DNA of 64,000 nt from Clostridia bacterium. GTDB lineage: Bacteria; Bacillota; Clostridia; Oscillospirales; Acutalibacteraceae. Below are positions 1 to 64,000 of the stretch, piece by piece. The first letter of the stretch is position 1. Each line of letters starts with the position of its first letter. A program made the translations under genes and the position numbers. The notes beneath the pieces are model-generated. The model was not told where the DNA came from. It worked only from the letters and a program-made list of their open reading frames with translations, and made no database searches. The stretch lies in contig JAFWYB010000052.1 in assembly GCA_017517865.1 (NCBI GenBank), positions 1 to 64,000 of the forward strand, written 5' to 3'.

Positions 1-37
1 GCGATTTTTTGCGGAGCGGATTTTTGGCAAGACAAGA

Positions 38-71
38 CACAAAACGCAGTAAATCCTATCGGATTTACGAG
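38..71. repeat. Hairpin repeat, copy 1 (CACAAAACGCAG-hairpin-CGAG)
   Basis: CACAAAACGCAG (38-49) is followed by a 7-bp stem with a TATC loop and then CGAG. The same arrangement recurs at 48143-48174 with a different stem sequence and loop TGTC. The rest of positions 1-124 is non-coding, with another small inverted repeat near 99-114. It looks like a dispersed repeat fragment upstream of the first gene. Confidence 0.5.
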
Positions 72-151
72 TATTTTAACGAAGTATTGGCGGAAATCCG
101 CCCGTAAAAAACGGGGTTCGGATTATGCTCGCCACCCTAAGAGGATTAAAT

Positions 152-2164
152 ATGAAAAAAGTATTTGTTGTTTCAAAAACTCATCTTGATTTAGGCTTTA
201 CGGATTACGCTGAGAATATCAGACGCAAATATATTGATACTTTTATCCCTGAGGCTATTGATCTTGCCGAAAAGGTGAATACCGACTGTAAAAAGTATTT
301 TGTATGGACCACCGGATCGTGGATTATCAAGGATGCCCTGGAGGATGAGCATTGCAGAGAAAAGCTTACCAAGGCTCTGAAAGAGGGGAATATTGTTCCT
401 CACGCTATGCCTTTTACAACTCATACCGAGCTTCTCGATGAAGATACCCTTGACTTCGGTCTGTCTATGGTTGATTCCCTCGATAAAATACGCGGAAGAA
501 AAACAGTTGCCGCTAAAATGACAGATGTTCCCGGTCACACAAAGGGCCTGGTACCTTTTCTTCAGAAGCATGGCATAAAGCTTTTACATATAGGTGTAAA
601 CGGTGCATCGGCTCTTGTTGATGTTCCCGATTGCTTCTTATGGAAAAACGGCGACAGTGAGGTTGTGGTAATCTATTCGGGCGCTTACGGCGGTGCCTTC
701 AGAAGCGACCTCGTGGAAGAAATACTTTATTTTGATCACACTCTCGACAACCACGGCGCGCCCTCGCCCGAAAAGGTGCTTGCTCACTTTGACGACATAC
801 AGAAAGAGTACCCGGGCTATGAAATTACCGCGGGTACAATAGACGATTTTGCCGATATCATATGGGAGGTGCGTCATAAGCTGCCCGTGTTTGAGGGCGA
901 AATGGGGGACAGCTGGATTCACGGCGCTGCTACTGACCCTTATAAATCTGCCTGTCTTCGTACCTTGATGAGCCTTAAAAGAGAGTGGCTTTCCGACGGC
1001 AGTCTCAGCCGTGAAAGCGACGAATACAAGCTCTTCAGTGATGCTCTTCTCTGCATTGCCGAGCACACCTGCGGTATGGATTCAAAGACATGGTTTTCCG
1101 ATTACGGTCACTATCTGAAAAAGGATTTCGTTGAGGCAAGAAGGGCTGATAAGGTTAAATTCCGCCGTCTGTTTTCGGATTTACCCCAGAGCATACTGCC
1201 CCTTGTCAGTCTTTTTGACGGCAGAAGGAAAAGAGGCTATTACAGCGTAATTGAAAAAAGCTGGGCAGAGCAGAGGGAATATATAAACAAGGCACTTTCT
1301 GCTCTCGGCAGTGAGCACAGAAAAGAAGCGGAAAAGGAGATTTCAGTTCTTATTCCCGCAGAGCCTGTTGATTTTATTGCTGACGGCGAAAACAAAATCA
1401 CTTGTGGTGACTGGTACCTTGAAATAAACGAAAAAGGTGGTATAGGTGCACTCACATTCAAGGGTGAAGAAATTATAAAAAGCAACAAAGAGGCACTTAT
1501 AACCTACCACTCCTTCTGTAACAAGGACTATGAATACTGGCTTAGCCATTACTCCCGCGACCTTGACGAGACAGCAATATGGGCTCTCGGCGATTTTGCA
1601 AGACCTAATCTGAAGGTGCTTGAGGGCAAATACCCCTCGGGCAGATTTAACTATAAGGCAGATAAAATCTGTACAGAGGGAAACACTGTAAGGGTTAATC
1701 TCACCTGCGATAAAATACTTTGCGAGCAGCTCGGTGCACCGAGACTTATTCAGGCTGTATATACCCTTAAGCAAGAGGGCTTAAGCCTTGAAGTGAGCTG
1801 GTACGGTAAAGATGCCAACAGACTTACAGAGGCTCTTTATCTCAATCTCTTCCCCAATGCCGATGATGTGCTTCTAAGAAAGCTCGGCACTTTCGTAAAG
1901 CCCTCGGAGGTTGCGCTTAACGGCGGCAGAAATCTTCATGCTGTGCAGAGTGTAAGCTTTGACGCTTATGAAATAAGAAACCTTCACGCTCCCCTTGTCT
2001 CCTTCGGTGGCGGCAAGATTCTTGAGTTTGACAATAAGCTTGAAAGCGTAAAAAAAGACGGTATCAGCTTTGTTCTGCAAAACAATGTGTGGGGAACCAA
2101 TTTCCCGCTGTGGTATGAGGATAATGCAAGGTTGGTGTTTGAAATAAGCAGAAAAAGCGACTGA
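152..2164 (+). CDS. DUF5054 / GH38-like glycosidase family protein
   Basis: A 670-residue protein beginning MKKVFVVSKTHLDLGFTDYA, the characteristic opening of DUF5054 proteins, which resemble the N-terminal barrel of family 38 alpha-mannosidases (KTHLDLGFTD recalls the metal-binding H-x-D of GH38). A second conserved stretch near residues 120-140 (AAKMTDVPGHTKGL) fits the same fold. No signal peptide is visible, so it is probably cytoplasmic. Start chosen at 152 because AAGAGGA lies 6-7 bases upstream; an in-frame ATG at 125 lacks a good ribosome site. The substrate is unknown; glycan processing is an inference from the fold and the glycosidases elsewhere in the window. It stands alone, followed by a regulator gene after 77 bases. 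Confidence 0.75.
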   Translation: MKKVFVVSKTHLDLGFTDYAENIRRKYIDTFIPEAIDLAEKVNTDCKKYFVWTTGSWIIKDALEDEHCREKLTKALKEGNIVPHAMPFTTHTELLDEDTLDFGLSMVDSLDKIRGRKTVAAKMTDVPGHTKGLVPFLQKHGIKLLHIGVNGASALVDVPDCFLWKNGDSEVVVIYSGAYGGAFRSDLVEEILYFDHTLDNHGAPSPEKVLAHFDDIQKEYPGYEITAGTIDDFADIIWEVRHKLPVFEGEMGDSWIHGAATDPYKSACLRTLMSLKREWLSDGSLSRESDEYKLFSDALLCIAEHTCGMDSKTWFSDYGHYLKKDFVEARRADKVKFRRLFSDLPQSILPLVSLFDGRRKRGYYSVIEKSWAEQREYINKALSALGSEHRKEAEKEISVLIPAEPVDFIADGENKITCGDWYLEINEKGGIGALTFKGEEIIKSNKEALITYHSFCNKDYEYWLSHYSRDLDETAIWALGDFARPNLKVLEGKYPSGRFNYKADKICTEGNTVRVNLTCDKILCEQLGAPRLIQAVYTLKQEGLSLEVSWYGKDANRLTEALYLNLFPNADDVLLRKLGTFVKPSEVALNGGRNLHAVQSVSFDAYEIRNLHAPLVSFGGGKILEFDNKLESVKKDGISFVLQNNVWGTNFPLWYEDNARLVFEISRKSD

Positions 2165-2241
2165 CTCTACCGAGCGTAGGTTGTTTTGTGCCCTCAGCAG
2201 AGCTATAATGGTTTTGCAAACGTGTTGAAAGGAGAAACACA

Positions 2242-2826
2242 ATGGATAATTACGTAACGGGCGGTACAATAAAAAAATTACGCGAGGCAAAAGGCATCAC
2301 TCAGCTTCAGCTTGCCGAAAGACTCGGTGTAACCGCCAAGGCTGTGTCAAAGTGGGAAACTGCAAAGGGGCTTCCTGATATTTCACTTATTGAGCCGCTG
2401 AGCAGTGCTCTTGGTGTTTCGGTTATGGAGCTTATGTCGGGAAAGACGGTAATCAATAAAAACATATCTTCAAATCTTCTGCTTTCAAAGTTTTACGTCT
2501 GTCCCGTGTGCGGTAACGTGCTTTATTCAACGGGGGAGGCGCTTATAAGCTGCTGCGGCATCACTCTGCCGCCTCTTGAAGCGGAGGAGGCTGAGGGTGA
2601 GCACAGCATTGTAATTGAAAACGTTGAAGACGAAAAATTCATCACCGTACCTCACGAAATGACCAAAACCCATTTTATATCCTTTATAGCCTACGTCACA
2701 ACGGATAAAATTCACTTTGTGAAGCTTTATCCCGAGGGGAATGCTGAGGTGAGAATGCAGCTTCGCGGCAGAGGCTATATTTACATTTACTGCAACAGAC
2801 ACGGACTTGTGAGGAATAGAGTGTAA
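2242..2826 (+). CDS. HTH (XRE) regulator fused to desulfoferrodoxin/superoxide reductase-like domain
   Basis: 194 residues. Residues 8-65 form a Cro/CI-type helix-turn-helix (TQLQLAERLGVTAKAVSKWE). Residues 84-190 match the desulfoferrodoxin layout: a rubredoxin-like Cys4 site (C87, C90, C104, C105), then the superoxide-reductase iron ligands H121, H138, H144 (H-x5-H in PHEMTKTHF), C184 and H187 (CNRHG). The usual catalytic lysine just before the first histidine (EKH in superoxide reductases) is E120 here. By family, such a domain reduces superoxide or senses redox state; joined to a DNA-binding domain it could be an oxidant-responsive regulator, which is inference. AGGAG precedes the ATG. 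A terminator follows at 2843. Confidence 0.82.
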   Translation: MDNYVTGGTIKKLREAKGITQLQLAERLGVTAKAVSKWETAKGLPDISLIEPLSSALGVSVMELMSGKTVINKNISSNLLLSKFYVCPVCGNVLYSTGEALISCCGITLPPLEAEEAEGEHSIVIENVEDEKFITVPHEMTKTHFISFIAYVTTDKIHFVKLYPEGNAEVRMQLRGRGYIYIYCNRHGLVRNRV

Positions 2827-2842
2827 TTTTTATAATTTTTAT

Positions 2843-2872
2843 CCCCGGTTTAAAGCCGGGGAGCTTTTTATT
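2843..2872 (+). terminator. Rho-independent terminator after the HTH-desulfoferrodoxin gene
   Basis: Stem CCCCGG/CCGGGG with a 7-base loop, followed by a T-rich run. Confidence 0.75.
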
Positions 2873-2873
2873 C

Positions 2874-2901
2874 TTGACTTTTTCTCAGTATCAGTTATAA
2901 T
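2874..2901 (+). promoter_or_regulatory. Sigma-A-type promoter for the ACT-PFL pair
   Basis: TTGACT and TATAAT separated by 16 bases, 39 bases ahead of the ACT gene start. Confidence 0.7.
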
Positions 2902-2940
2902 ATATAAATATATTTTAATACATTAAAGGAATGAAAAACT

Positions 2941-3210
2941 ATGAAAGCAATTATCACCGTAATCGGTAAAGACACCACAGGCATTATCGCAGCCGTATGC
3001 ACACTTCTTGCCGAAAGAAAAATAAATATACTTGACATCAGCCAGACCGTTATGGAGGGCTTCTTTACAATGACAATGCTCGTTGATCTTACAGAAAGCA
3101 CTGTTGCATTTGCCGATGTCAGCGATGCACTCAATTTGAAGGGTGAGGAAATGGGTCTTGTAATTCGCATTCAGAGAGAAGATATCTTTGATAAAATGCA
3201 CAGAATATAA
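2941..3210 (+). CDS. ACT domain protein (UPF0237 family)
   Basis: An 89-residue protein that is a single ACT-type domain: beta strand MKAIITVIGKDTTGIIAAV, helix with LLAERKINILDISQTV, and a second half with FFTMTMLVDL. The length and sequence match the UPF0237 family. These proteins are presumed to bind small ligands such as amino acids. It sits 15 bases upstream of the PFL (UPF0210) gene, a conserved pairing in Firmicutes, so the two probably form an operon and work together. Function unknown beyond that. Confidence 0.88.
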   Translation: MKAIITVIGKDTTGIIAAVCTLLAERKINILDISQTVMEGFFTMTMLVDLTESTVAFADVSDALNLKGEEMGLVIRIQREDIFDKMHRI

Positions 3211-3225
3211 TCGGGAGGGATTCGT

Positions 3226-4584
3226 ATGCACAGTCAGAAAGAAATTCTTTCCACAATAAATATGATTGACCATCAGCATCTTGACGTGAGAACAATCACA
3301 ATGGGTATCTCACTTCTCGATTGCTGCAGCGATGACGTAAACGTTACAGCAGATAAAATCTATAACAAAATCACTACCCTTGCAAAGGACCTTGTCAAGG
3401 TAGGTGAGGATATCGAAAGAGAATTCGGTATTCCTATCGTAAACAAGCGTATTTCCGTAACACCCATAGGCATTGTTGCCGCTGCCTGTAAGCAGACAGA
3501 CTATACACCTATTGCAATCGCACTTGATAAGGCGGCAAAGACGGTAGGCGTTAATTTTATCGGCGGCTTTTCCGCTTTGGTACACAAGGGTATGACAAAG
3601 GGTGACATCAACCTTATAAATTCTATCCCGTCAGCTCTTGCTTCAACAGAAAGAGTCTGTTCAAGTGTTTCCGTTGCAAGCACAAAGGCGGGTATAAATA
3701 TGGATGCGGTTGCGCTTATGGGCAGAATCATCAAAAAAACCGCTGACCTTACCGCAGATAAGGCAGGCTTCGGCTGTGCAAAGCTTGTTGTCTTTGCAAA
3801 TCCCGTTGAGGATAATCCCTTTATGGCGGGAGCCTTCCACGGCGTAAGTGAAGCCGAATGTATAATAAACGTAGGCGTAAGCGGCCCCGGTGTTGTTCAT
3901 CACGCGCTTAAAAAGTGTAAGGGACAGCCCTTTGACGTTGTTGCCGAAACCATAAAGAAAACGGCATTCAAAATCACCCGTATGGGTCAGCTTGTGGCAT
4001 CGGAGGCATCACAGCGCCTTGGTGTACCCGCAGGTATAGTTGACCTTTCTCTGGCACCCACACCCGAAAAGGGGGACAGCGTTGCAAGAATACTCGAGGA
4101 AATGGGTCTCGAGGTCTGCGGCACCCACGGTACAACCGCCGCACTTGCTCTTTTAAACGACGCGGTCAAAAAAGGCGGCGTAATGGCAAGTAACCACGTC
4201 GGTGGACTTTCAGGTGCATTTATCCCCGTCAGTGAAGACGAGGGAATGATTGAGGCGGCACTCAGAAACGCTCTTACTCTCGATAAATTAGAGGCTATGA
4301 CCTGCGTTTGCTCCGTAGGCCTTGATATGATTGCCGTGCCCGGTGATACTTCGGCAGAAACTCTTTCGGCTATTATTGCAGACGAAGCAGCTATCGGTGT
4401 TGTTAACACAAAGACCACTGCCGTGAGAATTATTCCCGCAGTCGGCAAAAAGGTGGGCGAGATAGTTGAGTTCGGCGGACTTTTAGGCTCGGCACCCGTT
4501 ATGCCGGTGCACGAGTTCTCAAGTGCAGATTTCATCTCACGCGGCGGACGTATTCCTGCACCTATGCATTCACTTAAGAACTGA
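3226..4584 (+). CDS. PFL family protein (UPF0210/DUF711)
   Basis: A 452-residue soluble protein of the UPF0210 family, with the usual start ([30 protein letters not shown]) and Gly-rich stretches such as [15 protein letters not shown] and GHT-like elements. The family is distantly related to pyruvate formate-lyase-type barrels and is nearly always paired with the preceding ACT protein, as here. No reaction has been firmly assigned to the family to my knowledge. Full length, with GGGAGG ahead of the ATG. Confidence 0.88.
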
Positions 4585-4612
4585 TGCGCAATTCGCAATG
4601 CGCAATCGCGCG
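4585..4612. repeat. Short GCGCAA-rich tandem repeat
   Basis: Immediately after the PFL gene are TGCGCAA, TTCGCAA and TGCGCAA in tandem followed by TCGCGCG. Low-complexity intergenic sequence; no function assigned. Confidence 0.5.
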
Positions 4613-4688
4613 TAAGCTTTGACCTGCAGGGTAAATACTTCCCGCCAAATTTACGCATTATAATATGTCTTATAAAAGAAGTGATTAT

Positions 4689-5552
4689 ATGAAAATTATA
4701 GATATCATAAAATCGGAAAAGCCTACCCTTTCTTTTGAGGTTTTTCCTCCCAAAACAAGTGATAATTTTGAATCGGTACGCGAGGCGACGGAAAAAATTG
4801 CCGCACTGAGACCCGATTTTATGTCCGTTACCTACGGCGCGGGAGGCGGTACGTCTGAATTTACCGCTTCAATCGCACAGAATATTCAGAATAAAGCAGG
4901 CGTACCCGTGCTTGCTCATCTTAGCTGTGTTTCTTCAACTAAGGAAGAAATTCACCGTCAGCTTGATTTGCTTAAGTCCAAGGGAATAGAAAATATACTC
5001 GCTTTAAGAGGTGATATTCCTGAGGGTATGAGCAAGGAGCATCTTGACTATCATTATGCAAGTGAGCTTACAAGGGATATAAAGAAATACGGCGGCTTCT
5101 GTATCGGCGGTGCCTGCTATCCTGAGGTGCATCCCGAAAGTGCAAACTCAATGGAAGATATGAAGCATCTTAAGGAAAAGATTGACGCAGGCTGTGAATT
5201 TCTGACTACACAGATGTTTTTTGATAACAACCTTTTATATAACTTTATTTACAGAGCAAGAAAGGCAGGTATAGAGGTGCCTGTTGTGGCAGGTATTATG
5301 CCTGTTACAAACCCGAAATCGATAAAGAGAATATGTGCAATTTCCGGCACTGCTCTGCCTCAGCGATTTATAAGAATAGTTGACCGCTACGGCGACAGCC
5401 CGGAGGCTATGAAGCAGGCCGGCATAGCATACGCCACCGAGCAGATAATTGACCTTTATGCCAACGGTGTAAGAGCGGTACACGTTTATTCAATGAATAA
5501 GCCCGATGTGGCTCAGAAGATATTAGAGAATATCAGTGCCATTATCAAGTAG
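4689..5552 (+). CDS. metF: Methylenetetrahydrofolate reductase
   Basis: 287 residues; the FAD-dependent TIM-barrel enzyme that reduces 5,10-methylene-THF to 5-methyl-THF, the methyl donor for methionine synthase. Family signatures are present: SFEVFPPK near the N-terminus, YGAGGG (residues 49-54), HLSCV, NILALRGD, and FDQMFFD-like TTQMFFDNNLLYNF. The start at 4689 is chosen because MKIIDIIK is the family start and AAAGAAGTG lies just upstream; an extended start at 4665 is less likely. It heads a methionine run with the activation protein (62 bases on) and metH. Confidence 0.93.
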   Translation: MKIIDIIKSEKPTLSFEVFPPKTSDNFESVREATEKIAALRPDFMSVTYGAGGGTSEFTASIAQNIQNKAGVPVLAHLSCVSSTKEEIHRQLDLLKSKGIENILALRGDIPEGMSKEHLDYHYASELTRDIKKYGGFCIGGACYPEVHPESANSMEDMKHLKEKIDAGCEFLTTQMFFDNNLLYNFIYRARKAGIEVPVVAGIMPVTNPKSIKRICAISGTALPQRFIRIVDRYGDSPEAMKQAGIAYATEQIIDLYANGVRAVHVYSMNKPDVAQKILENISAIIK

Positions 5553-5575
5553 TCAGGCATTTATCGGACTAAAAC

Positions 5576-5598
5576 AGGGGCATATCTGCCCCTTATTT
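5576..5598 (+). terminator. Possible weak terminator or attenuator after metF
   Basis: Perfect 7-bp stem AGGGGCA/TGCCCCT with a 4-base loop, but only a short, interrupted T tract. Confidence 0.45.
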
Positions 5599-5614
5599 GA
5601 TTTGAGGGATAATT

Positions 5615-6214
5615 ATGATAACCTATCTGACAAAAGACGCTGCACTTGTCGGCACCGATAAAAAAGAGGCGTGCCGTTTTATGGGCTGTAAGGAGCCTTT
5701 GAGTGAGGCTCTCGGTGAGCTTTATGAGGAATGTCTGGAGCTTTATATGAATACTGCTGACTTAAAGGCGGTTGTAAGAGAAACCTCTGTCAGCTTCATA
5801 AATGATGACGAAACTGTTTTTGATTTCGGCACCGTAAAAAGCGTGAGCCTGAGAAAAAACCTTGACGGCTGCACAAGAGCCTTTGTTTTTGCCGCAACCG
5901 CAGGCGGTAAGGTTGACAGAACAATGAAGAGGCTTTCTCTCATATCCGAAGCTGACGGTCTGGTTTACAGCTGTATTGCTTCATCGGGGGTTGAATGCTG
6001 GTGCGATTATATAAACCGCGAGCTGGGAAAGACGAATAAACTAAAGCCCCGCTTCAGCCCCGGCTACGGCGGAGTTTCTCTGGAAATACAGAAAAGTATA
6101 TTTGAATTTCTTGACGTGCAAAGAAAAATCGGTGTAAGCCTTACGGAAAGTCTGATGATGGTACCCGTGAAATCGGTGACGGCAATTATAGGCATAATTG
6201 ATGAGAAGCAGTAG
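5615..6214 (+). CDS. Stand-alone methionine synthase activation-domain protein
   Basis: 199 residues resembling the C-terminal AdoMet-binding activation domain of cobalamin-dependent MetH. The diagnostic stretch is RFSPGYGGVSLEIQK near residues 147-161, equivalent to the R-x-S-P-G-Y motif that contacts AdoMet. In E. coli MetH this domain reductively remethylates oxidised cobalamin; here it is a separate gene between metF and a metH that lacks it, so it most likely acts in trans. The ATG is preceded by GAGGG. The small size compared with the about 330-residue E. coli domain is normal for clostridial stand-alone versions. Confidence 0.85.
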   Translation: MITYLTKDAALVGTDKKEACRFMGCKEPLSEALGELYEECLELYMNTADLKAVVRETSVSFINDDETVFDFGTVKSVSLRKNLDGCTRAFVFAATAGGKVDRTMKRLSLISEADGLVYSCIASSGVECWCDYINRELGKTNKLKPRFSPGYGGVSLEIQKSIFEFLDVQRKIGVSLTESLMMVPVKSVTAIIGIIDEKQ

Positions 6215-6274
6215 GTAACCGACAGGCGGCGAGCCCTCGGATTTTTAAGAATCAACCGCTTTAAGGAGAATTTT

Positions 6275-8668
6275 ATGAACATAAGAGAATTACTCAACAA
6301 GAGAAGAATATATTTTGACGGAGGTATGGGCACTCTTTTACAGCAAAGAGGTCTTACCGCAGGTGAAAAGCCCGAAATGTGGAGTATTACACATCCTGAG
6401 GTGCTGACGGAAATTCATCTGCAATATCTTAACGCGGGCAGTAATGTTATCAGCGCAAATACCTTCGGTGCAAACTGTCTTAAATTCACAAACCTTGAGC
6501 AGATAATTTCCTCTGCTCTAAATAATGCCCGCAGAGCCGTTGAGCTTTTTGAGGGCGATAAGTCTGACTGCTTCATAGCTTTTGATATGGGTCCTACGGG
6601 AAAGCTTTTAGAGCCTGCTGGTGACCTGCCCTTTAGTAAGGCCGTTGATATTTTTGCCGAAAATGTGCGCCTTGCCGAAAAATACGGTGCTGACCTTATC
6701 ATCATTGAAACGATGAACGATTCCTACGAAACCAAGGCGGCAGTTCTTGCGGCTAAGGAAAACAGTGACCTTCCCATATTTGTTACCAACGTTTTTGATG
6801 AAAAGGGCAAGCTTATGACCGGTGCAGACAGCAAGGCTATGATTGCAATGCTCGAGGGTCTGGGCGTTGATGCCATCGGTATGAACTGCTCACTCGGCCC
6901 CCGTCAGATGCTGCCGAGGGTCAAGGAATATGTTGAATACTCCTCTCTGCCCGTTATAGTCAACCCCAACGCGGGACTTCCGCGAAGTGAAAACGGAGCT
7001 ACCGTATTTGACATAAATGCAGACGAATACGCTGAAATTATGAGAGAGATTGCTCTTCTCGGTGCCTCGGTACTGGGCGGCTGCTGCGGCACGACTCCCG
7101 AATATATAAAGAAAACCGTTGAAAAAACAAAAGACCTTCCTTTCGTACCTGCCGTAAAGAAGGATTATACATTTGTTTCGTCCTATACCCACGCTGTAGA
7201 GATAGGAAATGAGCCGATACTTATTGGTGAAAGAATCAATCCCACGGGTAAAAAGCGCTTCAAGCAGGCACTGCGCGAAAGAGATATTCAGTATATTCTC
7301 TCTGAGGGAATTGCTCAGCAGGAAAGAGGCGTACACATACTCGATGTAAACGTAGGACTTCCCGAAATTGACGAGGAGGAAATTCTTACCGCTTCGGTAA
7401 AGGCTGTTCAGGAGGTCATCGACCTTCCCTTGCAGATTGATACCGTCAAAGTATCCGCTATGGAAAAAGCTATGCGTATTTATAACGGCAAGCCTATGAT
7501 AAATTCCGTCAACGGTAAAAAAGAGAGTATGGATGCCGTTCTGCCTCTCGTTAAAAAGTACGGTGGTGTTGTAGTTGCTCTTACCATTGACGAAAACGGT
7601 ATACCCGAAACTGCAGAGGGTCGCTGTGCCGTTGCGGAAAAAATAATAAAGGAATGTGAAAAATACGGCATCGACAGAAAGGATATTATTGTAGACCCTC
7701 TTGCTATGGCAGTTTCCTCTGACGAAAGAAGCGGAAGAGTCACCCTCGACAGCGTTGAGCTTATAAGAAAAAGGCTGGGAGTAAAAACCGGCCTTGGTGT
7801 TTCAAACATCTCCTTCGGACTTCCCGCAAGAGCATCCGTGAATGCACTTTTCCTTGCGATGGCATTTGAAAGAGGACTCAACTGCGCCATTATGAATCCC
7901 GACAGCGCAGAAATGATGCAGAGCTACTATACATACAGAGCACTTAAGGGCTACGACGAGGGTTGTCTTGATTATATAGGCTTTGCTTCAGATGTCACCG
8001 TAAATACTGCAAAGAATACATCCGGACAGAAAACGCAGGGGAGTACGGATACACTCTATTACTGCATAGTAAAGGGACTTCGTGAAAAAGCTTATGAAAA
8101 GGCACTTGAGCTTCTGAAAGCCGAAAAGCCGCTTGAAATTATAGACAGTCATATAATACCTGCACTTGATGCAGTTGGTAAGCAGTTTGAAGAAAAGACT
8201 CTTTATCTTCCTCAGCTTCTTATGAGTGCCGAGGCGGCAGGCAAAGCCTTTGAGGCGGTAAAGACTGCAATAAATACCGAAGGCACTGCAAGCAAGGGCG
8301 AAATCTTAGTTGCAACCGTCAAGGGTGATATCCACGATATAGGAAAGAACATTCTTAAGGTGCTTCTTGAAAATTACGGCTACAAGGTAACGGATCTGGG
8401 TAAGGATGTGCCCGCTGAGGTGATAGTAAAAGTCGCTAAGGAAAATAACATCCGCCTTATCGGTCTTTCCGCACTTATGACGACCACCGTTGAAGCTATG
8501 AAGGAAACCATAGAGCTTCTGAGAAGGGAATTCCCCGAGGCTAAGGTAATGGTCGGCGGTGCGGTGCTCACTAAAGAATACGCCGATATGATAGGTGCGG
8601 ACTTTTATGCAAAGGACGCTATGGGCGGCGTCAGAATAGCCGAGGAGCTGTTTTCGGCGAAAAAATAA
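6275..8668 (+). CDS. metH: Cobalamin-dependent methionine synthase (no activation domain)
   Basis: 797 residues, transferring methyl from methyl-THF to homocysteine by way of cobalamin. Domains in order: homocysteine/zinc barrel (about 1-300) with zinc cysteines C205 and C270-C271 in GGCCGTT; pterin-binding barrel (about 310-580; ERINPTGKKRFKQAL); cobalamin cap and Rossmann domain (about 590-797) with the axial ligand H687 in D-x-H-x-x-G (DIHDIGKN). It ends right after the B12 domain, unlike the roughly 1,230-residue E. coli enzyme; the missing reactivation domain is encoded at 5615. AAGGAG lies just before the ATG. Confidence 0.95.
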   Translation: MNIRELLNKRRIYFDGGMGTLLQQRGLTAGEKPEMWSITHPEVLTEIHLQYLNAGSNVISANTFGANCLKFTNLEQIISSALNNARRAVELFEGDKSDCFIAFDMGPTGKLLEPAGDLPFSKAVDIFAENVRLAEKYGADLIIIETMNDSYETKAAVLAAKENSDLPIFVTNVFDEKGKLMTGADSKAMIAMLEGLGVDAIGMNCSLGPRQMLPRVKEYVEYSSLPVIVNPNAGLPRSENGATVFDINADEYAEIMREIALLGASVLGGCCGTTPEYIKKTVEKTKDLPFVPAVKKDYTFVSSYTHAVEIGNEPILIGERINPTGKKRFKQALRERDIQYILSEGIAQQERGVHILDVNVGLPEIDEEEILTASVKAVQEVIDLPLQIDTVKVSAMEKAMRIYNGKPMINSVNGKKESMDAVLPLVKKYGGVVVALTIDENGIPETAEGRCAVAEKIIKECEKYGIDRKDIIVDPLAMAVSSDERSGRVTLDSVELIRKRLGVKTGLGVSNISFGLPARASVNALFLAMAFERGLNCAIMNPDSAEMMQSYYTYRALKGYDEGCLDYIGFASDVTVNTAKNTSGQKTQGSTDTLYYCIVKGLREKAYEKALELLKAEKPLEIIDSHIIPALDAVGKQFEEKTLYLPQLLMSAEAAGKAFEAVKTAINTEGTASKGEILVATVKGDIHDIGKNILKVLLENYGYKVTDLGKDVPAEVIVKVAKENNIRLIGLSALMTTTVEAMKETIELLRREFPEAKVMVGGAVLTKEYADMIGADFYAKDAMGGVRIAEELFSAKK

Positions 8669-8688
8669 AAGAACATATTTACGGTTGG

Positions 8689-8806
8689 GACAGGCGGCGG
8701 CTCCTTGATTGTGCGCCCCGCAGGGGCGCACAATCCCTGAGGCTTTTGCAAAGCCTCAGGGAAATGGCGGGGCTTGCCCCGCCATTTGAAGGAGCCGCCG
8801 CCCGTC
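8689..8806. repeat. Three-hairpin cruciform/cloverleaf repeat
   Basis: An outer stem, GGCGGCGGCTCCTT (8693-8706) with AAGGAGCCGCCGCC (8789-8802), encloses three back-to-back perfect hairpins: 13 bp at 8707-8735, 11 bp at 8736-8760 and 12 bp at 8762-8787. Nearly every base is paired. The 11-mer GACAGGCGGCG at its left edge also occurs at 6221-6231. It is probably a mobile or structural repeat rather than a simple terminator, because it has no T tract. Confidence 0.8.
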
Positions 8807-8862
8807 GATTTATCCTGCCTTACGGTAAAATCGGTATACCCCACCGTTTCGAGGATATATTT

Positions 8863-9543
8863 ATGAAGTATGAAAACATCAACGCCGCAATTTTTATCCG
8901 TCGGCTCAACCGCTTTGTTGCAGAAGTAGAGCTTGAGGGTAAAAAAATTCTCTGCCACGTGAAAAATACCGGCAGATGCAAAGAGCTTCTTACAAAGGGT
9001 GCAACGGTATATCTTGAGAAAAGCACCAATCCCGAAAGAAAATATCAATATTCCCTTGTTGCTGCCGAAAAAGGTGAAAGGCTCGTCAATATGGACTCCT
9101 CAGCGCCCAACAAGGCGGTGCACGAGTGGCTGAAAAAAGGGGAGTATTTTAAAAATGTTACTCTTATAAAGCCCGAAAGCACCTACGGCAAATCACGGCT
9201 TGATTTTTATTTTGAGTATGAGGGCAAAAAGGCATATATGGAGGTTAAGGGAGTGACCCTCGAAAATGAGGGCGTTGTATCTTTCCCCGATGCACCCACC
9301 GAAAGGGGAGTAAAGCACCTTGAAGAACTTATCAGCCTTGCCTCAAAGGGCTTTGAAGCCTATGCGATGTTTGTTGTACAGATGAAAGATGTGCTTTATT
9401 TCACAGCTAACGGAAAAAACGACCCCGCCTTTGAAAAAGCACTTAAGAAAGCAGCAGAAAAGGGCGTAAATATTCTCTGCTTTGACTGTGAGGTAAAAAA
9501 AGACGGAATGTTAATAAGAAATCCCGTAAAAGTAAGTCTCTGA
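8863..9543 (+). CDS. sfsA: SfsA family DNA/RNA nuclease
   Basis: 226 residues, the normal SfsA length. Family motifs visible: CHVKNTGRCKELL, a catalytic-type LDFYF...YMEVKGVTL run (D...E-x-K as in PD-(D/E)xK-like nucleases), and FPDAPTERGVKHL. First described as a sugar-fermentation stimulation protein, later shown in some bacteria to have nuclease activity. Start set at ATG 8863 (MKYENI) by family alignment; the frame stays open upstream only because the GC-rich repeat at 8689-8806 happens to be free of stops. Confidence 0.9.
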   Translation: MKYENINAAIFIRRLNRFVAEVELEGKKILCHVKNTGRCKELLTKGATVYLEKSTNPERKYQYSLVAAEKGERLVNMDSSAPNKAVHEWLKKGEYFKNVTLIKPESTYGKSRLDFYFEYEGKKAYMEVKGVTLENEGVVSFPDAPTERGVKHLEELISLASKGFEAYAMFVVQMKDVLYFTANGKNDPAFEKALKKAAEKGVNILCFDCEVKKDGMLIRNPVKVSL

Positions 9544-9549
9544 TGAGCA

Positions 9550-9587
9550 AATCTTACCAAAAAAAGATTGCCAAGAGGCTTTTTTTA
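9550..9587 (+). terminator. Terminator after sfsA
   Basis: AATCTT/AAGATT hairpin followed by GCC-AAGA-GGC and seven T residues. Confidence 0.6.
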
Positions 9588-9634
9588 TGTTATTATTAAG
9601 TTTGTAAATAATTATCCTGAAAGGCACTTTCTAA

Positions 9635-10846
9635 ATGAGAAAATTAAGAAACATTACATATATATTTTTTCTCTGTTTTTTTGCCGTTGCTCTTTCCGTT
9701 ACGGCTTTGGGAACAGACGCGCAGGTTATCCGAAGCCTTATCGAAAACGAAACGGGCAGGGTGGTCGCAGTTTCAAGAAGAGGGGACACCTCGCTTTATC
9801 CCGCAAATTCTCTTGAGGCAATAATTTCAGCAAGAGAAAAGGGAGCCGATGCGGTCAGCGTAGCCGTAAGCAGAACGGAAGACGAATATGTTCTGTGCGA
9901 AAGCGGTTCGCTAGTAAACGTGTGCGACACAGATTTTGCGAGTACCGAAGAGGCTTTTTACAGTGAGCTTAAGGAATGCAGGCTTTATGACAGTGCGGGT
10001 ATTCTTACTGATTGCCGCGTGATTTCTCTCAGGGATGCCCTTGATGAGCTTGACGGCAGTGTTTATCTTATTCTTGATATAGACTGGGAAAGCAGAGACG
10101 ACGTATACGAAATTGTAAAAAATGCAGATGCTCTTTCATACATATCCTTAAGAGCCGACGTTACGGCTGAAAAGGCGGCACAGTGGTCGGCGGGCAGAAT
10201 TGATGTTATCAGTGTATATAAGGGCAACATAATATGGAACAGTGCGGGTCATATCAGCAAGGCCACCGAGGCAGGAATGACGATGGCAGAATACCGTACG
10301 AAGAATTATTTCAACGTCTGCTACGGTACTCTTGTGGGAGACAGCTTTTCAGCTGACGGAAATGCAAGAGCCCTCGCCGCCTGCTATAACAGCGACTTGT
10401 GCGGTAAAAGAGCTGACAGCCCCGACGGGTGGGATCAGCTTATTGATGACGGCTTTACCGTTATAGAAACAAACAACATTGAAGGCCTTGTCTCATACGT
10501 TGAAAGAACACAGAAGGCCCGTAAGGCTTTGGAAAAGGCTTTAGAAAAAGCAGAAAAGGCAGATTTCAGCTCCTTTTCCGCCGCAAGCATTGATAATATC
10601 GGCAATGCAACTGAAAATGCCCGGGCTGTGATTTCGGGCAGAGCGAGCTCTCTTGATAAAACAGAAAAGGCTTATTCAGACCTTCTTTTCAGTATGAGTG
10701 ATAAAAGAATGGCTGACGGCAAGGCTGAGGCTAAGGGTGAGCTTAACGTAACAGCAGGAAAAATAATTGCCGTTGTTTTTGTAGGTACGGCAATTTTAAC
10801 AGCACAGATATTTATAGAGAAAAAGCGAAAAAATAAAGAAGGGTAG
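9635..10846 (+). CDS. Membrane-anchored GDPD-like pseudoenzyme
   Basis: 403 residues: signal/anchor segment (about 7-25), a GDPD-like barrel (about 40-290), an Ala/Lys-rich helical stalk (about 293-365) and a C-terminal membrane helix (about 376-394) with a basic tail. The barrel is recognisable from VVAVSRRGDTSLYPANSLEA and AREKGADAVSVAV, but glycerophosphodiesterase key residues are replaced: the HRG histidine is R48, the PENT glutamate is A57, the E-x-D metal pair is S-V-A-V (75-78), and the H-D pair is E-S (89-90). Catalysis is therefore unlikely, and a binding or structural role outside the membrane is inferred. It sits 8 bases before the serine hydrolase gene. Confidence 0.7.
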   Translation: MRKLRNITYIFFLCFFAVALSVTALGTDAQVIRSLIENETGRVVAVSRRGDTSLYPANSLEAIISAREKGADAVSVAVSRTEDEYVLCESGSLVNVCDTDFASTEEAFYSELKECRLYDSAGILTDCRVISLRDALDELDGSVYLILDIDWESRDDVYEIVKNADALSYISLRADVTAEKAAQWSAGRIDVISVYKGNIIWNSAGHISKATEAGMTMAEYRTKNYFNVCYGTLVGDSFSADGNARALAACYNSDLCGKRADSPDGWDQLIDDGFTVIETNNIEGLVSYVERTQKARKALEKALEKAEKADFSSFSAASIDNIGNATENARAVISGRASSLDKTEKAYSDLLFSMSDKRMADGKAEAKGELNVTAGKIIAVVFVGTAILTAQIFIEKKRKNKEG

Positions 10847-10854
10847 GAGAAAAT

Positions 10855-12444
10855 ATGACAACAAAGCAGAAATCTTGGATTACAAGAGCGAAAAAACCTG
10901 AAAATGCAGGTGTAAACTCAAAAATTTTGCAGGAGTTTATAGACAAGTGCAGTGAGCTCGGCAAAGAGGTACACTCAATGGCAGTTATAAGAAACAACAA
11001 GCTTGCCTGCGAGGTTTACAAGGCTCCCTTTGGCAGAGAGCACAACCATATGATGTACTCCGTAAGTAAGTCCTTTACTTCAACGGCAATCGGCTTTGCA
11101 GTTCACGAGGGATATTTTGATGTAGATACACGTTTCCTTGACATTTTTCCCGAGGCAAGACCTGAAAAGTTTGACGAGTACCTTGAAGAAATGACCGTTG
11201 AAGATCTTCTCACAATGAGAAGCGGTAAGTCTGTAAGTGTATTTCTTGACAGAACAAAGGACCGTTGGTTCAAGGATATTTTAGAGTCACCCTGGATAAG
11301 CGAGCCGGGCACAGAGTTCCTTTATATCAGTGAAAATATGTATCTTCTCTGTTGCATTATTCATAAGATGTGCGGAATGAGCGTTATGGAATATCTCAAG
11401 CCCCGTCTTTTTGAACCCCTCGGAATTGAGCATCCATTCTGGGAAACCTGCCCGAGAGGTGTTGAAGCAGGCGGCTGGGGTCTTATGATTACAACTGAGG
11501 ACCTTGCAAAGTTTACATATTGCTACAGTCAGGGCGGAAAGTTCGGCGGTAAGCAGGTAATTCCCGAGGAATGGGTAAAGGAAGCCGTAAAGTACCACGC
11601 AGACAGCAGTGTTTCCAGCCAGGATTCCGACTGTAAGGAGGGCTACGGCTACTGCTTCTGGAGAAACGGCGGCTGTGAAAACTCCTACCGTGCAGACGGT
11701 ATGTTCTGTCAGTTCGGTATTGTGTTTGAGGATTATAACGCCTGCCTTATCATTACTGCAGGTGAAATTCACGAGCAGGGACTGCGTGATGTTATATGGC
11801 AGTATTTCCCCAGGGCCTTCACCGAAAAGAACGAGGGTGAAAGTGTAGAGGTTACAATGGGTGAATATCCCAGACTTCCCGAAAAGAGCCGTTCTGCTCT
11901 TGAGCACAGATTAGAGGGTAAGCTTATCAAGCTTATGAAGCCTATTGCGGTCAATATCGCAGGCTATCCCACAAGCGTTGTACCCCTTCCCGCTCTGTTT
12001 ATGGAAAGCGATAAGGCCGGTAACATCAGTGATATCTGTTTCAGATTTTTCGATAATGAAATGGAATTCAGCTGGACTGAAGGCGACGAGGCAAATACCA
12101 TTATGATAGGTATGGACGGCGAATACCGTTGGGATGAAATCGTAATAGGTAAAATTCCCTATCACACCTGCTCAACAGCCTGTTGGAACACAGACAGAGA
12201 GCTTCAGCTCAACATCCGTTGCATCGAGGTTGTTGCAGAAAGAATTCTCACCTTCAAATTCAACGGTGACAATGTTGTTATGCGTCCTTCATCAATGCCT
12301 CCCGTGACGGTTATGGCGGAAACTCTTAAGGAAACAATCAAGGACGTTATCAAACAGCCCGTTATACAGAGTGCGGTCAATAAGGCGTTACCCAAGATAG
12401 CACCCCTTATTGATGCTGCACAGCGAGGAAAAATAAAAGATTAA
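10855..12444 (+). CDS. Serine hydrolase, beta-lactamase/PBP4* fold
   Basis: 529 residues. Residues about 40-330 form a class C beta-lactamase-like domain with the nucleophile motif S69-V-S-K72 and a Y-x-N-type element (YISENMYLL, near residue 158). The remaining about 200 residues are a beta-rich domain common in this broad family. No signal peptide is seen, so it may act in the cytoplasm as an esterase or peptidase. AGGAG precedes the ATG; it is co-directional and tightly spaced with the GDPD-like gene before and the membrane gene after, suggesting a three-gene operon. The substrate cannot be named. Confidence 0.8.
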   Translation: MTTKQKSWITRAKKPENAGVNSKILQEFIDKCSELGKEVHSMAVIRNNKLACEVYKAPFGREHNHMMYSVSKSFTSTAIGFAVHEGYFDVDTRFLDIFPEARPEKFDEYLEEMTVEDLLTMRSGKSVSVFLDRTKDRWFKDILESPWISEPGTEFLYISENMYLLCCIIHKMCGMSVMEYLKPRLFEPLGIEHPFWETCPRGVEAGGWGLMITTEDLAKFTYCYSQGGKFGGKQVIPEEWVKEAVKYHADSSVSSQDSDCKEGYGYCFWRNGGCENSYRADGMFCQFGIVFEDYNACLIITAGEIHEQGLRDVIWQYFPRAFTEKNEGESVEVTMGEYPRLPEKSRSALEHRLEGKLIKLMKPIAVNIAGYPTSVVPLPALFMESDKAGNISDICFRFFDNEMEFSWTEGDEANTIMIGMDGEYRWDEIVIGKIPYHTCSTACWNTDRELQLNIRCIEVVAERILTFKFNGDNVVMRPSSMPPVTVMAETLKETIKDVIKQPVIQSAVNKALPKIAPLIDAAQRGKIKD

Positions 12445-12460
12445 AATCAGGAGAGTTTTT

Positions 12461-13426
12461 ATGGAACAGTTTTTAGATAAAATCAGCGTAAATTCAATAC
12501 TTGTGCTGGTAATGATAGGCCTTGAGATTATCTGCGTGCCCTTATTCCTGCACTTCTACTGGCCCAACAGGTCATATAAGTCGTTTACAATGAAAACAGT
12601 GTCGTCAGTTGTTTTTATTCTTTGCGGTGTGTTTTCAGCTCAGCTGTGTTATGCGCTCAATAATGACTATTTTCACGGTGAGTCCTTCAATCTTTTCGGC
12701 TTCACCGGTGATATGCTGGACTATCCGCGACTTATAATTTTCGGCCTTATATTCGGAATGCTCGGTGACGTTATATTGCATAAGCTCAAGGGCACAAACC
12801 TCAGCTTCATTATCGGTATGGTTCTTTTCCTCGGAGGACACATTTTCTATATCAAGGCTTTTGATGTGGCAAAGGGCGATTATGTTTACGATAAGGCAGA
12901 AACAGTCGGCAAGGTAATAATCGGTATAGGTATAGTTTTTGTTATTGCCATACTTGCAGCGTCAATAATAACAAAGAAAATCAAAGGCAGAGAGGCTGTT
13001 CTTGCTGCCGCTGCGGTTTACGGTGTTGTTCTTTTCACAATGGTTTCAAAGGCTGTTGTTGGTGCAATGACAATTATTGAACACTTCGAGCCTACCGGTG
13101 ACTGGTCAATATGGGGTAACACCTTCTCAAATAACAGACCCGGTTGGATGATCAAGGCTCAGGAGCTTCTCGGCCCCTGTGAAGCATGGCAGGTAGCTGC
13201 GGTCATGCTTATTTCAGGCGCAGTGCTCTTTGCTTTCTCAGATCTTCTTTTAGGCTTTATGATTGCAAGAGAGCACGGCTTTAAGAAGCAGCCCAAGAGG
13301 TGGCTGAGAATAATAAACATTCTTACATACTACACAGCTCAGATTATTCTCGGCGTAAGTATTATTGTTGTACCTCTCGGTTTTGAGTGGGTAGAAAGTC
13401 TCTACACAGCACTTAAGTTTATATGA
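12461..13426 (+). CDS. YhhN-like (TMEM86/lysoplasmalogenase family) membrane protein
   Basis: 321 residues with about eight hydrophobic helices. YhhN-type landmarks: GLIFGMLGDVIL, FIIGMVLFLGGHIFYIKAF, GAVLFAFSDLLLG and ILTYYTAQIIL. Members hydrolyse the vinyl-ether bond of lysoplasmalogens in animals; bacterial function is less certain. The protein is longer than typical YhhN (about 210) because of an N-terminal helix pair and an internal insert (about 205-235). A 16-base gap separates it from the serine hydrolase. Anaerobic clostridia commonly make plasmalogens, so a lipid role is plausible. Confidence 0.65.
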   Translation: MEQFLDKISVNSILVLVMIGLEIICVPLFLHFYWPNRSYKSFTMKTVSSVVFILCGVFSAQLCYALNNDYFHGESFNLFGFTGDMLDYPRLIIFGLIFGMLGDVILHKLKGTNLSFIIGMVLFLGGHIFYIKAFDVAKGDYVYDKAETVGKVIIGIGIVFVIAILAASIITKKIKGREAVLAAAAVYGVVLFTMVSKAVVGAMTIIEHFEPTGDWSIWGNTFSNNRPGWMIKAQELLGPCEAWQVAAVMLISGAVLFAFSDLLLGFMIAREHGFKKQPKRWLRIINILTYYTAQIILGVSIIVVPLGFEWVESLYTALKFI

Positions 13427-13434
13427 TGATAAGG

Positions 13435-13465
13435 TCGGTACGGGAAAATCCGTACCGATTTTTTT
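13435..13465 (+). terminator. Terminator after the YhhN-like gene
   Basis: 8-bp stem CGGTACGG/CCGTACCG with a 6-base loop followed by seven T residues. Confidence 0.85.
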
Positions 13466-13510
13466 ACTGCAAAAAAGATTGAAAAAAGCGAAAAAAATTA
13501 TAAAAAGCTA

Positions 13511-13538
13511 TTGACATTTATGAAATAGGTGATATAAT
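13511..13538 (+). promoter_or_regulatory. Promoter of tRNA-Gln
   Basis: Perfect TTGACA and TATAAT, 16-base spacer, 13 bases ahead of the tRNA. Confidence 0.85.
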
Positions 13539-13551
13539 ATCTCTTGTTCGT

Positions 13552-13625
13552 TGCGGAATTGTGTAAGGGTAGCACAGCAGACTCTGACTCTGTTTGTCTG
13601 GGTTCGAATCCTAGTTCCGCAGCCA
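13552..13625 (+). tRNA. tRNA-Gln (anticodon CTG)
   Basis: Full cloverleaf: acceptor TGCGGAA/TTCCGCA, D arm GTGT/GCAC, anticodon arm GCAGA/TCTGT with loop CTCTGAC (anticodon CTG, reads CAG), T arm with TTCGAAT loop, discriminator G and encoded CCA (13623-13625). Confidence 0.93.
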
Positions 13626-13630
13626 AAAAA

Positions 13631-13656
13631 TCCAAGTCTTTTGACTTGGATTTTTT
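13631..13656 (+). terminator. Terminator of tRNA-Gln
   Basis: TCCAAGTC/GACTTGGA stem with a TTTT loop and six T residues. Confidence 0.88.
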
Positions 13657-13659
13657 CAT

Positions 13660-13836
13660 TTATGTCCGCAGGACATAACTTCGTTACGAGCAAAGCGAGT
13701 ACCTCATTTGACAGTTTGCTGTCAACTTCATTGTCAGCAAAGCGGACATAAACGAATGAAGTTGCCTTACGGCAAATGAAGTGTCTACGCCAATGAAGTG
13801 TGCCTGACGGCACAATGAAGTTGCCCTACGGGCAAA
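13660..13836. repeat. Array of mini-hairpins separated by ATGAAGT
   Basis: Four copies of ATGAAGT start at 13756, 13776, 13793 and 13815, separated by short inverted repeats with different stems (TTGCC-GGCAA, TGTGCC-GGCACA, TTGCCC-GGGCAA). Upstream are TTATGTCC-GGACATAA (13660-13678) and GACAG-CTGTC (13710-13723). This fills the otherwise gene-free stretch between the tRNA and the acetyltransferase. Confidence 0.75.
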
Positions 13837-13925
13837 TGGAATTGCGAAATCTATAACATTGCAAATTGATGTTATGTGTGATATAATCAACTCGACAAAT
13901 AAGAATTAGTCAGGAGGAATCAATT

Positions 13926-14531
13926 ATGAGCGACAAACCAATCATACCGCTTAATTGCTTTTTTCAAGGGTGTTACAATCCTGCCTATGAAGAAGAAATA
14001 CGCAAGGCAAAGGAAATGTGCTATCACTATAATCAGCTTTGCCCCAATGATAACGAGGCACAGCAACTAATACTTCAAAAGTTGTTGGGAGAGATGGGGA
14101 AGGATGCAATAATTGTTCCTCCATTTTGGTGTGATTACGGTTATCATATAACTGTCGGCGAAAGTTTTTATGCAAATCACAATCTTATTATCCAAGACGG
14201 TGCAGGCGTTAGATTTGGCGATAATGTTTTCATCGCCCCTAACTGTTGCTTCACAACGGCAGAACACGCCATTGATCCCGAAATGAGAAAAGCAGGTGTG
14301 GAGATAGCAAAGCCAATAAAGGTAGGAAATAACGTATGGATCGGGGCAGGTTGTACTATACTTGCAGGAGTAGAAATCGGCGATAATACGGTGATAGGTG
14401 CAGGTAGTGTTGTTACCAAATCCATACCGAGCAATGTCGTTGCCGTCGGTGTCCCTTGCAAAGTATTGAGAGAAATAACAGAAAAAGATAAAATGACCTA
14501 TCCAATTTATAGCGAGTTGATACTCAAGTAA
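13926..14531 (+). CDS. Sugar O-acetyltransferase (LacA/NodL/Maa type)
   Basis: 201 residues with left-handed beta-helix hexapeptide repeats (IGAGCTILAGVEIGDNTVIGAGSVV, residues about 139-163), the maltose/galactoside acetyltransferase N-terminus with NLLxxYN-like KEMCYHYNQLCPNDNEAQ, and catalytic-type H in TTAEHAIDPEMR. It would transfer acetyl from acetyl-CoA to a sugar. CAGGAGGA precedes the ATG. Its base use is more AT-rich than the upstream genes, and it lies between a tRNA/hairpin array and an integrated element, so it may itself be acquired. Confidence 0.88.
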   Translation: MSDKPIIPLNCFFQGCYNPAYEEEIRKAKEMCYHYNQLCPNDNEAQQLILQKLLGEMGKDAIIVPPFWCDYGYHITVGESFYANHNLIIQDGAGVRFGDNVFIAPNCCFTTAEHAIDPEMRKAGVEIAKPIKVGNNVWIGAGCTILAGVEIGDNTVIGAGSVVTKSIPSNVVAVGVPCKVLREITEKDKMTYPIYSELILK

Positions 14532-14572
14532 CAACTGTCCCAACAAATTCCAATTTGACGAGGAGAACCTAT

Positions 14573-14935
14573 ATGAAATACAAAGGAACACTTATTGTTG
14601 TTAAAGATTGTAACCGTGCGTTAAAGTTCTATAGTGATATGTTTGGATTTCAACTTCTTCAAGATAACGATGGGAATATGGAATTGACGAATAATATATA
14701 TTTACAGGAATTGGGATACTGGGAACAATTTACAAAAAGAAGTGTAATTCCAAACAGTAATCAATCTGAGTTGTATTTTGAAGAGCCTAACATAGAACAA
14801 TTTGTAGAGCGTCTTGAAACACTTTATCCTGAAATCGAATATGTCAATCACCTGATGACATACAGTTGGGGGCAAAAGGTGGTAAGATTCTATGATTTTG
14901 ACGGAAATCTAATCGAAGTTGGAACACCTGTATAA
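14573..14935 (+). CDS. VOC (glyoxalase/dioxygenase fold) protein
   Basis: 120 residues, two beta-alpha-beta-beta-beta modules: KYKGTLIVVKDCNRALKFYSDMFGFQLLQD and VVRFYDFDGNLIEVGTPV, the latter with the usual metal-ligand glutamate (IEVG). Members include glyoxalases, fosfomycin- or bleomycin-resistance proteins and many of unknown role; the substrate cannot be called. Start at ATG 14573, with GAGGAGA upstream, in preference to a TTG six codons earlier. Confidence 0.8.
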   Translation: MKYKGTLIVVKDCNRALKFYSDMFGFQLLQDNDGNMELTNNIYLQELGYWEQFTKRSVIPNSNQSELYFEEPNIEQFVERLETLYPEIEYVNHLMTYSWGQKVVRFYDFDGNLIEVGTPV

Positions 14936-14974
14936 CTTGGCTCTGTAAATTCCAATTTATCGAGATAAGCCATA

Positions 14975-15018
14975 AACAAAAAACCGACAGGTTCTGCTTG
15001 ACATAGCAGAGGACAGTT
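14975..15018 (+). repeat. Left imperfect terminal inverted repeat of the element
   Basis: ACAAAAAA-C-CGACAGG, then 18 bases, then AGGACAGTT. The reverse complement of 39166-39211 reads AACAAAAAAACGACAGG, 19 bases, AGGACAGTT. End pairs of this kind are expected binding sites of TnpX-type recombinases. Confidence 0.7.
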
Positions 15019-15030
15019 GAGACGAAAGAT

Positions 15031-15062
15031 ACGGTGTAGTCAATCACGGCTACACCGTGTTT
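15031..15062. terminator. Hairpin between left end and recombinase gene
   Basis: 9-bp perfect stem ACGGTGTAG/CTACACCGT, 10-base loop, T-rich only on the plus-strand side. It could insulate the element from chromosomal transcription. Confidence 0.55.
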
Positions 15063-15067
15063 TCGTT

Positions 15068-16777
15068 TTATGAAGCCTTTTTAGCGTTTGCTTTCATTTC
15101 TTCTTTAACTTTTTCTAACATTTCAGCATCAGGGAATTGCATAATACCAACACCGACAAAGTGTATTTTAATGGGAACATGTTTCTTTCCGTCTTCATCT
15201 GTTACTCTGTCAAAAATTTCGATTTTAGTAATGAGCTTATTAACAATAGAAGGTGTCAGCTCCTTCAAATCAGTACACTGACGAATGTTAGAAATAAAGT
15301 TCCTTATATCAATATTTTCTTGTTGTGCGGTATTGATAAGTTTCTCGGCATCCTCAACCTTGTGCATTAAATCTCTCTGCTCTTTTTCATAATTGATGAG
15401 CATACGGTTATAACGGTCATCAGGCAGTTTGCCAAGAACATTTTGTTCAAATACCGCCTCAATGAGTTTATCCAACTCCTGTATGCGTTTCTTGTTTTTC
15501 TCAAGCTCATATTTTGCTTCTTTAAGATTGTTCGCAATACTAAGCCTGTGTTGTTTTGCAAACAGATAAAGGAATACATATTCGTGTTCGGTAATATATT
15601 CTGCAGCCTCACGGATATTTTTCAATACCATTTGCTCCAACACAACATTTCTGATATAGTGAATAGAACAACTGCCTCTGTTTTCCTTATAAGCAGAACA
15701 ACGGAAGAATTCCTGATTTTCCTTTACGCTTTTTGCGGCACAGAAATATAGTTTTGAGCCGCAATCTCCACAGTAAACCAATCCCGAAAATATACTTTGC
15801 CTACCCGTCGCTGTATTCCTGCGACGGTGTTTGTTTATTTCCTGAACTCTTTCCCAAGTATCCATATCAATAATAGGCTCTTGAGTATTAGGTATTATAA
15901 CCCAATCGGATTCATCATTGTATACTGTTTTATGAACCTTGTAGCTGACAGTTGTAGTTTTAAAATTAACCGTACAGCCTGTGTATTGCATATTGCTCAG
16001 CATATGCTCAATACTTGGTTCAGCCCAAGCGTATGCAGTAGTTAACGGATTTCGTGTTTTACGACCTATTGAATGGAAATATGCAGTAGGTGTAAGTATT
16101 TCTTCATCTTCGAGTCTGCGGGCGATTTTTCTCACGCCTAACCCTTCAAGTGCTAACTGATAAATATATCTGACTACTTTGGCTGCAGGCTCATCAATTA
16201 CCCATTGTTTAGGATTATCTTTATCCTTTTTATAACCATAAGGTATTCTTGCGGAAACTCTTTCTCCGTTATCTGATTTCGATTGCCATACCTGACGGAT
16301 TTTCTTGCTTGTCTGTGATGCGTACCATTCGTTAAACAGATTGTGAAACGGCATCATTTCCGTTCCTTTTCCGCTTATAGTTTCGACATTCTCCTGAATA
16401 GATATAAAGTTCACACCTAAAGACGGATAAAGCACCTGAGTATAGTGGTCAAACAATATATGCTCACGACCAAAACGGGACAAGTCTTTTACAATTACAG
16501 TACCAATTTCGCCTGCCTCTATCATACGCTCCATACGCTGAAAGTCAGGTCGGTCGAAGGTTGTGCCTGAGATGCCGTCATCAACAAAGAACATTGTATT
16601 CTTGTATCCGTGCTTTTTGGCATAGTCTGCAAGAATACGTTTTTGATTAGTGATACTGTTGGATTCTGAATCCTTGTTCTCTTTGTCCTTGTCTTTATCC
16701 TTTATATCATCAACAGATAAACGGCAGTATAATGCGGTTATTTTTTCATCAATATTTTTCTCGGCTTTCTTTGCCAT
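15068..16777 (-). CDS. Large serine recombinase (TnpX-like)
   Basis: 569 residues. The resolvase domain (about 12-165) has the catalytic serine in ALYCRLSVDD and R/D motifs VIVKDLSRFGREH; then a recombinase domain (about 180-290, IPYGYKKDKDNPKQWVIDEPAAKVVRYIYQLALEGLGVRKIA); a Cys4 zinc ribbon (YCGDCGSKLYF...FRCSAYKENRGSCSIH, about 335-370); a coiled coil (about 400-470); and a C-terminal DUF4368-like end. This enzyme class excises and integrates mobilizable transposons such as Tn4451 and Tn5397. It is at the left edge, reading outwards. AAAGGAG is 6-8 bases upstream of the ATG. Confidence 0.93.
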   Translation of the reverse strand: MAKKAEKNIDEKITALYCRLSVDDIKDKDKDKENKDSESNSITNQKRILADYAKKHGYKNTMFFVDDGISGTTFDRPDFQRMERMIEAGEIGTVIVKDLSRFGREHILFDHYTQVLYPSLGVNFISIQENVETISGKGTEMMPFHNLFNEWYASQTSKKIRQVWQSKSDNGERVSARIPYGYKKDKDNPKQWVIDEPAAKVVRYIYQLALEGLGVRKIARRLEDEEILTPTAYFHSIGRKTRNPLTTAYAWAEPSIEHMLSNMQYTGCTVNFKTTTVSYKVHKTVYNDESDWVIIPNTQEPIIDMDTWERVQEINKHRRRNTATGRQSIFSGLVYCGDCGSKLYFCAAKSVKENQEFFRCSAYKENRGSCSIHYIRNVVLEQMVLKNIREAAEYITEHEYVFLYLFAKQHRLSIANNLKEAKYELEKNKKRIQELDKLIEAVFEQNVLGKLPDDRYNRMLINYEKEQRDLMHKVEDAEKLINTAQQENIDIRNFISNIRQCTDLKELTPSIVNKLITKIEIFDRVTDEDGKKHVPIKIHFVGVGIMQFPDAEMLEKVKEEMKANAKKAS

Positions 16778-16864
16778 AATTTAAAACTCCTTTCCGGAAG
16801 CCGAGCATTGCATTAGGCAACGCCATTCTACAATGCCCGACTACTACTTTTCAAATGTGTGATT

Positions 16865-17137
16865 TTATAAAACCTGTTCCGACAATATAATTTCTTTAAA
16901 CTGCTGTAACAACGATTTATTTAACTTGCCGTCAAATACACCCGTTACATCATAAATAATACCGTGTATCTGTTCTGAAACCTTGATTTCATCGGGAACA
17001 GAGTGCAATTCCTCTATTTTCATTGTTTCATCTGCCTTTGGAATTGCATATTCCATAAAATCTACGGGAACATCAGTATTTATTCTGCCTGAGCCTTTTC
17101 TTGAAATTAGCGAGGGTTTTATTGATAATTTCTTCAT
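16865..17137 (-). CDS. Hypothetical protein of the mobility module
   Basis: 90 residues, no recognised domain. It is charged, with a basic N-terminus (MKKLSIKPSLISRKGSGRINTDVPVDFMEY) and an acidic middle. It lies 5 bases after parB on the same strand, so it is co-transcribed; an accessory role in recombination or mobilization is inferred from position only. GAGGTGACATGA includes its start and an RBS. Confidence 0.6.
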   Translation of the reverse strand: MKKLSIKPSLISRKGSGRINTDVPVDFMEYAIPKADETMKIEELHSVPDEIKVSEQIHGIIYDVTGVFDGKLNKSLLQQFKEIILSEQVL

Positions 17138-17142
17138 TCATG

Positions 17143-18087
17143 TCACCTCGCATCTCTGTTTCGCTGTCGCTGAAGGTACCTGTAATAATGCTCGCAGGCT
17201 TTCATAACAAAGTTTTCAAGATCACTTTCTTTTACCTTTGGAGCAACTGTCTTTAACTTCTCTACAGAAAATTTTATCGTCGGTTTCTGATTCGCTTTAT
17301 CCTCGGCTAATATCTCACCAATATGCTCAGGTGTTAAGCCTTCCTCTCTGCTGATTGCACGAAGTCTTTGTGCCTGAGATAGATTCGGAGTAGCCTCACA
17401 TACACGGATTTCTTCAACCAAATCCGCCTGTTCCACTTCATTGAGATAAGAAAGCTCGACGGCAGGGGTGAGAGCGATTTTTCCTTCATCAACAAGGTTA
17501 AGAAGGTCGGGAATGAGGTTTGTTAATCTGATATATCTCTTAACCTGAGATGCACTGTCATTTTTTGAAATTTCTTCAACGGCCAACTTCGGTCCAACTT
17601 GGTCCGAAGTTAAATCTGTCCTTTTGCCTTGACTTTTGATAGCATCCATTTTCATCTTGTAAGCCTTAGCTTTCTCACTTGGTAATATATGCTCTCTCTG
17701 CAGGTTAGCATCTACCATCGCTATGACAGCTTCTTCATAGGTGAGTTCATAAATGAAAGCAGGTATCATGTCAAATCCTAATTTCTTTGCCGCATAAAAT
17801 CTTCTGTGACCTGAAATGATTTCATATTCCGTACCGGATATTTTTCGAACGGTAAGAGGAGTAAGAATACCTCGTTCATCAATACTGTCAATAAGGTTTT
17901 GCATTTCTTCATTGTCAATCACCTTGTAAGGGTGATTTTCAAAAGGTCGTAAATACTCAATGGGTATTTTATTAGCCCATACATATTCTGCACGGAGCTT
18001 CTGAACTTTGTCGTATAAGGTTTCTTTTGCGGGATTGCTTTCTTCAATATCACGGGGATATACTTTTGATTTTTGCTTAATAGCCAT
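17143..18087 (-). CDS. ParB/Spo0J-type partition protein of the element
   Basis: 314 residues. The N-terminal ParB/sulfiredoxin-like domain (about 38-125) has the CTP-binding signature GHRRFYAAKKLG; a helix-turn-helix follows (about 150-230, SASQVKRYIRLTNLIPDLLNLVDEGKIAL). Such ParB homologues without a neighbouring ParA are common in clostridial mobilizable elements and may organise DNA or regulate transfer. It is downstream of the relaxase gene by 34 bases, reading the same way, so the four mobility genes form one minus-strand unit. Confidence 0.88.
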   Translation of the reverse strand: MAIKQKSKVYPRDIEESNPAKETLYDKVQKLRAEYVWANKIPIEYLRPFENHPYKVIDNEEMQNLIDSIDERGILTPLTVRKISGTEYEIISGHRRFYAAKKLGFDMIPAFIYELTYEEAVIAMVDANLQREHILPSEKAKAYKMKMDAIKSQGKRTDLTSDQVGPKLAVEEISKNDSASQVKRYIRLTNLIPDLLNLVDEGKIALTPAVELSYLNEVEQADLVEEIRVCEATPNLSQAQRLRAISREEGLTPEHIGEILAEDKANQKPTIKFSVEKLKTVAPKVKESDLENFVMKACEHYYRYLQRQRNRDAR

Positions 18088-18121
18088 AATTATCTAATCC
18101 TTTCATAATAAAAATTGCACC

Positions 18122-19486
18122 TCATCGGGTGCGTTCAAATTTTCGTATTTTACTGATTTCTGCCTTATGCTCTTTTTGCAAGAGCTCATATAAATGGGGA
18201 GATTTATGAAGAATATCTTCTGCCTGTTTTAACTTCTTTCTCAATGGCGTTATTTCTTCTGTAATCTCCTTGCGCATAGTTTTGTACCGTTCCTTATCTT
18301 CGGGTGTACTTGCTCTGCGCTTTTTGTTATCTGCCTTGCTTCGCTTTTCTTCAAGCGCGGCAATTTTTGCTTCGGTTTCATCAATGGTAACTGATAAATC
18401 ATCAGTAGTCTGAATCTGATTGTCAGTCAAGAAATGATAGTCAGCCACATACTGTTTAATATCTTTGGCGGCGTGTCTCATTTCAGGAGAAATGAGCATT
18501 GCATCTGCAACTTCCTTTAACAACTGAAACACCAAGATTATTAATAGGAACATAGTGTTTACATAAATAACCTCAGGTCTTTTACCGTGCTCAATACCAA
18601 ACTCCAATTTCTTTCTTACTGATTCAAGAGGAAAGTATCTGCGTCTTGCATAGAAGAAGTTGTTCCAATCCGCAAGATGATGACCGCTATAAAAGGTTTC
18701 GTTGAATCTTTTTTCTATCCCTTCTACTGTATAGCCAAGACCTTCAACTCTTACGCCTCTTTCCCAATCCTTTGCCTTGATAGTGAATCGCCTGTAATCT
18801 ACCTCATATCCCATAGTGAAAAGTACTCTCCTGAAATCATCCCAGTTGGTTGCAACAGTAAGACAGATTTCTATATCTTCTTTGAGCATATCTCTGTGAG
18901 TTTTGTTGCCTTGTTTATGAAGCCAATAGGCTTTCTTTTCACCGCCGTAGAAGGGTGCGTTTTCAAGAACTGATTTGCCTCTTTCTTTGCAGATGGCATC
19001 AGATATTTTTCTCAGCTCATAATGGTCACCGATTTTGTTTCGGAATTTAAGACCATCCTTGAAAGATGTGCTGTTAATGACAAAATGGTTATGCAGGTGA
19101 TGCTGTTTATCAAGATGGGTAGTAACTATCACCTGATATTTGTCGCCCCACATTTTTCTTGCTGTTTCTATCCCTATTTCATGACACTCTTCGGGAGTGA
19201 CTTCATCTTCCTTAAAGCTCTGATAACCGTGATAAGCTACAACAGAGCCTCTTTCACCGAACTTCTTTTTAACCGCTACCATTTGTGCATAAGCATTATG
19301 CTTGGAGCAGTTGATACCGCTGACGAAAAGCTCTTGGTCAGTTTTGTTACTGTTTTCTGCGTACTGTAAGGTAGCATATAAATCTGAGTCAAAGAATTTA
19401 GGATTCATAGTTTTATCGGGGTTTTCAGCGTAAACAATAACAGACTTTAATTTGCCTTTCACAGGCCAGAATCCTGTGGTTGCCAA
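18122..19486 (-). CDS. Relaxase/mobilization nuclease (MobA/VirD2-like)
   Basis: 454 residues. The N-terminal relaxase has YHGYQSFKEDEVTPEE and the histidine triad HLDKQHHLHNHFVINS (about 122-137), the metal site of MOBP-type enzymes. It continues with FKDGLKFRNKIGDHYELRKISDAIC. The C-terminal third is helical and highly charged (coiled coil about 370-454). It would nick oriT and lead DNA into a recipient using a helper secretion system. The start is a TTG (19486) behind AAAGGAG; no in-frame ATG is available upstream. It overlaps the MobC-like gene by 28 bases. Confidence 0.9.
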   Translation of the reverse strand: MATTGFWPVKGKLKSVIVYAENPDKTMNPKFFDSDLYATLQYAENSNKTDQELFVSGINCSKHNAYAQMVAVKKKFGERGSVVAYHGYQSFKEDEVTPEECHEIGIETARKMWGDKYQVIVTTHLDKQHHLHNHFVINSTSFKDGLKFRNKIGDHYELRKISDAICKERGKSVLENAPFYGGEKKAYWLHKQGNKTHRDMLKEDIEICLTVATNWDDFRRVLFTMGYEVDYRRFTIKAKDWERGVRVEGLGYTVEGIEKRFNETFYSGHHLADWNNFFYARRRYFPLESVRKKLEFGIEHGKRPEVIYVNTMFLLIILVFQLLKEVADAMLISPEMRHAAKDIKQYVADYHFLTDNQIQTTDDLSVTIDETEAKIAALEEKRSKADNKKRRASTPEDKERYKTMRKEITEEITPLRKKLKQAEDILHKSPHLYELLQKEHKAEISKIRKFERTR

Positions 19487-19773
19487 TTTTCAATTTGCTC
19501 CTTTCTTGGTTTAATGAGTACATTGCTGATTTCAGCAAGAAGATTAAAAGCCTCTGTTTCAACATCTTTTGAAATACCCATATCAATAAGTGCATCAAAC
19601 TTTTCACAGAAATGAAAAAAGGCATCAGGCGGAACCGCTTTCGGTTCAAAGCCCAATGCTCTTTGTTTGACATATTCACTTGTTGATAATCCGCATTTTG
19701 AAGCATTACGCTCAATCTTCTTTTTCTCTTTTTCTGTAACTCTTGCTACAATTCTGATGTCTTTGATAAGTTT
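19459..19773 (-). CDS. MobC-like relaxosome protein, start codon unclear
   Basis: Reading back from the stop at 19459, the frame is open to a stop at 19774-19776. The sequence has MobC features: KEKKKIERNASKCGLSTSEYV (ribbon-helix-helix-type) and GFEPKAVPPDAFFHF, then a helical end. The first canonical start in frame is TTG at 19656, inside the conserved domain. The GAGGTG ribosome site lies just beyond, and the only GTG there (19777) is one base out of frame. Either a rare start (ATC or ATT) is used or a one-base frameshift has broken the gene. It sits upstream of the relaxase, as usual for mobC. Confidence 0.6.
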   Translation of the reverse strand, partial: KLIKDIRIVARVTEKEKKKIERNASKCGLSTSEYVKQRALGFEPKAVPPDAFFHFCEKFDALIDMGISKDVETEAFNLLAEISNVLIKPRKEQIENWQPQDSGL

Positions 19774-20686
19774 TCACCTCTTTTCTTTTCAGGGGATATT
19801 AAGGGTGCTCCCTTAACGGGTGGCATTTGGCACACAAATGCCCTGCTCGCTACGGTGTAGGACAGACATCCATAGGATAGTTAAGTGCTTCGTCTGTCTT
19901 CCTTCACCGCAAATAAGGGCGCCCTTAATTCAGTGTTTTTGTGGCACCGTAAGTGGTGCCATATTTTTCTTTGTTCATAAAAGTGGCACCGTTTTTGAGC
20001 CATTGTGGCTCAGTTGAATTTTGTGTTGAGCCAAATTTGGCTCAGATTGTGGTTGTGCTAAGTCATTGAAAAACTCCTTTCTTATAAAATTTTATATTCA
20101 ACTGCGAAAAATGTGTCGCAGTATTCATATACCGGAATTAAGGTTTTTGGGCATAAAAATACACCCGTCAAAAGTTGACGAGTGATATGTAATTTATCCC
20201 TCTATATAGTAGTGGGAATAAGAGATATGAAATTGTTCCTGATTTATAAAAGTTTTATTGGTGGGGGCAGTTATTATATAAACAAAATTCATCTCTATTT
20301 ATATAATAGGGCACTTTTTCAAAATCACCCAAAATACCGCAACAGTTAAAAGTTGAAATCCGTAACAAGTAAAATTTTTATCCTTCTACTATACTTAATA
20401 CGGGAAAAATTCATTTTCTAATGGTATTAAGCAACAACTATAAAATGATAAACGCAACAAGTTGATGAGGCTTTATATATAAGCAAAATTAAGCATTATA
20501 CCTATTTTCAGTAAATTGTTCGTAACAAAAATTTTTCCGAAAGTGGGGGCAGTATTCAAATTGAAATTCTGCTTGTTTTTCAGTTGAGTCTTTATATTTG
20601 CTAACCGCGTATAGAGTATTATTGAATTATTACATCCTTCCTTTGAGAGAAAAATTAGTACAATTAATTTTGCAAATAAAACTTCA
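19774..20686. other. Gene-free region of the element with palindromes and repeats (candidate oriT/control region)
   Basis: No coding sequence is visible in 0.9 kb. It holds TAAGGGCGCCCTTA (about 19915-19928), TGGCACC/GGTGCCA (about 19941-19959), TGAGCCA-TTG-TGGCTCA (19996-20012), a perfect 18-bp palindrome centred on AAATTT (20027-20044), and two direct copies of GTGGGGGCAGT about 280 bases apart (near 20261 and 20544). It is AT-rich to the right. An oriT next to mobC is expected here. Confidence 0.5.
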
Positions 20687-21565
20687 TTACTTTTCTCCGT
20701 TTCTTAAAAAATATAAACACGCATTTACCTCTGCTCCGGTTATAAGAACGAACGAAGTCATATACAACCAAACCAGTAAAGCCATTACGGCACCAAGCGT
20801 CCCGTAAATAACGGAATAGTCAGCAAAATTATCAACATAAAAAGTAAATCCGATACTTACCGCCAACCATAAAATAAAGGCTGTGAAAATACCCGGCAGC
20901 ATAGACTTGAATGGTATTTTATGTTCCAAAGAAACAGAATAAAGTGTACCTATAGCAAAAAGCATAAGAATGGCAATCGGAACAAAACGAAGATATTGCC
21001 AGATATCAATAAATTGTTCAGATAACAGAAAAATGTGTGTAGGCAAATGAGTCTTAATTGTACTCAGCAAATTTTTACCCGTAAAAGAAAGAAAAATAGT
21101 TAAAACAATAACCACCAAAAGAATTAAAGTGTATAACAACTGTTTTAATGTGTATGTAATCGGATTCTTTGGTTTTTCAAGATTGTAGGCAAGCCGTACA
21201 TCTGACATAAGCCCTTTTGCCGTGCGCATGGGGAACCATATTGAAAACACTAAAGAAAACCATAACAGGGTACCGCTTGAATTATCAGATACATAATCAA
21301 GATAACCTTCTATGATATATACAACCTCATCAGGTAAAATCTGTTTAAGGACCTCTGTAACAGAATACACATCAAGGTTCAGCAGTCCCATAAAATTTGA
21401 AGTAAAAATGAGAAGAGGAAATAAGGAAAATATCAGGTAATAAGAAAGGGAAGCTGCATTCTTGCTGATATTGTGTTTAAACATATTATCAAGCAATTGG
21501 CACAAAAACTGTTTGAATGTTATTTTACCTGATTTAACTGTAGTGTTAAATTGTCTGCTTGTCAC
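20687..21565 (-). CDS. YihY/BrkB family integral membrane protein
   Basis: 292 residues, six predicted membrane helices, with the family motif SLSYYLIFSLFPLLIF near residues 41-56 and GTLGAVMALLVWLYMTSFVLITGAEVNA near the end. Members are inner-membrane proteins of uncertain transport function, historically mis-called RNase BN. GTG start at 21565, placed 7 bases after GGGGGTG; an ATG six codons earlier overlaps that site and is less likely. Last gene of the cdsA operon, separated from the AI-2E gene by a hairpin. Confidence 0.82.
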   Translation of the reverse strand: MTSRQFNTTVKSGKITFKQFLCQLLDNMFKHNISKNAASLSYYLIFSLFPLLIFTSNFMGLLNLDVYSVTEVLKQILPDEVVYIIEGYLDYVSDNSSGTLLWFSLVFSIWFPMRTAKGLMSDVRLAYNLEKPKNPITYTLKQLLYTLILLVVIVLTIFLSFTGKNLLSTIKTHLPTHIFLLSEQFIDIWQYLRFVPIAILMLFAIGTLYSVSLEHKIPFKSMLPGIFTAFILWLAVSIGFTFYVDNFADYSVIYGTLGAVMALLVWLYMTSFVLITGAEVNACLYFLRNGEK

Positions 21566-21582
21566 TGAAATACACCCCCACA

Positions 21583-21611
21583 TAAAAGCGACCGTCGCAT
21601 AAAACGACGGT
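21583..21611 (-). terminator. Terminator or attenuator between AI-2E-type gene and brkB-like gene
   Basis: On the minus strand ACCGTCG-7-base loop-CGACGGT is followed by CGCTTTTATG. The short T tract suggests partial termination within the operon. Confidence 0.55.
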
Positions 21612-21627
21612 TATTTGCTTTTTCGGA

Positions 21628-22773
21628 TTATTGCTTTTTAGCTGAAAGTCTGCGCTCTCTGTTTAATGTTGCTTCCTTGATAAGCAAGTAAGCAGTTGAA
21701 GCCATAGGCACACTTAAGAGCATACCAACAGGACCGGCAAGCTCGCCTCCTATAGTTACTGCTGCCATAATCCATATTGCAGGCAGATTCACACGGCTGC
21801 CCATCACCTTAGGATAAATAAGGTCACCTTCAAGCTGTTGTAAAATAAGAAGAAATACAATAAAGATAAGTGCTTTTATCGGCGATACTGTCACAATCAT
21901 AAATGCACCTACTATTGCACCGATAAAGCCACCGACAACAGGGATAAGCGCAGTTACGCCTACCAATGCTCCGACCGTAGGTGCATAAGGAATTCTGAGT
22001 ATCAGCATACCTACCATACAAAGCACACCTAAAATTATTGCTTCAAGAGTCTGACCTGAAATAAAATTACGAAAATTGACACTTGCAACTGATGAAGCGT
22101 GTATTAACCATTTGCCGAAGCTTTCCGGCAACCAGGCTCTTATAAGACGTTTTGACTGTGACTTTAGTTTTTCTTTACTGAACAAAATATATATTGCAAA
22201 CACAAAAGCCAGAACGAAATCAACAATCCCGCCTATAACGGAGCTTACTGTGCCGACGGCTGTATTTGCTATTGCTCCGCTTTGATTTTTAAGCCAGCCT
22301 TGCAATTTGTCAATGAGATTATCCCAGTCGATTTCAAGCAACAGGTTTCCCAAAGGAAACTGAGCAAGCTCGGATTCCGGCATTTCCTTGATTTTATTTA
22401 TAAAACCGACAACAGCCTGTACAATAATTTTAACTGCTTCTATCAATTCGGGAACAACAAGCCATACAACACCGACCACTACACCGAGAATTGCGACAAC
22501 AGACAACAAAAATGCTATAGGTCTCCGTAATTTTCTTAAAAATTTATGCTTCGTATTTTTCCACAAGTGAGCTTCAAAGAAGCGAGTAGGCACATTCAGA
22601 ATAAACGCCAGTGCAAAACCAAGAATTAACGGTAAAATAAGCTGTACACACCAATTGACAGCCTTGTATACAACACCGATATTCTGAACTCCCAAAAATA
22701 TCAGAATACAGGCAGCAACAACGCCGACAATCCAAAATGTAAGCTTTTTTCTTTTTTCTGCGGTAAGTTCCAT
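21628..22773 (-). CDS. AI-2E family transporter (PerM-like)
   Basis: 381 residues with about eight helices and the family layout: two N-terminal helices, a hydrophilic segment with amphipathic helices (about 115-175), then GFIGAIVGAFMIV and DLIYPKVMGSRVNLPAIWIM near the C-terminus. The latter is the hallmark stretch of the family. Members export AI-2 or act as ion antiporters; which applies here is unknown. Start at ATG 22773 (MELTAEKRKK) with GAGGAGAGG upstream. Part of the cdsA transcription unit controlled by the TTGA-repeat promoter. Confidence 0.87.
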   Translation of the reverse strand: MELTAEKRKKLTFWIVGVVAACILIFLGVQNIGVVYKAVNWCVQLILPLILGFALAFILNVPTRFFEAHLWKNTKHKFLRKLRRPIAFLLSVVAILGVVVGVVWLVVPELIEAVKIIVQAVVGFINKIKEMPESELAQFPLGNLLLEIDWDNLIDKLQGWLKNQSGAIANTAVGTVSSVIGGIVDFVLAFVFAIYILFSKEKLKSQSKRLIRAWLPESFGKWLIHASSVASVNFRNFISGQTLEAIILGVLCMVGMLILRIPYAPTVGALVGVTALIPVVGGFIGAIVGAFMIVTVSPIKALIFIVFLLILQQLEGDLIYPKVMGSRVNLPAIWIMAAVTIGGELAGPVGMLLSVPMASTAYLLIKEATLNRERRLSAKKQ

Positions 22774-22858
22774 AAAACCTCTCCTCGTATTTTTAATATT
22801 AAGCAACAAATACACATAAATGCAGTGCAGTTATATGCCAAACTGCACTGCAAGTTAC

Positions 22859-22936
22859 TTATTTATTCTTCTTCACAATTGCAACAATCAGACCGATAAC
22901 TGCAACAGGACAGATAACAGCAAGAGCCTTCTTCAT
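22859..22936 (-). CDS. 25-residue membrane peptide
   Basis: The peptide MKKALAVICPVAVIGLIVAI continues VKKNK and stops. It has a single hydrophobic helix flanked by basic residues and is preceded by a strong AAGGAGGA site 6-8 bases from the ATG. It lies between cdsA and the AI-2E-type gene in the same orientation, so it is part of that operon. Its role is unknown; small proteins of this shape often modulate a membrane partner. It is too short for usual gene callers. Confidence 0.65.
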   Translation of the reverse strand: MKKALAVICPVAVIGLIVAIVKKNK

Positions 22937-22954
22937 TTGTCAGTCCTCCTTTCC

Positions 22955-23767
22955 TTAAACAATGAATTCTGTGACATTACAGAACAAATATGTAAACGGA
23001 GCTACAAAGAGCATACTGTCAAAACGGTCAAGCACACCGCCGTGACCGGGCAACAGCTTTCCGTAATCTTTTATACCGCATATTCTTTTGACTGAAGAAA
23101 ATGCCAAATCGCCGAACTGTCCGAGCACGGAAGCAGAAAGAAGATAGACAGCGAGTATGCCGTAATTTACAAAAATGATGTCGTTATCGGATAAAACCCG
23201 GGCTACTATCATCAGAATAGCAACTGCACATATTGTACCTCCGACACTGCCTTCAACTGTCTTCTTAGGGCTCAACACCGGAGCGAGCTTATGCTTGCCG
23301 AAGCCTTTGCCGCAAAGATAAGCAAAAATATCCGTAAGCACTGAAATAAGCATTGTAACGCCTAATAAATAAACTCCCTTTTCAGTATTTCTGATGCCTG
23401 AAAGCGATTTGAAAAAGAAGGTTATCATAAACGCAATAATCACTGACAACAGGGGCTCAACTTTGTCTTTAACTTTTATTTTTGCCATCAATATACCAAA
23501 AAGTATAATTGCTGCTGCAAACAAAACCGCAACTATATAGACATTGCCGGGTATTGCTTCAAAGGACAAGGCAATCGCAGCAGCGCAGGAAGCCGCTGTT
23601 ATTACTTTGTTTTTGTAAAGTCCCGTTGCCTTGTACAATTCATATATTCCCTTGACGGATAAAAAGGCGATAAGCGTATTAAGAACTGCGGGAATGTGAG
23701 AAAAATATACAATCGTACCCAAAATTACGGTCAGAACTGCACCGGTTAAAACTCTTGTCAGAAACAT
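22955..23767 (-). CDS. cdsA: Phosphatidate cytidylyltransferase, element-borne copy
   Basis: 270 residues, about eight membrane helices, with the CDP-alcohol synthase signature near the C-terminus: SSVKRICGIKDYGKLLPGHGG then VLDRFDS, with conserved Lys/Asp/His/Asp residues intact. It makes CDP-diacylglycerol from phosphatidic acid and CTP, the branch point to phosphatidylglycerol, cardiolipin and others. A housekeeping copy is expected elsewhere on the chromosome, so this is probably a second, regulated copy. Promoter with three TTGA repeats at 23804-23846. Confidence 0.93.
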   Translation of the reverse strand: MFLTRVLTGAVLTVILGTIVYFSHIPAVLNTLIAFLSVKGIYELYKATGLYKNKVITAASCAAAIALSFEAIPGNVYIVAVLFAAAIILFGILMAKIKVKDKVEPLLSVIIAFMITFFFKSLSGIRNTEKGVYLLGVTMLISVLTDIFAYLCGKGFGKHKLAPVLSPKKTVEGSVGGTICAVAILMIVARVLSDNDIIFVNYGILAVYLLSASVLGQFGDLAFSSVKRICGIKDYGKLLPGHGGVLDRFDSMLFVAPFTYLFCNVTEFIV

Positions 23768-23803
23768 AAATCTTTTCCTCTTTATTACTCAAGCTATAGA
23801 TAA

Positions 23804-23857
23804 AGAATAAAAGAAAAACTTCAACAAACATTCAACCTAACATCAATTTTTGTTGAA
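23804..23857 (-). promoter_or_regulatory. TTGA-repeat operator/promoter of the cdsA operon
   Basis: On the minus strand three TTGA units at 23843-23846, 23832-23835 and 23821-23824 (11-base period), 11 bases, then -10 TATTCT (23804-23809). TTGA at 23853-23856 completes the TCAA-N6-TTGA core that is also found at the other two sites. Confidence 0.8.
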
Positions 23858-23899
23858 AAAGCGGACATCAGACCTGTTCTGACATCCGCTTTTAGTTTT

Positions 23900-24946
23900 T
23901 CAGTTTTCATTAAGTATAACCGTAAATCGGCAGCCGCCGTCTTCTGTGTTTTCGGCAAGCACCTCGCCGCCGATAATGGTCACGATTCTCTTTACAAGGG
24001 CAAGTCCTAATCCGTTTCCTTCCTGCTTATGAGATGAGTCTGCCTGATAAAACTTATCAAACAGATGCTTTTTTGCTTCTTCAGATAAACCGGGACCGTC
24101 ATCTTCAACGGTAAATAAAATATTGTCCTGTTCTTTAGTAAGATTTATTTTCACAGTACCGCAATCAGGGCTGAATTTTACAGCGTTGCCTATTATGTTA
24201 GACCAGATATGATAAGTAAGAGCCTCCGAACCGTAGTATTCTGTTTCTTCAAGCTCAACATTGAGTTCAATATTTTTTTCTGTCCAGCTCTGTTCAAGTG
24301 CAACTATGGTTTCTCTTATCTGCTCATCAAGCCTGAATTTCACCCGGTTGGTCTGAATTGACTGATTCTCAATTTTTGAAAGCAAAAGAATGTTACTGAC
24401 AAGCGACGAAAGCCTTTTTGTGTTAAAAAGTATTTTTTCGATATATTCATTTTCAATCTCGTCTATATTGTCTGTGCTTTGCAGAAGGGTTGTGTAGCCC
24501 TCAATGGCATTTATGGGAGTTTTGAATTCGTGGGAAACATTTGAAACAAAATCCGTTTGCAGAATTTCCGTTGAGGCAAGCTCCTCAGTCATTATATTAA
24601 ATCCGGAAAAAATTTCCTGTATTTCCGCAGAAGTAGATTTTGTTTCGACTCTTGTGCTGAAATCTCCGTCTGCAACCTTTTGCATTGCTTCTCCGAGAGT
24701 TTTTATCGGCTCAAGAAAACGCTTCAGAATAAATCTTGTGGCAATCATTGCAATAATGAGACAAAAAATGTTCAGCTGTAAAAGGAGATGAAAATTAGAT
24801 GCCTGAGGATTAACAAGTCTTATAAGATTTACAATGCCGAAGGCTACAAGCACACTGGCAAAAACAACACAGCCGAGAATAATAGTGAGCCTCGTGTTAA
24901 GACTTACACGGGAAAGCCTAAAACTTCTGTTTTTCTCTTTTTTCAT
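23900..24946 (-). CDS. Sensor histidine kinase with short extracytoplasmic loop
   Basis: 348 residues: two membrane helices (about 20-43 and 53-72) joined by only about 10 residues, HAMP (about 73-125), phosphoacceptor H139 in SHEFKTP, and a GHKL ATPase domain with NAVKFSP (N box), DDGPGL (G1) and GNGLGLALVK (G2). With so small an outside loop it is of the intramembrane-sensing class, which often reads a signal through a partner membrane protein such as an ABC transporter. It overlaps the response-regulator gene by 4 bases and is autoregulated by the TTGA-repeat promoter at 25696. Confidence 0.92.
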   Translation of the reverse strand: MKKEKNRSFRLSRVSLNTRLTIILGCVVFASVLVAFGIVNLIRLVNPQASNFHLLLQLNIFCLIIAMIATRFILKRFLEPIKTLGEAMQKVADGDFSTRVETKSTSAEIQEIFSGFNIMTEELASTEILQTDFVSNVSHEFKTPINAIEGYTTLLQSTDNIDEIENEYIEKILFNTKRLSSLVSNILLLSKIENQSIQTNRVKFRLDEQIRETIVALEQSWTEKNIELNVELEETEYYGSEALTYHIWSNIIGNAVKFSPDCGTVKINLTKEQDNILFTVEDDGPGLSEEAKKHLFDKFYQADSSHKQEGNGLGLALVKRIVTIIGGEVLAENTEDGGCRFTVILNEN

Positions 24947-25614
24947 ATCTTACTCACCTTATACCCTACACCTCTGATCGTAACAATTTTAAAATCATTG
25001 TTATCCTTAAATCTGTCTCTGAGTCTTCCTATGTGAACATCTATAGTGTGGGTATCGCTTTCCGAATCATAGCCCCACACATCATCCATAAGCTGTTGAC
25101 GGGTGAATATCCGTCCCGGGTAGGATGCCATTTTATAAAGAAGCATAAACTCCTTCTGCGGAAGCGATACACTGCCGTCAAGGGAGTGTACGGTAAAGGT
25201 ATCACATTCGAGAACAGTATCGCCTATGGTTTGTCTTCTCTCATTTATCATCTGGGCACGGCGCAAAAGAGCCTGAACACGGATAACCATTTCATTGACA
25301 TTGACAGGCTTAATCATGTAATCATCCGAGCCCGACAGAAAGCCCAGACGCATATCGTCAAAGGCATCCTTCGCCGTTATCATCATAACAGGTGTATTGT
25401 TTCCGTATTCACGAAGGGTACGGACAAATTCATAGCCGTCCATATTCGGCATCATAACATCAGAAATTATTATATCAAAATAATCGTTTTCCATTGCGTC
25501 AAGAGCTTCCTTGCCGTCGGAAACCTCTTTAACAGCAAAGCCGTTTTTTATAAGCACATGAGCAAAAAGTCTTCTCAGCTCACGGTCATCTTCAGCAATA
25601 AGTATTTTAAACAT
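24943..25614 (-). CDS. OmpR/PhoB-type response regulator
   Basis: 223 residues: receiver domain with acidic pocket E8-D9-D10, phosphorylation site D52 (IIISDVMMPNMDG) and K102-type lysine (MMITAKDAF), then a winged-helix domain (about 128-222; FTRQQLMDDVWGY, DTHTIDVHIGRLRDRF). OmpR-type regulators bind tandem direct repeats with about 11-base spacing, exactly the arrangement of the TTGA repeats in front of this gene and four other cargo transcripts, so it is the prime candidate to bind them. Confidence 0.95.
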   Translation of the reverse strand: MFKILIAEDDRELRRLFAHVLIKNGFAVKEVSDGKEALDAMENDYFDIIISDVMMPNMDGYEFVRTLREYGNNTPVMMITAKDAFDDMRLGFLSGSDDYMIKPVNVNEMVIRVQALLRRAQMINERRQTIGDTVLECDTFTVHSLDGSVSLPQKEFMLLYKMASYPGRIFTRQQLMDDVWGYDSESDTHTIDVHIGRLRDRFKDNNDFKIVTIRGVGYKVSKI

Positions 25615-25695
25615 ATTTATCGCACCTCCTGAAGTATTCTCTTATTATTCTATATTTCTTAATCTAAAGTGTCAAGATTTCAGAGTTTACGGTTT

Positions 25696-25738
25696 ATAAT
25701 AACTTTAATTTTTCAACTGTTATTCAAGTAAAGTTCAA
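25696..25738 (-). promoter_or_regulatory. TTGA-repeat operator/promoter of the two-component system
   Basis: Minus strand: TTGA at 25735-25738, 25724-25727, 25713-25716 (11-base period), 11 bases, then -10 TATTAT (25696-25701). Back-to-back with the mntP operator. Confidence 0.8.
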
Positions 25739-25744
25739 CATCTG

Positions 25745-25787
25745 TTGAGAATAGATTGAAAAACAGTTGAATTTTGTCGTATATACT
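25745..25787 (+). promoter_or_regulatory. TTGA-repeat operator/promoter of mntP-lipid kinase unit
   Basis: TTGA at 25745, 25756 and 25767 (11-base period), 11 bases, -10 TATACT (25782-25787), 42 bases before the mntP start. Confidence 0.8.
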
Positions 25788-25829
25788 ATTTTTTAAAGTT
25801 TATCAAACAAAAAAACGGAGATAAAACAT

Positions 25830-26405
25830 ATGAATCTGGATTTTACATTTTTCTTTGACAGTATTATGCTCGGTGTGGGACTCGCGATGGATGCTTTTTC
25901 TGTATCTCTTGCAAACGGTCTTAATGAGCCGAAAATGAAAACAGGGAAAATGTGCGGTATTTCCGGTGTTTTTGCTCTCTTTCAGTTCGGAATGCCGATG
26001 ATAGGATGGATATGTGTTTCATCCTTTGCACAGCATTTTGCTTCTTTCGGGAAATTCATTCCGATTATTGCCTTTGTTCTTCTATCTTACATAGGAGGAA
26101 AGATGCTTTACGAAGGAATCAGAAACAAAAATGACAGCGAGGAAGGTGCTGTCGGTTTCAAAGCACTTCTTGTGCAAGGGGTTGCCACTTCTATCGATGC
26201 ACTTTCAGTAGGATTTACTGTTTCCGACTACAACTTACCCGAGGCTTTGCTTGCCTGTCTTCTTATCGGTGTTGTAACATTTTTTATCTGCCTTGCGGGA
26301 CTTTTTATAGGTAAGAAGGCAGGTACGAAGCTTGCGGGAAAAGCAGGTATTCTCGGTGGTGTAATTCTTATTTTTATCGGACTTAAAATTCTGATTACAG
26401 GATAA
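25830..26405 (+). CDS. mntP: MntP-like manganese efflux pump
   Basis: 191 residues, six helices. The two MntP repeats are clear: GVGLAMDAFSVSLANGL (about 13-29) and GVATSIDALSVGFTV (about 116-130), with the conserved membrane aspartates in AMDAF and SIDAL. It exports Mn(II) in characterised bacteria. In an envelope-lipid island it might adjust Mn available to phosphotransfer enzymes or the transported ion might differ; that is inference. CGGAG precedes the ATG. It is first in a two-gene unit with the lipid kinase. Confidence 0.88.
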   Translation: MNLDFTFFFDSIMLGVGLAMDAFSVSLANGLNEPKMKTGKMCGISGVFALFQFGMPMIGWICVSSFAQHFASFGKFIPIIAFVLLSYIGGKMLYEGIRNKNDSEEGAVGFKALLVQGVATSIDALSVGFTVSDYNLPEALLACLLIGVVTFFICLAGLFIGKKAGTKLAGKAGILGGVILIFIGLKILITG

Positions 26406-26439
26406 AATGATTAAATACATATTTTAAGAGGAGAAGCAA

Positions 26440-27318
26440 ATGAACTTTTATCACATACTTTATAACCCTTATGCAAGCGGCGGAGAAGGAGAAGAGAAAG
26501 CAAAGAAGCTTTCTGACTTGCTTGACCGTAACTATGTATCTTATTATGATATGACAAAAATTGAAGACCTGCAAGGGTATATAAACAGTCTTGACAAGGA
26601 CGAAAGCATTGTCATTTGCGGTGGTGACGGTACACTGAACCGTTTTATAAACAGCGTTGACACAGATAAAACAGAAAATGAAATTTATTGCTACTGTACG
26701 GGAAGCGGCAACGACTTTCTGCGTGATATCCATGCCGAAGACAGTACCATGCCTGTACGGATAACAAAATATCTTAAAAATCTCCCTGAGGTTACTGTTA
26801 AAGGTAAAACCTATAAATTCCTCAATAATGCTTCTTTCGGTCTTGACGGCTACTGCTGTGAAGAAGCTGACAGACAAAGGCAGGAAAAAGGCAAATCATC
26901 AAACTATGCACTTCTTGCCATAAAAGGTCTTTTGTACGCGTATAAGCCACGAAACGCAACTATTATAGTTGACGGTGTTAAAAAGGAGTATAAAAACACA
27001 TGGCTTGCCCCTACAATGAACGGAAGATTTTTCGGCGGAGGACTTATGTCAGCGCCGGGTCAGGACAGACTGAATGAAAAGCATACCGTTTCGGTAGTTG
27101 CTATGTATAATGTGAGCAAGATAAGAGCTTTGTGTATTTTGCCGTCGATGTTCAAGGGTAAGCATATTAAACATACTGATATTATTGATGTCAGCGAAGG
27201 ACACGAAATAACGGTTATATACGACAGACCTGCTCCAATGCAGATTGACGGTGAAACAATACCTGATGTTATAAGGTGCGATGTCAAAGCCCGTTCAGCA
27301 GTAAACTGCGAAGTTTAA
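26440..27318 (+). CDS. Diacylglycerol kinase-type lipid kinase (DgkB/YegS family)
   Basis: 292 residues: the N-terminal DAGK catalytic domain with NPYASGGEGEEKA, the nucleotide-binding GGDGTLNRFIN (residues about 66-76) and GSGNDFLRD, then a beta-sandwich lipid-facing domain with GGGLMSAPGQD and a conserved DGE near the end (IDGETI). Such soluble enzymes phosphorylate diacylglycerol to phosphatidic acid, the substrate of the CdsA in the same island, although sphingoid and other lipid substrates exist. AGAGGAG lies before the ATG. Confidence 0.9.
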   Translation: MNFYHILYNPYASGGEGEEKAKKLSDLLDRNYVSYYDMTKIEDLQGYINSLDKDESIVICGGDGTLNRFINSVDTDKTENEIYCYCTGSGNDFLRDIHAEDSTMPVRITKYLKNLPEVTVKGKTYKFLNNASFGLDGYCCEEADRQRQEKGKSSNYALLAIKGLLYAYKPRNATIIVDGVKKEYKNTWLAPTMNGRFFGGGLMSAPGQDRLNEKHTVSVVAMYNVSKIRALCILPSMFKGKHIKHTDIIDVSEGHEITVIYDRPAPMQIDGETIPDVIRCDVKARSAVNCEV

Positions 27319-27332
27319 CTGTTGACTATATA

Positions 27333-27370
27333 TAAAAAGGAGTTCCAAATTTAACGGAACTCCTTAATTT
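27333..27370. terminator. Bidirectional terminator between lipid kinase and ABC exporter genes
   Basis: 10-bp stem AAGGAGTTCC/GGAACTCCTT with A-rich and T-rich flanks, serving the convergent genes. Confidence 0.8.
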
Positions 27371-27372
27371 AT

Positions 27373-30111
27373 TTATTCTGTTCTGAGTGCTTCCACCGGG
27401 TCCTTCTTTGCCGCGAGCTTTGAGGGTACAAGGCCTGCAATAAAGGTCAGGAATACGCTTATACAGATAAGTATAATCGCTGCATTAAAGGGAAGCTGAG
27501 CCGCCGCACCTGTGTTTGTCAGATGATTAAGCAGCAGATTTATCGGTATTTCAAGCAGCAGCGTACACAGAATACCGAGAACACCTGAGGTCAGTCCTAT
27601 GGAAACGGTTTCCGCATTGAAGACTCTTGAAATGTCGCTCTTTGAAGCACCAATTGAACGCAGAATACCGATTTCCTTGGTTCTTTCAAGCACAGAAATG
27701 TAAGTGATAATTCCTATCATGACCGATGAAACCACAAGGGAAACAGCAACAAAAACGATAAGCACATAAGTAACAATATCAATAATCTTTGTCACCGAGG
27801 AAAGCAGTGCACCTATGGGGTCTGTAAGGCTGATTGAATGCTCGGGATGACCCATTGATGTCACTTTATCGTTATAAAATGAAATCATACTGTTGAGCTC
27901 ATCCTTAGCCTCAAAGCTTTTCGGATAAAAGTAAATCGAGGTAGGAATAGCGGCAGACTGATAGCCTAAGGTTTCCATTGTTTTGTCGTAGGAGCATTGG
28001 GCGTTTATTGTGTCGATATATGCCTGCTTGAGTGCGATAATCTGTTCATCACTGAGATAACCCTCCATCAGCTTTTTCTGAAGATTTGACATTTCTCCGA
28101 AGCTGAATACCGAAGACATATCCGTAATATCAATTTCCGCAAGGTCAATATTCTCAACCATATCCATAAAAGGCGTTATGTCAAGGTAGCTCATATCAAT
28201 AAGACTCATATCAATATCGGCAAGGTCAAAATCATTGATGCCGAGATTCATAAATTCAAGCCCGGAAATTACATCCTTGTCGGGTGAACCGAGCTGCTCC
28301 TGCACTACCTGAGATTTTTCTGTCTGCTCGAGGGCATAGTCCATAAGAGTTGACATATAGCCTACACCGCCTGTGCCGACGGAAAGAACATTGTCCTTCT
28401 TTGGACGGAGAATACCGACAATTTCTATTTCAAGACCCTTATCAACCAGCTCTTTTACATAAGCGGTGTTGGCACTCATATCCTTCCAAAGGCCTGTCTT
28501 TTTATCCTTTTTCATATAGTCGGAATTGAGCACGAGCTTAAATCTCATATCGCAGATTTCCTCAAAGGTGTACACATCCTCGGCAGTCTGAAGCTCTTCG
28601 GAATTTTTAATGGCATCCATAAGGTTTTTGGAAAGCTCCTTTTGGTCCTTTATGCCGAGAGCATAGAGTACAAGCTCGTTGATTTCATTGTTGCCGTCCA
28701 CCATAAGCACAACCTCGTGCTTTTCTACGGGGAGTCTGCCATGAATAATGTCGTACTGCTTTGAAATAACCTCTGTGTCACCGATAAGCTCTACCCATGA
28801 ATCCATCATTGACGAGGACATAAAGCCCTCCATTCCGGCCATCATACTGCTTGACATTTCTGCCATCGCCGTATTGGGATTAACCCTGACAACACCATCT
28901 GATGTATCAGCTTTATAAATATTAAGAGGTGTAGAATATTTGAACTGAATGTCGTTACAAAGAGTGTCAAATTCTGCTCTGTTATCTTCGATATACTTTT
29001 TAAAGCTTTCAATATTATTGGAGGAGGACTGAGCGACGAAGGTGTTTATCATCTGTGTAAACATATCATTTACATAAACCTTATCCTCCTCGTTGTCACT
29101 ATTGATCATTTCCTCGCTCATACCCATCATAGCATTCATCATATTATCAGTATTTACCGACTCACGTTCAACGCTCATAGGATAAGCCATTAGTGTATCG
29201 TTCTGCACCTTGTCAACATAATTCTGAATACCTGTTGAAAGAGCGAGAACAAGTGCGATACCGATAATACCTATTGAGCCTGCAAAGGCAGTAAGAAAGG
29301 TTCTGCCTCTTTTTGTTCCGAGGTTACGAATACTCAGACCGAAAGCCGTACCGAGGCTCATCGAGGGCTTTTTGCCCTTTTTCCTTTCTTCACGGGCTTT
29401 GACCTTTTCTGTCTGTCGGTCTTCTTCCCCAGGATTAAAGGGGTTACTGTCATCTACTACCTTGCCGTCGCTTACCTTTATGATTCTGTTTGAATATTCA
29501 TAGGCAAGTTCAGGATTATGGGTAACCATAATTATGAGCTTATCCTTGCTTATTTCCTTCAGAAGCTCCATAATCTGCACACTTGTTTCGCTGTCAAGAG
29601 CACCTGTAGGCTCGTCGGCAAGAATAATATCGGGATTATTGATAAGAGCTCTTGCCACGGCAACTCTCTGCATCTGTCCGCCTGACATCTGATTAGGCTT
29701 TTTATCAATATGGTCACCTAAGCCAACCTTCTTTAAAGCTTCTATGGCTCTTTCTTTTCTTTCCTTTTTACTTACACCGGAAAGAGTAAGAGCAAGCTCA
29801 ACATTAGCTAAAACCGTCTGATGAGGTATAAGGTTATAGCTTTGGAAAATAAAGCCGACAGAGTGGTTTCTGTAGGTGTCCCAGTTTTCATCGGTAAAGG
29901 TTTCTGTGCTTTTTCCGTTAATTACGAGGTCACCGCTTGTATATCTGTCAAGGCCGCCGATTATATTCAGCATTGTTGTCTTGCCGCAGCCCGAGGGGCC
30001 GAGAATTGAAACGAATTCACTTTCCCTGAAATTTATGCTCACATCGTTGAGCGCTCTTACGGTCGTATCGCCTGCAACATAGTCTTTTATAATATTTTTT
30101 AGTATAAGCAT
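27373..30111 (-). CDS. ABC exporter, MacB/FtsX type (ATPase fused to permease)
   Basis: 912 residues. The ATPase domain (about 1-225) has Walker A GPSGCGKTT, signature MSGGQMQRVAVARAL and Walker B ILADEPTGALD; then a membrane helix (about 270-292), a very large extracytoplasmic region (about 295-785), and three C-terminal helices (about 790-905) with the FtsX motif RTKEIGILRSIGASKSDI. MacB-type proteins do mechanical work on periplasmic or surface partners rather than classical transport. It is the last gene of the four-gene minus operon and starts 3 bases after the 866-residue surface protein, a likely partner. Confidence 0.92.
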   Translation of the reverse strand: MLILKNIIKDYVAGDTTVRALNDVSINFRESEFVSILGPSGCGKTTMLNIIGGLDRYTSGDLVINGKSTETFTDENWDTYRNHSVGFIFQSYNLIPHQTVLANVELALTLSGVSKKERKERAIEALKKVGLGDHIDKKPNQMSGGQMQRVAVARALINNPDIILADEPTGALDSETSVQIMELLKEISKDKLIIMVTHNPELAYEYSNRIIKVSDGKVVDDSNPFNPGEEDRQTEKVKAREERKKGKKPSMSLGTAFGLSIRNLGTKRGRTFLTAFAGSIGIIGIALVLALSTGIQNYVDKVQNDTLMAYPMSVERESVNTDNMMNAMMGMSEEMINSDNEEDKVYVNDMFTQMINTFVAQSSSNNIESFKKYIEDNRAEFDTLCNDIQFKYSTPLNIYKADTSDGVVRVNPNTAMAEMSSSMMAGMEGFMSSSMMDSWVELIGDTEVISKQYDIIHGRLPVEKHEVVLMVDGNNEINELVLYALGIKDQKELSKNLMDAIKNSEELQTAEDVYTFEEICDMRFKLVLNSDYMKKDKKTGLWKDMSANTAYVKELVDKGLEIEIVGILRPKKDNVLSVGTGGVGYMSTLMDYALEQTEKSQVVQEQLGSPDKDVISGLEFMNLGINDFDLADIDMSLIDMSYLDITPFMDMVENIDLAEIDITDMSSVFSFGEMSNLQKKLMEGYLSDEQIIALKQAYIDTINAQCSYDKTMETLGYQSAAIPTSIYFYPKSFEAKDELNSMISFYNDKVTSMGHPEHSISLTDPIGALLSSVTKIIDIVTYVLIVFVAVSLVVSSVMIGIITYISVLERTKEIGILRSIGASKSDISRVFNAETVSIGLTSGVLGILCTLLLEIPINLLLNHLTNTGAAAQLPFNAAIILICISVFLTFIAGLVPSKLAAKKDPVEALRTE

Positions 30112-30114
30112 AGG

Positions 30115-32715
30115 TCACACCTGCTGAAAATCCTTTTCTTCTTCTGTTTCAAAATCATCTTCGTAGGGAAGGTCGGCTTTCTTCCGTTTCTTTATCACAA
30201 GGATAACCGCCACAGCTATGACGATAGCAGCGATTATAATAACGGGAGTCTTTGTTTCCTTTTCTTCGGGCTCGTAAATTACAGTAGGAAGAAATTTTTC
30301 CGTTACCTTTTCTTCGACAACAGGTCTTTCTCTGAAAAAGAGCTTATATAGCCATTCCACAGTTTCATCTGTTGTCATATTCTGAAGTTCTTCTCCCATA
30401 CCGCCTGAAAACTGTGTCATCATACTGTCATCGCCGCTTCCCATAAGTCCGAGCATCATATCTCCGCCTTCGGGAGATTTCATTATTTCTGCAATAAAAC
30501 GAAGAAGAGTAACTGCTATGGCAGGCTGGTCTGCTTTTACATAAGAAATCTGCACCGGCTGACCGTTCAGTGTTCTTTTGCTCTGCACAGTTGTAAGCTG
30601 TCCCATTAAAGCAAACTGCTTAATATCAAGACTTGAAACATCAATTCCCAAATCAGTATCACCGAGCATACCCGAAAGCATTTCATTTATATTCATTTCA
30701 CCTGTAACGGCAGACATATCAACTATGCTTTCCATACCGAGCTCTTTAAGCATTGATGTAAGAGGATAAAGAAGATTACTTATCGCCGCATTCATACCGC
30801 CGCTTTCCGTAAACCAAAGAAGATTAGGAAGAATTTCCATAATTGTATATCCCGGCTTGTCGAGTACTCTTTCGATAAGAGCTACAACAGAGTCGGTAAT
30901 AGCTTTTATTCCTTCTCCCTTTGACACGGCCGATTTATATTCATCGTAGGTTTTAATGCTTTCGGCACTGCAGCCGAGTGCTTCAAGTATTGGGATAACT
31001 GCCGTGTTATAGCCGTTACTGCCGTAAATATCTATACTGCCGAGAACGGTTATTTTTCCTTCGGCAAGAAGCAGATTGAGTATAGGCTCAAAGGGTGAAA
31101 GCACATCACAAAGGGCATTTACAAAGCCTTTTCTGTTGCCGTCCTTAAAGCCCCAGTTAATACTGCTGACATTACTCCACTTTGCAGTACGGTAAAGAGT
31201 ATATCTTGCCGCAGAATAAGAGCTGCCTTTAAGATTGTTTGCAACACCGTAGGTTGTGACATTTATACCGAGCAATTCGCAAAGCATTTTCATTTCTTCG
31301 TTCTCAAAAACACCGTATATGCCCTTGGCAAGCTCCGTTACAAGTGCATTTGAATAAATCTGCGGTTCAAGTGCTTCTCTTGTATTTTTATATTTTCCGC
31401 CTTCAAGGATAAATTCATTTATAAGGTCGTCAATGCCGTCAACCACTCTCTGATACTTGTCTGCACCGAGGTTGGGTGTGTACTTTACTGATGTGGGAGT
31501 ATATTCAGGAAATGTCCACGAATATTCAAGCGGCTTTGACGAGGATTGTGTGAGAATGGAAACGATGACTTTGATGATTTCATCAGTGCTTTTCGCCATA
31601 AGAGAATCAACAGCCTTTATCATTTCAGCAGGCATTTTACTGCCTGAAAGGCTGTCTTTATTGAGCTTAAGAGTATCAATAAGCCACCTTAAAATAACAA
31701 GTAAGGCATCGGCTTTATCGGCAGTAAAGCTGTCACCCGAAGCAGTACCGCAGGAAGCAAGCTCTTCAAGGTTGATTTCTGCCATCTTAAGCCCCGTTCC
31801 CGAAAGGATATCATTAAGATTGAGGGTAAGAGACTGTGTATACTGCTCACTGTTCTGAATAAAAGAGAGTATAGTTTCTATCTTTATAAAGGTTCTGATA
31901 TTGAAAATCTGAAGCCTTAAGGGCTCAATAAGCTTTGAAACAGCCCTGTCGAAGCCGCCGTTTGTCATAAAATATGCCACAGACGGCAGAATCTCTGTCA
32001 GCTTATCACAGGGTGCGTCAAGAGCCTTTTCGACCATTGTCAACACATCTGAAGCAATATTTTCCACCATTGAGTTTTTGTTCTTTTCTGCATCCTTATA
32101 AAACTCGTCGCTTCCGGTTATCTTTTCACAGCCGAGAGCCTTCAGCGTGGGAATTATTGCATTCTCATAACCAAAATCACCGTCGATACCGATAACCTTG
32201 CTGAGAGGATAATTGCCGTCACAAAGCAGAGTGTATAAAAGCTCATTAAAGGGCGCACAAATGCACCCCAAAGCCTTTGTGAAGCTATTTTTACCTGTAA
32301 CGCCCCAGCTTACATCTTCAAGATTCACTTCGCTCCATTTTTGATGGGAAGCAAGCTCCTTTTGCACCTTCGGATAATTGCCGAGGCACTCTGCCACATC
32401 GGCAGTTGTAGCCTTAAGCCCTGCCGAGGATAAGCTCTCTGCATTTTCCTCAATCATTGAATAAATTCCCGCCGTGAGCGCCGAAAGAGTTTTATCCGAA
32501 TATATTTCGGGCAAAACAAGCTCACCGAGACTCTTGTCCCCGGTGCTTTCCAAAAGTGAACCTATTGCAGTATCAAGCTTCGGTATAATTTCCTGCATTT
32601 GCTCCTTGGTAACGCCCTCAGGATAGCTTTGCACCGCAGAAGCGGCAGGAGCCATAGTGAAAATGACGATAAGCACGGTTAAAAGAAGCGAAACCGTGCT
32701 TCTGATTTTTTTCAT
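30115..32715 (-). CDS. Surface protein with two internal repeats and C-terminal membrane anchor
   Basis: 866 residues: signal peptide (1-27, ending APAASA), a large outside part and a C-terminal helix (about 823-844) with a basic-acidic tail. Two related blocks of about 300 residues are visible, about 45-350 and 425-746, matched by EIYSDKTLSALTAGIY / QIYSNALVTELAKGIY, KWSEV..WG / KWSNV..WG, IIPTLKALGC / VIPILEALGC, and DILSGTGL / EMLSGMLG, offset by about 385. No known domain recognised. Operon position next to the ABC exporter suggests a substrate or accessory protein. Confidence 0.75.
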   Translation of the reverse strand: MKKIRSTVSLLLTVLIVIFTMAPAASAVQSYPEGVTKEQMQEIIPKLDTAIGSLLESTGDKSLGELVLPEIYSDKTLSALTAGIYSMIEENAESLSSAGLKATTADVAECLGNYPKVQKELASHQKWSEVNLEDVSWGVTGKNSFTKALGCICAPFNELLYTLLCDGNYPLSKVIGIDGDFGYENAIIPTLKALGCEKITGSDEFYKDAEKNKNSMVENIASDVLTMVEKALDAPCDKLTEILPSVAYFMTNGGFDRAVSKLIEPLRLQIFNIRTFIKIETILSFIQNSEQYTQSLTLNLNDILSGTGLKMAEINLEELASCGTASGDSFTADKADALLVILRWLIDTLKLNKDSLSGSKMPAEMIKAVDSLMAKSTDEIIKVIVSILTQSSSKPLEYSWTFPEYTPTSVKYTPNLGADKYQRVVDGIDDLINEFILEGGKYKNTREALEPQIYSNALVTELAKGIYGVFENEEMKMLCELLGINVTTYGVANNLKGSSYSAARYTLYRTAKWSNVSSINWGFKDGNRKGFVNALCDVLSPFEPILNLLLAEGKITVLGSIDIYGSNGYNTAVIPILEALGCSAESIKTYDEYKSAVSKGEGIKAITDSVVALIERVLDKPGYTIMEILPNLLWFTESGGMNAAISNLLYPLTSMLKELGMESIVDMSAVTGEMNINEMLSGMLGDTDLGIDVSSLDIKQFALMGQLTTVQSKRTLNGQPVQISYVKADQPAIAVTLLRFIAEIMKSPEGGDMMLGLMGSGDDSMMTQFSGGMGEELQNMTTDETVEWLYKLFFRERPVVEEKVTEKFLPTVIYEPEEKETKTPVIIIAAIVIAVAVILVIKKRKKADLPYEDDFETEEEKDFQQV

Positions 32716-32736
32716 TCCATCACCTCATTTTTTTAT

Positions 32737-33972
32737 TTAATAGCTTTCTTTACCCATAAGATATCTGTGTGCAACCACATATTTAATTGCTGAACGGGGA
32801 GATTTGCTGTGTATTTCATAATATGCTTTATCCGTTACAATAAGAAGATTCATCTTTGCGGCTATGCTTATCTTTTTTATATTCTCTAAAGGAACGCTGT
32901 CAACCGAGTTTTCAGTAGTAATTTCTATTCTGTCACCGTAAAGCGAAACATTGCCTTTCTCACTCTGAAGCACTCTGTTTTCATTTTCAAGGGTATAAAC
33001 TATTTGCTCTGAGTCACCGAAAAGAAGTTCATCGGTGCCTTTCTTTTTATCGGCAAGCTCTTTGAGTACACCTTTCTGAAACTTATCCCAACGGACAATG
33101 TCATCAAACCACATATCCTCACTATGCCAGAAACCATAATTATCAACACTTGCTTCAAAGCCACATTCGCAGAAAATCTTATCGTTTTTACTTGTAAGCG
33201 TACCGATTTGCTTACACTTCGGGCAGGCATAAAGGATTATTTCAGCACTTTCGGCAGGGTTATCAGCTGAATATATCTGCGGATTGATTTTCTGTTCATC
33301 ATATATATTAAAGTTTAAATCTTCTTTAATAATATTATAAATTTCGTCAACGCTCATTTTTTTGAGTTCATCTCTTGAATAAACTCTTACGACCTCACCA
33401 CTTATTTTTCCGCTTCGTTTATTTTCTGCCCAACGGGGAGCCTTGAGATAACCGCCTTTGTTTCTGAATGTGACAAGAGCGCAGTTGCCGTCCTTTACCA
33501 TCTGTGCATTACGCTTTGATATGTAGCCTGTTTCACCATTGTTGGTTTTGCCGCCCTCAATATGCATACACACATTAACACCTGCATTAAGATTATCCAC
33601 AACCTCATTATAAAGGGAATCGGAGCCTTTTTCACGGTGATAAATAATAGGTGTTGCAAGGAAATTAAGAAGTACTCGCATAATTGGCTTTCTTGTCAGG
33701 TGGTCACTCATAACAAAGCGCATAAAGTTTCTTATACCCGCAAGCTCTGCGGCAGCATCAAAGTTATGAGCGTGATTAGCCATAAGAATAAAGGGTTCTT
33801 CTTTTATTCTTACCTTGTCACACTCTATATCGCATATTTTCTTGAATGGCGGACCTATGATATTTCTTGCCGCAAAAATGATAAACTGTGAGCGTCTGTA
33901 ACCCTTGCGGATTTGTTTTCTCTTTTTATATTCATTCATCTTTTCTTCCAATTCGTAAGCAAGCTCTAACAT
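32737..33972 (-). CDS. PlsC-like acyltransferase with zinc ribbon and C-terminal beta domain
   Basis: 411 residues. The acyltransferase core (about 25-200) has the catalytic NHAHNFD (N-H-x4-D) and, where PlsC has FPEGTRS, a variant IEGGKTNNGET. No membrane helix is obvious. A Cys4 zinc ribbon follows (CPKCKQIG...FCECGF, about 245-272), then a beta-rich end. Members transfer acyl chains to lysophosphatidic acid or related lipids; the variant second motif makes the acceptor uncertain. GGAGGA precedes the ATG. Between the patatin and surface-protein genes (gaps 11 and 21 bases). Confidence 0.8.
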   Translation of the reverse strand: MLELAYELEEKMNEYKKRKQIRKGYRRSQFIIFAARNIIGPPFKKICDIECDKVRIKEEPFILMANHAHNFDAAAELAGIRNFMRFVMSDHLTRKPIMRVLLNFLATPIIYHREKGSDSLYNEVVDNLNAGVNVCMHIEGGKTNNGETGYISKRNAQMVKDGNCALVTFRNKGGYLKAPRWAENKRSGKISGEVVRVYSRDELKKMSVDEIYNIIKEDLNFNIYDEQKINPQIYSADNPAESAEIILYACPKCKQIGTLTSKNDKIFCECGFEASVDNYGFWHSEDMWFDDIVRWDKFQKGVLKELADKKKGTDELLFGDSEQIVYTLENENRVLQSEKGNVSLYGDRIEITTENSVDSVPLENIKKISIAAKMNLLIVTDKAYYEIHSKSPRSAIKYVVAHRYLMGKESY

Positions 33973-33983
33973 TTTGTCCTCCG

Positions 33984-34901
33984 TTATTTTTCAAGATATT
34001 TTTTTAATTCATCAAAGCTTCTTTTTGCATCCTCAACACCTAAAAAATAAAGCTCTCCCAGCTTTTCCATATCAGGCTCAAGTCTTCCCACTATTACAGG
34101 CTGTGAAGGACTCATAACAAAAACTTTGCCCTCGTCACGGAGCTTGTCAAGTCTGTCGCACTGTTCATTGTAATTCACATCGTTATAGGGAAGAACCTTT
34201 GCAAATTCGGGATAATCTTTATATATAAAATTTGCTAATTTTATCTGTTCCGTCTTTACTTCATCGGGCTTACGGAAGGTATCCTCTCTTGTTTTTATAA
34301 CGATTATTTTTTCATAGCCTTCCTTTATCGCCCAATCAAAAGGTATTTTACAGACACAGCCACCGTCAAGACAGGGAGTGCCGTCAACAAGAACAGGCTT
34401 TGAAACCAAGGGGAGACTTGCCGAAGCTCTTATTGCTTGCAGAAAATCAGAACACTCATCGCGGTCAATATATTCCTCTTTACCTGTCAGAAGATTGGTT
34501 ACAACGGCAACGATACGCTTTCTTTCATCATACATTCTTTCTCTGTCAAGAGGTTCAATTTTTTCAAGCTCGTTATAAAGAAAATCAAAGCCGATTATAC
34601 CGTCATTTTTCCTTATTGCCCTTAAGCCTACATAATCGCTGTTGTGACGGAAACGCAGATTTGTACGGGCACTTCTGCCGATCTGTCCCGAAACATAATT
34701 TGCCGCATTTATTGCACCTGCCGACACACCGACAGTACAGCTCATATTTATGCCTTGAGTCATCAGATAATCAAGAACGCCTTCGGTATATACACCTCTG
34801 AATGCACCGCCCTCGAGCACCATGCACCCCTCAATTACATTGTCCGGAGCTGTGCCGCTTAATATGTTATCTATTCCCGAATATACCTTGTTTTTCATCA
34901 T
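33984..34901 (-). CDS. Patatin-like phospholipase (RssA type), element-borne
   Basis: 305 residues with the oxyanion glycine loop LEGGAFRGVYTEGVLDYL (about 29-46), nucleophile GVSAG (about 58-62) and the catalytic aspartate in LDGGCVCKIPFDWAI. Cytoplasmic acyl hydrolase, likely to remove acyl chains from phospholipids. Together with the acyltransferase beside it this gives a deacylation-reacylation pair. First gene of the four-gene minus operon; ATG at 34901 or 34898. A related patatin is at 47131 on the chromosome. Confidence 0.88.
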   Translation of the reverse strand: MMKNKVYSGIDNILSGTAPDNVIEGCMVLEGGAFRGVYTEGVLDYLMTQGINMSCTVGVSAGAINAANYVSGQIGRSARTNLRFRHNSDYVGLRAIRKNDGIIGFDFLYNELEKIEPLDRERMYDERKRIVAVVTNLLTGKEEYIDRDECSDFLQAIRASASLPLVSKPVLVDGTPCLDGGCVCKIPFDWAIKEGYEKIIVIKTREDTFRKPDEVKTEQIKLANFIYKDYPEFAKVLPYNDVNYNEQCDRLDKLRDEGKVFVMSPSQPVIVGRLEPDMEKLGELYFLGVEDAKRSFDELKKYLEK

Positions 34902-34937
34902 ATTTATCCTTTCACATATTTTTGGTTTTACTTACCG

Positions 34938-34980
34938 ATATTAGAGTATTATTTTCAACGGTTCCTCAACCTAAAATCAA
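34938..34980 (-). promoter_or_regulatory. TTGA-repeat operator/promoter of the patatin-ABC operon
   Basis: Minus strand: TTGA at 34977-34980, 34966-34969, 34955-34958 (11-base period), 11 bases, -10 TAATAT (34938-34943). Confidence 0.8.
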
Positions 34981-34986
34981 TTTTCG

Positions 34987-35029
34987 TTGATATTCAGTTG
35001 AATATGAATTGAAACAGCAGCTGTAAAAT
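34987..35029 (+). promoter_or_regulatory. TTGA-repeat operator/promoter of the radical-SAM operon
   Basis: TTGA at 34987, 34998 and 35009, 11 bases, -10 TAAAAT (35024-35029), 32 bases before the gene start. Confidence 0.8.
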
Positions 35030-35061
35030 AAAACCATCATAAAAAAGAAAGGACGAAAAAT

Positions 35062-36426
35062 ATGATTAACTCTTTATCCCACTCACTTCAGCGAAAAGCT
35101 GTCGGAGCTCTTGTTGATATGGCAATGAGCAAAATAGGTGGAAACCGTGAAGAGGCTCTTCTTAAAACGGTGGATATGGCAGAGCAGTTCTGGAACGGTG
35201 ATTACCCGAAAGAAAAGTTTGATAATGTCAGAGCAGAAATTAATAAGCCTGACAGCAAATGGATGAATATTGTCAATTATCTTCTGGATGAAATCAATCC
35301 GAATGTAGCAAAGACAACCATTCTCAACCTCGGATATGAAGCGTTTCTGAGAGGCACGAAAACCATAAGGAAGAACAGAGAAATTCACGGCTGCAACATT
35401 CCATGGCTTATTCTGTTTGACCCCACTTCCGCTTGCAATATGCAGTGTGCCGGCTGCTGGGCAGGTACATACGGAAACAAGCATAATTTAAGCTTTGAGG
35501 ATATGGATAAAATCGTTACCGAGGGTAAGGAGCTCGGCACATATCTCTACCTTCTTACAGGCGGTGAGCCTTTGGTGAGAAAGGACGACATTCTCCGCCT
35601 CGCCGAAAAGCACAACGATGTTCAGTTTGCCGTTTTCACTAACTCGACACTAATTGATGAGGATTTTTGCAAAAGAGTTACCGCGGTCGGAAACATAGCT
35701 TTCCTTATTTCTATCGAAGGCTCACACGATACTAACGATGCAAGAAGAGGCTTCGGTCACTATAATGTAGTTATGAGTGCTATGGAGCTTATGAAAAAGC
35801 ACGGCATTATTTTCGGCACATCAATCTGCTACACAAGAGAAAATGTTGAGGCAGTTACAAGTGACAACTTTTTAAGGATGCTTTCAAAAATGGGAGCAAA
35901 ATTCGGCTTTTACTTCCACTATATGCCCGTCGGTAACAAAGCAGTTCCCGAGCTTATGCCCACAGCCGAGCAGAGAAAATATATGATTGAACGCATAAGA
36001 TACATAAGAAGCAAGGACTGTGACATTCCCTTCTTCCCCATGGACTTCCAGAATGACGGCGAATTTACCGGTGGCTGTATTGCAGGCGGCAGAAACTACT
36101 TTCATATAAATTCAGCAGGTGATGCAGAGCCTTGTGTATTTATCCACTATTCTGATTCAAACATCCATAATTCTTCGATTCTTGAGATACTGAAAAGCCC
36201 CTTGTTTATGGCATATCGCAAAAATCAACCCTTTAACAGCAATCATCTCAGACCTTGCCCTATGCTTGAAAATCCCGAACGCTTAGAAAAGATAATCGCT
36301 GAAACAGGCGCAGGAAGCACAGATTTGGAGTCACCGGAAGCAGTCGAACACCTGTGCGGTAAGTGTAAGGCTTATGCAGAAAAGTGGACTCCTTACGCTG
36401 AAGAAATATGGGATGAAACCCACTGA
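35062..36426 (+). CDS. Radical SAM/SPASM-like enzyme linked to phospholipid synthesis
   Basis: 454 residues. A helical N-terminal extension (about 1-110) precedes the AdoMet [4Fe-4S] motif C125-x3-C129-x2-C132 (ACNMQCAGCW) and LTGGEPLVR. The C-terminal part has conserved cysteines (GGCIAGG, EPCVFIH, RPCPM, HLCGKC) typical of SPASM/twitch auxiliary clusters. The product is unknown. The gene is directly followed by a PgsA-like enzyme and sits in a lipid regulon, so a lipid, rather than a peptide, may be the substrate (inference); no precursor peptide is seen nearby. AAAGGA site before the ATG. Confidence 0.8.
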   Translation: MINSLSHSLQRKAVGALVDMAMSKIGGNREEALLKTVDMAEQFWNGDYPKEKFDNVRAEINKPDSKWMNIVNYLLDEINPNVAKTTILNLGYEAFLRGTKTIRKNREIHGCNIPWLILFDPTSACNMQCAGCWAGTYGNKHNLSFEDMDKIVTEGKELGTYLYLLTGGEPLVRKDDILRLAEKHNDVQFAVFTNSTLIDEDFCKRVTAVGNIAFLISIEGSHDTNDARRGFGHYNVVMSAMELMKKHGIIFGTSICYTRENVEAVTSDNFLRMLSKMGAKFGFYFHYMPVGNKAVPELMPTAEQRKYMIERIRYIRSKDCDIPFFPMDFQNDGEFTGGCIAGGRNYFHINSAGDAEPCVFIHYSDSNIHNSSILEILKSPLFMAYRKNQPFNSNHLRPCPMLENPERLEKIIAETGAGSTDLESPEAVEHLCGKCKAYAEKWTPYAEEIWDETH

Positions 36427-36453
36427 AAATAAATAATAAAAGAGGAAAAAGCA

Positions 36454-37098
36454 ATGAAAGAAAAACTGTCATTTTATTTTAAAAACTGGAAAACCGTACC
36501 TAATCTTATATCCTTTATAAGAATACTGCTCATTCCTGTTTTTGCTGTTTTGTTTTATAACGGTCAGACTATTGCTGCAGCTGTTATTCTTGCTTTGTCG
36601 GGTCTGTCTGACCTTGTTGACGGCAAGATAGCAAGAAAGTATAATCAGGTCAGTGAGCTCGGCAAAATTCTCGATCCCGTCGCCGATAAGCTTACGGTCT
36701 TTGCAATAGCAATAATACTTTATCTCAAATTCAGTAAGGCTCTGAATCCGACACTGAATGCATTTTCATGGGTGTTTCTCCTTTTCATAATCAAGGATTT
36801 TGTAATGATATTCTTTGCCTTCATTATGATTCTTCTCGGTCTTCGTCCCTGTGCTGCAGAAATTTTCGGCAAGGTTGCAACAACGGCATTTTATGTTGTA
36901 ATGGTTATAATTATGGCAATCGGTCCCGAGGTAGGAGCTTTTAGAAATTTCTTCTGCTTACCCGACAGTGTGATGATGGTTCTTGTTTCAATAGCCGCTA
37001 TACTGACTTTCGTTGCATTTTTCAGTTATCTGCCTGATGTTTTCAGACAGTTCGGCTCTCTTAAAAAGAAAAAAGCAGGAGGAGAACACAATGACTAA
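36454..37098 (+). CDS. CDP-alcohol phosphatidyltransferase (PgsA-like), element-borne
   Basis: 214 residues, about five helices, with the complete CDP-alcohol signature D-x2-D-G-x2-A-R-x8-G-x3-D-x3-D (DLVDGKIARKYNQVSELG then KILDPVAD). It joins a CDP-lipid (made by CdsA) to an alcohol; similarity is to glycerol-3-phosphate phosphatidyltransferases, but the acceptor cannot be proven from sequence. It starts 27 bases after the radical SAM gene and overlaps the DUF308 gene by 8 bases. Confidence 0.88.
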   Translation: MKEKLSFYFKNWKTVPNLISFIRILLIPVFAVLFYNGQTIAAAVILALSGLSDLVDGKIARKYNQVSELGKILDPVADKLTVFAIAIILYLKFSKALNPTLNAFSWVFLLFIIKDFVMIFFAFIMILLGLRPCAAEIFGKVATTAFYVVMVIIMAIGPEVGAFRNFFCLPDSVMMVLVSIAAILTFVAFFSYLPDVFRQFGSLKKKKAGGEHND

Positions 37099-37669
37099 TA
37101 TAAAAGCCACAAAAAACAGCACCCTTATGAGTGCCGTAGAGTTTATTATAGGTATTATCCTTTTATTCAGACCCGAAGGCTTTACATCAGTTATTATTGT
37201 TTCTTTGGGAGTTGTTTTAATCGTACTCGGAGCAATGAGCACAGTGAATTATTTCCGTACCGAAAAGAGTGAAGCGATGAAGACTAACCTGCTGTCAAAA
37301 GGCTTGCTTTGTCTTATCGGTGGTATATTCTTTGCTTTCAACTCAAAGTGGTTCATAAAGACATTTCCGATTTCAACAGTCCTGTACGGAGTGTTTATGC
37401 TCCTTTTAGGAGTTGTTAAATTCCAGAACACAATCGATTTCTTCAGATTTAAAGTGAAGTACTGGTACATAAATCTTATCGGCGCTGTTCTGACTCTTTT
37501 CTCTTCGGTTATGATTATCACAAACCCGTTTACTTCGACGGAGTTCGTTTGGAAATATATCGCGATAGCTCTGCTCGTTGAGGCTGCACTTGATATACTG
37601 TCATATCTTTTGTCAAACAAGGAGACTGACACACCTGTAAATGCCGATACGGTAATTACAACAGAATAA
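37091..37669 (+). CDS. DUF308 (HdeD-like) membrane protein
   Basis: 192 residues with about six helices in pairs, as in DUF308 proteins such as HdeD: EFIIGIILLFRPEGFTSVIIVSLGVVLIVLGAM and the repeat-like SVMIITNPFTS. HdeD is linked to acid resistance in E. coli; the role in Firmicutes is unknown. The AGGAG site lies inside the end of the pgsA-like gene, indicating translational coupling. Third and last gene of the radical-SAM unit; a terminator follows. Confidence 0.82.
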   Translation: MTNIKATKNSTLMSAVEFIIGIILLFRPEGFTSVIIVSLGVVLIVLGAMSTVNYFRTEKSEAMKTNLLSKGLLCLIGGIFFAFNSKWFIKTFPISTVLYGVFMLLLGVVKFQNTIDFFRFKVKYWYINLIGAVLTLFSSVMIITNPFTSTEFVWKYIAIALLVEAALDILSYLLSNKETDTPVNADTVITTE

Positions 37670-37675
37670 TAAATC

Positions 37676-37713
37676 AGAAGTGCATCGGTTTATCCTTTGC
37701 ACTTCTTTAATTT
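37676..37713 (+). terminator. Terminator after DUF308 gene
   Basis: Stem AGAAGTGCA/TGCACTTCT with a 13-base loop, then a T-rich run. Confidence 0.75.
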
Positions 37714-37768
37714 TATGACATAGTATGTTATAATAACAAAAACGTTGTTCCTGATCGGAGATGTAGAA

Positions 37769-38599
37769 ATGCTGCTTTTTGAACAGACAAAAACTTGTTC
37801 TTATCGTGACCCTGCCGCATACATAGAAAACGGTACAATATATCTGTTTTTCACATTAGTTGAAAACACGCCTGAAAGACAGTATTTTTATGTGGCTGTG
37901 AGCCGTAGTACTGACTTTATAAATTGGAGCAAGTTTGAGATACTCACGGAAAAGGATAATCTTAAAAACTATTCGTCGCCCGGAAATGTTATTAAATTTA
38001 ATAACGACTATTATCTTTGTCTGCAAACCTATCCGAGAAAAGACGGGCAGATTTACGGCAATGAAAACTCAAGAATATTCACGATAAAAAGCAAAGACCT
38101 AATACACTGGGATGAACCTATTTTGCTTAAGGTTAAAGGCAATATTCCTGAAAGAGATATGGGACGAATGATAGATCCTTATCTTCTTGATGACGGTGAT
38201 AAGTTTATCTGCTTTTTTAAGCAGAACGGAGTTTCTTACAGTACATCAAAAGATTTAGCAAATTGGCAGTTTCAAGGATTTACTGAATGCGGTGAGAATG
38301 TCTGTGTTATAAAAGAAAATGACGAATATCTAATCTTTAATTCTCCCGACAACGGCATAAACATTATGGCTACCAAGGATTTTAAAACATTCACTGATGT
38401 CCGGACTTTGTATCTTAACCAGGAAAACAAGCCTTGGGCGAAGGATAGAATTACTGCAGGTTTTGTTATTGATACAAGCAGTATTTCACCGTATAAATAC
38501 GCTATGTTTTATCACGGCGATAACGAGGATGCTTATCTCTTTGGTGCATCTCTTGCGGTGGCTTTCAGTGATGATTTGATAAATTGGAGCGAAGAATAA
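37769..38599 (+). CDS. GH43/GH32-like five-bladed propeller protein
   Basis: 276 residues. Repeated blade motifs: TCSYRDPAAYIENGTIYLFF (Asp-Pro as in GH43 nucleophile region), STDFINWSKFEIL, SKDLIHWDEPILL, MIDPYLLDDGDKFICFF, SKDLANWQFQGF and AFSDDLINWSEE. The shape is that of family 43/32 or 130-type glycosidases; there is no signal peptide, so it is cytoplasmic. Substrate unknown. ATG 37769 with GGAG 8 bases before. It is inside the element but outside the TTGA-repeat regulon, with its own -10 near 37731. Confidence 0.7.
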   Translation: MLLFEQTKTCSYRDPAAYIENGTIYLFFTLVENTPERQYFYVAVSRSTDFINWSKFEILTEKDNLKNYSSPGNVIKFNNDYYLCLQTYPRKDGQIYGNENSRIFTIKSKDLIHWDEPILLKVKGNIPERDMGRMIDPYLLDDGDKFICFFKQNGVSYSTSKDLANWQFQGFTECGENVCVIKENDEYLIFNSPDNGINIMATKDFKTFTDVRTLYLNQENKPWAKDRITAGFVIDTSSISPYKYAMFYHGDNEDAYLFGASLAVAFSDDLINWSEE

Positions 38600-38633
38600 G
38601 TACCGTCTTTAAGGCAATACTTGTCCTGTTCAA

Positions 38634-38999
38634 TCATACATATATTATTTCCGCACAAACTATTTCTCTCGCTCGTTGCTGAATATTACCCATTCTCTTC
38701 ACCCATTCAAGTTGGTCTTGTTCTTTCAACTCTTCTGTAACATCTTCACTTTGTTTCATCTGTTCAACAAGAGCATCAAACATATCTCGTGCCTGATTTT
38801 CTATTTCGGCACAGTGCTGATAAAGTTTGCCTTGCATAAGCAGTGTGCTAAATAGCACTTTCTTGTGCTTTTCAAGATAGGTCTTGTGTAACATTCCCCA
38901 TTTGCCTAGGGTGATGTTTGCTTCTTCAGGTGGGATAATAAGGTTGGGGATGAGATAATCACCAACACGGCGGTAACAGATAGAATTTTTGTTTGACAT
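38634..38999 (-). CDS. tnpV: TnpV family transposon protein
   Basis: 121 residues of the TnpV family found in Tn4451-like mobilizable elements (YRRVGDYLIPNL, LGKWGMLHKTYLEKHKKVLFSTLLMQGKLYQHCAEIE). All-helical; function unknown but always element-borne, so it marks the right part of the element. A GGAGG ribosome site lies just upstream of the ATG. Confidence 0.88.
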   Translation of the reverse strand: MSNKNSICYRRVGDYLIPNLIIPPEEANITLGKWGMLHKTYLEKHKKVLFSTLLMQGKLYQHCAEIENQARDMFDALVEQMKQSEDVTEELKEQDQLEWVKRMGNIQQRAREIVCAEIIYV

Positions 39000-39071
39000 A
39001 ATAAATACCTCCTGTTATTTGGTAGCTTTATCCTACCGCATAACGGGAGGTTAGTCGAATGTGTGGATAAT

Positions 39072-39118
39072 AAAACAAAAAAAAGAATAACCAAGAAAGA
39101 ACCTACTCTCTCTTGGTT
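39072..39118 (-). terminator. Terminator between proC and tnpV
   Basis: AACCAAGA (39089-39096) pairs with TCTTGGTT (39111-39118). Read on the minus strand, the stem runs into a long T tract. It would stop transcripts coming from proC into the element. Confidence 0.65.
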
Positions 39119-39165
39119 ACTTCTTTTCCTTCTGCAATGCACGGTATCTAATTACTGTTTATATA

Positions 39166-39211
39166 AACTGTCCTTAGCAATCCCATACATCTGCCTGTCG
39201 TTTTTTTGTTA
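39166..39211 (-). repeat. Right imperfect terminal inverted repeat of the element
   Basis: AACTGTCCT (39166-39174), 19 bases, CCTGTCG (39194-39200), then seven T and GTT: the inverted counterpart of 14975-15018. The last bases overlap the proC stop codon. Confidence 0.7.
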
Positions 39212-40003
39212 CATTGTTTTATCCTTGTTGTAGCTTGCCTCAACGGCATTTATTATGCTTGACTCAAAGCCGTCCTTCTGCAGTGAAGCCACGCCCTCAA
39301 TGGTTGTGCCGCCGGGTGAGCAGACCGCATCAACCAGGCTCCACGGGTGCTCGTCGCTTTCAAGAATCATCTTTGCACTGCCGAGCACCGCCTGAGCCGC
39401 AACCTCAAGGGCCGCACTCTTTGTCATACCGTTTTTGACTGCGCCTCTTGCGAGTGAGTCAATAAACATATATACAAAAGCGGGGGAACAACCTCCGATT
39501 GCACTGTATATTGAAAAAAGCTTTTCTTCTATTTCAATACCCTTGCCGAAGGCACCGCAAAAGCCCTTAATAAATTCTCTGTCCTCATCGGTAACCCTTT
39601 CGTTGCCGCAGTAAGCTGAAATTGCCGCGCATACCTTTGCGTTTATGTTCGGCATAATGCGTACCGTCCTTGGTGCATAGGGGAGAAGAGCAGAAATCTC
39701 TGAGGTGGATTTACCTGCCGCTATTGAAATAATGAGCGGATCACTTTTACTGAGATCATAGCGCAGTCTTCCGAGAATCGAGAGTAAATCGTTGGGCTTA
39801 ACCGCAAACACAACAGTGCTGCAGCCTTCAATGAGTTCTCTTTCATTTGCAAAGCAGCGGATTCCCTTTTCCTTCGCAAAGGTCTCGGCCTTTTCTGTGA
39901 GAATATCGTAAACGCCTATGCTTGCATTATCAAGAAAGCCCGATGAAAGAATGCCGTTTATTATGGCTGATGCCATATTGCCGCAACCTATAAAGCCGAC
40001 CAT
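39209..40003 (-). CDS. proC: Pyrroline-5-carboxylate reductase
   Basis: 264 residues, normal ProC length. N-terminal Rossmann NADPH site MVGFIGCGNMASAIINGIL, central VFAVKPNDL, RIMPNINA, and the C-terminal family signature spanning AVLGSAKMI and SPGGTTIEGV. Last step of proline synthesis. It reads on the minus strand, with mscL only 2 bases upstream, so they are co-transcribed. The mobile element ends exactly at its stop codon, leaving the protein intact. Confidence 0.95.
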   Translation of the reverse strand: MVGFIGCGNMASAIINGILSSGFLDNASIGVYDILTEKAETFAKEKGIRCFANERELIEGCSTVVFAVKPNDLLSILGRLRYDLSKSDPLIISIAAGKSTSEISALLPYAPRTVRIMPNINAKVCAAISAYCGNERVTDEDREFIKGFCGAFGKGIEIEEKLFSIYSAIGGCSPAFVYMFIDSLARGAVKNGMTKSAALEVAAQAVLGSAKMILESDEHPWSLVDAVCSPGGTTIEGVASLQKDGFESSIINAVEASYNKDKTM

Positions 40004-40005
40004 TA

Positions 40006-40500
40006 TTATTCCTCCTCAGCAGCTTCCTCGGGAATGTCAGAGGTACAGTGGGGGCACTTAACGGCTTCAATGCTGATTTCACTTTTACAGAAGGGACAAA
40101 CCTTTGTTGTGGGCTCTTCTGCGGGAGCCTCTTCTTCCTTCTTTTTGCCCAGGTCCATAAGCTTGTTGATAGCCTTTACAAGGCAGAAGATAACGATGGC
40201 CATAATGAAGAAGTTGATAATTGCAGTGATGAATGAGCCGTAGTTGAGCGTTGCAATGCCGAGCTCCTTAGCCTGTTCAACTGTTGCAACCGTCTGACCC
40301 TCGGGTACCTTTGAAAGAAGAATGAACTTGTCTGCAAAGTTGATGCCCTTTGTGGCAAGTGATATAACGGGTGAAACCACGTCGTTTACAAGTGAGTTAA
40401 CTATAGCCTGAAAAGCACCGCCTATAATAACGCCGACAGCAAGATTCATAACGTTGCCTCTCATGACAAAGGTTTTGAATTCTTCAACAAATTTTTTCAT
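40006..40500 (-). CDS. mscL: Large-conductance mechanosensitive channel with zinc-ribbon tail
   Basis: 164 residues. The MscL core (about 1-122) has FKTFVMRGNVMNLAVGVIIGGAF (TM1) and FITAIINFFIMAIVIFCLVKAIN (TM2). A Glu-rich linker leads to a Cys4 zinc ribbon (CPFCKSEISIEAVKCPHC, about 136-153) that E. coli MscL lacks. It releases solutes on osmotic down-shock; the cytoplasmic ribbon could modulate gating or bind a partner (inference). GGAGG precedes the ATG. Confidence 0.93.
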   Translation of the reverse strand: MKKFVEEFKTFVMRGNVMNLAVGVIIGGAFQAIVNSLVNDVVSPVISLATKGINFADKFILLSKVPEGQTVATVEQAKELGIATLNYGSFITAIINFFIMAIVIFCLVKAINKLMDLGKKKEEEAPAEEPTTKVCPFCKSEISIEAVKCPHCTSDIPEEAAEEE

Positions 40501-40571
40501 TTTAAATTCCTCCGTTTAAGAAAAATACTGTAATTTTCAGTTTATCACACTTTTTAAGAAAAATAAAGGGG

Positions 40572-41444
40572 TTAAAGGCCGCTAAAATCAAAATCCGGAA
40601 TAAATTTTTCGTCGGATGAGTCGGGATCCTGCATAAAAAGATTGCGGAAACCCATATTTTCCGCCGCAAGGAGCACTTTTTCATATTCACGCGGCGTAAT
40701 TTTTCTTTGCAGCTCCTTATACTGCTCAGCTTTTCCGCAGGGCGTATACTGACTCATAAGGCTGACGGTTGTATCCTCACCGAGATTGTTTTTTATCCAG
40801 GAAAGAATGTCAATACTCTGGTTTGTGTTTTTCGGCAGAATCAGATGCCGTAGGATAAGACCCTTCTGCATTATGCCGTCGCTGTCGTATATATTTTCGG
40901 GGCACTGCTGCTTCATCTGAATAAGGGCTCTTGAGGCGTATGCAAAATAGTCGGGTGCGTTGCTGTATTTTTCTGCACGGTCCTCTCTTATATATTTAAG
41001 GTCGGGAAGATATATATCAACAAGACCGCTGAGAGACTTAAGCGTGCTTACCCTTTCATAGCCCGAGGAGTTATAGACAACGGGTACGGTGCTTTTATAC
41101 TGTGAAAGCACGTTTTTTAATCTTAATGCATAATGGGTAGGATTAACAAGGTTGATGTTATGTACTCCCGAAGCAATAAGCCCGTCAAAAATTTCCGTAA
41201 GTCGTCCGTCACTTATCTCTTTGCCTTTGCCGCCGTGACTTATTTCGTAATTCTGACAGTAAACACAGCCTAAATTACAGCCGGAAAAGAAAACAGTACC
41301 GCTGCCCTTTGTACCGCTTATCGGCGGCTCTTCCCAGAAATGCTTTGAGGCGCGGGCTACGGTAAAGCTTTCCGGCATGGAGCACATACCTTTTTGGCTG
41401 CTGCGCTCAACATCGCATTTTCTCGGGCAGATATTACATTTCAA
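40572..41444 (-). CDS. Radical SAM protein of the PflX (COG1313) group
   Basis: 290 residues. An N-terminal Cys-rich motif, CNICPRKCDVER...GMC, precedes the radical-SAM C-x3-C-x2-C in FSGCNLGCVYCQNYEIS. The family resembles pyruvate formate-lyase activases but its target is unassigned. I place the start at TTG 41444 because GGGAGGTG lies 8 bases upstream and the protein then begins right at the conserved CNICPRKC; an ATG at 41480 has no ribosome site. Divergent from coaX. Confidence 0.8.
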   Translation of the reverse strand: MKCNICPRKCDVERSSQKGMCSMPESFTVARASKHFWEEPPISGTKGSGTVFFSGCNLGCVYCQNYEISHGGKGKEISDGRLTEIFDGLIASGVHNINLVNPTHYALRLKNVLSQYKSTVPVVYNSSGYERVSTLKSLSGLVDIYLPDLKYIREDRAEKYSNAPDYFAYASRALIQMKQQCPENIYDSDGIMQKGLILRHLILPKNTNQSIDILSWIKNNLGEDTTVSLMSQYTPCGKAEQYKELQRKITPREYEKVLLAAENMGFRNLFMQDPDSSDEKFIPDFDFSGL

Positions 41445-41486
41445 TACCTTCACCTCCCTTGATTTTCTATATTTTACCATATTTGT

Positions 41487-41514
41487 TTGACTTTTGCTAC
41501 TGTTTTGCTATAAT
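41487..41514 (+). promoter_or_regulatory. Promoter of coaX
   Basis: TTGACT and TATAAT with a 16-base spacer, 31 bases before the coaX ATG. Confidence 0.75.
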
Positions 41515-41544
41515 ATAATTATCGCAACGAAAGGAGCTGATACA

Positions 41545-42321
41545 ATGCTTTTGGCTATTGATATGGGTAACACCAACATCACCCTGGGCGGATACGACGG
41601 TGAAAAGCTGATTTTTGTTTCAAGGCTCTACACGGCAAGAACAAAAAGCAGTGACGAATACGCAATAAATTTACTTGATATTTTCAACCTTTATAAGGTT
41701 GAGCCTTCAGGCTTTACGGGTGCAATACTCGCATCTGTTGTTCCTGAGCTTACAGATCATATTGTAAGAGCCGTAAAGTGCACCGTTGGTATTGAGCCGA
41801 TAATCGTAGGCGGAAGATATAACGGTAATCTTAAAATTGATATTCTCCCCGTTTCTCAGCTCGGTGCAGATCTTATTGCGGGCAGTATCGGTGCCATAAA
41901 AAAATACCCCTTGCCCTGTCTTGTTGCGGATTTAGGCACTGCGACGAAAATTCTTGCCATAGATAAAGACGGTACCTTCCGCGGCTGTACCATTTCGCCG
42001 GGCGTAAAAATCTCACTTGATGCTCTTGCTCAGGGCACTGCTCTTCTGCCTTCTGTAAGCTTTACCGCCCCCGAAAAGGCAATAGGTGAAAACACCACCG
42101 AATGTATGCAGAGCGGTATAGTTTTCGGCACGGCAGCTATGCTGGACGGACTTATAAAGAGAATAAAAAACGAGCTCGGGTATGAAAGTGTCACCGTTGT
42201 TGCAACCGGCGGCTACAGCCCTGCAATTATACCAAGCTGTGAAACTGAAATAATATACGATGAAAATCTTTTACTCGACGGTCTGAGAGAAATATATCTT
42301 GAAGCAGCAGAAAAGCAATAA
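41545..42321 (+). CDS. coaX: Type III pantothenate kinase
   Basis: 258 residues, the usual CoaX length. ASKHA-fold motifs: MLLAIDMGNTNITLGGYDG (phosphate 1), GADLIAGSIGA, CLVADLGTATKILAID (phosphate 2 / aspartate) and GCTISPGVKISLDALAQGTALLP. First step of coenzyme A synthesis. Type III enzymes need a monovalent cation and are not inhibited by CoA. ATG at 41545 with AAAGGAG; the upstream open frame crosses the promoter. Confidence 0.95.
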   Translation: MLLAIDMGNTNITLGGYDGEKLIFVSRLYTARTKSSDEYAINLLDIFNLYKVEPSGFTGAILASVVPELTDHIVRAVKCTVGIEPIIVGGRYNGNLKIDILPVSQLGADLIAGSIGAIKKYPLPCLVADLGTATKILAIDKDGTFRGCTISPGVKISLDALAQGTALLPSVSFTAPEKAIGENTTECMQSGIVFGTAAMLDGLIKRIKNELGYESVTVVATGGYSPAIIPSCETEIIYDENLLLDGLREIYLEAAEKQ

Positions 42322-42332
42322 TTTGTCTTCGT

Positions 42333-42359
42333 GGCGGGATGTTTTATCCCGCCTTTTTT
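42333..42359 (+). terminator. Terminator after coaX
   Basis: GGCGGGAT/ATCCCGCC stem, 4-base loop, six T residues. Confidence 0.92.
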
Positions 42360-42391
42360 CGGCAGACAGCAAATGAAGGTTAAAATAATGA

Positions 42392-42420
42392 TTGACTATT
42401 ACCTTAAACTGGTTTATAAT
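42392..42420 (+). promoter_or_regulatory. Promoter of the sulfatase operon
   Basis: TTGACT and TATAAT with a 17-base spacer, 59 bases before the gene. Confidence 0.72.
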
Positions 42421-42478
42421 CTTCTTTGTGTATAATAAAAATTCTGTCCCTGCGGGGGCATAAAACGGAGGACTTATT

Positions 42479-44512
42479 ATGGAAAACAAATTTTCACTCG
42501 ACACATCCAAAAAAGTTACACCGATTATCGTTATGATTATCGGTATTCTGGTTGCTGTCGCTCAGCTGGTAACAAGGATTAACCTTGTAACTCTTGTGTG
42601 TGCTCTTTACTGCTGCATCGTTTCGGCAGTGATACTCATTTCTCTTATTGCAAAGAAAAAAGTATATGCTCCTATGCTTATCGGTTACGGTGCATCACTT
42701 CTCGGAATAATGCTTTATCATATTATCTTCGGTGCGGATGCGGGCTTCGGTGCTTTTATCGCCGACGGTACCGCAGGCTGGGCAACTGCTGAAAATGCAC
42801 TTATGTCAGGCACCGGAAGCTTCTTTACAAGACTCGGAGGCAATATTCTTCTTTCGCTTCCCATGATAGTTGTGCTTGCTGCTCTTTTCCTTACTGCAAA
42901 GAAAAGCTTTGCAAAGACAAAGCTCAAGGGTGCATTATCATTTGTTCTTTCGGTGCTTCTTATGGGCGTATCGGTTTTCCAGGTTCTTTTTATGAACGTA
43001 AGAAACAAGCCTGTAACAGAAAGACTCTGGGAGGGTCACGACAAATATCTTGACGGTGTTGATGAGAACACCTCAGGCAAGCCCAACGTGCTCGTTATTA
43101 TGATGGATGACCTCGGCTACGGTGACGTAGGTCTCAACGGCTCAATTTACGAGACTCCCAACATCGACTCAATCGGTGAAAACGGTCTTAACTTTGAAAA
43201 CTTCTACTCAGGCTATTCAGTTTGTTCACCCGCACGTTTTGCCGCTCTTACAGGACGTTATCCTTACAGAGGCTATGCAGATAACGTAATTTATCCCACT
43301 GTTCAGACAAAGGCCTCCTTCGCTCAGACGAGAATTTACAACTCCTTTGAAATGGGTAACAACGTTGACGGTATGCTCGGCGATGAAATCACAATCGCAG
43401 AGGTATTCCAGAATGCAGGCTATAACACAGCCGCTTTCGGTAAGTGGCATCTCGGCGACTACGGCGAATACCTTCCCACAAATCAGGGCTTTGACTATTT
43501 CTACGGCAGTCACCATGTAAATGATATGTATGCTTTCTATCACGTACGTGAAGAGGGCGGTGAATATGAAATCGTACACGGTCAGGATGAGCTCCGTGAC
43601 GAAAACGGCAAGAAGGACCAGAGTAAGCTTACCGAGTGGATTCACGGTGAGATTGAAAACTGGATTACCGATACCGTTACAAACAGTGACGAGCCCTTCT
43701 TCGCATATTACGCAACACCCTGGCCTCACGGTCCTGTCTTTTCAGGTGATGACTTCGACGGCTCTTCAGGTATGGGTACATACGTTGACTGTGTAACAGA
43801 GTTTGATACATATCTCGGTAAGCTCTTTGACACTATGGAAGAGCTGGGTGTACTTGAAGACACAATCATTATCTTCACAAGTGATAACGGTCCCGCACTT
43901 GAGGGCTCAACAGCAGACCTTCGCGGTGCTAAGTACCTTCCCTATGACGGCGGCCAGAAGGTTCCCTTTATGATTCGCTGGGATAACAACAACGGCATTT
44001 TTGAGCAGGGCGGTGTGAGAGAGCAGAGCGGTACCTTCGTTGACCTTCTTCCCACCCTTGTTGACCTTTGCGGCATTACAGGTGATGGCGGAAAGGAAAA
44101 CTATCTTCCCACCGACCGTGTCATCGACGGTGTTTCCTTCGTGCCTGTTATTGAAAGTGATGTGCCCGTGCATACCGAGGAGCATCCCATTCTTCATATG
44201 AAGCGTGAGGATATTAAGGCTATACAGTATGCAGTTCCCACCGCAGATGTAAAGAAGCAGTATCCCGATTATGATTATTCGGTGCTTAACGATAATGAAT
44301 ATCTTACCTTCAAGTATTTCGACAAGGCTCCCAACGATAACTCAGCTTTCTTTGATAAGACACGTAAGAACTGGCTTCACATAATGACCGACGACTATCA
44401 GGAAAACTACAACCGTACAGTTGTATATCCCGAAATTTCTGCCAAGATGAATGAAGTGCTCAAGGGTATTCAGAAAGACTTTAAGGAAAACAGAAGAGGT
44501 ATTATTGAGTAA
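42479..44512 (+). CDS. Membrane-anchored Cys-type sulfatase
   Basis: 677 residues. About five N-terminal helices (residues about 13-180) are followed by a sulfatase domain facing outside: MMDDLGYGDVGLNG (metal-binding aspartates), the modification motif C249-S-P-A-R with AALTGR, GKWHLGD, and HGP near 418. The cysteine must be turned into formylglycine; the maturase is the next gene. It would remove sulfate from a sulfated glycan or small molecule at the cell surface. Joining the sulfatase to a polytopic membrane domain is unusual. Confidence 0.9.
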   Translation: MENKFSLDTSKKVTPIIVMIIGILVAVAQLVTRINLVTLVCALYCCIVSAVILISLIAKKKVYAPMLIGYGASLLGIMLYHIIFGADAGFGAFIADGTAGWATAENALMSGTGSFFTRLGGNILLSLPMIVVLAALFLTAKKSFAKTKLKGALSFVLSVLLMGVSVFQVLFMNVRNKPVTERLWEGHDKYLDGVDENTSGKPNVLVIMMDDLGYGDVGLNGSIYETPNIDSIGENGLNFENFYSGYSVCSPARFAALTGRYPYRGYADNVIYPTVQTKASFAQTRIYNSFEMGNNVDGMLGDEITIAEVFQNAGYNTAAFGKWHLGDYGEYLPTNQGFDYFYGSHHVNDMYAFYHVREEGGEYEIVHGQDELRDENGKKDQSKLTEWIHGEIENWITDTVTNSDEPFFAYYATPWPHGPVFSGDDFDGSSGMGTYVDCVTEFDTYLGKLFDTMEELGVLEDTIIIFTSDNGPALEGSTADLRGAKYLPYDGGQKVPFMIRWDNNNGIFEQGGVREQSGTFVDLLPTLVDLCGITGDGGKENYLPTDRVIDGVSFVPVIESDVPVHTEEHPILHMKREDIKAIQYAVPTADVKKQYPDYDYSVLNDNEYLTFKYFDKAPNDNSAFFDKTRKNWLHIMTDDYQENYNRTVVYPEISAKMNEVLKGIQKDFKENRRGIIE

Positions 44513-45600
44513 TGCCCGCTCTTTCAATAATGATAAAGCCTGCCTCGTCACTTTGTAATTTAAGGTGCAAATATTGCTTTTACTGTGATGTGGCTTCTCA
44601 CAGAGATGTGTTTTCGTTGGGTGTAATGAACGAAGATACCGCAGAGAAGCTCATAAAAAGTGCTTTTGAGTTTGCCGACGGCTGCTCTGTGGCCTTTGCC
44701 TTTCAGGGCGGTGAGCCACTAATTGCCGGTATGGATTATTTCAGAAGCTTCGTTACTCTTGCAGAAAAGTATAACACAAAAAGGTCTGAGATTTATTATT
44801 CAATCCAGACTAACGGTACTCTCGTAGATGCTGAGTGGGCAAGGTTCTTTCACGATAATAAGTTTCTTGTGGGTCTGAGTCTTGACGGTGACTATGAAAG
44901 AAACAAGTTCCGTGTGGATGCCGACGGTCAGAATTCCTACTATAAAATAACAAAAGCAGCAAAGCTTTTTCAAAAATACGGTGTAGAATTCAATATCCTT
45001 ACGGTGCTGACCGGCTTTTGTGCAGATAATGCTGAGGCTATATACAAGCACTTCAGAAAAGAGGGCTTCAATTATATTCAGTTTATACCCTGTCTTCGTC
45101 CTATGGGGGATAAGACCGAGAGTGAGCTCTATATGACGCCTGAGCAGTATGCCGATTTTCTTATACGCATATTTAACCTTTATGTGAAGGACTTCGTAAG
45201 AGGCAATTATGTCAGTGTAAGACAGTTTGACAACTGGGTGAGAATGTATCTCGGTCAGAGACCTGAGCAGTGCGGACTTCTCGGCCACTGTACCCATCAG
45301 TTTGTCTGTGAGGGTAACGGTAATATTTATCCCTGCGACTTTTACTGTACCGATGAATGGCTTTTAGGCAACATAAACGATAACGGCCTCGAAATGATGG
45401 CAAAGAGTGAAAAGGCAATTGCTTTCATTAAAGAGAGCATACCTATGGATGAAAGATGTAAGGATTGCCACTTTCTCAGAATCTGCCGTGGCGGAGGCTG
45501 TAAGAGAAACAGAGAAAGCGCTGACTACTGTCAGAGCTATATGAAGTTTTTCTCGTCCTGTCTGCCCCTTTTCAGAGCCTTTACAGATAAACAGAAATAA
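44512..45600 (+). CDS. Anaerobic sulfatase-maturating radical SAM enzyme
   Basis: 362 residues of the anSME family: IMIKPASSLCNLRCKYCFYCDV (AdoMet cluster C-x3-C-x2-C), FAFQGGEPL, and a SPASM region with cysteines in QCGLLGHCTHQFVCEGNG...YPCDFYC...CKDCHFLRICRGGGC for two auxiliary clusters. It oxidises the active-site cysteine of sulfatases to formylglycine without oxygen. Its ATG overlaps the sulfatase stop by one base (TAATG), so translation is coupled, fixing the partner. Confidence 0.95.
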   Translation: MPALSIMIKPASSLCNLRCKYCFYCDVASHRDVFSLGVMNEDTAEKLIKSAFEFADGCSVAFAFQGGEPLIAGMDYFRSFVTLAEKYNTKRSEIYYSIQTNGTLVDAEWARFFHDNKFLVGLSLDGDYERNKFRVDADGQNSYYKITKAAKLFQKYGVEFNILTVLTGFCADNAEAIYKHFRKEGFNYIQFIPCLRPMGDKTESELYMTPEQYADFLIRIFNLYVKDFVRGNYVSVRQFDNWVRMYLGQRPEQCGLLGHCTHQFVCEGNGNIYPCDFYCTDEWLLGNINDNGLEMMAKSEKAIAFIKESIPMDERCKDCHFLRICRGGGCKRNRESADYCQSYMKFFSSCLPLFRAFTDKQK

Positions 45601-45604
45601 AATA

Positions 45605-45645
45605 AAACCGTTGCAGAGGTTTCGCTACGATGCAACGGTTTATCC
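45605..45645 (+). terminator. Terminator-like hairpin after the maturase gene
   Basis: 11-bp perfect stem AAACCGTTGCA/TGCAACGGTTT with a 15-base loop and a short T tract. The 190 bases that follow hold only an AT-rich probable promoter for the next gene. Confidence 0.65.
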
Positions 45646-45835
45646 ATTTGTCTGTATAATAGCTTTTAATAAAAACATCGCCGTTTTTGTGTATTTTAGT
45701 CGCTGAATCCCATTACACCTATGCAAAGCTTTTTGTACGGGATACTGATTCTCAGATACCGAAAGAAGTAAAAATACTTTACTTTTTTCCTGCCCTTATG
45801 TTAAAATACCGATATAAAGAATAAGGAGAAGCACT

Positions 45836-47134
45836 ATGTTGAAAAAAGATACCTTTGCTCTTACTCCTCCTATGGGCTGGAACAGCTGGGACTGTTACGG
45901 TGCCGCAGTAAACGAAGAACAGCTTTTAGGTAATGCACAGTATGTGGCAGATAATCTCAAGGCCTACGGCTGGGAATATATCGTCTGTGACATTCAGTGG
46001 TACGAGCCCAAGGCAGTAAGCAATTTCTATAACAATTTCACTGAGCTTTGTATGGACGAGTATTCCCGTCTTATACCTGCAGTCAACCGTTTTCCCTCAA
46101 GTGCGGGCGGAGTAGGCTTTAAAGCCGTTGCAGACAGAATTCACGCTATGGGATTGAAGTTCGGCATTCATATTATGAGAGGTGTTCCCCGTCAGGCGGT
46201 GCACAGAAACACACCCATTAAGGGAAGCTGCTTTACTGCAAGGGATATTGCACAGGGCTTTTCGCTGTGTCTGTGGAACACCGATATGTACGGTATAAAA
46301 ACCTGCGAGGCGGGTCAGCAGTACTATAACAGCCTTTTTGAGCTTTATGCAGAGTGGGGAGTTGACTTTGTAAAGGTTGACGATATTGCCAACACCGAAT
46401 TCAAGCCTCACGACCCGTACAGTGCGAGGGAAGAAATTGAAATGATAAGAAGGGCGATTGATAGCTGTGGCAGGGAAATGGTGCTTTCACTCTCTCCCGG
46501 ACCTGCAGTGATAAACGAGGCTTTTCATCTTTCGCAGAATGCAAATATGTGGCGTATGACCGGTGATTTCTGGGACAGTTGGGATAAGCTTTACGCTATG
46601 TTTGAACGTTGCGAAAAGTGGGCTCCCCATGTAAAGAGCGGTTGCTGGCCCGACTGTGATATGCTGCCTTTAGGCAAAATAAGCAAGACCTGTACCTGCC
46701 TTGGTGACCGTGACAGATATACCAATTTCACACCCGATGAGCAGAAAACAATGCTTACACTGTGGTCTGTTTTCCGTTCACCCCTTATTTTAGGCGGTGA
46801 GCTGCGCGAAAACCGTCCTGAGGACCTTGAGCTGTTAACCAACAGAGATATAATTGAGATAAATCAGTATTCAGCCGATAACTCTCAGCTTTTCAGAAAC
46901 AGAAATGAGGCTGCCTGGAAATGCACTGACAAAAACGGTAACACCGTGGTTGCACTTTTCAACCTTTCCGATGAGGACAGACAGATCAGTGCAGACCTTA
47001 AGGTCTGCGGCCTTGAGGGAAGGTATAAGGCAACGGAACTGTGGTCAAAGCAAGAGATATGCTTTACCGATACCGCAGATGCAGTGTTAAGACCTCACGC
47101 ATCGGCAATTTACCGCTTGGAGAAAATGCAATGA
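45836..47134 (+). CDS. GH27-like alpha-galactosidase/alpha-N-acetylgalactosaminidase
   Basis: 432 residues. The GH27 opening PPMGWNSWDCYGAAVNE, VCDIQWYEP, nucleophile D182 in FVKVDDIAN, and MTGDFWDSW toward the acid-base region; a C-terminal beta domain ends near LRPHASAIYRLEK. There is no signal peptide, so it acts on imported oligosaccharides. It is shorter than secreted GH27 enzymes. AAGGAGAAG precedes the ATG. The stop overlaps the ATG of the patatin gene (ATGA). Confidence 0.88.
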   Translation: MLKKDTFALTPPMGWNSWDCYGAAVNEEQLLGNAQYVADNLKAYGWEYIVCDIQWYEPKAVSNFYNNFTELCMDEYSRLIPAVNRFPSSAGGVGFKAVADRIHAMGLKFGIHIMRGVPRQAVHRNTPIKGSCFTARDIAQGFSLCLWNTDMYGIKTCEAGQQYYNSLFELYAEWGVDFVKVDDIANTEFKPHDPYSAREEIEMIRRAIDSCGREMVLSLSPGPAVINEAFHLSQNANMWRMTGDFWDSWDKLYAMFERCEKWAPHVKSGCWPDCDMLPLGKISKTCTCLGDRDRYTNFTPDEQKTMLTLWSVFRSPLILGGELRENRPEDLELLTNRDIIEINQYSADNSQLFRNRNEAAWKCTDKNGNTVVALFNLSDEDRQISADLKVCGLEGRYKATELWSKQEICFTDTADAVLRPHASAIYRLEKMQ

Positions 47135-47964
47135 CGGGTATTGTTGACGCAGGCGGCGGTATGAGAGGCGTGTATTCAAGCGGTGTTTACGATTATCTTA
47201 TGGATAACGGCATAAGTGTTGACCTCTGTATAGGTGTTTCGGCGGGCTCAGCAAATCTTATAACCTATATTGCGTCTCAGAAAAGGCGTACTCTCGATTT
47301 TTACCGCGAATACCCGAAAAGAAAGGAATATATGAGCTTCGGCAATTTTCTCACCTGCGGCTCGTATATAGACCTTGATTATATTTATTCGGATTTAAGC
47401 AACAGTGACGGTGAAAACCCCCTTGATTTTGCTGCCGCCCTCAGGTCCGATATTAAGTTTCTTGCCGTTGCAACAAATTCGGCAGACGGTAGGGCTGAAT
47501 ATTTCACAAAGGCTGATATGAAGCAGGATGATTACACCGTACTCAAGGCAAGCTGCTGTATGCCGGGTATATGTAAGCCGGTCGGAATGGGCGGACAGCT
47601 TTATGTTGACGGCGGCGTTGCAGACCCGATTCCCGTTGAAAAGGCCTTCAGTGAGGGCTGTGACAAGGTTATAATTGTGCTAACCAAGCCCAGAGAGGAC
47701 TATTGCAGGCCTCTTTTTGCAACGAAGGTGCTTTCTCTCAGACTCAGAAAATATCCTGAGGTGCTTAAGCTTATGAAAAGCTTGCACAGGCGCTGCGGTG
47801 AAATATTTGAAAAAATTGCAGAGTGGGAAAAGGAGGGCAAGGTGCTTGTTGTTGAGCCCTCTGAGCTTCACGGTATGACCACGCTTAACACTGACAGCGA
47901 GGCTATATTCAGGCTTTATGAGCAGGGTTATGAGGATGCCCGCAAAATAAAAGAGTTCATATAA
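47131..47964 (+). CDS. Patatin-like phospholipase (RssA type), chromosomal
   Basis: 277 residues: glycine loop DAGGGMRGVYSSGVYDYL, nucleophile GVSAGSANL (serine near residue 40), and the catalytic aspartate in YVDGGVADPIPVEKAF. Closely similar in layout to the element-borne patatin at 33984, but lacking that protein's N-terminal 25 residues. Start at ATG 47131 in an ATGA overlap with the GH27 gene, so it is translationally coupled to a glycosidase, an odd pairing. An inverted-repeat element begins at the stop codon. Confidence 0.87.
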   Translation: MTGIVDAGGGMRGVYSSGVYDYLMDNGISVDLCIGVSAGSANLITYIASQKRRTLDFYREYPKRKEYMSFGNFLTCGSYIDLDYIYSDLSNSDGENPLDFAAALRSDIKFLAVATNSADGRAEYFTKADMKQDDYTVLKASCCMPGICKPVGMGGQLYVDGGVADPIPVEKAFSEGCDKVIIVLTKPREDYCRPLFATKVLSLRLRKYPEVLKLMKSLHRRCGEIFEKIAEWEKEGKVLVVEPSELHGMTTLNTDSEAIFRLYEQGYEDARKIKEFI

Positions 47965-48240
47965 CGCCGACATCCCATAAGGAAGTATTTCTTTAAAAAG
48001 TGAAACAACTTCATAATAATGTGTTAAAAATCACTGATATGTGTCAGCATTATCGGTGATTTTTGCCTTTTCTTGCAAAGCTGTTTCGCATTTTAAAGTG
48101 CTTCGCAGTTTCGTAAGAACTTAAAATTTCTTGTATTGAAGCCACAAAACGCAGCAAGGCTGTCGCCTTGCGAGGCTTTTGGCAAAAACACAGGGAATTT
48201 TGTTCGAGAAACAAATACTGCCTTATGGGGTGTCGGCGTT
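47963..48240. repeat. 278-bp element with about 30-bp terminal inverted repeats
   Basis: The left end, AACGCCGACATCCCATAAGG plus AAGTATTTCT, is the near-perfect reverse complement of the right end at 48209-48240 (three mismatches in about 29). Inside are AAAAATCAC/GTGATTTTT (48027-48066) and a copy of the CACAAAACGCAG-hairpin repeat (48143-48174). No coding sequence. It is MITE-like, or a large structured transcript end for the patatin gene. Confidence 0.7.
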
Positions 48241-48294
48241 TTACAGTATCTTTTTGTTTTTTTATAGCGGGCAGCTGTGCATAAGCTTTATGGC

Positions 48295-48537
48295 TCAGGC
48301 GGCAATGTTTGTCTGCCTTTTCTGAGGGGCTGCTCTTCTGACATTGTTATACGCGCCCTTGCTTTTTTGCGTGGCCCGTGCGGGAAATGTAACTTTTCTG
48401 ACGCTTTTTGCGCGTCTTCTTTTAGCTTCCGATTTCTTTTCGAGGGCAACAAGCTTGTCCTCAAAGGCAATGGCGAGAACTATAAGAGCCAGACAGGCGA
48501 AAAAGAATATTGAGAAAGATTCTAAATTAGCAAACAT
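48295..48537 (-). CDS. Small SOS-controlled membrane protein
   Basis: 80 residues: MFANLESFSIFFFACLALIV continuing LAIAFEDKLV forms one helix, followed by a very basic tail (about 35-80, many Lys/Arg). Start at ATG 48537 with GGAGG 8 bases upstream. The promoter carries two LexA-type boxes. By analogy to small SOS-induced membrane proteins such as YneA and SidA that stop division, it may be a division inhibitor; this is inference, there is no LysM domain and no homology is claimed. Confidence 0.65.
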   Translation of the reverse strand: MFANLESFSIFFFACLALIVLAIAFEDKLVALEKKSEAKRRRAKSVRKVTFPARATQKSKGAYNNVRRAAPQKRQTNIAA

Positions 48538-48563
48538 AATGATTACCTCCGTTTGTGCTTTAT

Positions 48564-48577
48564 CGAACATACGTTCT
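48564..48577. promoter_or_regulatory. LexA (Cheo-type) box 1
   Basis: CGAACATACGTTCT, matching the Gram-positive LexA consensus CGAAC-N4-GTTCG apart from the last base. It lies downstream of the -10, before the start codon of the small membrane protein. Confidence 0.8.
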
Positions 48578-48591
48578 TTGATTTCGATTTA

Positions 48592-48619
48592 ATTATAGCA
48601 CGTATTTTTTAAATGTCAA
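48592..48619 (-). promoter_or_regulatory. Promoter of the SOS-controlled gene
   Basis: Minus strand TTGACA (48614-48619) and TATAAT (48592-48597) with a 16-base spacer, both perfect. Confidence 0.82.
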
Positions 48620-48631
48620 GACAAATGTTCG
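48620..48631. promoter_or_regulatory. LexA-type box 2 (imperfect)
   Basis: GACAAATGTTCG, the reverse complement of CGAAC-ATTT-GTC, directly abutting the -35 hexamer. Confidence 0.55.
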
Positions 48632-48821
48632 ATAAATTTTAATTTACAGTCCTTAAAAACGGACTCGAGCTAAAAATAAAGGCCGTTTAAGGTGTTTTGT
48701 CAAAAAAATAAGCATAAATTTGTTTATTATGCTCCTTAAAAATATTGTTGTTTTTGTTTTAGACGAACATTTTTGTGCTATAATCAATATGTATTATTAT
48801 ATTCTCAAGGAGGAAAACATT

Positions 48822-49757
48822 ATGTCATTCATTAAAAAAGAATTTACCTTTGAATCAGCATCGGGTCTTGCAGATATCCATTGTGCTTCATATCTGCCGG
48901 AAAACGGTGAGGTAAAGACAGTTCTTCAGATTGCACACGGCATGGCTGAGCACCTTGAAAGATACGAGAAATTTGCTTCAGAGCTTTGTGATAACGGGAT
49001 TGCCGTATATATCAACGACCACCTCGGTCACGGTAAAAGCGTGAAGAGCGACAGCGAGCTTGGCTATTTCGGAAAAAAAGACGGCTGGAAGTGTTTTGTA
49101 GAAGACTGTCATACTCTTTCGCTTATCGCAAAGAAGGAAAACGAGGGTAAGCCCTTCATATTCTTCGGTCATTCAATGGGCTCCTTTGTTGCAAGAGCTT
49201 ATTCATTGAAATACGGTGCTGAAATTGACGGCGCAATTTATTGCGGTACCGCAGGCCCCAATCCTGCCGCAGGAGCAGGTATTGCCCTTACGAAGATAAT
49301 TACAAAGCTTAAGGGTGACCACCATAGAAGCAAGCTTATCAATGCAGTCGGCTTCGGCAGCTATAACAGTAAGTTTGAAGACAGAACTCCTTTTGACTGG
49401 CTTACAAGAGATACCGACGAGGTTGACAAATATATTGCTGACCCTTATTGCGGCTTCCTCTTTACTGCTCCCGGCTACTGTGATCTTTTCTCTCTTCTCG
49501 GCTTTGTCTCATCAAAGGAATGGTTCAGCGGTCTTTCAAAAGAGCTCCCTGTACTTATGATTGCAGGTGATATGGACCCGGTAGGTGAGTACGGCAAGGG
49601 TATAAGAAAGGTTGAAGCAATGCTTAAAGATGCCGGCAAGAAAAATCTTGAAACAATACTTTATAAGGACGCAAGACACGAAATTCTTAACGAATCTAAG
49701 TGCTTTGATAAGGTCTGCGAGGATGTTATTGCATGGGTTAACAAAACAGTAAAATAA
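48822..49757 (+). CDS. Alpha/beta hydrolase, monoacylglycerol lipase type
   Basis: 311 residues. IAHGMAEHLERYEKFA, NDHLGHGKS, nucleophile FFGHSMGSFVAR (serine near residue 116), a cap region, then GDMDPVGEYG (aspartate) and DARHEILNES (histidine). The set is typical of clostridial lysophospholipase/monoacylglycerol lipases. Cytoplasmic. ATG 48822 with AAGGAGG. Its promoter region contains CGAACATTTTTGT just before TATAAT, only half of a LexA box, so SOS control is doubtful. Confidence 0.87.
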   Translation: MSFIKKEFTFESASGLADIHCASYLPENGEVKTVLQIAHGMAEHLERYEKFASELCDNGIAVYINDHLGHGKSVKSDSELGYFGKKDGWKCFVEDCHTLSLIAKKENEGKPFIFFGHSMGSFVARAYSLKYGAEIDGAIYCGTAGPNPAAGAGIALTKIITKLKGDHHRSKLINAVGFGSYNSKFEDRTPFDWLTRDTDEVDKYIADPYCGFLFTAPGYCDLFSLLGFVSSKEWFSGLSKELPVLMIAGDMDPVGEYGKGIRKVEAMLKDAGKKNLETILYKDARHEILNESKCFDKVCEDVIAWVNKTVK

Positions 49758-49770
49758 AGCGGGGTTTAAT

Positions 49771-52383
49771 ATGTCAGTTAAAGCTAACGGAATTTATGTC
49801 CTTGAAAATAAATTTATTTCAAAGGTATTGAATATTGAAAAGGGTAAAATTGTTTTATCCTCAAATGAAAACAGACTCAGCGGCAGCAAGCTTACCCGTA
49901 AAAGCAACTGCACTGAATTCAGACTCGGCTTCGGTAAAGGATTTTTTTCAAAAAAGCTTTCAAGTGAGGCTCTTACGGTTACAGATGCTCAGCTTGTTAA
50001 AAATGCAGGTAAGGAAATTCTCACCTTAAGCTTTGCCGAGGCAAGGATAAGCGGATGCGGGGTTAAAATCGGCCTTGTATACGAGCTTGGTGAAAATGAC
50101 CCGTTTATAAGAAAATATGTTACACTTTCTCCCGGCTCAAACGGAGTTGGAGACGTTTTTCTCGACAGCATAGAGCTTGAAAATATGAGCTTTTCAGCGG
50201 GGCTCGTAAGCTGGACTCTGCCTATGCAGCAGAATTCACACATTTCAGGCTTTCTTATGAGTGTAGGTCAGCCGGTGTATGTTGACTCATTTTATTTTGG
50301 CTGTGAGTTTCCCGTTACATATAACAGAATTGCGGGCAGAAGAGTTATTATTACATCATATATAGGTAAAAAGCTTTCACAGCTTGCCGATGACGGTGTC
50401 TACAAGAGCCATAAGGCTGTTTTCGGCGTAAGTGAAAACAATACTTTTGCAACTGTACAAAAGGCATTTTATTCTTACATCAGAAGTATATCGAAGCCTG
50501 TAAAGCTGCGTATTCAGTATAATTCCTGGTACGACAATATGCTCAATATAAATGTAGAGAATATTACCGAATCCTTCTTAAGTATAGATAAAGGCCTTTC
50601 AAATTACGGCACAAAGGTTCCGGATTCATACGTTATGGATGACGGCTGGAACGATTATGCCGCAGACTTCTGGAAATTCAACGCGAAATTTCCTAACGGC
50701 CTGGCGGAATTCAGAGATTTGAGCGAAAATCTCGGTTCGCGCTTCGGTCTGTGGCTCGGCCCCCGCGGCGGCTATACCAAGGATACGATAAAATTCGCCC
50801 GTAATATTGAAAAAGGCGGAAACGGCTATGTTAATAAAAATGCCGTTGATATCTGCGTAGGCAGTAAGAAATATGTTGACAGAACTGCCGATATGCTGCT
50901 CGGCTTTGCAAAAAATTATAATCTCAATTACTTTAAGCTTGACGGCTTTGCTCAGCGCGCGTGCAGAGATAAGAGTCACGACCACCTTACAGGCGGCTTT
51001 GAAAATATGTACTTTTTCAGTGACGTGTGGGAAAAATGGATCGCATTCTTTGAAAGGGTATACGATTTTGATGAAAGCTTCTGGATCAACCTTACAAGCT
51101 ATGCACCGCCGAGTCCCTGGTTTTTACAGTGGTGCAACAGCCTGTGGATGCAGATAAGCAACGACCACGGTATGGACGGTGAGAAGAGCTGCGATAAAGA
51201 CAGACTTCTTACCTACCGTGACAGCCGTTACTATGATTTTTATAATATACGTCAGTTCCAGGTTCCCCAGTTTGCACTCTACAATCACGACCCGATTTAC
51301 GGTAAGGATGCAAAGATAAAAATGACTGATGACGAGTTCAGAGAATATCTTTTTACAATGGCAATGAGAGGCACCTGCTTCTGGGAGCTTTATTACAGCC
51401 ATACTATGTTCAATACGGCCAAGTGGAGAATAAACCGTTCCGTGCTTGCGTTTATTGAGGATAATATGGATATTCTTTCAAACTCCGTTATATTCGGCAC
51501 TGACCCGGTTAAGGGCGGTGTTTACGGCTACAGCTGCTTCGGTGCAGATGAGGGTATTGTCTGCCTGAGAAACAGTACGTCGGGAAAAAAGAGCTATACT
51601 CTTGTGCTCGATGAGAAAATTGGTGCCGAAAGGGAGCTTAAAAATGCAAAAGCAACTCTTATGATACCCTACACGCTCACTCAGGACGAAAGAAAATACA
51701 ACTACGGCGATGAAATTACCGTTGAACTTGACGGATTTGAAACAAGGATATATCACTTCAATAAAAAGCTTAAGCTTATGGAGCCTGAACACATAAAGGC
51801 AACCGATAAGCGCACTCTTGAGGTTTCATTTAATCAGTTTGTGGATTACAGACACATTGAGTGTAAGGAAAACGAGGTTCTTGAGGTTGAGCTTCTCGAA
51901 GATTATATGACGGTCAAAATCAGCTTTAAGGAAAAGCTTGACAGACTCAACCGCTATACTCTCACGGGTGTATGCGATATGCTCGGAAACAGTACTGACG
52001 TTGAGCTTGAGTTCGACTACTGTAAAGACTATGAGGTACGGGAAGGCGTTTTCGGTAAATACGATTTCACTCTGAGAACAGAGTCGGCAGAGAAAAACAC
52101 CGTGCTTTACACTCAGGGCGAAGAGCTCAGCCTTTCTGTTGACTGTGACGGCTACGTGCATTTTGTAACGGGTAACGACGAGCTTATTAGCCGCACTCCC
52201 GTTTCGGAAAAAGAAAGCATTACAGCCGTAAGGGAAAGAAACGGCGTAATGAAAATCTATCTCGGCAAAAAGCTCGATTCGGGCAGAAATTCAATTCCTG
52301 CCTTCTTAAGCGGCAAAGAAGCCGACTTCGACAGTAAAACCGTTAAGGCATATAACAGAGCACTTGCCTTTGATGAGGTGTAA
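49771..52383 (+). CDS. Large GH36-like (clan D) glycoside hydrolase
   Basis: 870 residues: an N-terminal beta-supersandwich (about 1-240), a barrel (about 250-610) with YNSWYDNML, YVMDDGWNDY, the nucleophile-type D391 in NYFKLDG, and an LGPRGGY stretch, then two beta-rich C-terminal domains (about 615-870). The layout fits alpha-galactosidase-type clan GH-D enzymes, but divergence from GH27/GH36 family members prevents naming the substrate. No signal peptide. Follows the lipase gene by 13 bases, probably co-transcribed. Confidence 0.78.
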   Translation: MSVKANGIYVLENKFISKVLNIEKGKIVLSSNENRLSGSKLTRKSNCTEFRLGFGKGFFSKKLSSEALTVTDAQLVKNAGKEILTLSFAEARISGCGVKIGLVYELGENDPFIRKYVTLSPGSNGVGDVFLDSIELENMSFSAGLVSWTLPMQQNSHISGFLMSVGQPVYVDSFYFGCEFPVTYNRIAGRRVIITSYIGKKLSQLADDGVYKSHKAVFGVSENNTFATVQKAFYSYIRSISKPVKLRIQYNSWYDNMLNINVENITESFLSIDKGLSNYGTKVPDSYVMDDGWNDYAADFWKFNAKFPNGLAEFRDLSENLGSRFGLWLGPRGGYTKDTIKFARNIEKGGNGYVNKNAVDICVGSKKYVDRTADMLLGFAKNYNLNYFKLDGFAQRACRDKSHDHLTGGFENMYFFSDVWEKWIAFFERVYDFDESFWINLTSYAPPSPWFLQWCNSLWMQISNDHGMDGEKSCDKDRLLTYRDSRYYDFYNIRQFQVPQFALYNHDPIYGKDAKIKMTDDEFREYLFTMAMRGTCFWELYYSHTMFNTAKWRINRSVLAFIEDNMDILSNSVIFGTDPVKGGVYGYSCFGADEGIVCLRNSTSGKKSYTLVLDEKIGAERELKNAKATLMIPYTLTQDERKYNYGDEITVELDGFETRIYHFNKKLKLMEPEHIKATDKRTLEVSFNQFVDYRHIECKENEVLEVELLEDYMTVKISFKEKLDRLNRYTLTGVCDMLGNSTDVELEFDYCKDYEVREGVFGKYDFTLRTESAEKNTVLYTQGEELSLSVDCDGYVHFVTGNDELISRTPVSEKESITAVRERNGVMKIYLGKKLDSGRNSIPAFLSGKEADFDSKTVKAYNRALAFDEV

Positions 52384-52390
52384 TAAAATA

Positions 52391-52421
52391 AAAAAGGAAG
52401 CGGCAAGTCCCGCTTCCTTTT
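52391..52421. terminator. Bidirectional terminator between glycosidase gene and sigG
   Basis: AAAAGGAAGCGG/CCGCTTCCTTTT stem, 6-base loop; works for both convergent genes. Confidence 0.9.
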
Positions 52422-52445
52422 GCAATGCTACTAATCACCGGTTTC

Positions 52446-53228
52446 TTATATAATAACCTTTCTGTGCCCCTTAATTTTATCCAGAGCACCCTTTTCAAGG
52501 CGAGAAACCTGAGCCTGGGAAATGCCTATTTCAGAGGCAACCTCAGTCTGAGTCATACCGTTCATAAATCTTAAAGACAGGATTTTCTTTTCTCTTTCCG
52601 GTAAATTATTTATTGCTTTTTTCAGAAGAATCTCATCTATCCAATCTACATCACTGTGTCTGTCACCGATCTGATCCATTACGTAAATGGTATCTCCTGC
52701 GTCGTAATAAACAGGCTCATAAATTGAAATCGGCTCTACAATCGCTTCAAGGGCAAGAACTACCGTTTCTCTCTTCACACCCATAATTCCGGCGATTTCC
52801 TCTACAGACGGCTCTCTCTGAGTTTCCGCAATAATTTTTTCTTTAATCTGCATTGCGTGATATGCGGTGTCACGTACTGAACGGCTGACCCTTATAGGGT
52901 TATAGTCCCGCAGATAACGCCTGATTTCACCTATAATCATCGGCACTGCATAGGTTGAAAACCTTACATTCTGATTCAGATCAAAATTGTCGATTGATTT
53001 TATAAGTCCTATACAGCCCACCTGAAAAAGGTCATCCAGATTTTCTCCGCGCTGAGAAAAACGCTGAATAACACTCAGCACAAGTCTGAGATTGCCGTTT
53101 ATCAGTTCTTCGCGTGCGTTTTTGTCACCGTTGCGGCTTTTAAGTAAAAGCTCGGTTTTCTCACTTTCCTTAAGAAGCTTTAATTTGGATGTATCAATTC
53201 CGCAAATTTCAACCTTGTTGTAGTACAA
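52446..53228 (-). CDS. sigG: Sporulation sigma factor SigG
   Basis: 260 residues. The N-terminus YYNKVEICGIDTSKLKLL is the SigG hallmark; region 2 has GNLRLVLSVIQRFSQRGEN, DLFQVGCIGLIKSIDNFD, RFSTYAVPMIIGEIRRYLRD; region 3 TQREPSVEEIAGIMG; region 4.2 MTQTEVASEIGISQAQVSRLEK. It drives late forespore genes, so the organism forms endospores. The start is TTG at 53228, 8 bases after GGAGG; a longer frame begins at 53282 but has no such site. Monocistronic here; SpoIIGA/SigE are not adjacent. Confidence 0.96.
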   Translation of the reverse strand: MYYNKVEICGIDTSKLKLLKESEKTELLLKSRNGDKNAREELINGNLRLVLSVIQRFSQRGENLDDLFQVGCIGLIKSIDNFDLNQNVRFSTYAVPMIIGEIRRYLRDYNPIRVSRSVRDTAYHAMQIKEKIIAETQREPSVEEIAGIMGVKRETVVLALEAIVEPISIYEPVYYDAGDTIYVMDQIGDRHSDVDWIDEILLKKAINNLPEREKKILSLRFMNGMTQTEVASEIGISQAQVSRLEKGALDKIKGHRKVII

Positions 53229-53333
53229 GTAGATTACCTCCGAGGTATAAAATCCTGTCGCTATAAGTATGGACTGCAACATGCGGGTTTAGTAATTGAA
53301 ATTTTTTACAAATGTGATAAAGCTGCTTACATA

Positions 53334-53362
53334 TTGACAAAAAACTTTCTGAGAATTATACT
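53334..53362 (+). promoter_or_regulatory. Promoter of the O-antigen-ligase-like gene
   Basis: TTGACA and TATACT with a 17-base spacer. Confidence 0.75.
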
Positions 53363-53409
53363 GTTAGATACTGAAAAACGGATAATTATGTAATTATCGG
53401 AGGACGGAA

Positions 53410-54966
53410 ATGGAAACAGCAGAAAAAGTATTGCCCTCAGTTGAAGCGGAGCAGGAAAGGGATATGCGAAAGACACTTGCTTCAGTGTCTGTTTTTATGC
53501 TTCTGACGGGAATACCGCTTTTTATGACGGATAAATATTTCAATATAACCATATCGAAGTTTCTTTATTTTGCAATTATTTCGGCTATGACCTTTGCACT
53601 TTCTTATACCTTCAGACCGGAAAATGAGTTGAAAGCCGCCAACACCTCAAACAGAGCCATGGATATTGCCGTGGGGGGCTTTTTGATTTCGTCGGTTATA
53701 TCAACGCTTTTTTCTCCTTACATAGGTGATGCATTTCTCGGCTCCTCGGGCAGATGTATGGGCCTATGCTTTGTTCTGGTTGTTGCCGGGCTTTACCGCA
53801 CCCTTTCAAGGCACTACGAAATAAAAAAAGCAGAGCTTTACGGCTATATGGGTGCTTTTGCGGTTGTTGCCTTTATTGCTTTTCTGCAATTTTTCGGCGT
53901 AAACGTCTTCGGGCTGTACAATAATATTTCAGAGGCTACAAAAGAGGCATATTATTCAACCATAGGTAATATAAACGTTGTTTCGTCATATATATGTCTT
54001 TGTCTGCCGTTTATAATGTTTGCCTTCTGCAGCGTAAGAGGCAGCGTGAAAAGGCTTCTGCTTTTTGCCCTGTGCTTTTGCGGCTTCTGCTTTATGGTTA
54101 TTGTAAACAGCGACAGCGGATATATCGGTATGCTTGCAGCCTTCTGCGGCACGGCATATCTGATTTCAAAAAAAGCCTCTGATTTCTATAAGCTACCGCT
54201 TCTTGTTTCTGCCTTTCTTTTTTCGCTGAGATTTGTAAAGCTGTTAAGCCTCGGTACGCTTTGGAAAACCAAGGAGCTTTCACCGCTTGCGGTAATGCTC
54301 GGTGAATCGGACACCGTTCTTATTCTTGCGACGGTATCTGCTGCGGTTGCTCTGCTTTTTGCTTTTGTCAAGCCTGCCCAAAGGCTTATGTCTCTCGTAA
54401 GAGTAAGCGCCGTTGCAGTACCCTTGCTTTGCCTTGCGCTGTTCGTGGCTGCGATGCTTTATTTTACTTTTAAGGATACTCAGACAGACCTCGGTATGCT
54501 TGAAAGGTATCTTCGCTTTAACGACAAGTGGGCAACGGGAAGGGGACATATATGGAGAATGACTATGGAATCCTTTGCGGATATGCCGTTTTTAAGAAAG
54601 CTTATCGGCTGCGGGCCCGATACTCTTTTGCTTTTGCTGAGCGAAAAATATGAGGCTGAAATGCTCAGAAGCGGTGCTCTTACCGATAATGCCCACAATG
54701 AGTTTATGAATTACCTTGTGAACAACGGAATTATCGGTCTTTGCTTTTACATAGGTATAATTGTATCTTCACTCAGAAGCTGTGTTAAAAGGCTTGACGG
54801 TTGTTGGATTTACGGCGGTCTGTTTGCGGCTGTTTTAAGTTATGCCTGTCAGTCTGTTGTTAACATCACACAGCCCCTTACAACCCCGTTTTTCTTTATA
54901 TTGATGTTTATGTGTTGCTGTGATGCAGCAACGAAGAGAAAAAAGCTTCCGCAAGAAGAAAATTAA
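53410..54966 (+). CDS. O-antigen ligase-like polytopic membrane protein (Wzy_C)
   Basis: 518 residues with about 12 helices and the Wzy_C-type segment containing RGHIWRMTMESF, GCGPDTLL and LTDNAHNEFMNYLVNNGIIGL (H-N-E motif in the large loop). In Gram-positives such proteins may polymerise or ligate surface polysaccharide; there is no sugar-transferase cluster alongside, so the substrate is open. The region sits 130 bases before the PBP1A gene, co-oriented but with a separate promoter. GGAGGA lies before the ATG. Confidence 0.8.
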   Translation: METAEKVLPSVEAEQERDMRKTLASVSVFMLLTGIPLFMTDKYFNITISKFLYFAIISAMTFALSYTFRPENELKAANTSNRAMDIAVGGFLISSVISTLFSPYIGDAFLGSSGRCMGLCFVLVVAGLYRTLSRHYEIKKAELYGYMGAFAVVAFIAFLQFFGVNVFGLYNNISEATKEAYYSTIGNINVVSSYICLCLPFIMFAFCSVRGSVKRLLLFALCFCGFCFMVIVNSDSGYIGMLAAFCGTAYLISKKASDFYKLPLLVSAFLFSLRFVKLLSLGTLWKTKELSPLAVMLGESDTVLILATVSAAVALLFAFVKPAQRLMSLVRVSAVAVPLLCLALFVAAMLYFTFKDTQTDLGMLERYLRFNDKWATGRGHIWRMTMESFADMPFLRKLIGCGPDTLLLLLSEKYEAEMLRSGALTDNAHNEFMNYLVNNGIIGLCFYIGIIVSSLRSCVKRLDGCWIYGGLFAAVLSYACQSVVNITQPLTTPFFFILMFMCCCDAATKRKKLPQEEN

Positions 54967-54997
54967 CTGTAAAATTCAAAAAAATTCCTTTTTATTG

Positions 54998-55026
54998 TTG
55001 ATTTAATGTTAACTATTTATTATAAT
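54998..55026 (+). promoter_or_regulatory. Promoter of the PBP1A gene
   Basis: TTGATT and TATAAT with a 17-base spacer. Confidence 0.7.
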
Positions 55027-55095
55027 AAAATATAATATGGATTGGTATGCACTTTTCATCAGATAGATATCTATAACTTGGAGGACTGCTGTATT

Positions 55096-57207
55096 ATGGC
55101 AAAGAACCCGGAAAAAAAGAAAAAGGCTCCCGAGGTACCTGACGCAGAGGTTAAGGGCGCAAAAAAGAAAAAGAGAAGAAGAAAGAAAAAGCACCCGATT
55201 CTTTTCGGTATTTTTCTGTTTTTCTTCAGTATATTTGTTGCAGGTATGCTTACCGCCATAATAGTAGGCGGCACAGTGCTTGAAGAGGTGGATAACATTG
55301 TTTACGGCGATATTGCCATAGACCTTGATACCTACAAAAACTCACAGAATCAGACGTCTATTATGTACGGCTATGACAGTGACGGCGCCGTTGTTGAGCT
55401 TACAAGGCTTCACGGTGAAGAAAACCGAATATGGCTCAGCTATGACGAAATGCCCGAAAATCTTTACTGGGCATTCATCTGCCTTGAGGATAAGCGCTTT
55501 TACGAGCATCCCGGTGTTGACTTTATCCGTACTATAGGTGTTCTTATCAACCCTGCCTATGAGGGTCAGGGGGCGTCTACAATCACTCAGCAGCTGATAA
55601 AAAACCTTACCGACGATAATGACGTTACCTATGTAAGAAAGTTCTACGAAATACTCAGAGCTCTCAATCTTGAGAATAACTATTCCAAAAAGGATATTCT
55701 TGAGGCTTACCTCAACACGGTTTCTCTCGGCGCAGGCTGTTACGGCGTTAAAACCGCGGCTGAAACCTATTTTGACAAAGAGGTTGATGAGCTTACACTT
55801 TCAGAGTGTGCAACCCTTGCAGGTATCACAAAGGCTCCCTATTCACTCAACCCTTATGCAAACTTTGAGGAGTGTATGAACAGACGTGACCTTTGTCTGT
55901 GGTATATGCAGGATCAGGGTAAAATTACTCAGGAGGAGTATAACGAGGCTCTTGAAGAAGAAATAGTCGTTCAGGAATATAAGGATCCCGGTGATCAGGA
56001 AAACGAAGAGAGCGATGTGTCGGATGATAAAGAGGAGATTTATTCCTGGTATGAGGAATATGTAATCGACCAGGTAATCGCTGACCTTCAGAAAAAATAC
56101 GGCTACGAATATAACGAGGCATGGAGACAGGTTTATTACGGCGGTCTTAACATTTATGCGGCTGTTGATCTTGATGTTCAGGCAACACTTGAAGATATTT
56201 ATCTCAACCGCTCAGGCTTCCCGAGCGGAAGATATGACGAAAGAGGCGAGCTTCCTCAGTCCTCAATGACCATTATGGATTATCAGGGAAGAATAGTGGC
56301 TCTTGTGGGCGGTACAGGTAAAAAGACCGAAAACAGAAGCTATAACAGAGCGACTGATGACCGTGCAAAGCGTCAGCCGGGCTCGTCAATCAAGCCCCTT
56401 GCGGTTTACGCTCCCGCGGTTGATATCGGTCTTATCACACCTAAATCAACTGTGCTTGAAAAGGCAATTATTGTTAACGGTAAGGAATGGCCGAGAAACT
56501 TCAACGGTGACCACGGCTCAGGCAAATACGTAACTGTTGAAACAGCTCTTGCAAAGTCACTCAACACCGTACCCGTACGTATACTTGACGGTATGCTCGG
56601 TCTTACTACTTCAATGAAATATTGTAACGAAAGATTCCACCTTGGACTTGTCGATGCTCCGCCACCCGCGGGCGACAGAGACCTTAGCCCTCTTGCAGTA
56701 GGCGGTACAACCACAGGCGTTACCACTCTTGAAATGGCGTCTGCATTTGCTACCTTCGGCAACGGTGGCCGTTATTACGAGGCATACAGCTATTATAAGG
56801 TTACAGACAGAAACGGCAATATCGTTCTCGACAGAACGAAGGAAATTCCCGAGCAGGCAATAAAGAAGGAAACTGCATCGTCAATGCTTTCAATGCTTAC
56901 AACAGCCGTTACACAGTCCTACGGTACCTCGTACGGCTCAAAGATAAGCGGCTTCCAGACCTTTGCAAAAACAGGTACAACCTCAGATAACTGCGATAAG
57001 TGGTACTGTGGCGGTACTCCTTACTACGTTGCTTCCGTCTGGTACGGCTACGATTACCGCGACGACCTTCGCACGGGTACAAGTAACCCTGCAAAGACAA
57101 TTTGCAAATATGTTTTCGACAGACTTCACAAGGGTCTTGAGGCAAAGTCCTTCTCAGATGTTTCGGCTCAGGTTGATTCGAGCATTGAGCAGATACAGGG
57201 GTACTGA
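55096..57207 (+). CDS. pbp1A: Bifunctional class A penicillin-binding protein
   Basis: 703 residues. A short Lys/Arg-rich cytoplasmic head (about 1-34), one membrane anchor (about 36-58), GT51 transglycosylase (about 90-290; EDKRFYEHPGVDF, GASTITQQL) and transpeptidase (about 360-680) with S-x-x-K in QPGSSIKPLAVY, SLN and KTGTTSDN. It polymerises and cross-links peptidoglycan on the outer face. An acidic insert (about 310-335) lies between the domains. ATG at 55096 behind GGAGGA. The ruvX gene follows after 5 bases. Confidence 0.94.
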   Translation: MAKNPEKKKKAPEVPDAEVKGAKKKKRRRKKKHPILFGIFLFFFSIFVAGMLTAIIVGGTVLEEVDNIVYGDIAIDLDTYKNSQNQTSIMYGYDSDGAVVELTRLHGEENRIWLSYDEMPENLYWAFICLEDKRFYEHPGVDFIRTIGVLINPAYEGQGASTITQQLIKNLTDDNDVTYVRKFYEILRALNLENNYSKKDILEAYLNTVSLGAGCYGVKTAAETYFDKEVDELTLSECATLAGITKAPYSLNPYANFEECMNRRDLCLWYMQDQGKITQEEYNEALEEEIVVQEYKDPGDQENEESDVSDDKEEIYSWYEEYVIDQVIADLQKKYGYEYNEAWRQVYYGGLNIYAAVDLDVQATLEDIYLNRSGFPSGRYDERGELPQSSMTIMDYQGRIVALVGGTGKKTENRSYNRATDDRAKRQPGSSIKPLAVYAPAVDIGLITPKSTVLEKAIIVNGKEWPRNFNGDHGSGKYVTVETALAKSLNTVPVRILDGMLGLTTSMKYCNERFHLGLVDAPPPAGDRDLSPLAVGGTTTGVTTLEMASAFATFGNGGRYYEAYSYYKVTDRNGNIVLDRTKEIPEQAIKKETASSMLSMLTTAVTQSYGTSYGSKISGFQTFAKTGTTSDNCDKWYCGGTPYYVASVWYGYDYRDDLRTGTSNPAKTICKYVFDRLHKGLEAKSFSDVSAQVDSSIEQIQGY

Positions 57208-57212
57208 GGCTT

Positions 57213-57623
57213 ATGATAATCTTATCTGTTGATTACGGAGATGCACGTACAGGCGTTGCAGTATGTGACAGAATGGAAATACTTGCTTCACCGGTGTGTG
57301 TTATAAACGAAGGCTATGAGCCTAAGGTTATTTCTGCCGTTGCCGCCGAGGCACAGAAGCAAAAGGCTGAGCTTATAGTTGTGGGCCTTCCTAAAAATAT
57401 GGACGGCTCAGAGGGCTCAAGGGCTGAAAAATGTACCCGCTTCGCAGAACAGCTGCAGGAAGCAACGGGCATTGAAACGGTTATGTACGATGAAAGGCTC
57501 ACAACCGTGTGGGCACATAAAACACTGAGCGAAAACAATGTCAGAGGTAAAAAAAGAAAAGCGGTTGTAGATGCCGTGTCTGCCGTAGTTATTCTCGAGG
57601 GTTTTATGGCAACAAGAAAATAA
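57213..57623 (+). CDS. ruvX: Putative Holliday junction resolvase RuvX/YqgF
   Basis: 136 residues, RNase H-like fold: ILSVDYGDARTGVAVCD (first aspartate), LIVVGLPKNMDGSEG, YDERLTTVWA (glutamate) and a final VDAVSAVVIL with the last aspartate. Needed for 16S rRNA maturation or junction resolution in other bacteria. Tight spacing indicates co-transcription with the penicillin-binding protein gene. A terminator follows. Confidence 0.92.
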   Translation: MIILSVDYGDARTGVAVCDRMEILASPVCVINEGYEPKVISAVAAEAQKQKAELIVVGLPKNMDGSEGSRAEKCTRFAEQLQEATGIETVMYDERLTTVWAHKTLSENNVRGKKRKAVVDAVSAVVILEGFMATRK

Positions 57624-57629
57624 AGCATA

Positions 57630-57656
57630 GGGGCTGTAGAAAATACAGCCCCTTTT
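57630..57656 (+). terminator. Terminator after ruvX
   Basis: GGGGCTGTA/TACAGCCCC stem, 5-base loop, TTTT. Confidence 0.88.
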
Positions 57657-57771
57657 AAAGTGTTCGGCAGCCTTCTGTCAGCAGTCAGAAAATACGTTTC
57701 AATTCTGCAAAAGCGGCAAAACAAAAAGCATAACGGCAAAAACTGTTGCAAAGCCTGTTTTACAACGGTTT

Positions 57772-58149
57772 TTATTTTTTTACTGCGTCCTTTTTTCTTA
57801 TCATTCCGAGAAGTCTTACGGCGGCAATAATAACAACAAAGCTTCCGAAGAGTCTTCTGAGATGTTCAGCGGGGAGAAAACCAATTAAGCTCTGCCCGAT
57901 AAAAATACCGATAAGACCTCCGAAAATAATCGGCAGAGCTCTTCTGATTTCAACATAGCCCTTTTTATGAAGCAACAGCAACGAAACTGCTGCACAGGGA
58001 ATAAAAAACATAAGGTTTACGCCCTGCGCTCTGAGTTGGCCGTAAGAAAGATAAGAGGTGAGCCATATAATCAGCACGGTGCCTGAGCCGAAGCCCATAG
58101 CTCCGAGTATACCCGAAATAAAGGAAGCGGCAAATATCTGAAAAAGCAT
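57772..58149 (-). CDS. Half-size TauE/SafE family protein B
   Basis: 125 residues, four helices, one TauE/SafE repeat: SFISGILGAMGFGSGTVLIIWL (first-helix GxGGG-like glycine motif), LLLHKKGYVEIRRALPIIFGGLIGIFIGQ. Typical TauE/SafE proteins have about 250 residues with two such repeats. The neighbouring 58153 gene supplies the other half, and the two probably form one transporter of sulfite or organosulfonate. The gap between them is 3 bases. Confidence 0.85.
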   Translation of the reverse strand: MLFQIFAASFISGILGAMGFGSGTVLIIWLTSYLSYGQLRAQGVNLMFFIPCAAVSLLLLHKKGYVEIRRALPIIFGGLIGIFIGQSLIGFLPAEHLRRLFGSFVVIIAAVRLLGMIRKKDAVKK

Positions 58150-58152
58150 AGT

Positions 58153-58506
58153 CTATCTCCCAAAAAGCATTCTTGAGCCGGAGTAAAGCAGAAAGGCATA
58201 AAAAATGAGACTGAGTGTTTTCTGCGGTATTTTACCCATCAGAAAAACACCTGCAATAACTCCGATAAGTCCGAACGGAATAAAATAAACTCCGTCGCCA
58301 AGCGAAAAATAACCGCTTCGAAGATATATAAGCATGCTTACGGCGGAAAGGGGAAGTATAACCGAAAGAGCGGTAGCCTGAGCAGCTTTCTGCGAGAGAC
58401 CCTCCGACCTGAGAAAGGGGACAATCAATATACCTGCACCTGCACCGAGCAGAGTATTTATTACACCCGCAACGATACCGAAGAAAAAGGATTTTACGTT
58501 TTTCAT
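58153..58506 (-). CDS. Half-size TauE/SafE family protein A
   Basis: 117 residues, four helices: FFFGIVAGVINTLLGAGAGI (glycine motif), SGYFSLGDGVYFIPFGLIGVIAGVFLMG. First gene of the pair. I place the start at ATG 58506, 9 bases after GGAG; a GTG five codons earlier would put the ribosome site inside the gene. Same fold and orientation as the downstream half, consistent with a heterodimer or with an ancestral gene before fusion. Confidence 0.82.
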   Translation of the reverse strand: MKNVKSFFFGIVAGVINTLLGAGAGILIVPFLRSEGLSQKAAQATALSVILPLSAVSMLIYLRSGYFSLGDGVYFIPFGLIGVIAGVFLMGKIPQKTLSLIFYAFLLYSGSRMLFGR

Positions 58507-58646
58507 TGAATTCAGCTCCACGTTTATTTTTTCGCCTTATGTCAGCGATATACGCCGTATTTGATTTAAATGGCTGAAAAAAATCGTAAAACACAAAAAA
58601 TAAGTTAAAAAAATAAAAAAAACCTTGAATTTATTTGTTTAAACTC

Positions 58647-58675
58647 TTGTAAATATATTTTTTTAGTGTTATAAT
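58647..58675 (+). promoter_or_regulatory. Promoter of the zinc-ribbon membrane protein
   Basis: TTGTAA and TATAAT with a 17-base spacer. Confidence 0.7.
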
Positions 58676-58705
58676 CTAAGCAAAGTTTTAAGGAGGACTA
58701 TTTTT

Positions 58706-59248
58706 ATGACTTGTAAGTTTTGCGGAAATGTAATCGAAGATAACTCAGATATTTGTTTCATTTGCGGCCAGAAGGTTGAGCCCGTTGCAGCACCTGCTGA
58801 AGCAGCTGACGCTTTTGCACCCGCAGCACCCGCTGCCCCTGCAGCTCCCGTAGCAACAGCAGCTCCCGTTTATGCAGCAGCTCCTGCAGCTCCCGTATAC
58901 GCAGCAGCACCCGTTGCTCCCGCAGCAGCTGACATCAAGGCTCAGAAGAAGGCCCTTAAGGCAGCTAAGAAGGCAGCTAAGAAGGAAGGTAAGGGCAAGG
59001 GTAATGTATTTAATTTCCTTATCCCCGCTCTTCTCATTGCTCTCACTTTTGCTGTTAAGGATTTTTGCTACATCTTTGTTGGTGTATTACTTGCTTATAC
59101 ATATCTTGTATACAGATCATACAACAAGGCTCTTGCAGCAGAAAACACAGAAAAGGCAAACGGTATTGTCAATAAGACAATGTCAGGTGCTATTTTAGGT
59201 ATGGCTGTTGCTTGCGTTCTTCTCATCAAGACTGCATTCATCGGCTGA
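58706..59248 (+). CDS. Zinc-ribbon, Ala/Pro-rich, membrane protein
   Basis: 180 residues: an N-terminal Cys4 ribbon (CKFCGNVIEDNSDICFICG, 3-21), a long Ala/Pro linker with APAAPVYAAAPVAP-type repeats (about 27-75), a Lys-rich stretch (about 76-98), then about three helices (about 100-180). Function unknown. Zinc-ribbon membrane proteins of this style are common in clostridia. The low-complexity linker gives repeated DNA. AAGGAGGA precedes the ATG. Confidence 0.78.
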   Translation: MTCKFCGNVIEDNSDICFICGQKVEPVAAPAEAADAFAPAAPAAPAAPVATAAPVYAAAPAAPVYAAAPVAPAAADIKAQKKALKAAKKAAKKEGKGKGNVFNFLIPALLIALTFAVKDFCYIFVGVLLAYTYLVYRSYNKALAAENTEKANGIVNKTMSGAILGMAVACVLLIKTAFIG

Positions 59249-59265
59249 TTAAGCTTAACATATTT

Positions 59266-59300
59266 ACTCCCGCATTCGTTTGCGGGAGTTTTCTTTTTTT
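59266..59300 (+). terminator. Terminator after the zinc-ribbon gene
   Basis: ACTCCCGCA/TGCGGGAGT stem, 6-base loop, then TTTTC and seven T. Confidence 0.9.
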
Positions 59301-59314
59301 ATTCTTTTTTTATA

Positions 59315-59343
59315 TTGAATTCAATCCCGATTTTATATATAAT
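59315..59343 (+). promoter_or_regulatory. Promoter of the secreted hydrolase gene
   Basis: TTGAAT and TATAAT with a 17-base spacer. Confidence 0.68.
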
Positions 59344-59374
59344 AAAATTACCTATTAAGGAAAGGATGAAAACT

Positions 59375-60295
59375 ATGAAAAAACTTACTGCACTTTTACT
59401 TTCGTTTGTTATGATTTTTACTTTGTGTGTAACTGCTTTTGCGGCAGAAGAAAAGCCCTATGAAAACAGTAATTTCTATTCGGTAGGTGATTACACTCTT
59501 CACTACAGAAGCTACAATCCCGAGGGTGTGGCAAAAAATCAGATTATGCTCATCCACGGCTTCTGTCTGTCCACTGCCTCACTTGAGGGTATAGCAGAGG
59601 AATATTGCACGGCGGGCTACCGTGTTGTAACTGTTGACGTGCCCAATTTCGGATATTCCTCAAGAGAAACAAACGAAACCGAAAAGCTTCAGCGTGAGGA
59701 GGTTATATATTCACTTGTTGAGCATCTCGGCGGAAAGTGGATTATAGGCGGTCACTCTATGGGCGGAGGAATAGCACTCAACCTTGCCGTTGACCATCCC
59801 GATATATTTACGGGCCTTGTGCTTTTTGCACCTCAGACTTCAAAAGAGGTCAGCGGTATGGCAAGCTCTCTTGTTGCATCATCCTTTATGCAGAGTATGT
59901 TTAATTTTATACTCAAGGTTGCTCTTAAGCTTCCTCCCGTGGTAAGAAGCCTTGTTGAAATGAGCTTCAGTGATGCCGATTATGCCAAGACCTACGATTT
60001 AAGCCGTATTACAAATCCAATGTCCGTTTCGGGTACCGGTGCAGGTATTACTATTATGACCTCTCACGCCCGCGGTGCAGACTTTGAGGCAATATCGGCA
60101 CTTGAAATTCCCGCTGTTGTTATAACGGCAAAGGAGGATAAGGTTGCATCTGCGGAAAATCTTCAGCAGATAATTGAGGCTCTCGGTGAAAACGTTACCG
60201 TATATGAGTGCGAAAAGGGCGGTCATATGATGATGGAATATAATCCTGCTCTTGTGGCTGAAAAAACCTTACCTGTAATAGAAGAGTGCAGATAA
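59375..60295 (+). CDS. Secreted alpha/beta hydrolase
   Basis: 306 residues with a signal peptide (1-24, ending TAFAA). MLIHGFCLSTASLEG, DVPNFGYSS, nucleophile GGHSMGGGIAL (serine near residue 127), AKEDKV (aspartate) and GGHMMMEY (histidine near 288). Expected to be exported and to hydrolyse an ester; the substrate is unknown. ATG at 59375 (MKKLTALLLS) with AAAGGA, by signal-peptide logic, instead of the longer upstream frame that crosses the promoter. Confidence 0.85.
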   Translation: MKKLTALLLSFVMIFTLCVTAFAAEEKPYENSNFYSVGDYTLHYRSYNPEGVAKNQIMLIHGFCLSTASLEGIAEEYCTAGYRVVTVDVPNFGYSSRETNETEKLQREEVIYSLVEHLGGKWIIGGHSMGGGIALNLAVDHPDIFTGLVLFAPQTSKEVSGMASSLVASSFMQSMFNFILKVALKLPPVVRSLVEMSFSDADYAKTYDLSRITNPMSVSGTGAGITIMTSHARGADFEAISALEIPAVVITAKEDKVASAENLQQIIEALGENVTVYECEKGGHMMMEYNPALVAEKTLPVIEECR

Positions 60296-60305
60296 ATATT
60301 AAAGC

Positions 60306-60346
60306 TTACTCCGAATAAATTCATTTTATCCGGAGTAGTATTTTAT
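60306..60346 (+). terminator. Terminator after the secreted hydrolase
   Basis: TACTCCG/CGGAGTA stem extended by ATAAA/TTTAT, followed by ATTTTAT. Confidence 0.65.
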
Positions 60347-60371
60347 ATAAACAGCAAAGTGAGGTCAGTAT

Positions 60372-61031
60372 ATGCTCGAAACAAAAGAATTACTTTCACT
60401 TGACAAATCGGATGCGGGTGACTTTCTTGCACGGTTCACTTTCCCGTGGCAGGCTTTACCGCATATCAGGGATTTTATAATCAGTTTTGGAAAAAGCCTT
60501 GATGAAAGGGAATATGAGCTTTTAGGTGAAAATATATGGGTGCACAAAAGTGCAAAAATTGCTCCTACGGCACACATTGGAGCTCCCTGCATCATAGGCG
60601 AAAATACCGAGGTGCGCCACTGTGCCTTTATAAGAGGCTCCGCACTTATCGGTAAAGGCTGTGTGGTGGGCAATTCCACCGAAATAAAAAACGCTATACT
60701 GTTCGATAATGTTCAGGTGCCCCACTATAACTATGTGGGCGACAGTATATTGGGCTATAAGGCCCATCTCGGAGCAGGTGCGGTCACATCAAACGTGAAA
60801 AGTGATAAGAGTCTTGTTACTCTCAGAAGCGGTAACGAAAAATGTGAAACGGGTCTTAAAAAATTCGGCGCAATTGTTGGCGACTTTGTTGAGGTCGGCT
60901 GCAACAGCGTGCTTAATCCGGGTACGGTGATAGGCAGAAACACCAACATATATCCTCTTTCCTTCGTCAGGGGAGAAATACCTGCCGGCAGTATATTCAA
61001 ATCGGCAGAAAATATTGTAGCTAAGGAGTAA
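60372..61031 (+). CDS. Free-standing GlmU-type left-handed beta-helix acyltransferase
   Basis: 219 residues. After an about 65-residue helical start, hexapeptide repeats run about 60-210 (SAKIAPTAHIGAPCIIGENT, CVVGNSTEIKNAIL). The active-site-like stretch VPHYNYVGDSILGYKAHLGA then GAVTSN parallels the GlmU acetyltransferase segment with its catalytic histidine. No nucleotidyltransferase domain is present. It lies 3 bases upstream of glmM, whose product glucosamine-1-phosphate is the substrate acetylated by GlmU, so the same role is inferred. AGTGAGG precedes the ATG. Confidence 0.78.
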   Translation: MLETKELLSLDKSDAGDFLARFTFPWQALPHIRDFIISFGKSLDEREYELLGENIWVHKSAKIAPTAHIGAPCIIGENTEVRHCAFIRGSALIGKGCVVGNSTEIKNAILFDNVQVPHYNYVGDSILGYKAHLGAGAVTSNVKSDKSLVTLRSGNEKCETGLKKFGAIVGDFVEVGCNSVLNPGTVIGRNTNIYPLSFVRGEIPAGSIFKSAENIVAKE

Positions 61032-61034
61032 TTT

Positions 61035-62384
61035 ATGGGTAAATATTTTGGCACAGATGGCTTCAGAGGCGAAGTCAATGTAACTCTCACCGCTGAGCAC
61101 GCCTATAAAATAGGCCGATTTCTCGGCTATTATTACAGCGAAAAAAACAAAACCGAAAACAAGGCTGAAAGAGCCCGTATTGTTATCGGCAAGGACACCA
61201 GGCTTTCAAGTTATATGCTTGAATATGTGCTCGCAGGTGCAATTGCTTCGTCGGGTGCCGATGCCTGTCTGCTTCACGTTACAACAACCCCTTGCGTAGC
61301 TTACGTTACAAGAACGGACGAGTTTGACTGCGGAGTAATGATTTCTGCAAGCCATAATCCCTTTTACGATAACGGTATAAAGCTTATAAATTCAAAGGGC
61401 GAAAAAATGGAAGATGAGATAATTGAGCTCATCGAAAAATATATTGACTCCGACGAAGAGCTTCCGTATGCAACGGGCTCCGGTCTGGGCAGAACAGTTG
61501 ACTATATAGCGGGCAGAAACCGTTATGTCGGCTATCTGATTTCGCTCGGTATGTATTCCTTCAAGGGAAAGAGAATAGGTCTTGACTGTGCAAACGGAAG
61601 CTCATGGAATCTTGCAAAAGCTGTGTTTGATGCTCTCGGTGCAAAAACCTATCTTATAGGTGCTGAGCCCGACGGCACAAACATTAACAGAGAAATCGGC
61701 TCAACACATATTGAAAAGCTTCAGCAGCTTGTAAGGGAAAAGAGTCTTGATGCAGGCTTTGCCTTTGACGGCGATGCGGACAGATGCCTTTGCGTTGACG
61801 AAAAGGGTGAGGTCGTTGACGGTGACGCTATCATTTATATCTACGGCAGCTATCTTAAAAAGAGGGGAGAGCTTGAAAACAACACGGTTGTAGCAACGGT
61901 TATGTCAAATTACGGGCTTTTCAGAGCTCTTGACAAGGCGGGCATAGATTATGCAAAAACAGCCGTAGGGGATAAATACGTTAACGAATATATGGTTAAA
62001 AACAACTGTGTAATCGGCGGTGAGCAGTCGGGTCATATTATTTTTTCCAGATACGCTTCAACGGGAGACGGCATTCTCACTGCAATTAAGATGATGGAGG
62101 TTATGCTTTCTGAAAAGAAAACACTTTCACAGCTTGCATCGCCCTTCAAAAAGTACCCGCAGACCCTTATCAACGTCAGAGTTGCAGACAAAAAAGCGGC
62201 ACTCGCCTGCGAAAAAGTGATTAAGGCACAAAAAGAGGCTGAGGCAGCACTTGAGGGCAGGGGAAGGCTTCTTCTTCGCGAATCGGGCACTGAACCCGTA
62301 ATCAGGGTTATGGTCGAGTGTGACGATGCTGAGCTTTGCCGTAAATATGCCGAAAGTGTGGCAGATGCTGTAAAAAACGCATAA
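61035..62384 (+). CDS. glmM: Phosphoglucosamine mutase
   Basis: 449 residues, normal GlmM length. YFGTDGFRG at the start, catalytic phosphoserine loop ISASHNPFYDNGIK (serine near residue 102), metal-binding DGDADR (about 243-248), sugar-binding GGEQSGHI and the phosphate site RESGTEPVIRV near the end. It converts glucosamine-6-phosphate to glucosamine-1-phosphate for cell-wall UDP-GlcNAc. It shares an operon with the GlmU-type acyltransferase. Confidence 0.95.
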   Translation: MGKYFGTDGFRGEVNVTLTAEHAYKIGRFLGYYYSEKNKTENKAERARIVIGKDTRLSSYMLEYVLAGAIASSGADACLLHVTTTPCVAYVTRTDEFDCGVMISASHNPFYDNGIKLINSKGEKMEDEIIELIEKYIDSDEELPYATGSGLGRTVDYIAGRNRYVGYLISLGMYSFKGKRIGLDCANGSSWNLAKAVFDALGAKTYLIGAEPDGTNINREIGSTHIEKLQQLVREKSLDAGFAFDGDADRCLCVDEKGEVVDGDAIIYIYGSYLKKRGELENNTVVATVMSNYGLFRALDKAGIDYAKTAVGDKYVNEYMVKNNCVIGGEQSGHIIFSRYASTGDGILTAIKMMEVMLSEKKTLSQLASPFKKYPQTLINVRVADKKAALACEKVIKAQKEAEAALEGRGRLLLRESGTEPVIRVMVECDDAELCRKYAESVADAVKNA

Positions 62385-62388
62385 CCCC

Positions 62389-62417
62389 TTGAATTATTTT
62401 TTGGGGTGTAGTATAAT
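62389..62417 (+). promoter_or_regulatory. Promoter of queT
   Basis: TTGAAT and TATAAT with a 17-base spacer, immediately after glmM and about 20 bases ahead of the riboswitch. Confidence 0.7.
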
Positions 62418-62435
62418 CTGCGTTGTGAAAATAAA

Positions 62436-62479
62436 CGGTCAGTTCGAAACCTTCCTGACCTAAAACAAAACTAAAGGAG
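62436..62479 (+). promoter_or_regulatory. preQ1-I-type riboswitch
   Basis: Stem GGTCAG (62437-62442) / CTGACC (62455-62460) with a loop beginning TTCG and containing ACCTTC, then an A-rich tail TAAAACAAAACTAAAGG that ends in the ribosome site. This is the compact preQ1-I pseudoknot layout, so ligand binding would hide AAAGGAG and reduce translation. Its position before queT supports it. Confidence 0.75.
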
Positions 62480-62486
62480 CTTAAAA

Positions 62487-63011
62487 ATGAATATTTCAAA
62501 AAAGAACCGCAACCTTGCTATATCGGCAATTATAGCTGCGCTCTATATTGCGCTTACTTATTCGCAGAATGTAATTTTCCCTAACAGCACTTCAATGGCG
62601 ATTCAGTTCAGAGTATCGGAGTCTCTTTGCGTGCTGGCGCTTTTCACTCCGTCAGCGATACCCGGGCTTACTGTGGGCTGCCTGCTTGCAAATATAGTTT
62701 CCGTGGGAATTATACCTACCGATATGATTTTCGGCACTCTTGCAAGCTTTCTTGCGGCAACTGCGATGTATAGGCTCAGAAACGTAACTGTAAGAGGGTT
62801 ACCTGTTGCGGCTCTTGTTATGCCCGCTGTTTTCAACGGAATTATCATCGGTGCACAGATCGAGTTTTTTTACATCGAAGGACCCTTTCACTTTTCTTCC
62901 TTCCTGATTCAGTGCGGGTGTGTTGCTATGGGTGAAATTGCTGTTCTTTTTACTCTCGGTATTATGCTGATAAAAATTTTGAAGAATAAAAAGCTTGAAA
63001 AATACCTTTAA
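62487..63011 (+). CDS. queT: Queuosine precursor transporter QueT (ECF S component)
   Basis: 174 residues, about five to six helices, with the QueT family pattern LAISAIIAALYIALTY, QFRVSESLCVLALFTPSAIPGLTVGCLLAN. It is the substrate-binding part of an energy-coupling factor importer for preQ0/preQ1 or queuine; the shared ATPase and T units are elsewhere. A preQ1-type riboswitch in the leader supports the assignment. Confidence 0.92.
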   Translation: MNISKKNRNLAISAIIAALYIALTYSQNVIFPNSTSMAIQFRVSESLCVLALFTPSAIPGLTVGCLLANIVSVGIIPTDMIFGTLASFLAATAMYRLRNVTVRGLPVAALVMPAVFNGIIIGAQIEFFYIEGPFHFSSFLIQCGCVAMGEIAVLFTLGIMLIKILKNKKLEKYL

Positions 63012-63089
63012 AGTGTTTAAAAATTCATATTTCTCTGTTATAATAAAGAGTGATGATTTTTTAATAAATTCGATTAAGGAGAAGTTCAA

Positions 63090-64000
63090 ATGGAAAACAA
63101 ACTTACCAAAAGAACGTGGCTGAACATAATCGTATTCAGCTTTATGGGCGGTATTGCATGGAACCTTGAAAATATGTATTTCAATACCTTCCTTTACGAT
63201 TCGATTTATGCAGGCGTATCTAACACAAAGCTTGAGGAATGGGGCGTTATGGCTCCGTCAACTGCTGTCAGCCGTATGGTTGCCCTTTCGGCTATTACTG
63301 CTGTTGCCACAACCTTTATTATGGGTACACTCAGTGAAAAGATGAAAAAGCGTAAGGTATTCATCTCTGTCGGCTATATCGTCTGGGGTATTGTTACAGC
63401 CGCCTTCGGCTTTATTTCAAAGGGCAATGTTGCCGCGATTTTCGGCCTCAGTGACGAAGCAAACATTCTTCTTTACACAATCTGGGCAGTAATCATAATG
63501 GATATGGTTATGACCTTTATGGGTTCAACAAGTAACGACTCTGCCTTCAATGCGTGGACCACTGACGTTACAAATCCGGTTGTAAGACCTACCGTTGAAA
63601 CCGTGCTTCTCTTTGTCGGCCTTGTTGCAATGCTTGCAGTTATGGGCGTGGGCAGTCTTTGCCAGGGTAAGGTTATTTCATATCAGGTGTTCTTCCTCGG
63701 CCTCGGTATTATCGTTTCACTCAGCGGTGTGTTCGGTTTGTTCGCTCTCAAGGATCCCGAAATCAAGGGAGAAAAGACAAATTCAAATTATTGGAGCGAC
63801 CTTTTCTACGGCTTCAGACCCTCAGTTGTCAGAGAAAACTCAAAGCTTTATCTTGCACTTGCAGCTATCTGTATTTATAACATAGCAATTCAGGTTTTCT
63901 TCCCTTATCTTTTTGTATATCTCGGCAGTGTAATCGTTCCCGGTGCTGTTTTTGATGTGAAGACTATCATTGTTGCAGTTCTTGCAGTTGCAGGCCTTAT
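63090..64000 (+). CDS. MFS transporter, N-terminal part (cut by window end)
   Basis: At least 303 residues with no stop before the window ends. Starts MENKLTKRTWLNIIVFSFMG with AAGGAG upstream. About eight helices so far; a loop GTLSEKMKKRKVFISVGYIV resembles the G-x3-D/E-x2-G-R/K-R/K signature of the major facilitator superfamily between helices 2 and 3. The substrate is unknown; MFS proteins with this look are often sugar:cation symporter-like. Confidence 0.78.
   Translation, partial: MENKLTKRTWLNIIVFSFMGGIAWNLENMYFNTFLYDSIYAGVSNTKLEEWGVMAPSTAVSRMVALSAITAVATTFIMGTLSEKMKKRKVFISVGYIVWGIVTAAFGFISKGNVAAIFGLSDEANILLYTIWAVIIMDMVMTFMGSTSNDSAFNAWTTDVTNPVVRPTVETVLLFVGLVAMLAVMGVGSLCQGKVISYQVFFLGLGIIVSLSGVFGLFALKDPEIKGEKTNSNYWSDLFYGFRPSVVRENSKLYLALAAICIYNIAIQVFFPYLFVYLGSVIVPGAVFDVKTIIVAVLAVAGL

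Follow-up and report, generated by a model that had tools for sequence, protein, structure and literature searches.

A predicted four-half-site operator, inherited with an OmpR/PhoB-type response regulator and often ahead of membrane-lipid genes, in gut Clostridia

Five promoters in the window, by which we mean the whole 64,000-nucleotide stretch of DNA analyzed here, from an uncultured gut Clostridium, carry the same series of TTGA units. Does a single regulator read them, and what do the genes behind them have in common? We find that the repeat box is inherited with the response regulator (RR) encoded in the same stretch across many gut Clostridia, often ahead of lipid genes, which points to an undescribed circuit for membrane make-up. 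To our knowledge, how gut Clostridia control the making of their phospholipids has been little studied.

Anatomy of the predicted operators

The original prediction placed triple TTGA repeats with a period of 11, followed after 11 nt by a -10 element, at five promoters, and TCAA-N6-TTGA at the center of the three regions that hold them; positions, strands and centers were all confirmed in the sequence. The cdsA operator-promoter (23804..23856, minus strand) reads TCAA-N6-TTGA-N7-TTGA-N7-TTGA-N11-TATTCT. That of the operon for the RR and its histidine kinase (25696..25748, minus; -10 TATTAT) has its center, 25735-25748, in common with that of mntP and the diacylglycerol kinase gene (25735..25787, plus; TATACT). 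The patatin operon (34938..34990, minus; TAATAT) and the radical-SAM operon (34977..35029, plus; TAAAAT) are joined in the same way at 34977-34990. Four of the five -10 elements are absent from the list of sigma-70-like promoters, that is, they have no fitting -35, and the RR's own -10 has a weak -35-like ATAACA 16 nt away.

This anatomy recurs among loci found by the RR alone (the best 80 of 584 relatives, 1.32 Mb, hereafter the 80 loci). They contain 48 exact boxes against 1 in reversed form. Within 350 nt upstream of the RR, a triple TTGA occurs with period 11 in 18 of 65 loci among the 80, and with any other period from 6 to 17 in 0 of 65. The mean match to a -10 is highest at an offset of 11 (4.55 of 6; next 3.06). 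Repeats, period and the 11-nt distance thus hold as predicted, but an operator of three direct repeats is an incomplete description, as a fourth, inverted half-site belongs to it. This TCAA, which played no part in finding the 48 exact boxes, accompanies at least 96% of them. Among matrix sites it precedes the direct repeats by 6 nt at 59 of 66 single promoters and at 28 of 28 divergent ones, and a separate count over distinct sites gives 85 of 92 (6 of 100 matrix matches were set aside as out-of-register versions of better-scoring ones). In the exact boxes of the 80 loci the pair extends to TCAAC-N4-GTTGA, with the inner C in 83% and the inner G in 72%.

Half-sites, spacing and -10 are retained even though divergence among the RRs reaches about 30% and the target genes vary. 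When the cdsA operator is set beside genome G013, the spacers differ, while repeats, N11 and -10 are kept. Direct repeats, an 11-bp period and 10-11 nt to the -10 are the geometry of PhoB/CiaR-type activator sites, and activation is predicted on that ground. Of the divergent partners, 14 in number, two score low (15.6 and 22.4 bits, one of them lacking an ORF), and a palindromic center aids the scoring of such partners.

Co-inheritance of box and regulator

The set of sites in this genome is closed. Across the assembly (2,687,150 bases, or 2.69 Mb, on 70 contigs), exact TTGA-N7-TTGA-N7-TTGA occurs 5 times, each at one of the five promoters, and the reversed triple repeat 0 times in the same 2,687,150 bases. 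A fuller pattern (TCAA, two TTGA, TTG and the -10) with up to three mismatches yields 17 matches, five with none, none with one, one with two and eleven with three, the eleven including the RR site in a shifted register; its reversal at the same tolerance yields 3. In the window, the plain triple repeat with two mismatches is not enriched (15 matches against a shuffle mean of 12.6, with 32 of 100 shuffles reaching 15), so that only the exact form stands out there. We therefore used exact genome-wide counts and co-inheritance, and it is mainly the co-inheritance tests that exclude chance. The pattern is not equally common at unrelated promoters: the genome has no other exact site, and the box follows the RR across genomes.

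The proposed reader of the box is the RR at 24943..25614 (minus), an OmpR/PhoB-type protein with Response_reg (PF00072, E 3.3e-27) and Trans_reg_C (PF00486, E 5.3e-23) domains. Its candidate phospho-acceptor, Asp52 in ISDVMMP, is kept in at least 90% of the box-bearing rows of the 80 loci. Among the best 25 of 95 NCBIfam families, no named equivalog (MtrA, PhoB, YycF, VanR, CseB and others) exceeds its cut-off, the top match being MtrA at 185 bits against a cut-off of 300.

A box matrix at 14 bits, trained on the very loci it scored, gives 100 matches; it finds the box in 55 of the 65 loci whose RR is at least 67.5% identical and in 1 of 15 below that identity. Reversed, it has 0 matches in the 80 loci, and it finds 0 in nine loci that lack the RR. 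A held-out matrix built from 16 close loci gives, at 16 bits, 47 matches in 36 of 49 other loci and 0 when reversed. The 10 of 65 closer loci with no box include some on short contigs, as well as four (L071, L079, L105 and L106) with 19-20 kb of sequence.

Whole genomes agree. Among 398 family genomes from 135 genera, 9 have a close RR homologue and 8 of these carry the box, versus 3 of the 389 without one (Fisher p about 1e-13, and since the genome sets share species, p-values overstate independence); the reversed pattern is found in 3 of the 398. In a class sample the counts are 4 of 5 genomes with the RR versus 0 of 386 without. The strict pattern is missing despite the RR in one of the nine family genomes (G226) and one of the five class genomes (G699). 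This co-inheritance supports the prediction that the sites form one regulon read by the island's own RR.

The box also respects the phylogeny of the regulator. In the tree of the best 80 of 584 RRs, one of which, from a box locus, was too short and was left out, all 55 box-bearing rows fall within one clade of 67 (support 100/97), against 0 of 12 on the other side. Presence is patchy inside the clade, and the whole tree requires 10 label changes versus a shuffled mean of 20.8. At RR helix positions 189/196, 49 of 56 box loci have H with G. Below 67.5% identity there are 14 loci with no box, of which nine have R with N or K and one has H with G. Nine no-box loci carry H and G, like most box loci.

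Genes behind the boxes

The kinase gene (23900..24946, minus) encodes a HAMP-HisKA-HATPase protein. Intramembrane-sensing kinases have two membrane segments, a very short outer loop and no sensor domain. Of 61 kinases from the 80 loci (4 of 65 loci yielded no kinase), 60 are predicted to have two membrane segments ahead of the H-box; by a crude hydropathy count, the loop between the 17-aa cores has a median of 16 aa (2-27). The layout is therefore that of the intramembrane-sensing class, and such sensing is predicted. In 30 of the 56 loci with a box, the RR lies within the first four genes after it, as autoregulation would lead one to expect.

Behind the cdsA box lies a CdsA-like phosphatidate cytidylyltransferase (22955..23767, minus; CTP_transf_1), and behind the mntP box an MntP-like pump (25830..26405, plus) and a diacylglycerol/lipid kinase (26440..27318, plus; DAGK_cat, YegS_C). 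The patatin operon encodes a patatin-like phospholipase (33984..34901, minus), an acyltransferase domain protein (32737..33972, minus; PF01553), an 866-aa protein (30115..32715, minus) with hydrophobic segments near both ends of its translation and no Pfam family at E 0.001, and an ABC ATPase with an FtsX-type permease part (27373..30111, minus), whose best solved relative is MacB. The ABC-FtsX pair marked by relatives of the 866-aa protein is also present in loci where RR and box were not found, so these relatives were not used as markers of the system. The radical-SAM operon comprises a radical SAM/SPASM protein (35062..36426, plus) with weak matches only, to solved proteins and NCBIfam families, a CDP-alcohol phosphatidyltransferase (36454..37098, plus) whose nearest NCBIfam families, ClsA and PgsA, are both under cut-off, and a DUF308 membrane protein (37013..37669, plus), the true start of which is probably later, as the first listed start overlaps the preceding ORF.

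The prediction that the regulon covers the whole cargo fits cdsA, the RR and kinase genes and these three operons, and is slightly too wide in taking in AI-2E and BrkB. A 12-bp terminator-like stem at 22821-22852 separates these two from cdsA, and neither has a box of its own in the exact and 3-mismatch genome scans. We also asked whether the radical SAM protein might have a tetraether-synthase-like role and saw no support for this: it has five solved matches only (best SkfB, 7e-7), and the best 25 of 55 NCBIfam families all fall below cut-off.

Across the 80 loci, 64 of 92 boxes, in 46 of 56 loci, have a lipid-type gene within the first four behind them (2 of 94 boxes had no ORF called downstream), where labels come from clusters partly named by eye and some genes are counted twice, because mechanically called operon chains can enter a neighbor's boxed operon. 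The boxed types are cytidylyltransferase, phosphatidyltransferase, lipid kinase, acyltransferase, MGDG-synthase-like and phospholipase genes. Lipid genes of the window's types lie nearby in 25 of 65 versus 1 of 15 of the 80 loci, a weak control.

A model, its rivals and its relatives

The five sites are very probably operators of the adjacent RR, which would activate its own gene and the local membrane-lipid set. We take this to be, most probably, a two-component system of the OmpR/PhoB type that has yet to be described; its kinase has the intramembrane-sensing layout, and it would activate itself as well as a lipid regulon nearby. We propose that some change in the membrane or at it prompts the kinase, with its two membrane segments and short outer loop, to phosphorylate the RR. 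Protomers of the RR would fill the inverted pair TCAAC-N4-GTTGA and then extend head-to-tail toward the promoter over two more direct TTGA units in 11-bp steps, four half-sites in all. The last TTGA ends 11 nt ahead of a -10 whose -35 is poor or missing, and the RR array could take the place of the -35 and bring in RNA polymerase (class II activation). Where genes diverge, two arrays would have the inverted center in common, and one six-half-site element would drive both directions. The output would be the kinase-regulator pair, local enzymes of membrane-lipid synthesis and remodeling, and envelope transporters. A wider reading, to which we give even chances, is that of an undescribed, self-contained lipid module of gut Clostridia with such a kinase, an RR bound as an oriented array of four protomers (one inverted and three direct; six if divergent), and lipid genes swapped between lineages, probably by horizontal exchange.

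Could the RR instead repress, its last half-site between -35 and -10 blocking polymerase until a signal relieves it? The third half-site does sit within the promoter, autoregulated operators are frequently repressed, and the RR's own promoter has its weak -35-like hexamer. We nevertheless infer activation from the operator geometry and find repression unlikely, given the fixed 11 nt to the -10 and the four window -10s with no fitting -35; CiaR sites of nearly the same layout activate, according to the excerpt of PMC3091779. It is more doubtful still that a regulator encoded elsewhere reads the box and that the RR merely has its location in common. The RR-box link comes from sequence, and the three family genomes with a box and no close RR homologue carry one match each, that of G342 resembling a true box. 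Yet the reversed pattern likewise turns up in three genomes, the box tracks the RR over 398 genomes and 135 genera and ends at the edge of the RR clade among the best 80 of 584, and the 189/196 residues differ between most box loci and 9 of the 14 more distant boxless ones.

That the boxes are recent, functionless copies of one intergenic segment is barely credible. The window's patatin/radical-SAM region does resemble the cdsA region of L036 and L046 (25 bp, 92%), but half-sites, spacing and -10 persist beside divergent RRs and differing targets. A stronger contender, if still a tentative one, is that the system protects the cell from antibiotics or peptides that act on the envelope, the lipid genes being a defensive output rather than tuning for its own sake. 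Short-loop kinases, a MacB-like ABC transporter, a phospholipase and cardiolipin-synthase-type genes would suit it, and in the excerpts of PMC13123819 and PMC7157781, LiaFSR and EdsRS link drug damage to membrane lipids. However, the ABC-FtsX family is not constant: 2 of 56 box loci of the best 80 of 584 have it within the first four genes, and it was not found in L046, which does have the RR, its kinase, the boxes and several of the lipid genes.

The preferred reading, activation by the adjacent RR, has precedents in part. The pho box of Escherichia coli PhoB has 11-bp direct repeats that replace the -35, as is proposed here; it differs in its phosphate signal and is not known to have an inverted unit. 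CiaR of Streptococcus is likewise of the OmpR/PhoB type. Its search pattern, in the excerpt of PMC3091779, is TTTAAG-N5-TTTAAG at a distance of 10 to the -10, found at 15 scattered promoters in S. pneumoniae, and so resembles the present box in regulator type, 11-bp direct repeats and a near-equal -10 distance. It differs in having two direct units of another sequence, no inverted unit in the consensus given there, and scattered targets, where ours form one linked lipid cluster. The operators of AgrR of Cupriavidus metallidurans and those of the CopR/PcoR type have inverted half-sites with a 4-bp spacer, some with in-phase direct repeats, and AgrR is probably a type II activator that also activates its own expression (PMC7380067, excerpt). 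The core here has that arrangement, shorter than AgrR's 6-4-6, a likeness of operators alone; in the same excerpt the unit is TGTAAT/ATTACA rather than TTGA, and the direct repeats are imperfect and confined to some operators, while here two further direct units occur at most sites. LiaFSR/SapRS of Enterococcus and EdsRS of Bacillus anthracis offer a likeness of function, two-component control of membrane lipids (PMC13123819 and PMC7157781).

Among the matches listed from the open-licence literature, we recognized no description of this operator or regulator. The box offers a direct handle for predicting controlled genes wherever a genome encodes the RR, and the operator a clear example of how inverted and tandem binding might come together in an OmpR/PhoB-type protein. 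Two named Blautia strains (L058 and L062) carry the RR, which makes it testable in culture.

The box in its own genome and genus

The original prediction placed TTGA-N7-TTGA-N7-TTGA-N11-(-10) arrays upstream of cdsA (23804-23846, minus), the OmpR/PhoB-type response regulator (RR; 25696-25738, minus), mntP (25745-25787, plus), the patatin operon (34938-34980, minus) and the radical SAM (rSAM) operon (34987-35029, plus), and inspection of the window sequence bore out all five positions. The exact triple repeat TTGA-N7-TTGA-N7-TTGA has five matches in the window, which are all five of the whole 2.69-Mb assembly, and the proposed genome-wide scan therefore returned no exact site beyond these promoters; read backwards, the pattern matches nowhere in the assembly. 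A fuller pattern, adding TCAA and the -10, has 17 matches at up to three mismatches (reversed control, three), and at zero and one mismatch finds the same five window sites and no others. The bare triple repeat with two mismatches allowed is not enriched in the window over shuffled sequence. Among 34 genus genomes scanned, the pattern with its -10 occurs at five sites each, in identical layout, in our genome and in G013 (carrier of the related locus L036), and in none of the remaining 32. At the cdsA site the spacers differ between these two genomes; repeats, N11 and TATTCT are kept.

Anatomy of the proposed operator

In an alignment of exact boxes, the first TTGA is preceded at 6 nt by an inverted TCAA that is conserved at 96-100% per base, independently of the search, because TCAA was absent from that pattern. 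The original prediction had noted TCAA-N6-TTGA at the centres of the window's intergenic regions; the TCAA is indeed present, yet this was half of the picture, as it belongs to single promoters also. It is in place at 59 of 66 single promoters, and so is not merely part of a neighbour's array (one of the 66 has another TCAA 11 bp further out). Further inverted units are present in 23 of 28 divergent promoters. Across 92 distinct matrix sites, TCAA is exact in 85, the first TTGA in 90, the second in 80 and the third in 54, the third-repeat variants including TTGC (14), TTGT (11) and TTTA (6). A single promoter thus carries three direct half-sites preceded by an inverted one; at a divergent promoter, three plus three half-sites lie about a common centre. 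Fourteen divergent pairs share that centre, their offset being exactly 7, and L057 supplies the one weak exception, at a different offset; both partners reach at least 38 bits in 12 of the 14, and L060 and L066 each have one weak partner.

In the 350 nt upstream of the RR, a triple TTGA of period 11 is present in 18 of 65 loci, and one of any other period from 6 to 17 in none of the 65. The match to a -10 is best 11 nt past the last repeat, at 4.55 of 6, followed by 3.06 at the next best offset. Of the window's five -10 elements, that of the RR alone appears in the list of sigma-70-like promoters, with ATAACA at 16 nt.

Co-inheritance of the box with its proposed regulator

Loci were gathered by RR alone from genome_contigs, as the best 80 of 584 relatives, and these 1.32 Mb hold 48 exact boxes and one match to the reversed pattern. 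A matrix built from the RR loci has 100 matches of at least 14 bits in them, with 55 of 65 loci positive where RR identity is at least 67.5% and 1 of 15 below; at this threshold the reversed matrix has no match, and none of nine RR-less loci has a box by the matrix. A held-out matrix, trained on 16 close loci and applied at 16 bits, finds 47 matches in 36 of 49 other loci, one match within the 15 loci below 67.5% and none when reversed.

In a family sample of 398 genomes, nine have an RR of at least 72% identity (next best, 54%), and the strict pattern occurs in eight of these nine versus 3 of 389 others (Fisher p ~1e-13); reversed, it occurs in three genomes. Those three others are G053, G180 and G342; the G342 site resembles a true box, and the RR is present in G208 of the same genus. 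In a class sample of 391, the fuller pattern occurs in four of five genomes with an RR of at least 74% (p ~5e-9 versus the rest) and in 0 of 386 others, four of which have an RR of 59-64%; the reversed control gave none. Genome and locus tests are not fully independent, because certain genomes coincide with or closely resemble certain loci, G121 and L056 having identical boxes. On an RR tree of 79, all 55 box-bearing rows lie inside one clade of 67 (support 100/97), with none among the 12 rows opposite, and the box label needs 10 changes (shuffled mean, 20.8). As a prediction from sequence comparison, the pairing of box and RR is real and well supported.

RR positions 189 and 196, which by analogy with PhoB lie in the presumed recognition helix, are H and G in 49 of 56 box loci. 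In the 14 box-less loci below 67.5% they are R with N or K in nine, V with N in two, and H with N, E with G and H with G in one each. However, 8 of 10 box-less loci above 67.5% also have H and G, so that these two residues alone fail to account for the missing boxes.

Of 61 histidine kinases (HKs) adjoining RRs of at least 67.5%, 60 have two hydrophobic segments ahead of the H-box; the median distance between the 17-aa cores is 16 aa. Such a layout is that of intramembrane-sensing kinases. The window RR (24943-25614, minus) is 97% identical in protein to that of locus L069, versus 70% for the HK and 78% for the rSAM protein, and is therefore far more conserved than its partners.

For CiaR, a direct repeat with a period of 11 bp is known 10 nt upstream of the -10 (PMC3091779); AgrR operators have an inverted core, joined in some of them by direct half-sites (PMC7380067); and OmpR/PhoB regulators mostly bind direct repeats, few of them binding inverted ones (PMC3960148). 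Our proposed operator resembles that of CiaR in its 11-bp-period direct repeat shortly before the -10, and that of AgrR in joining an inverted core to direct half-sites, which AgrR has at some operators. Three things seem to be new: the fixed arrangement in which one inverted half-site is combined with three direct ones, the way divergent promoters share it, and the proposed regulator with its regulon; we recognised no earlier description of operator or regulator among the literature matches listed.

Genes behind the boxes

A downstream ORF follows 92 of 94 boxes, at a median of 39.5 nt from -10 to start. First genes are RR (24), CDP-alcohol phosphatidyltransferase (11), CrtO-type acyltransferase (6), PlsY (5), radical SAM, DAG kinase and CmpB (4 each), and patatin, CdsA and DegV (3 each), with others fewer. 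A family counted as lipid-related lies within the first four genes of 64 of 92 boxes and in 46 of 56 loci, a raw count in which some genes fall under two boxes because gene chains can extend into the next boxed operon. A weak control used five window-type lipid families, which occur close to 25 of 65 RRs of at least 67.5% versus 1 of 15 below. For ten representatives, a Pfam scan backs the names given, with MGDG_synth, G3P_acyltransf, CmpB, DegV, CrtO, PLDc, Acyltransferase and GNAT above cut-off and PAP2 and DUF2238 below it; P-type ATPase, FtsH, AMP-ligase, GT8-VTT and some acyltransferases were labelled by eye.

Locus L046 has a 100% identical RR and boxes; no MntP, ABC protein or 866-aa gene was found there, and a GT8-VTT-type protein (named by eye) heads the boxed operon containing the RR. 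The box is kept as neighbouring genes change, L046 representing the same system with swapped cargo. A divergent box pair (L046 8304/8311) lies there between the GT8-VTT-type protein and a lipid kinase.

In the window, gene order gives the boxed transcripts RR-HK, cdsA, mntP-DAGK, patatin-acyltransferase-866aa-ABC and rSAM-CDP-OH-DUF308. Terminator-like stems lie behind the patatin operon (27337-27365) and between cdsA and AI-2E (22821-22852, 12-bp perfect inverted), any single one being weak evidence because this stretch has 30 such matches versus 14.5 in shuffles. The regulon predicted for the whole cargo would cover the five boxed transcripts, but the stem at 22821-22852 puts AI-2E and BrkB probably outside it.

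The 866-aa protein (30115-32715), which has no Pfam family, adjoins an ABC-FtsX protein of 912 aa. There is a related pair on G000:C60, similar pairs occur in relatives where no copy of this RR turned up, and parts match portions of ORFs 2,000 to >9,000 aa long. Against both L046 and G013 (L036), the region 34902-35061 shows 98-99% identity, and 25615-25829 matches L036 at 99%; some nearby genes are much less alike, at 81% (HK), 86% (rSAM) and 89% (patatin) identity to those of L036, but mntP is at 98% and RR at 96%. This mosaic hints at recombination or unusual conservation. The rSAM/SPASM protein (35062-36426), whose gene precedes a phosphatidyltransferase gene and whose relatives of known function are only weak matches, is possibly a lipid-modifying enzyme. 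A TnpV-type transposon protein (38634-38999) adjoins the cluster.
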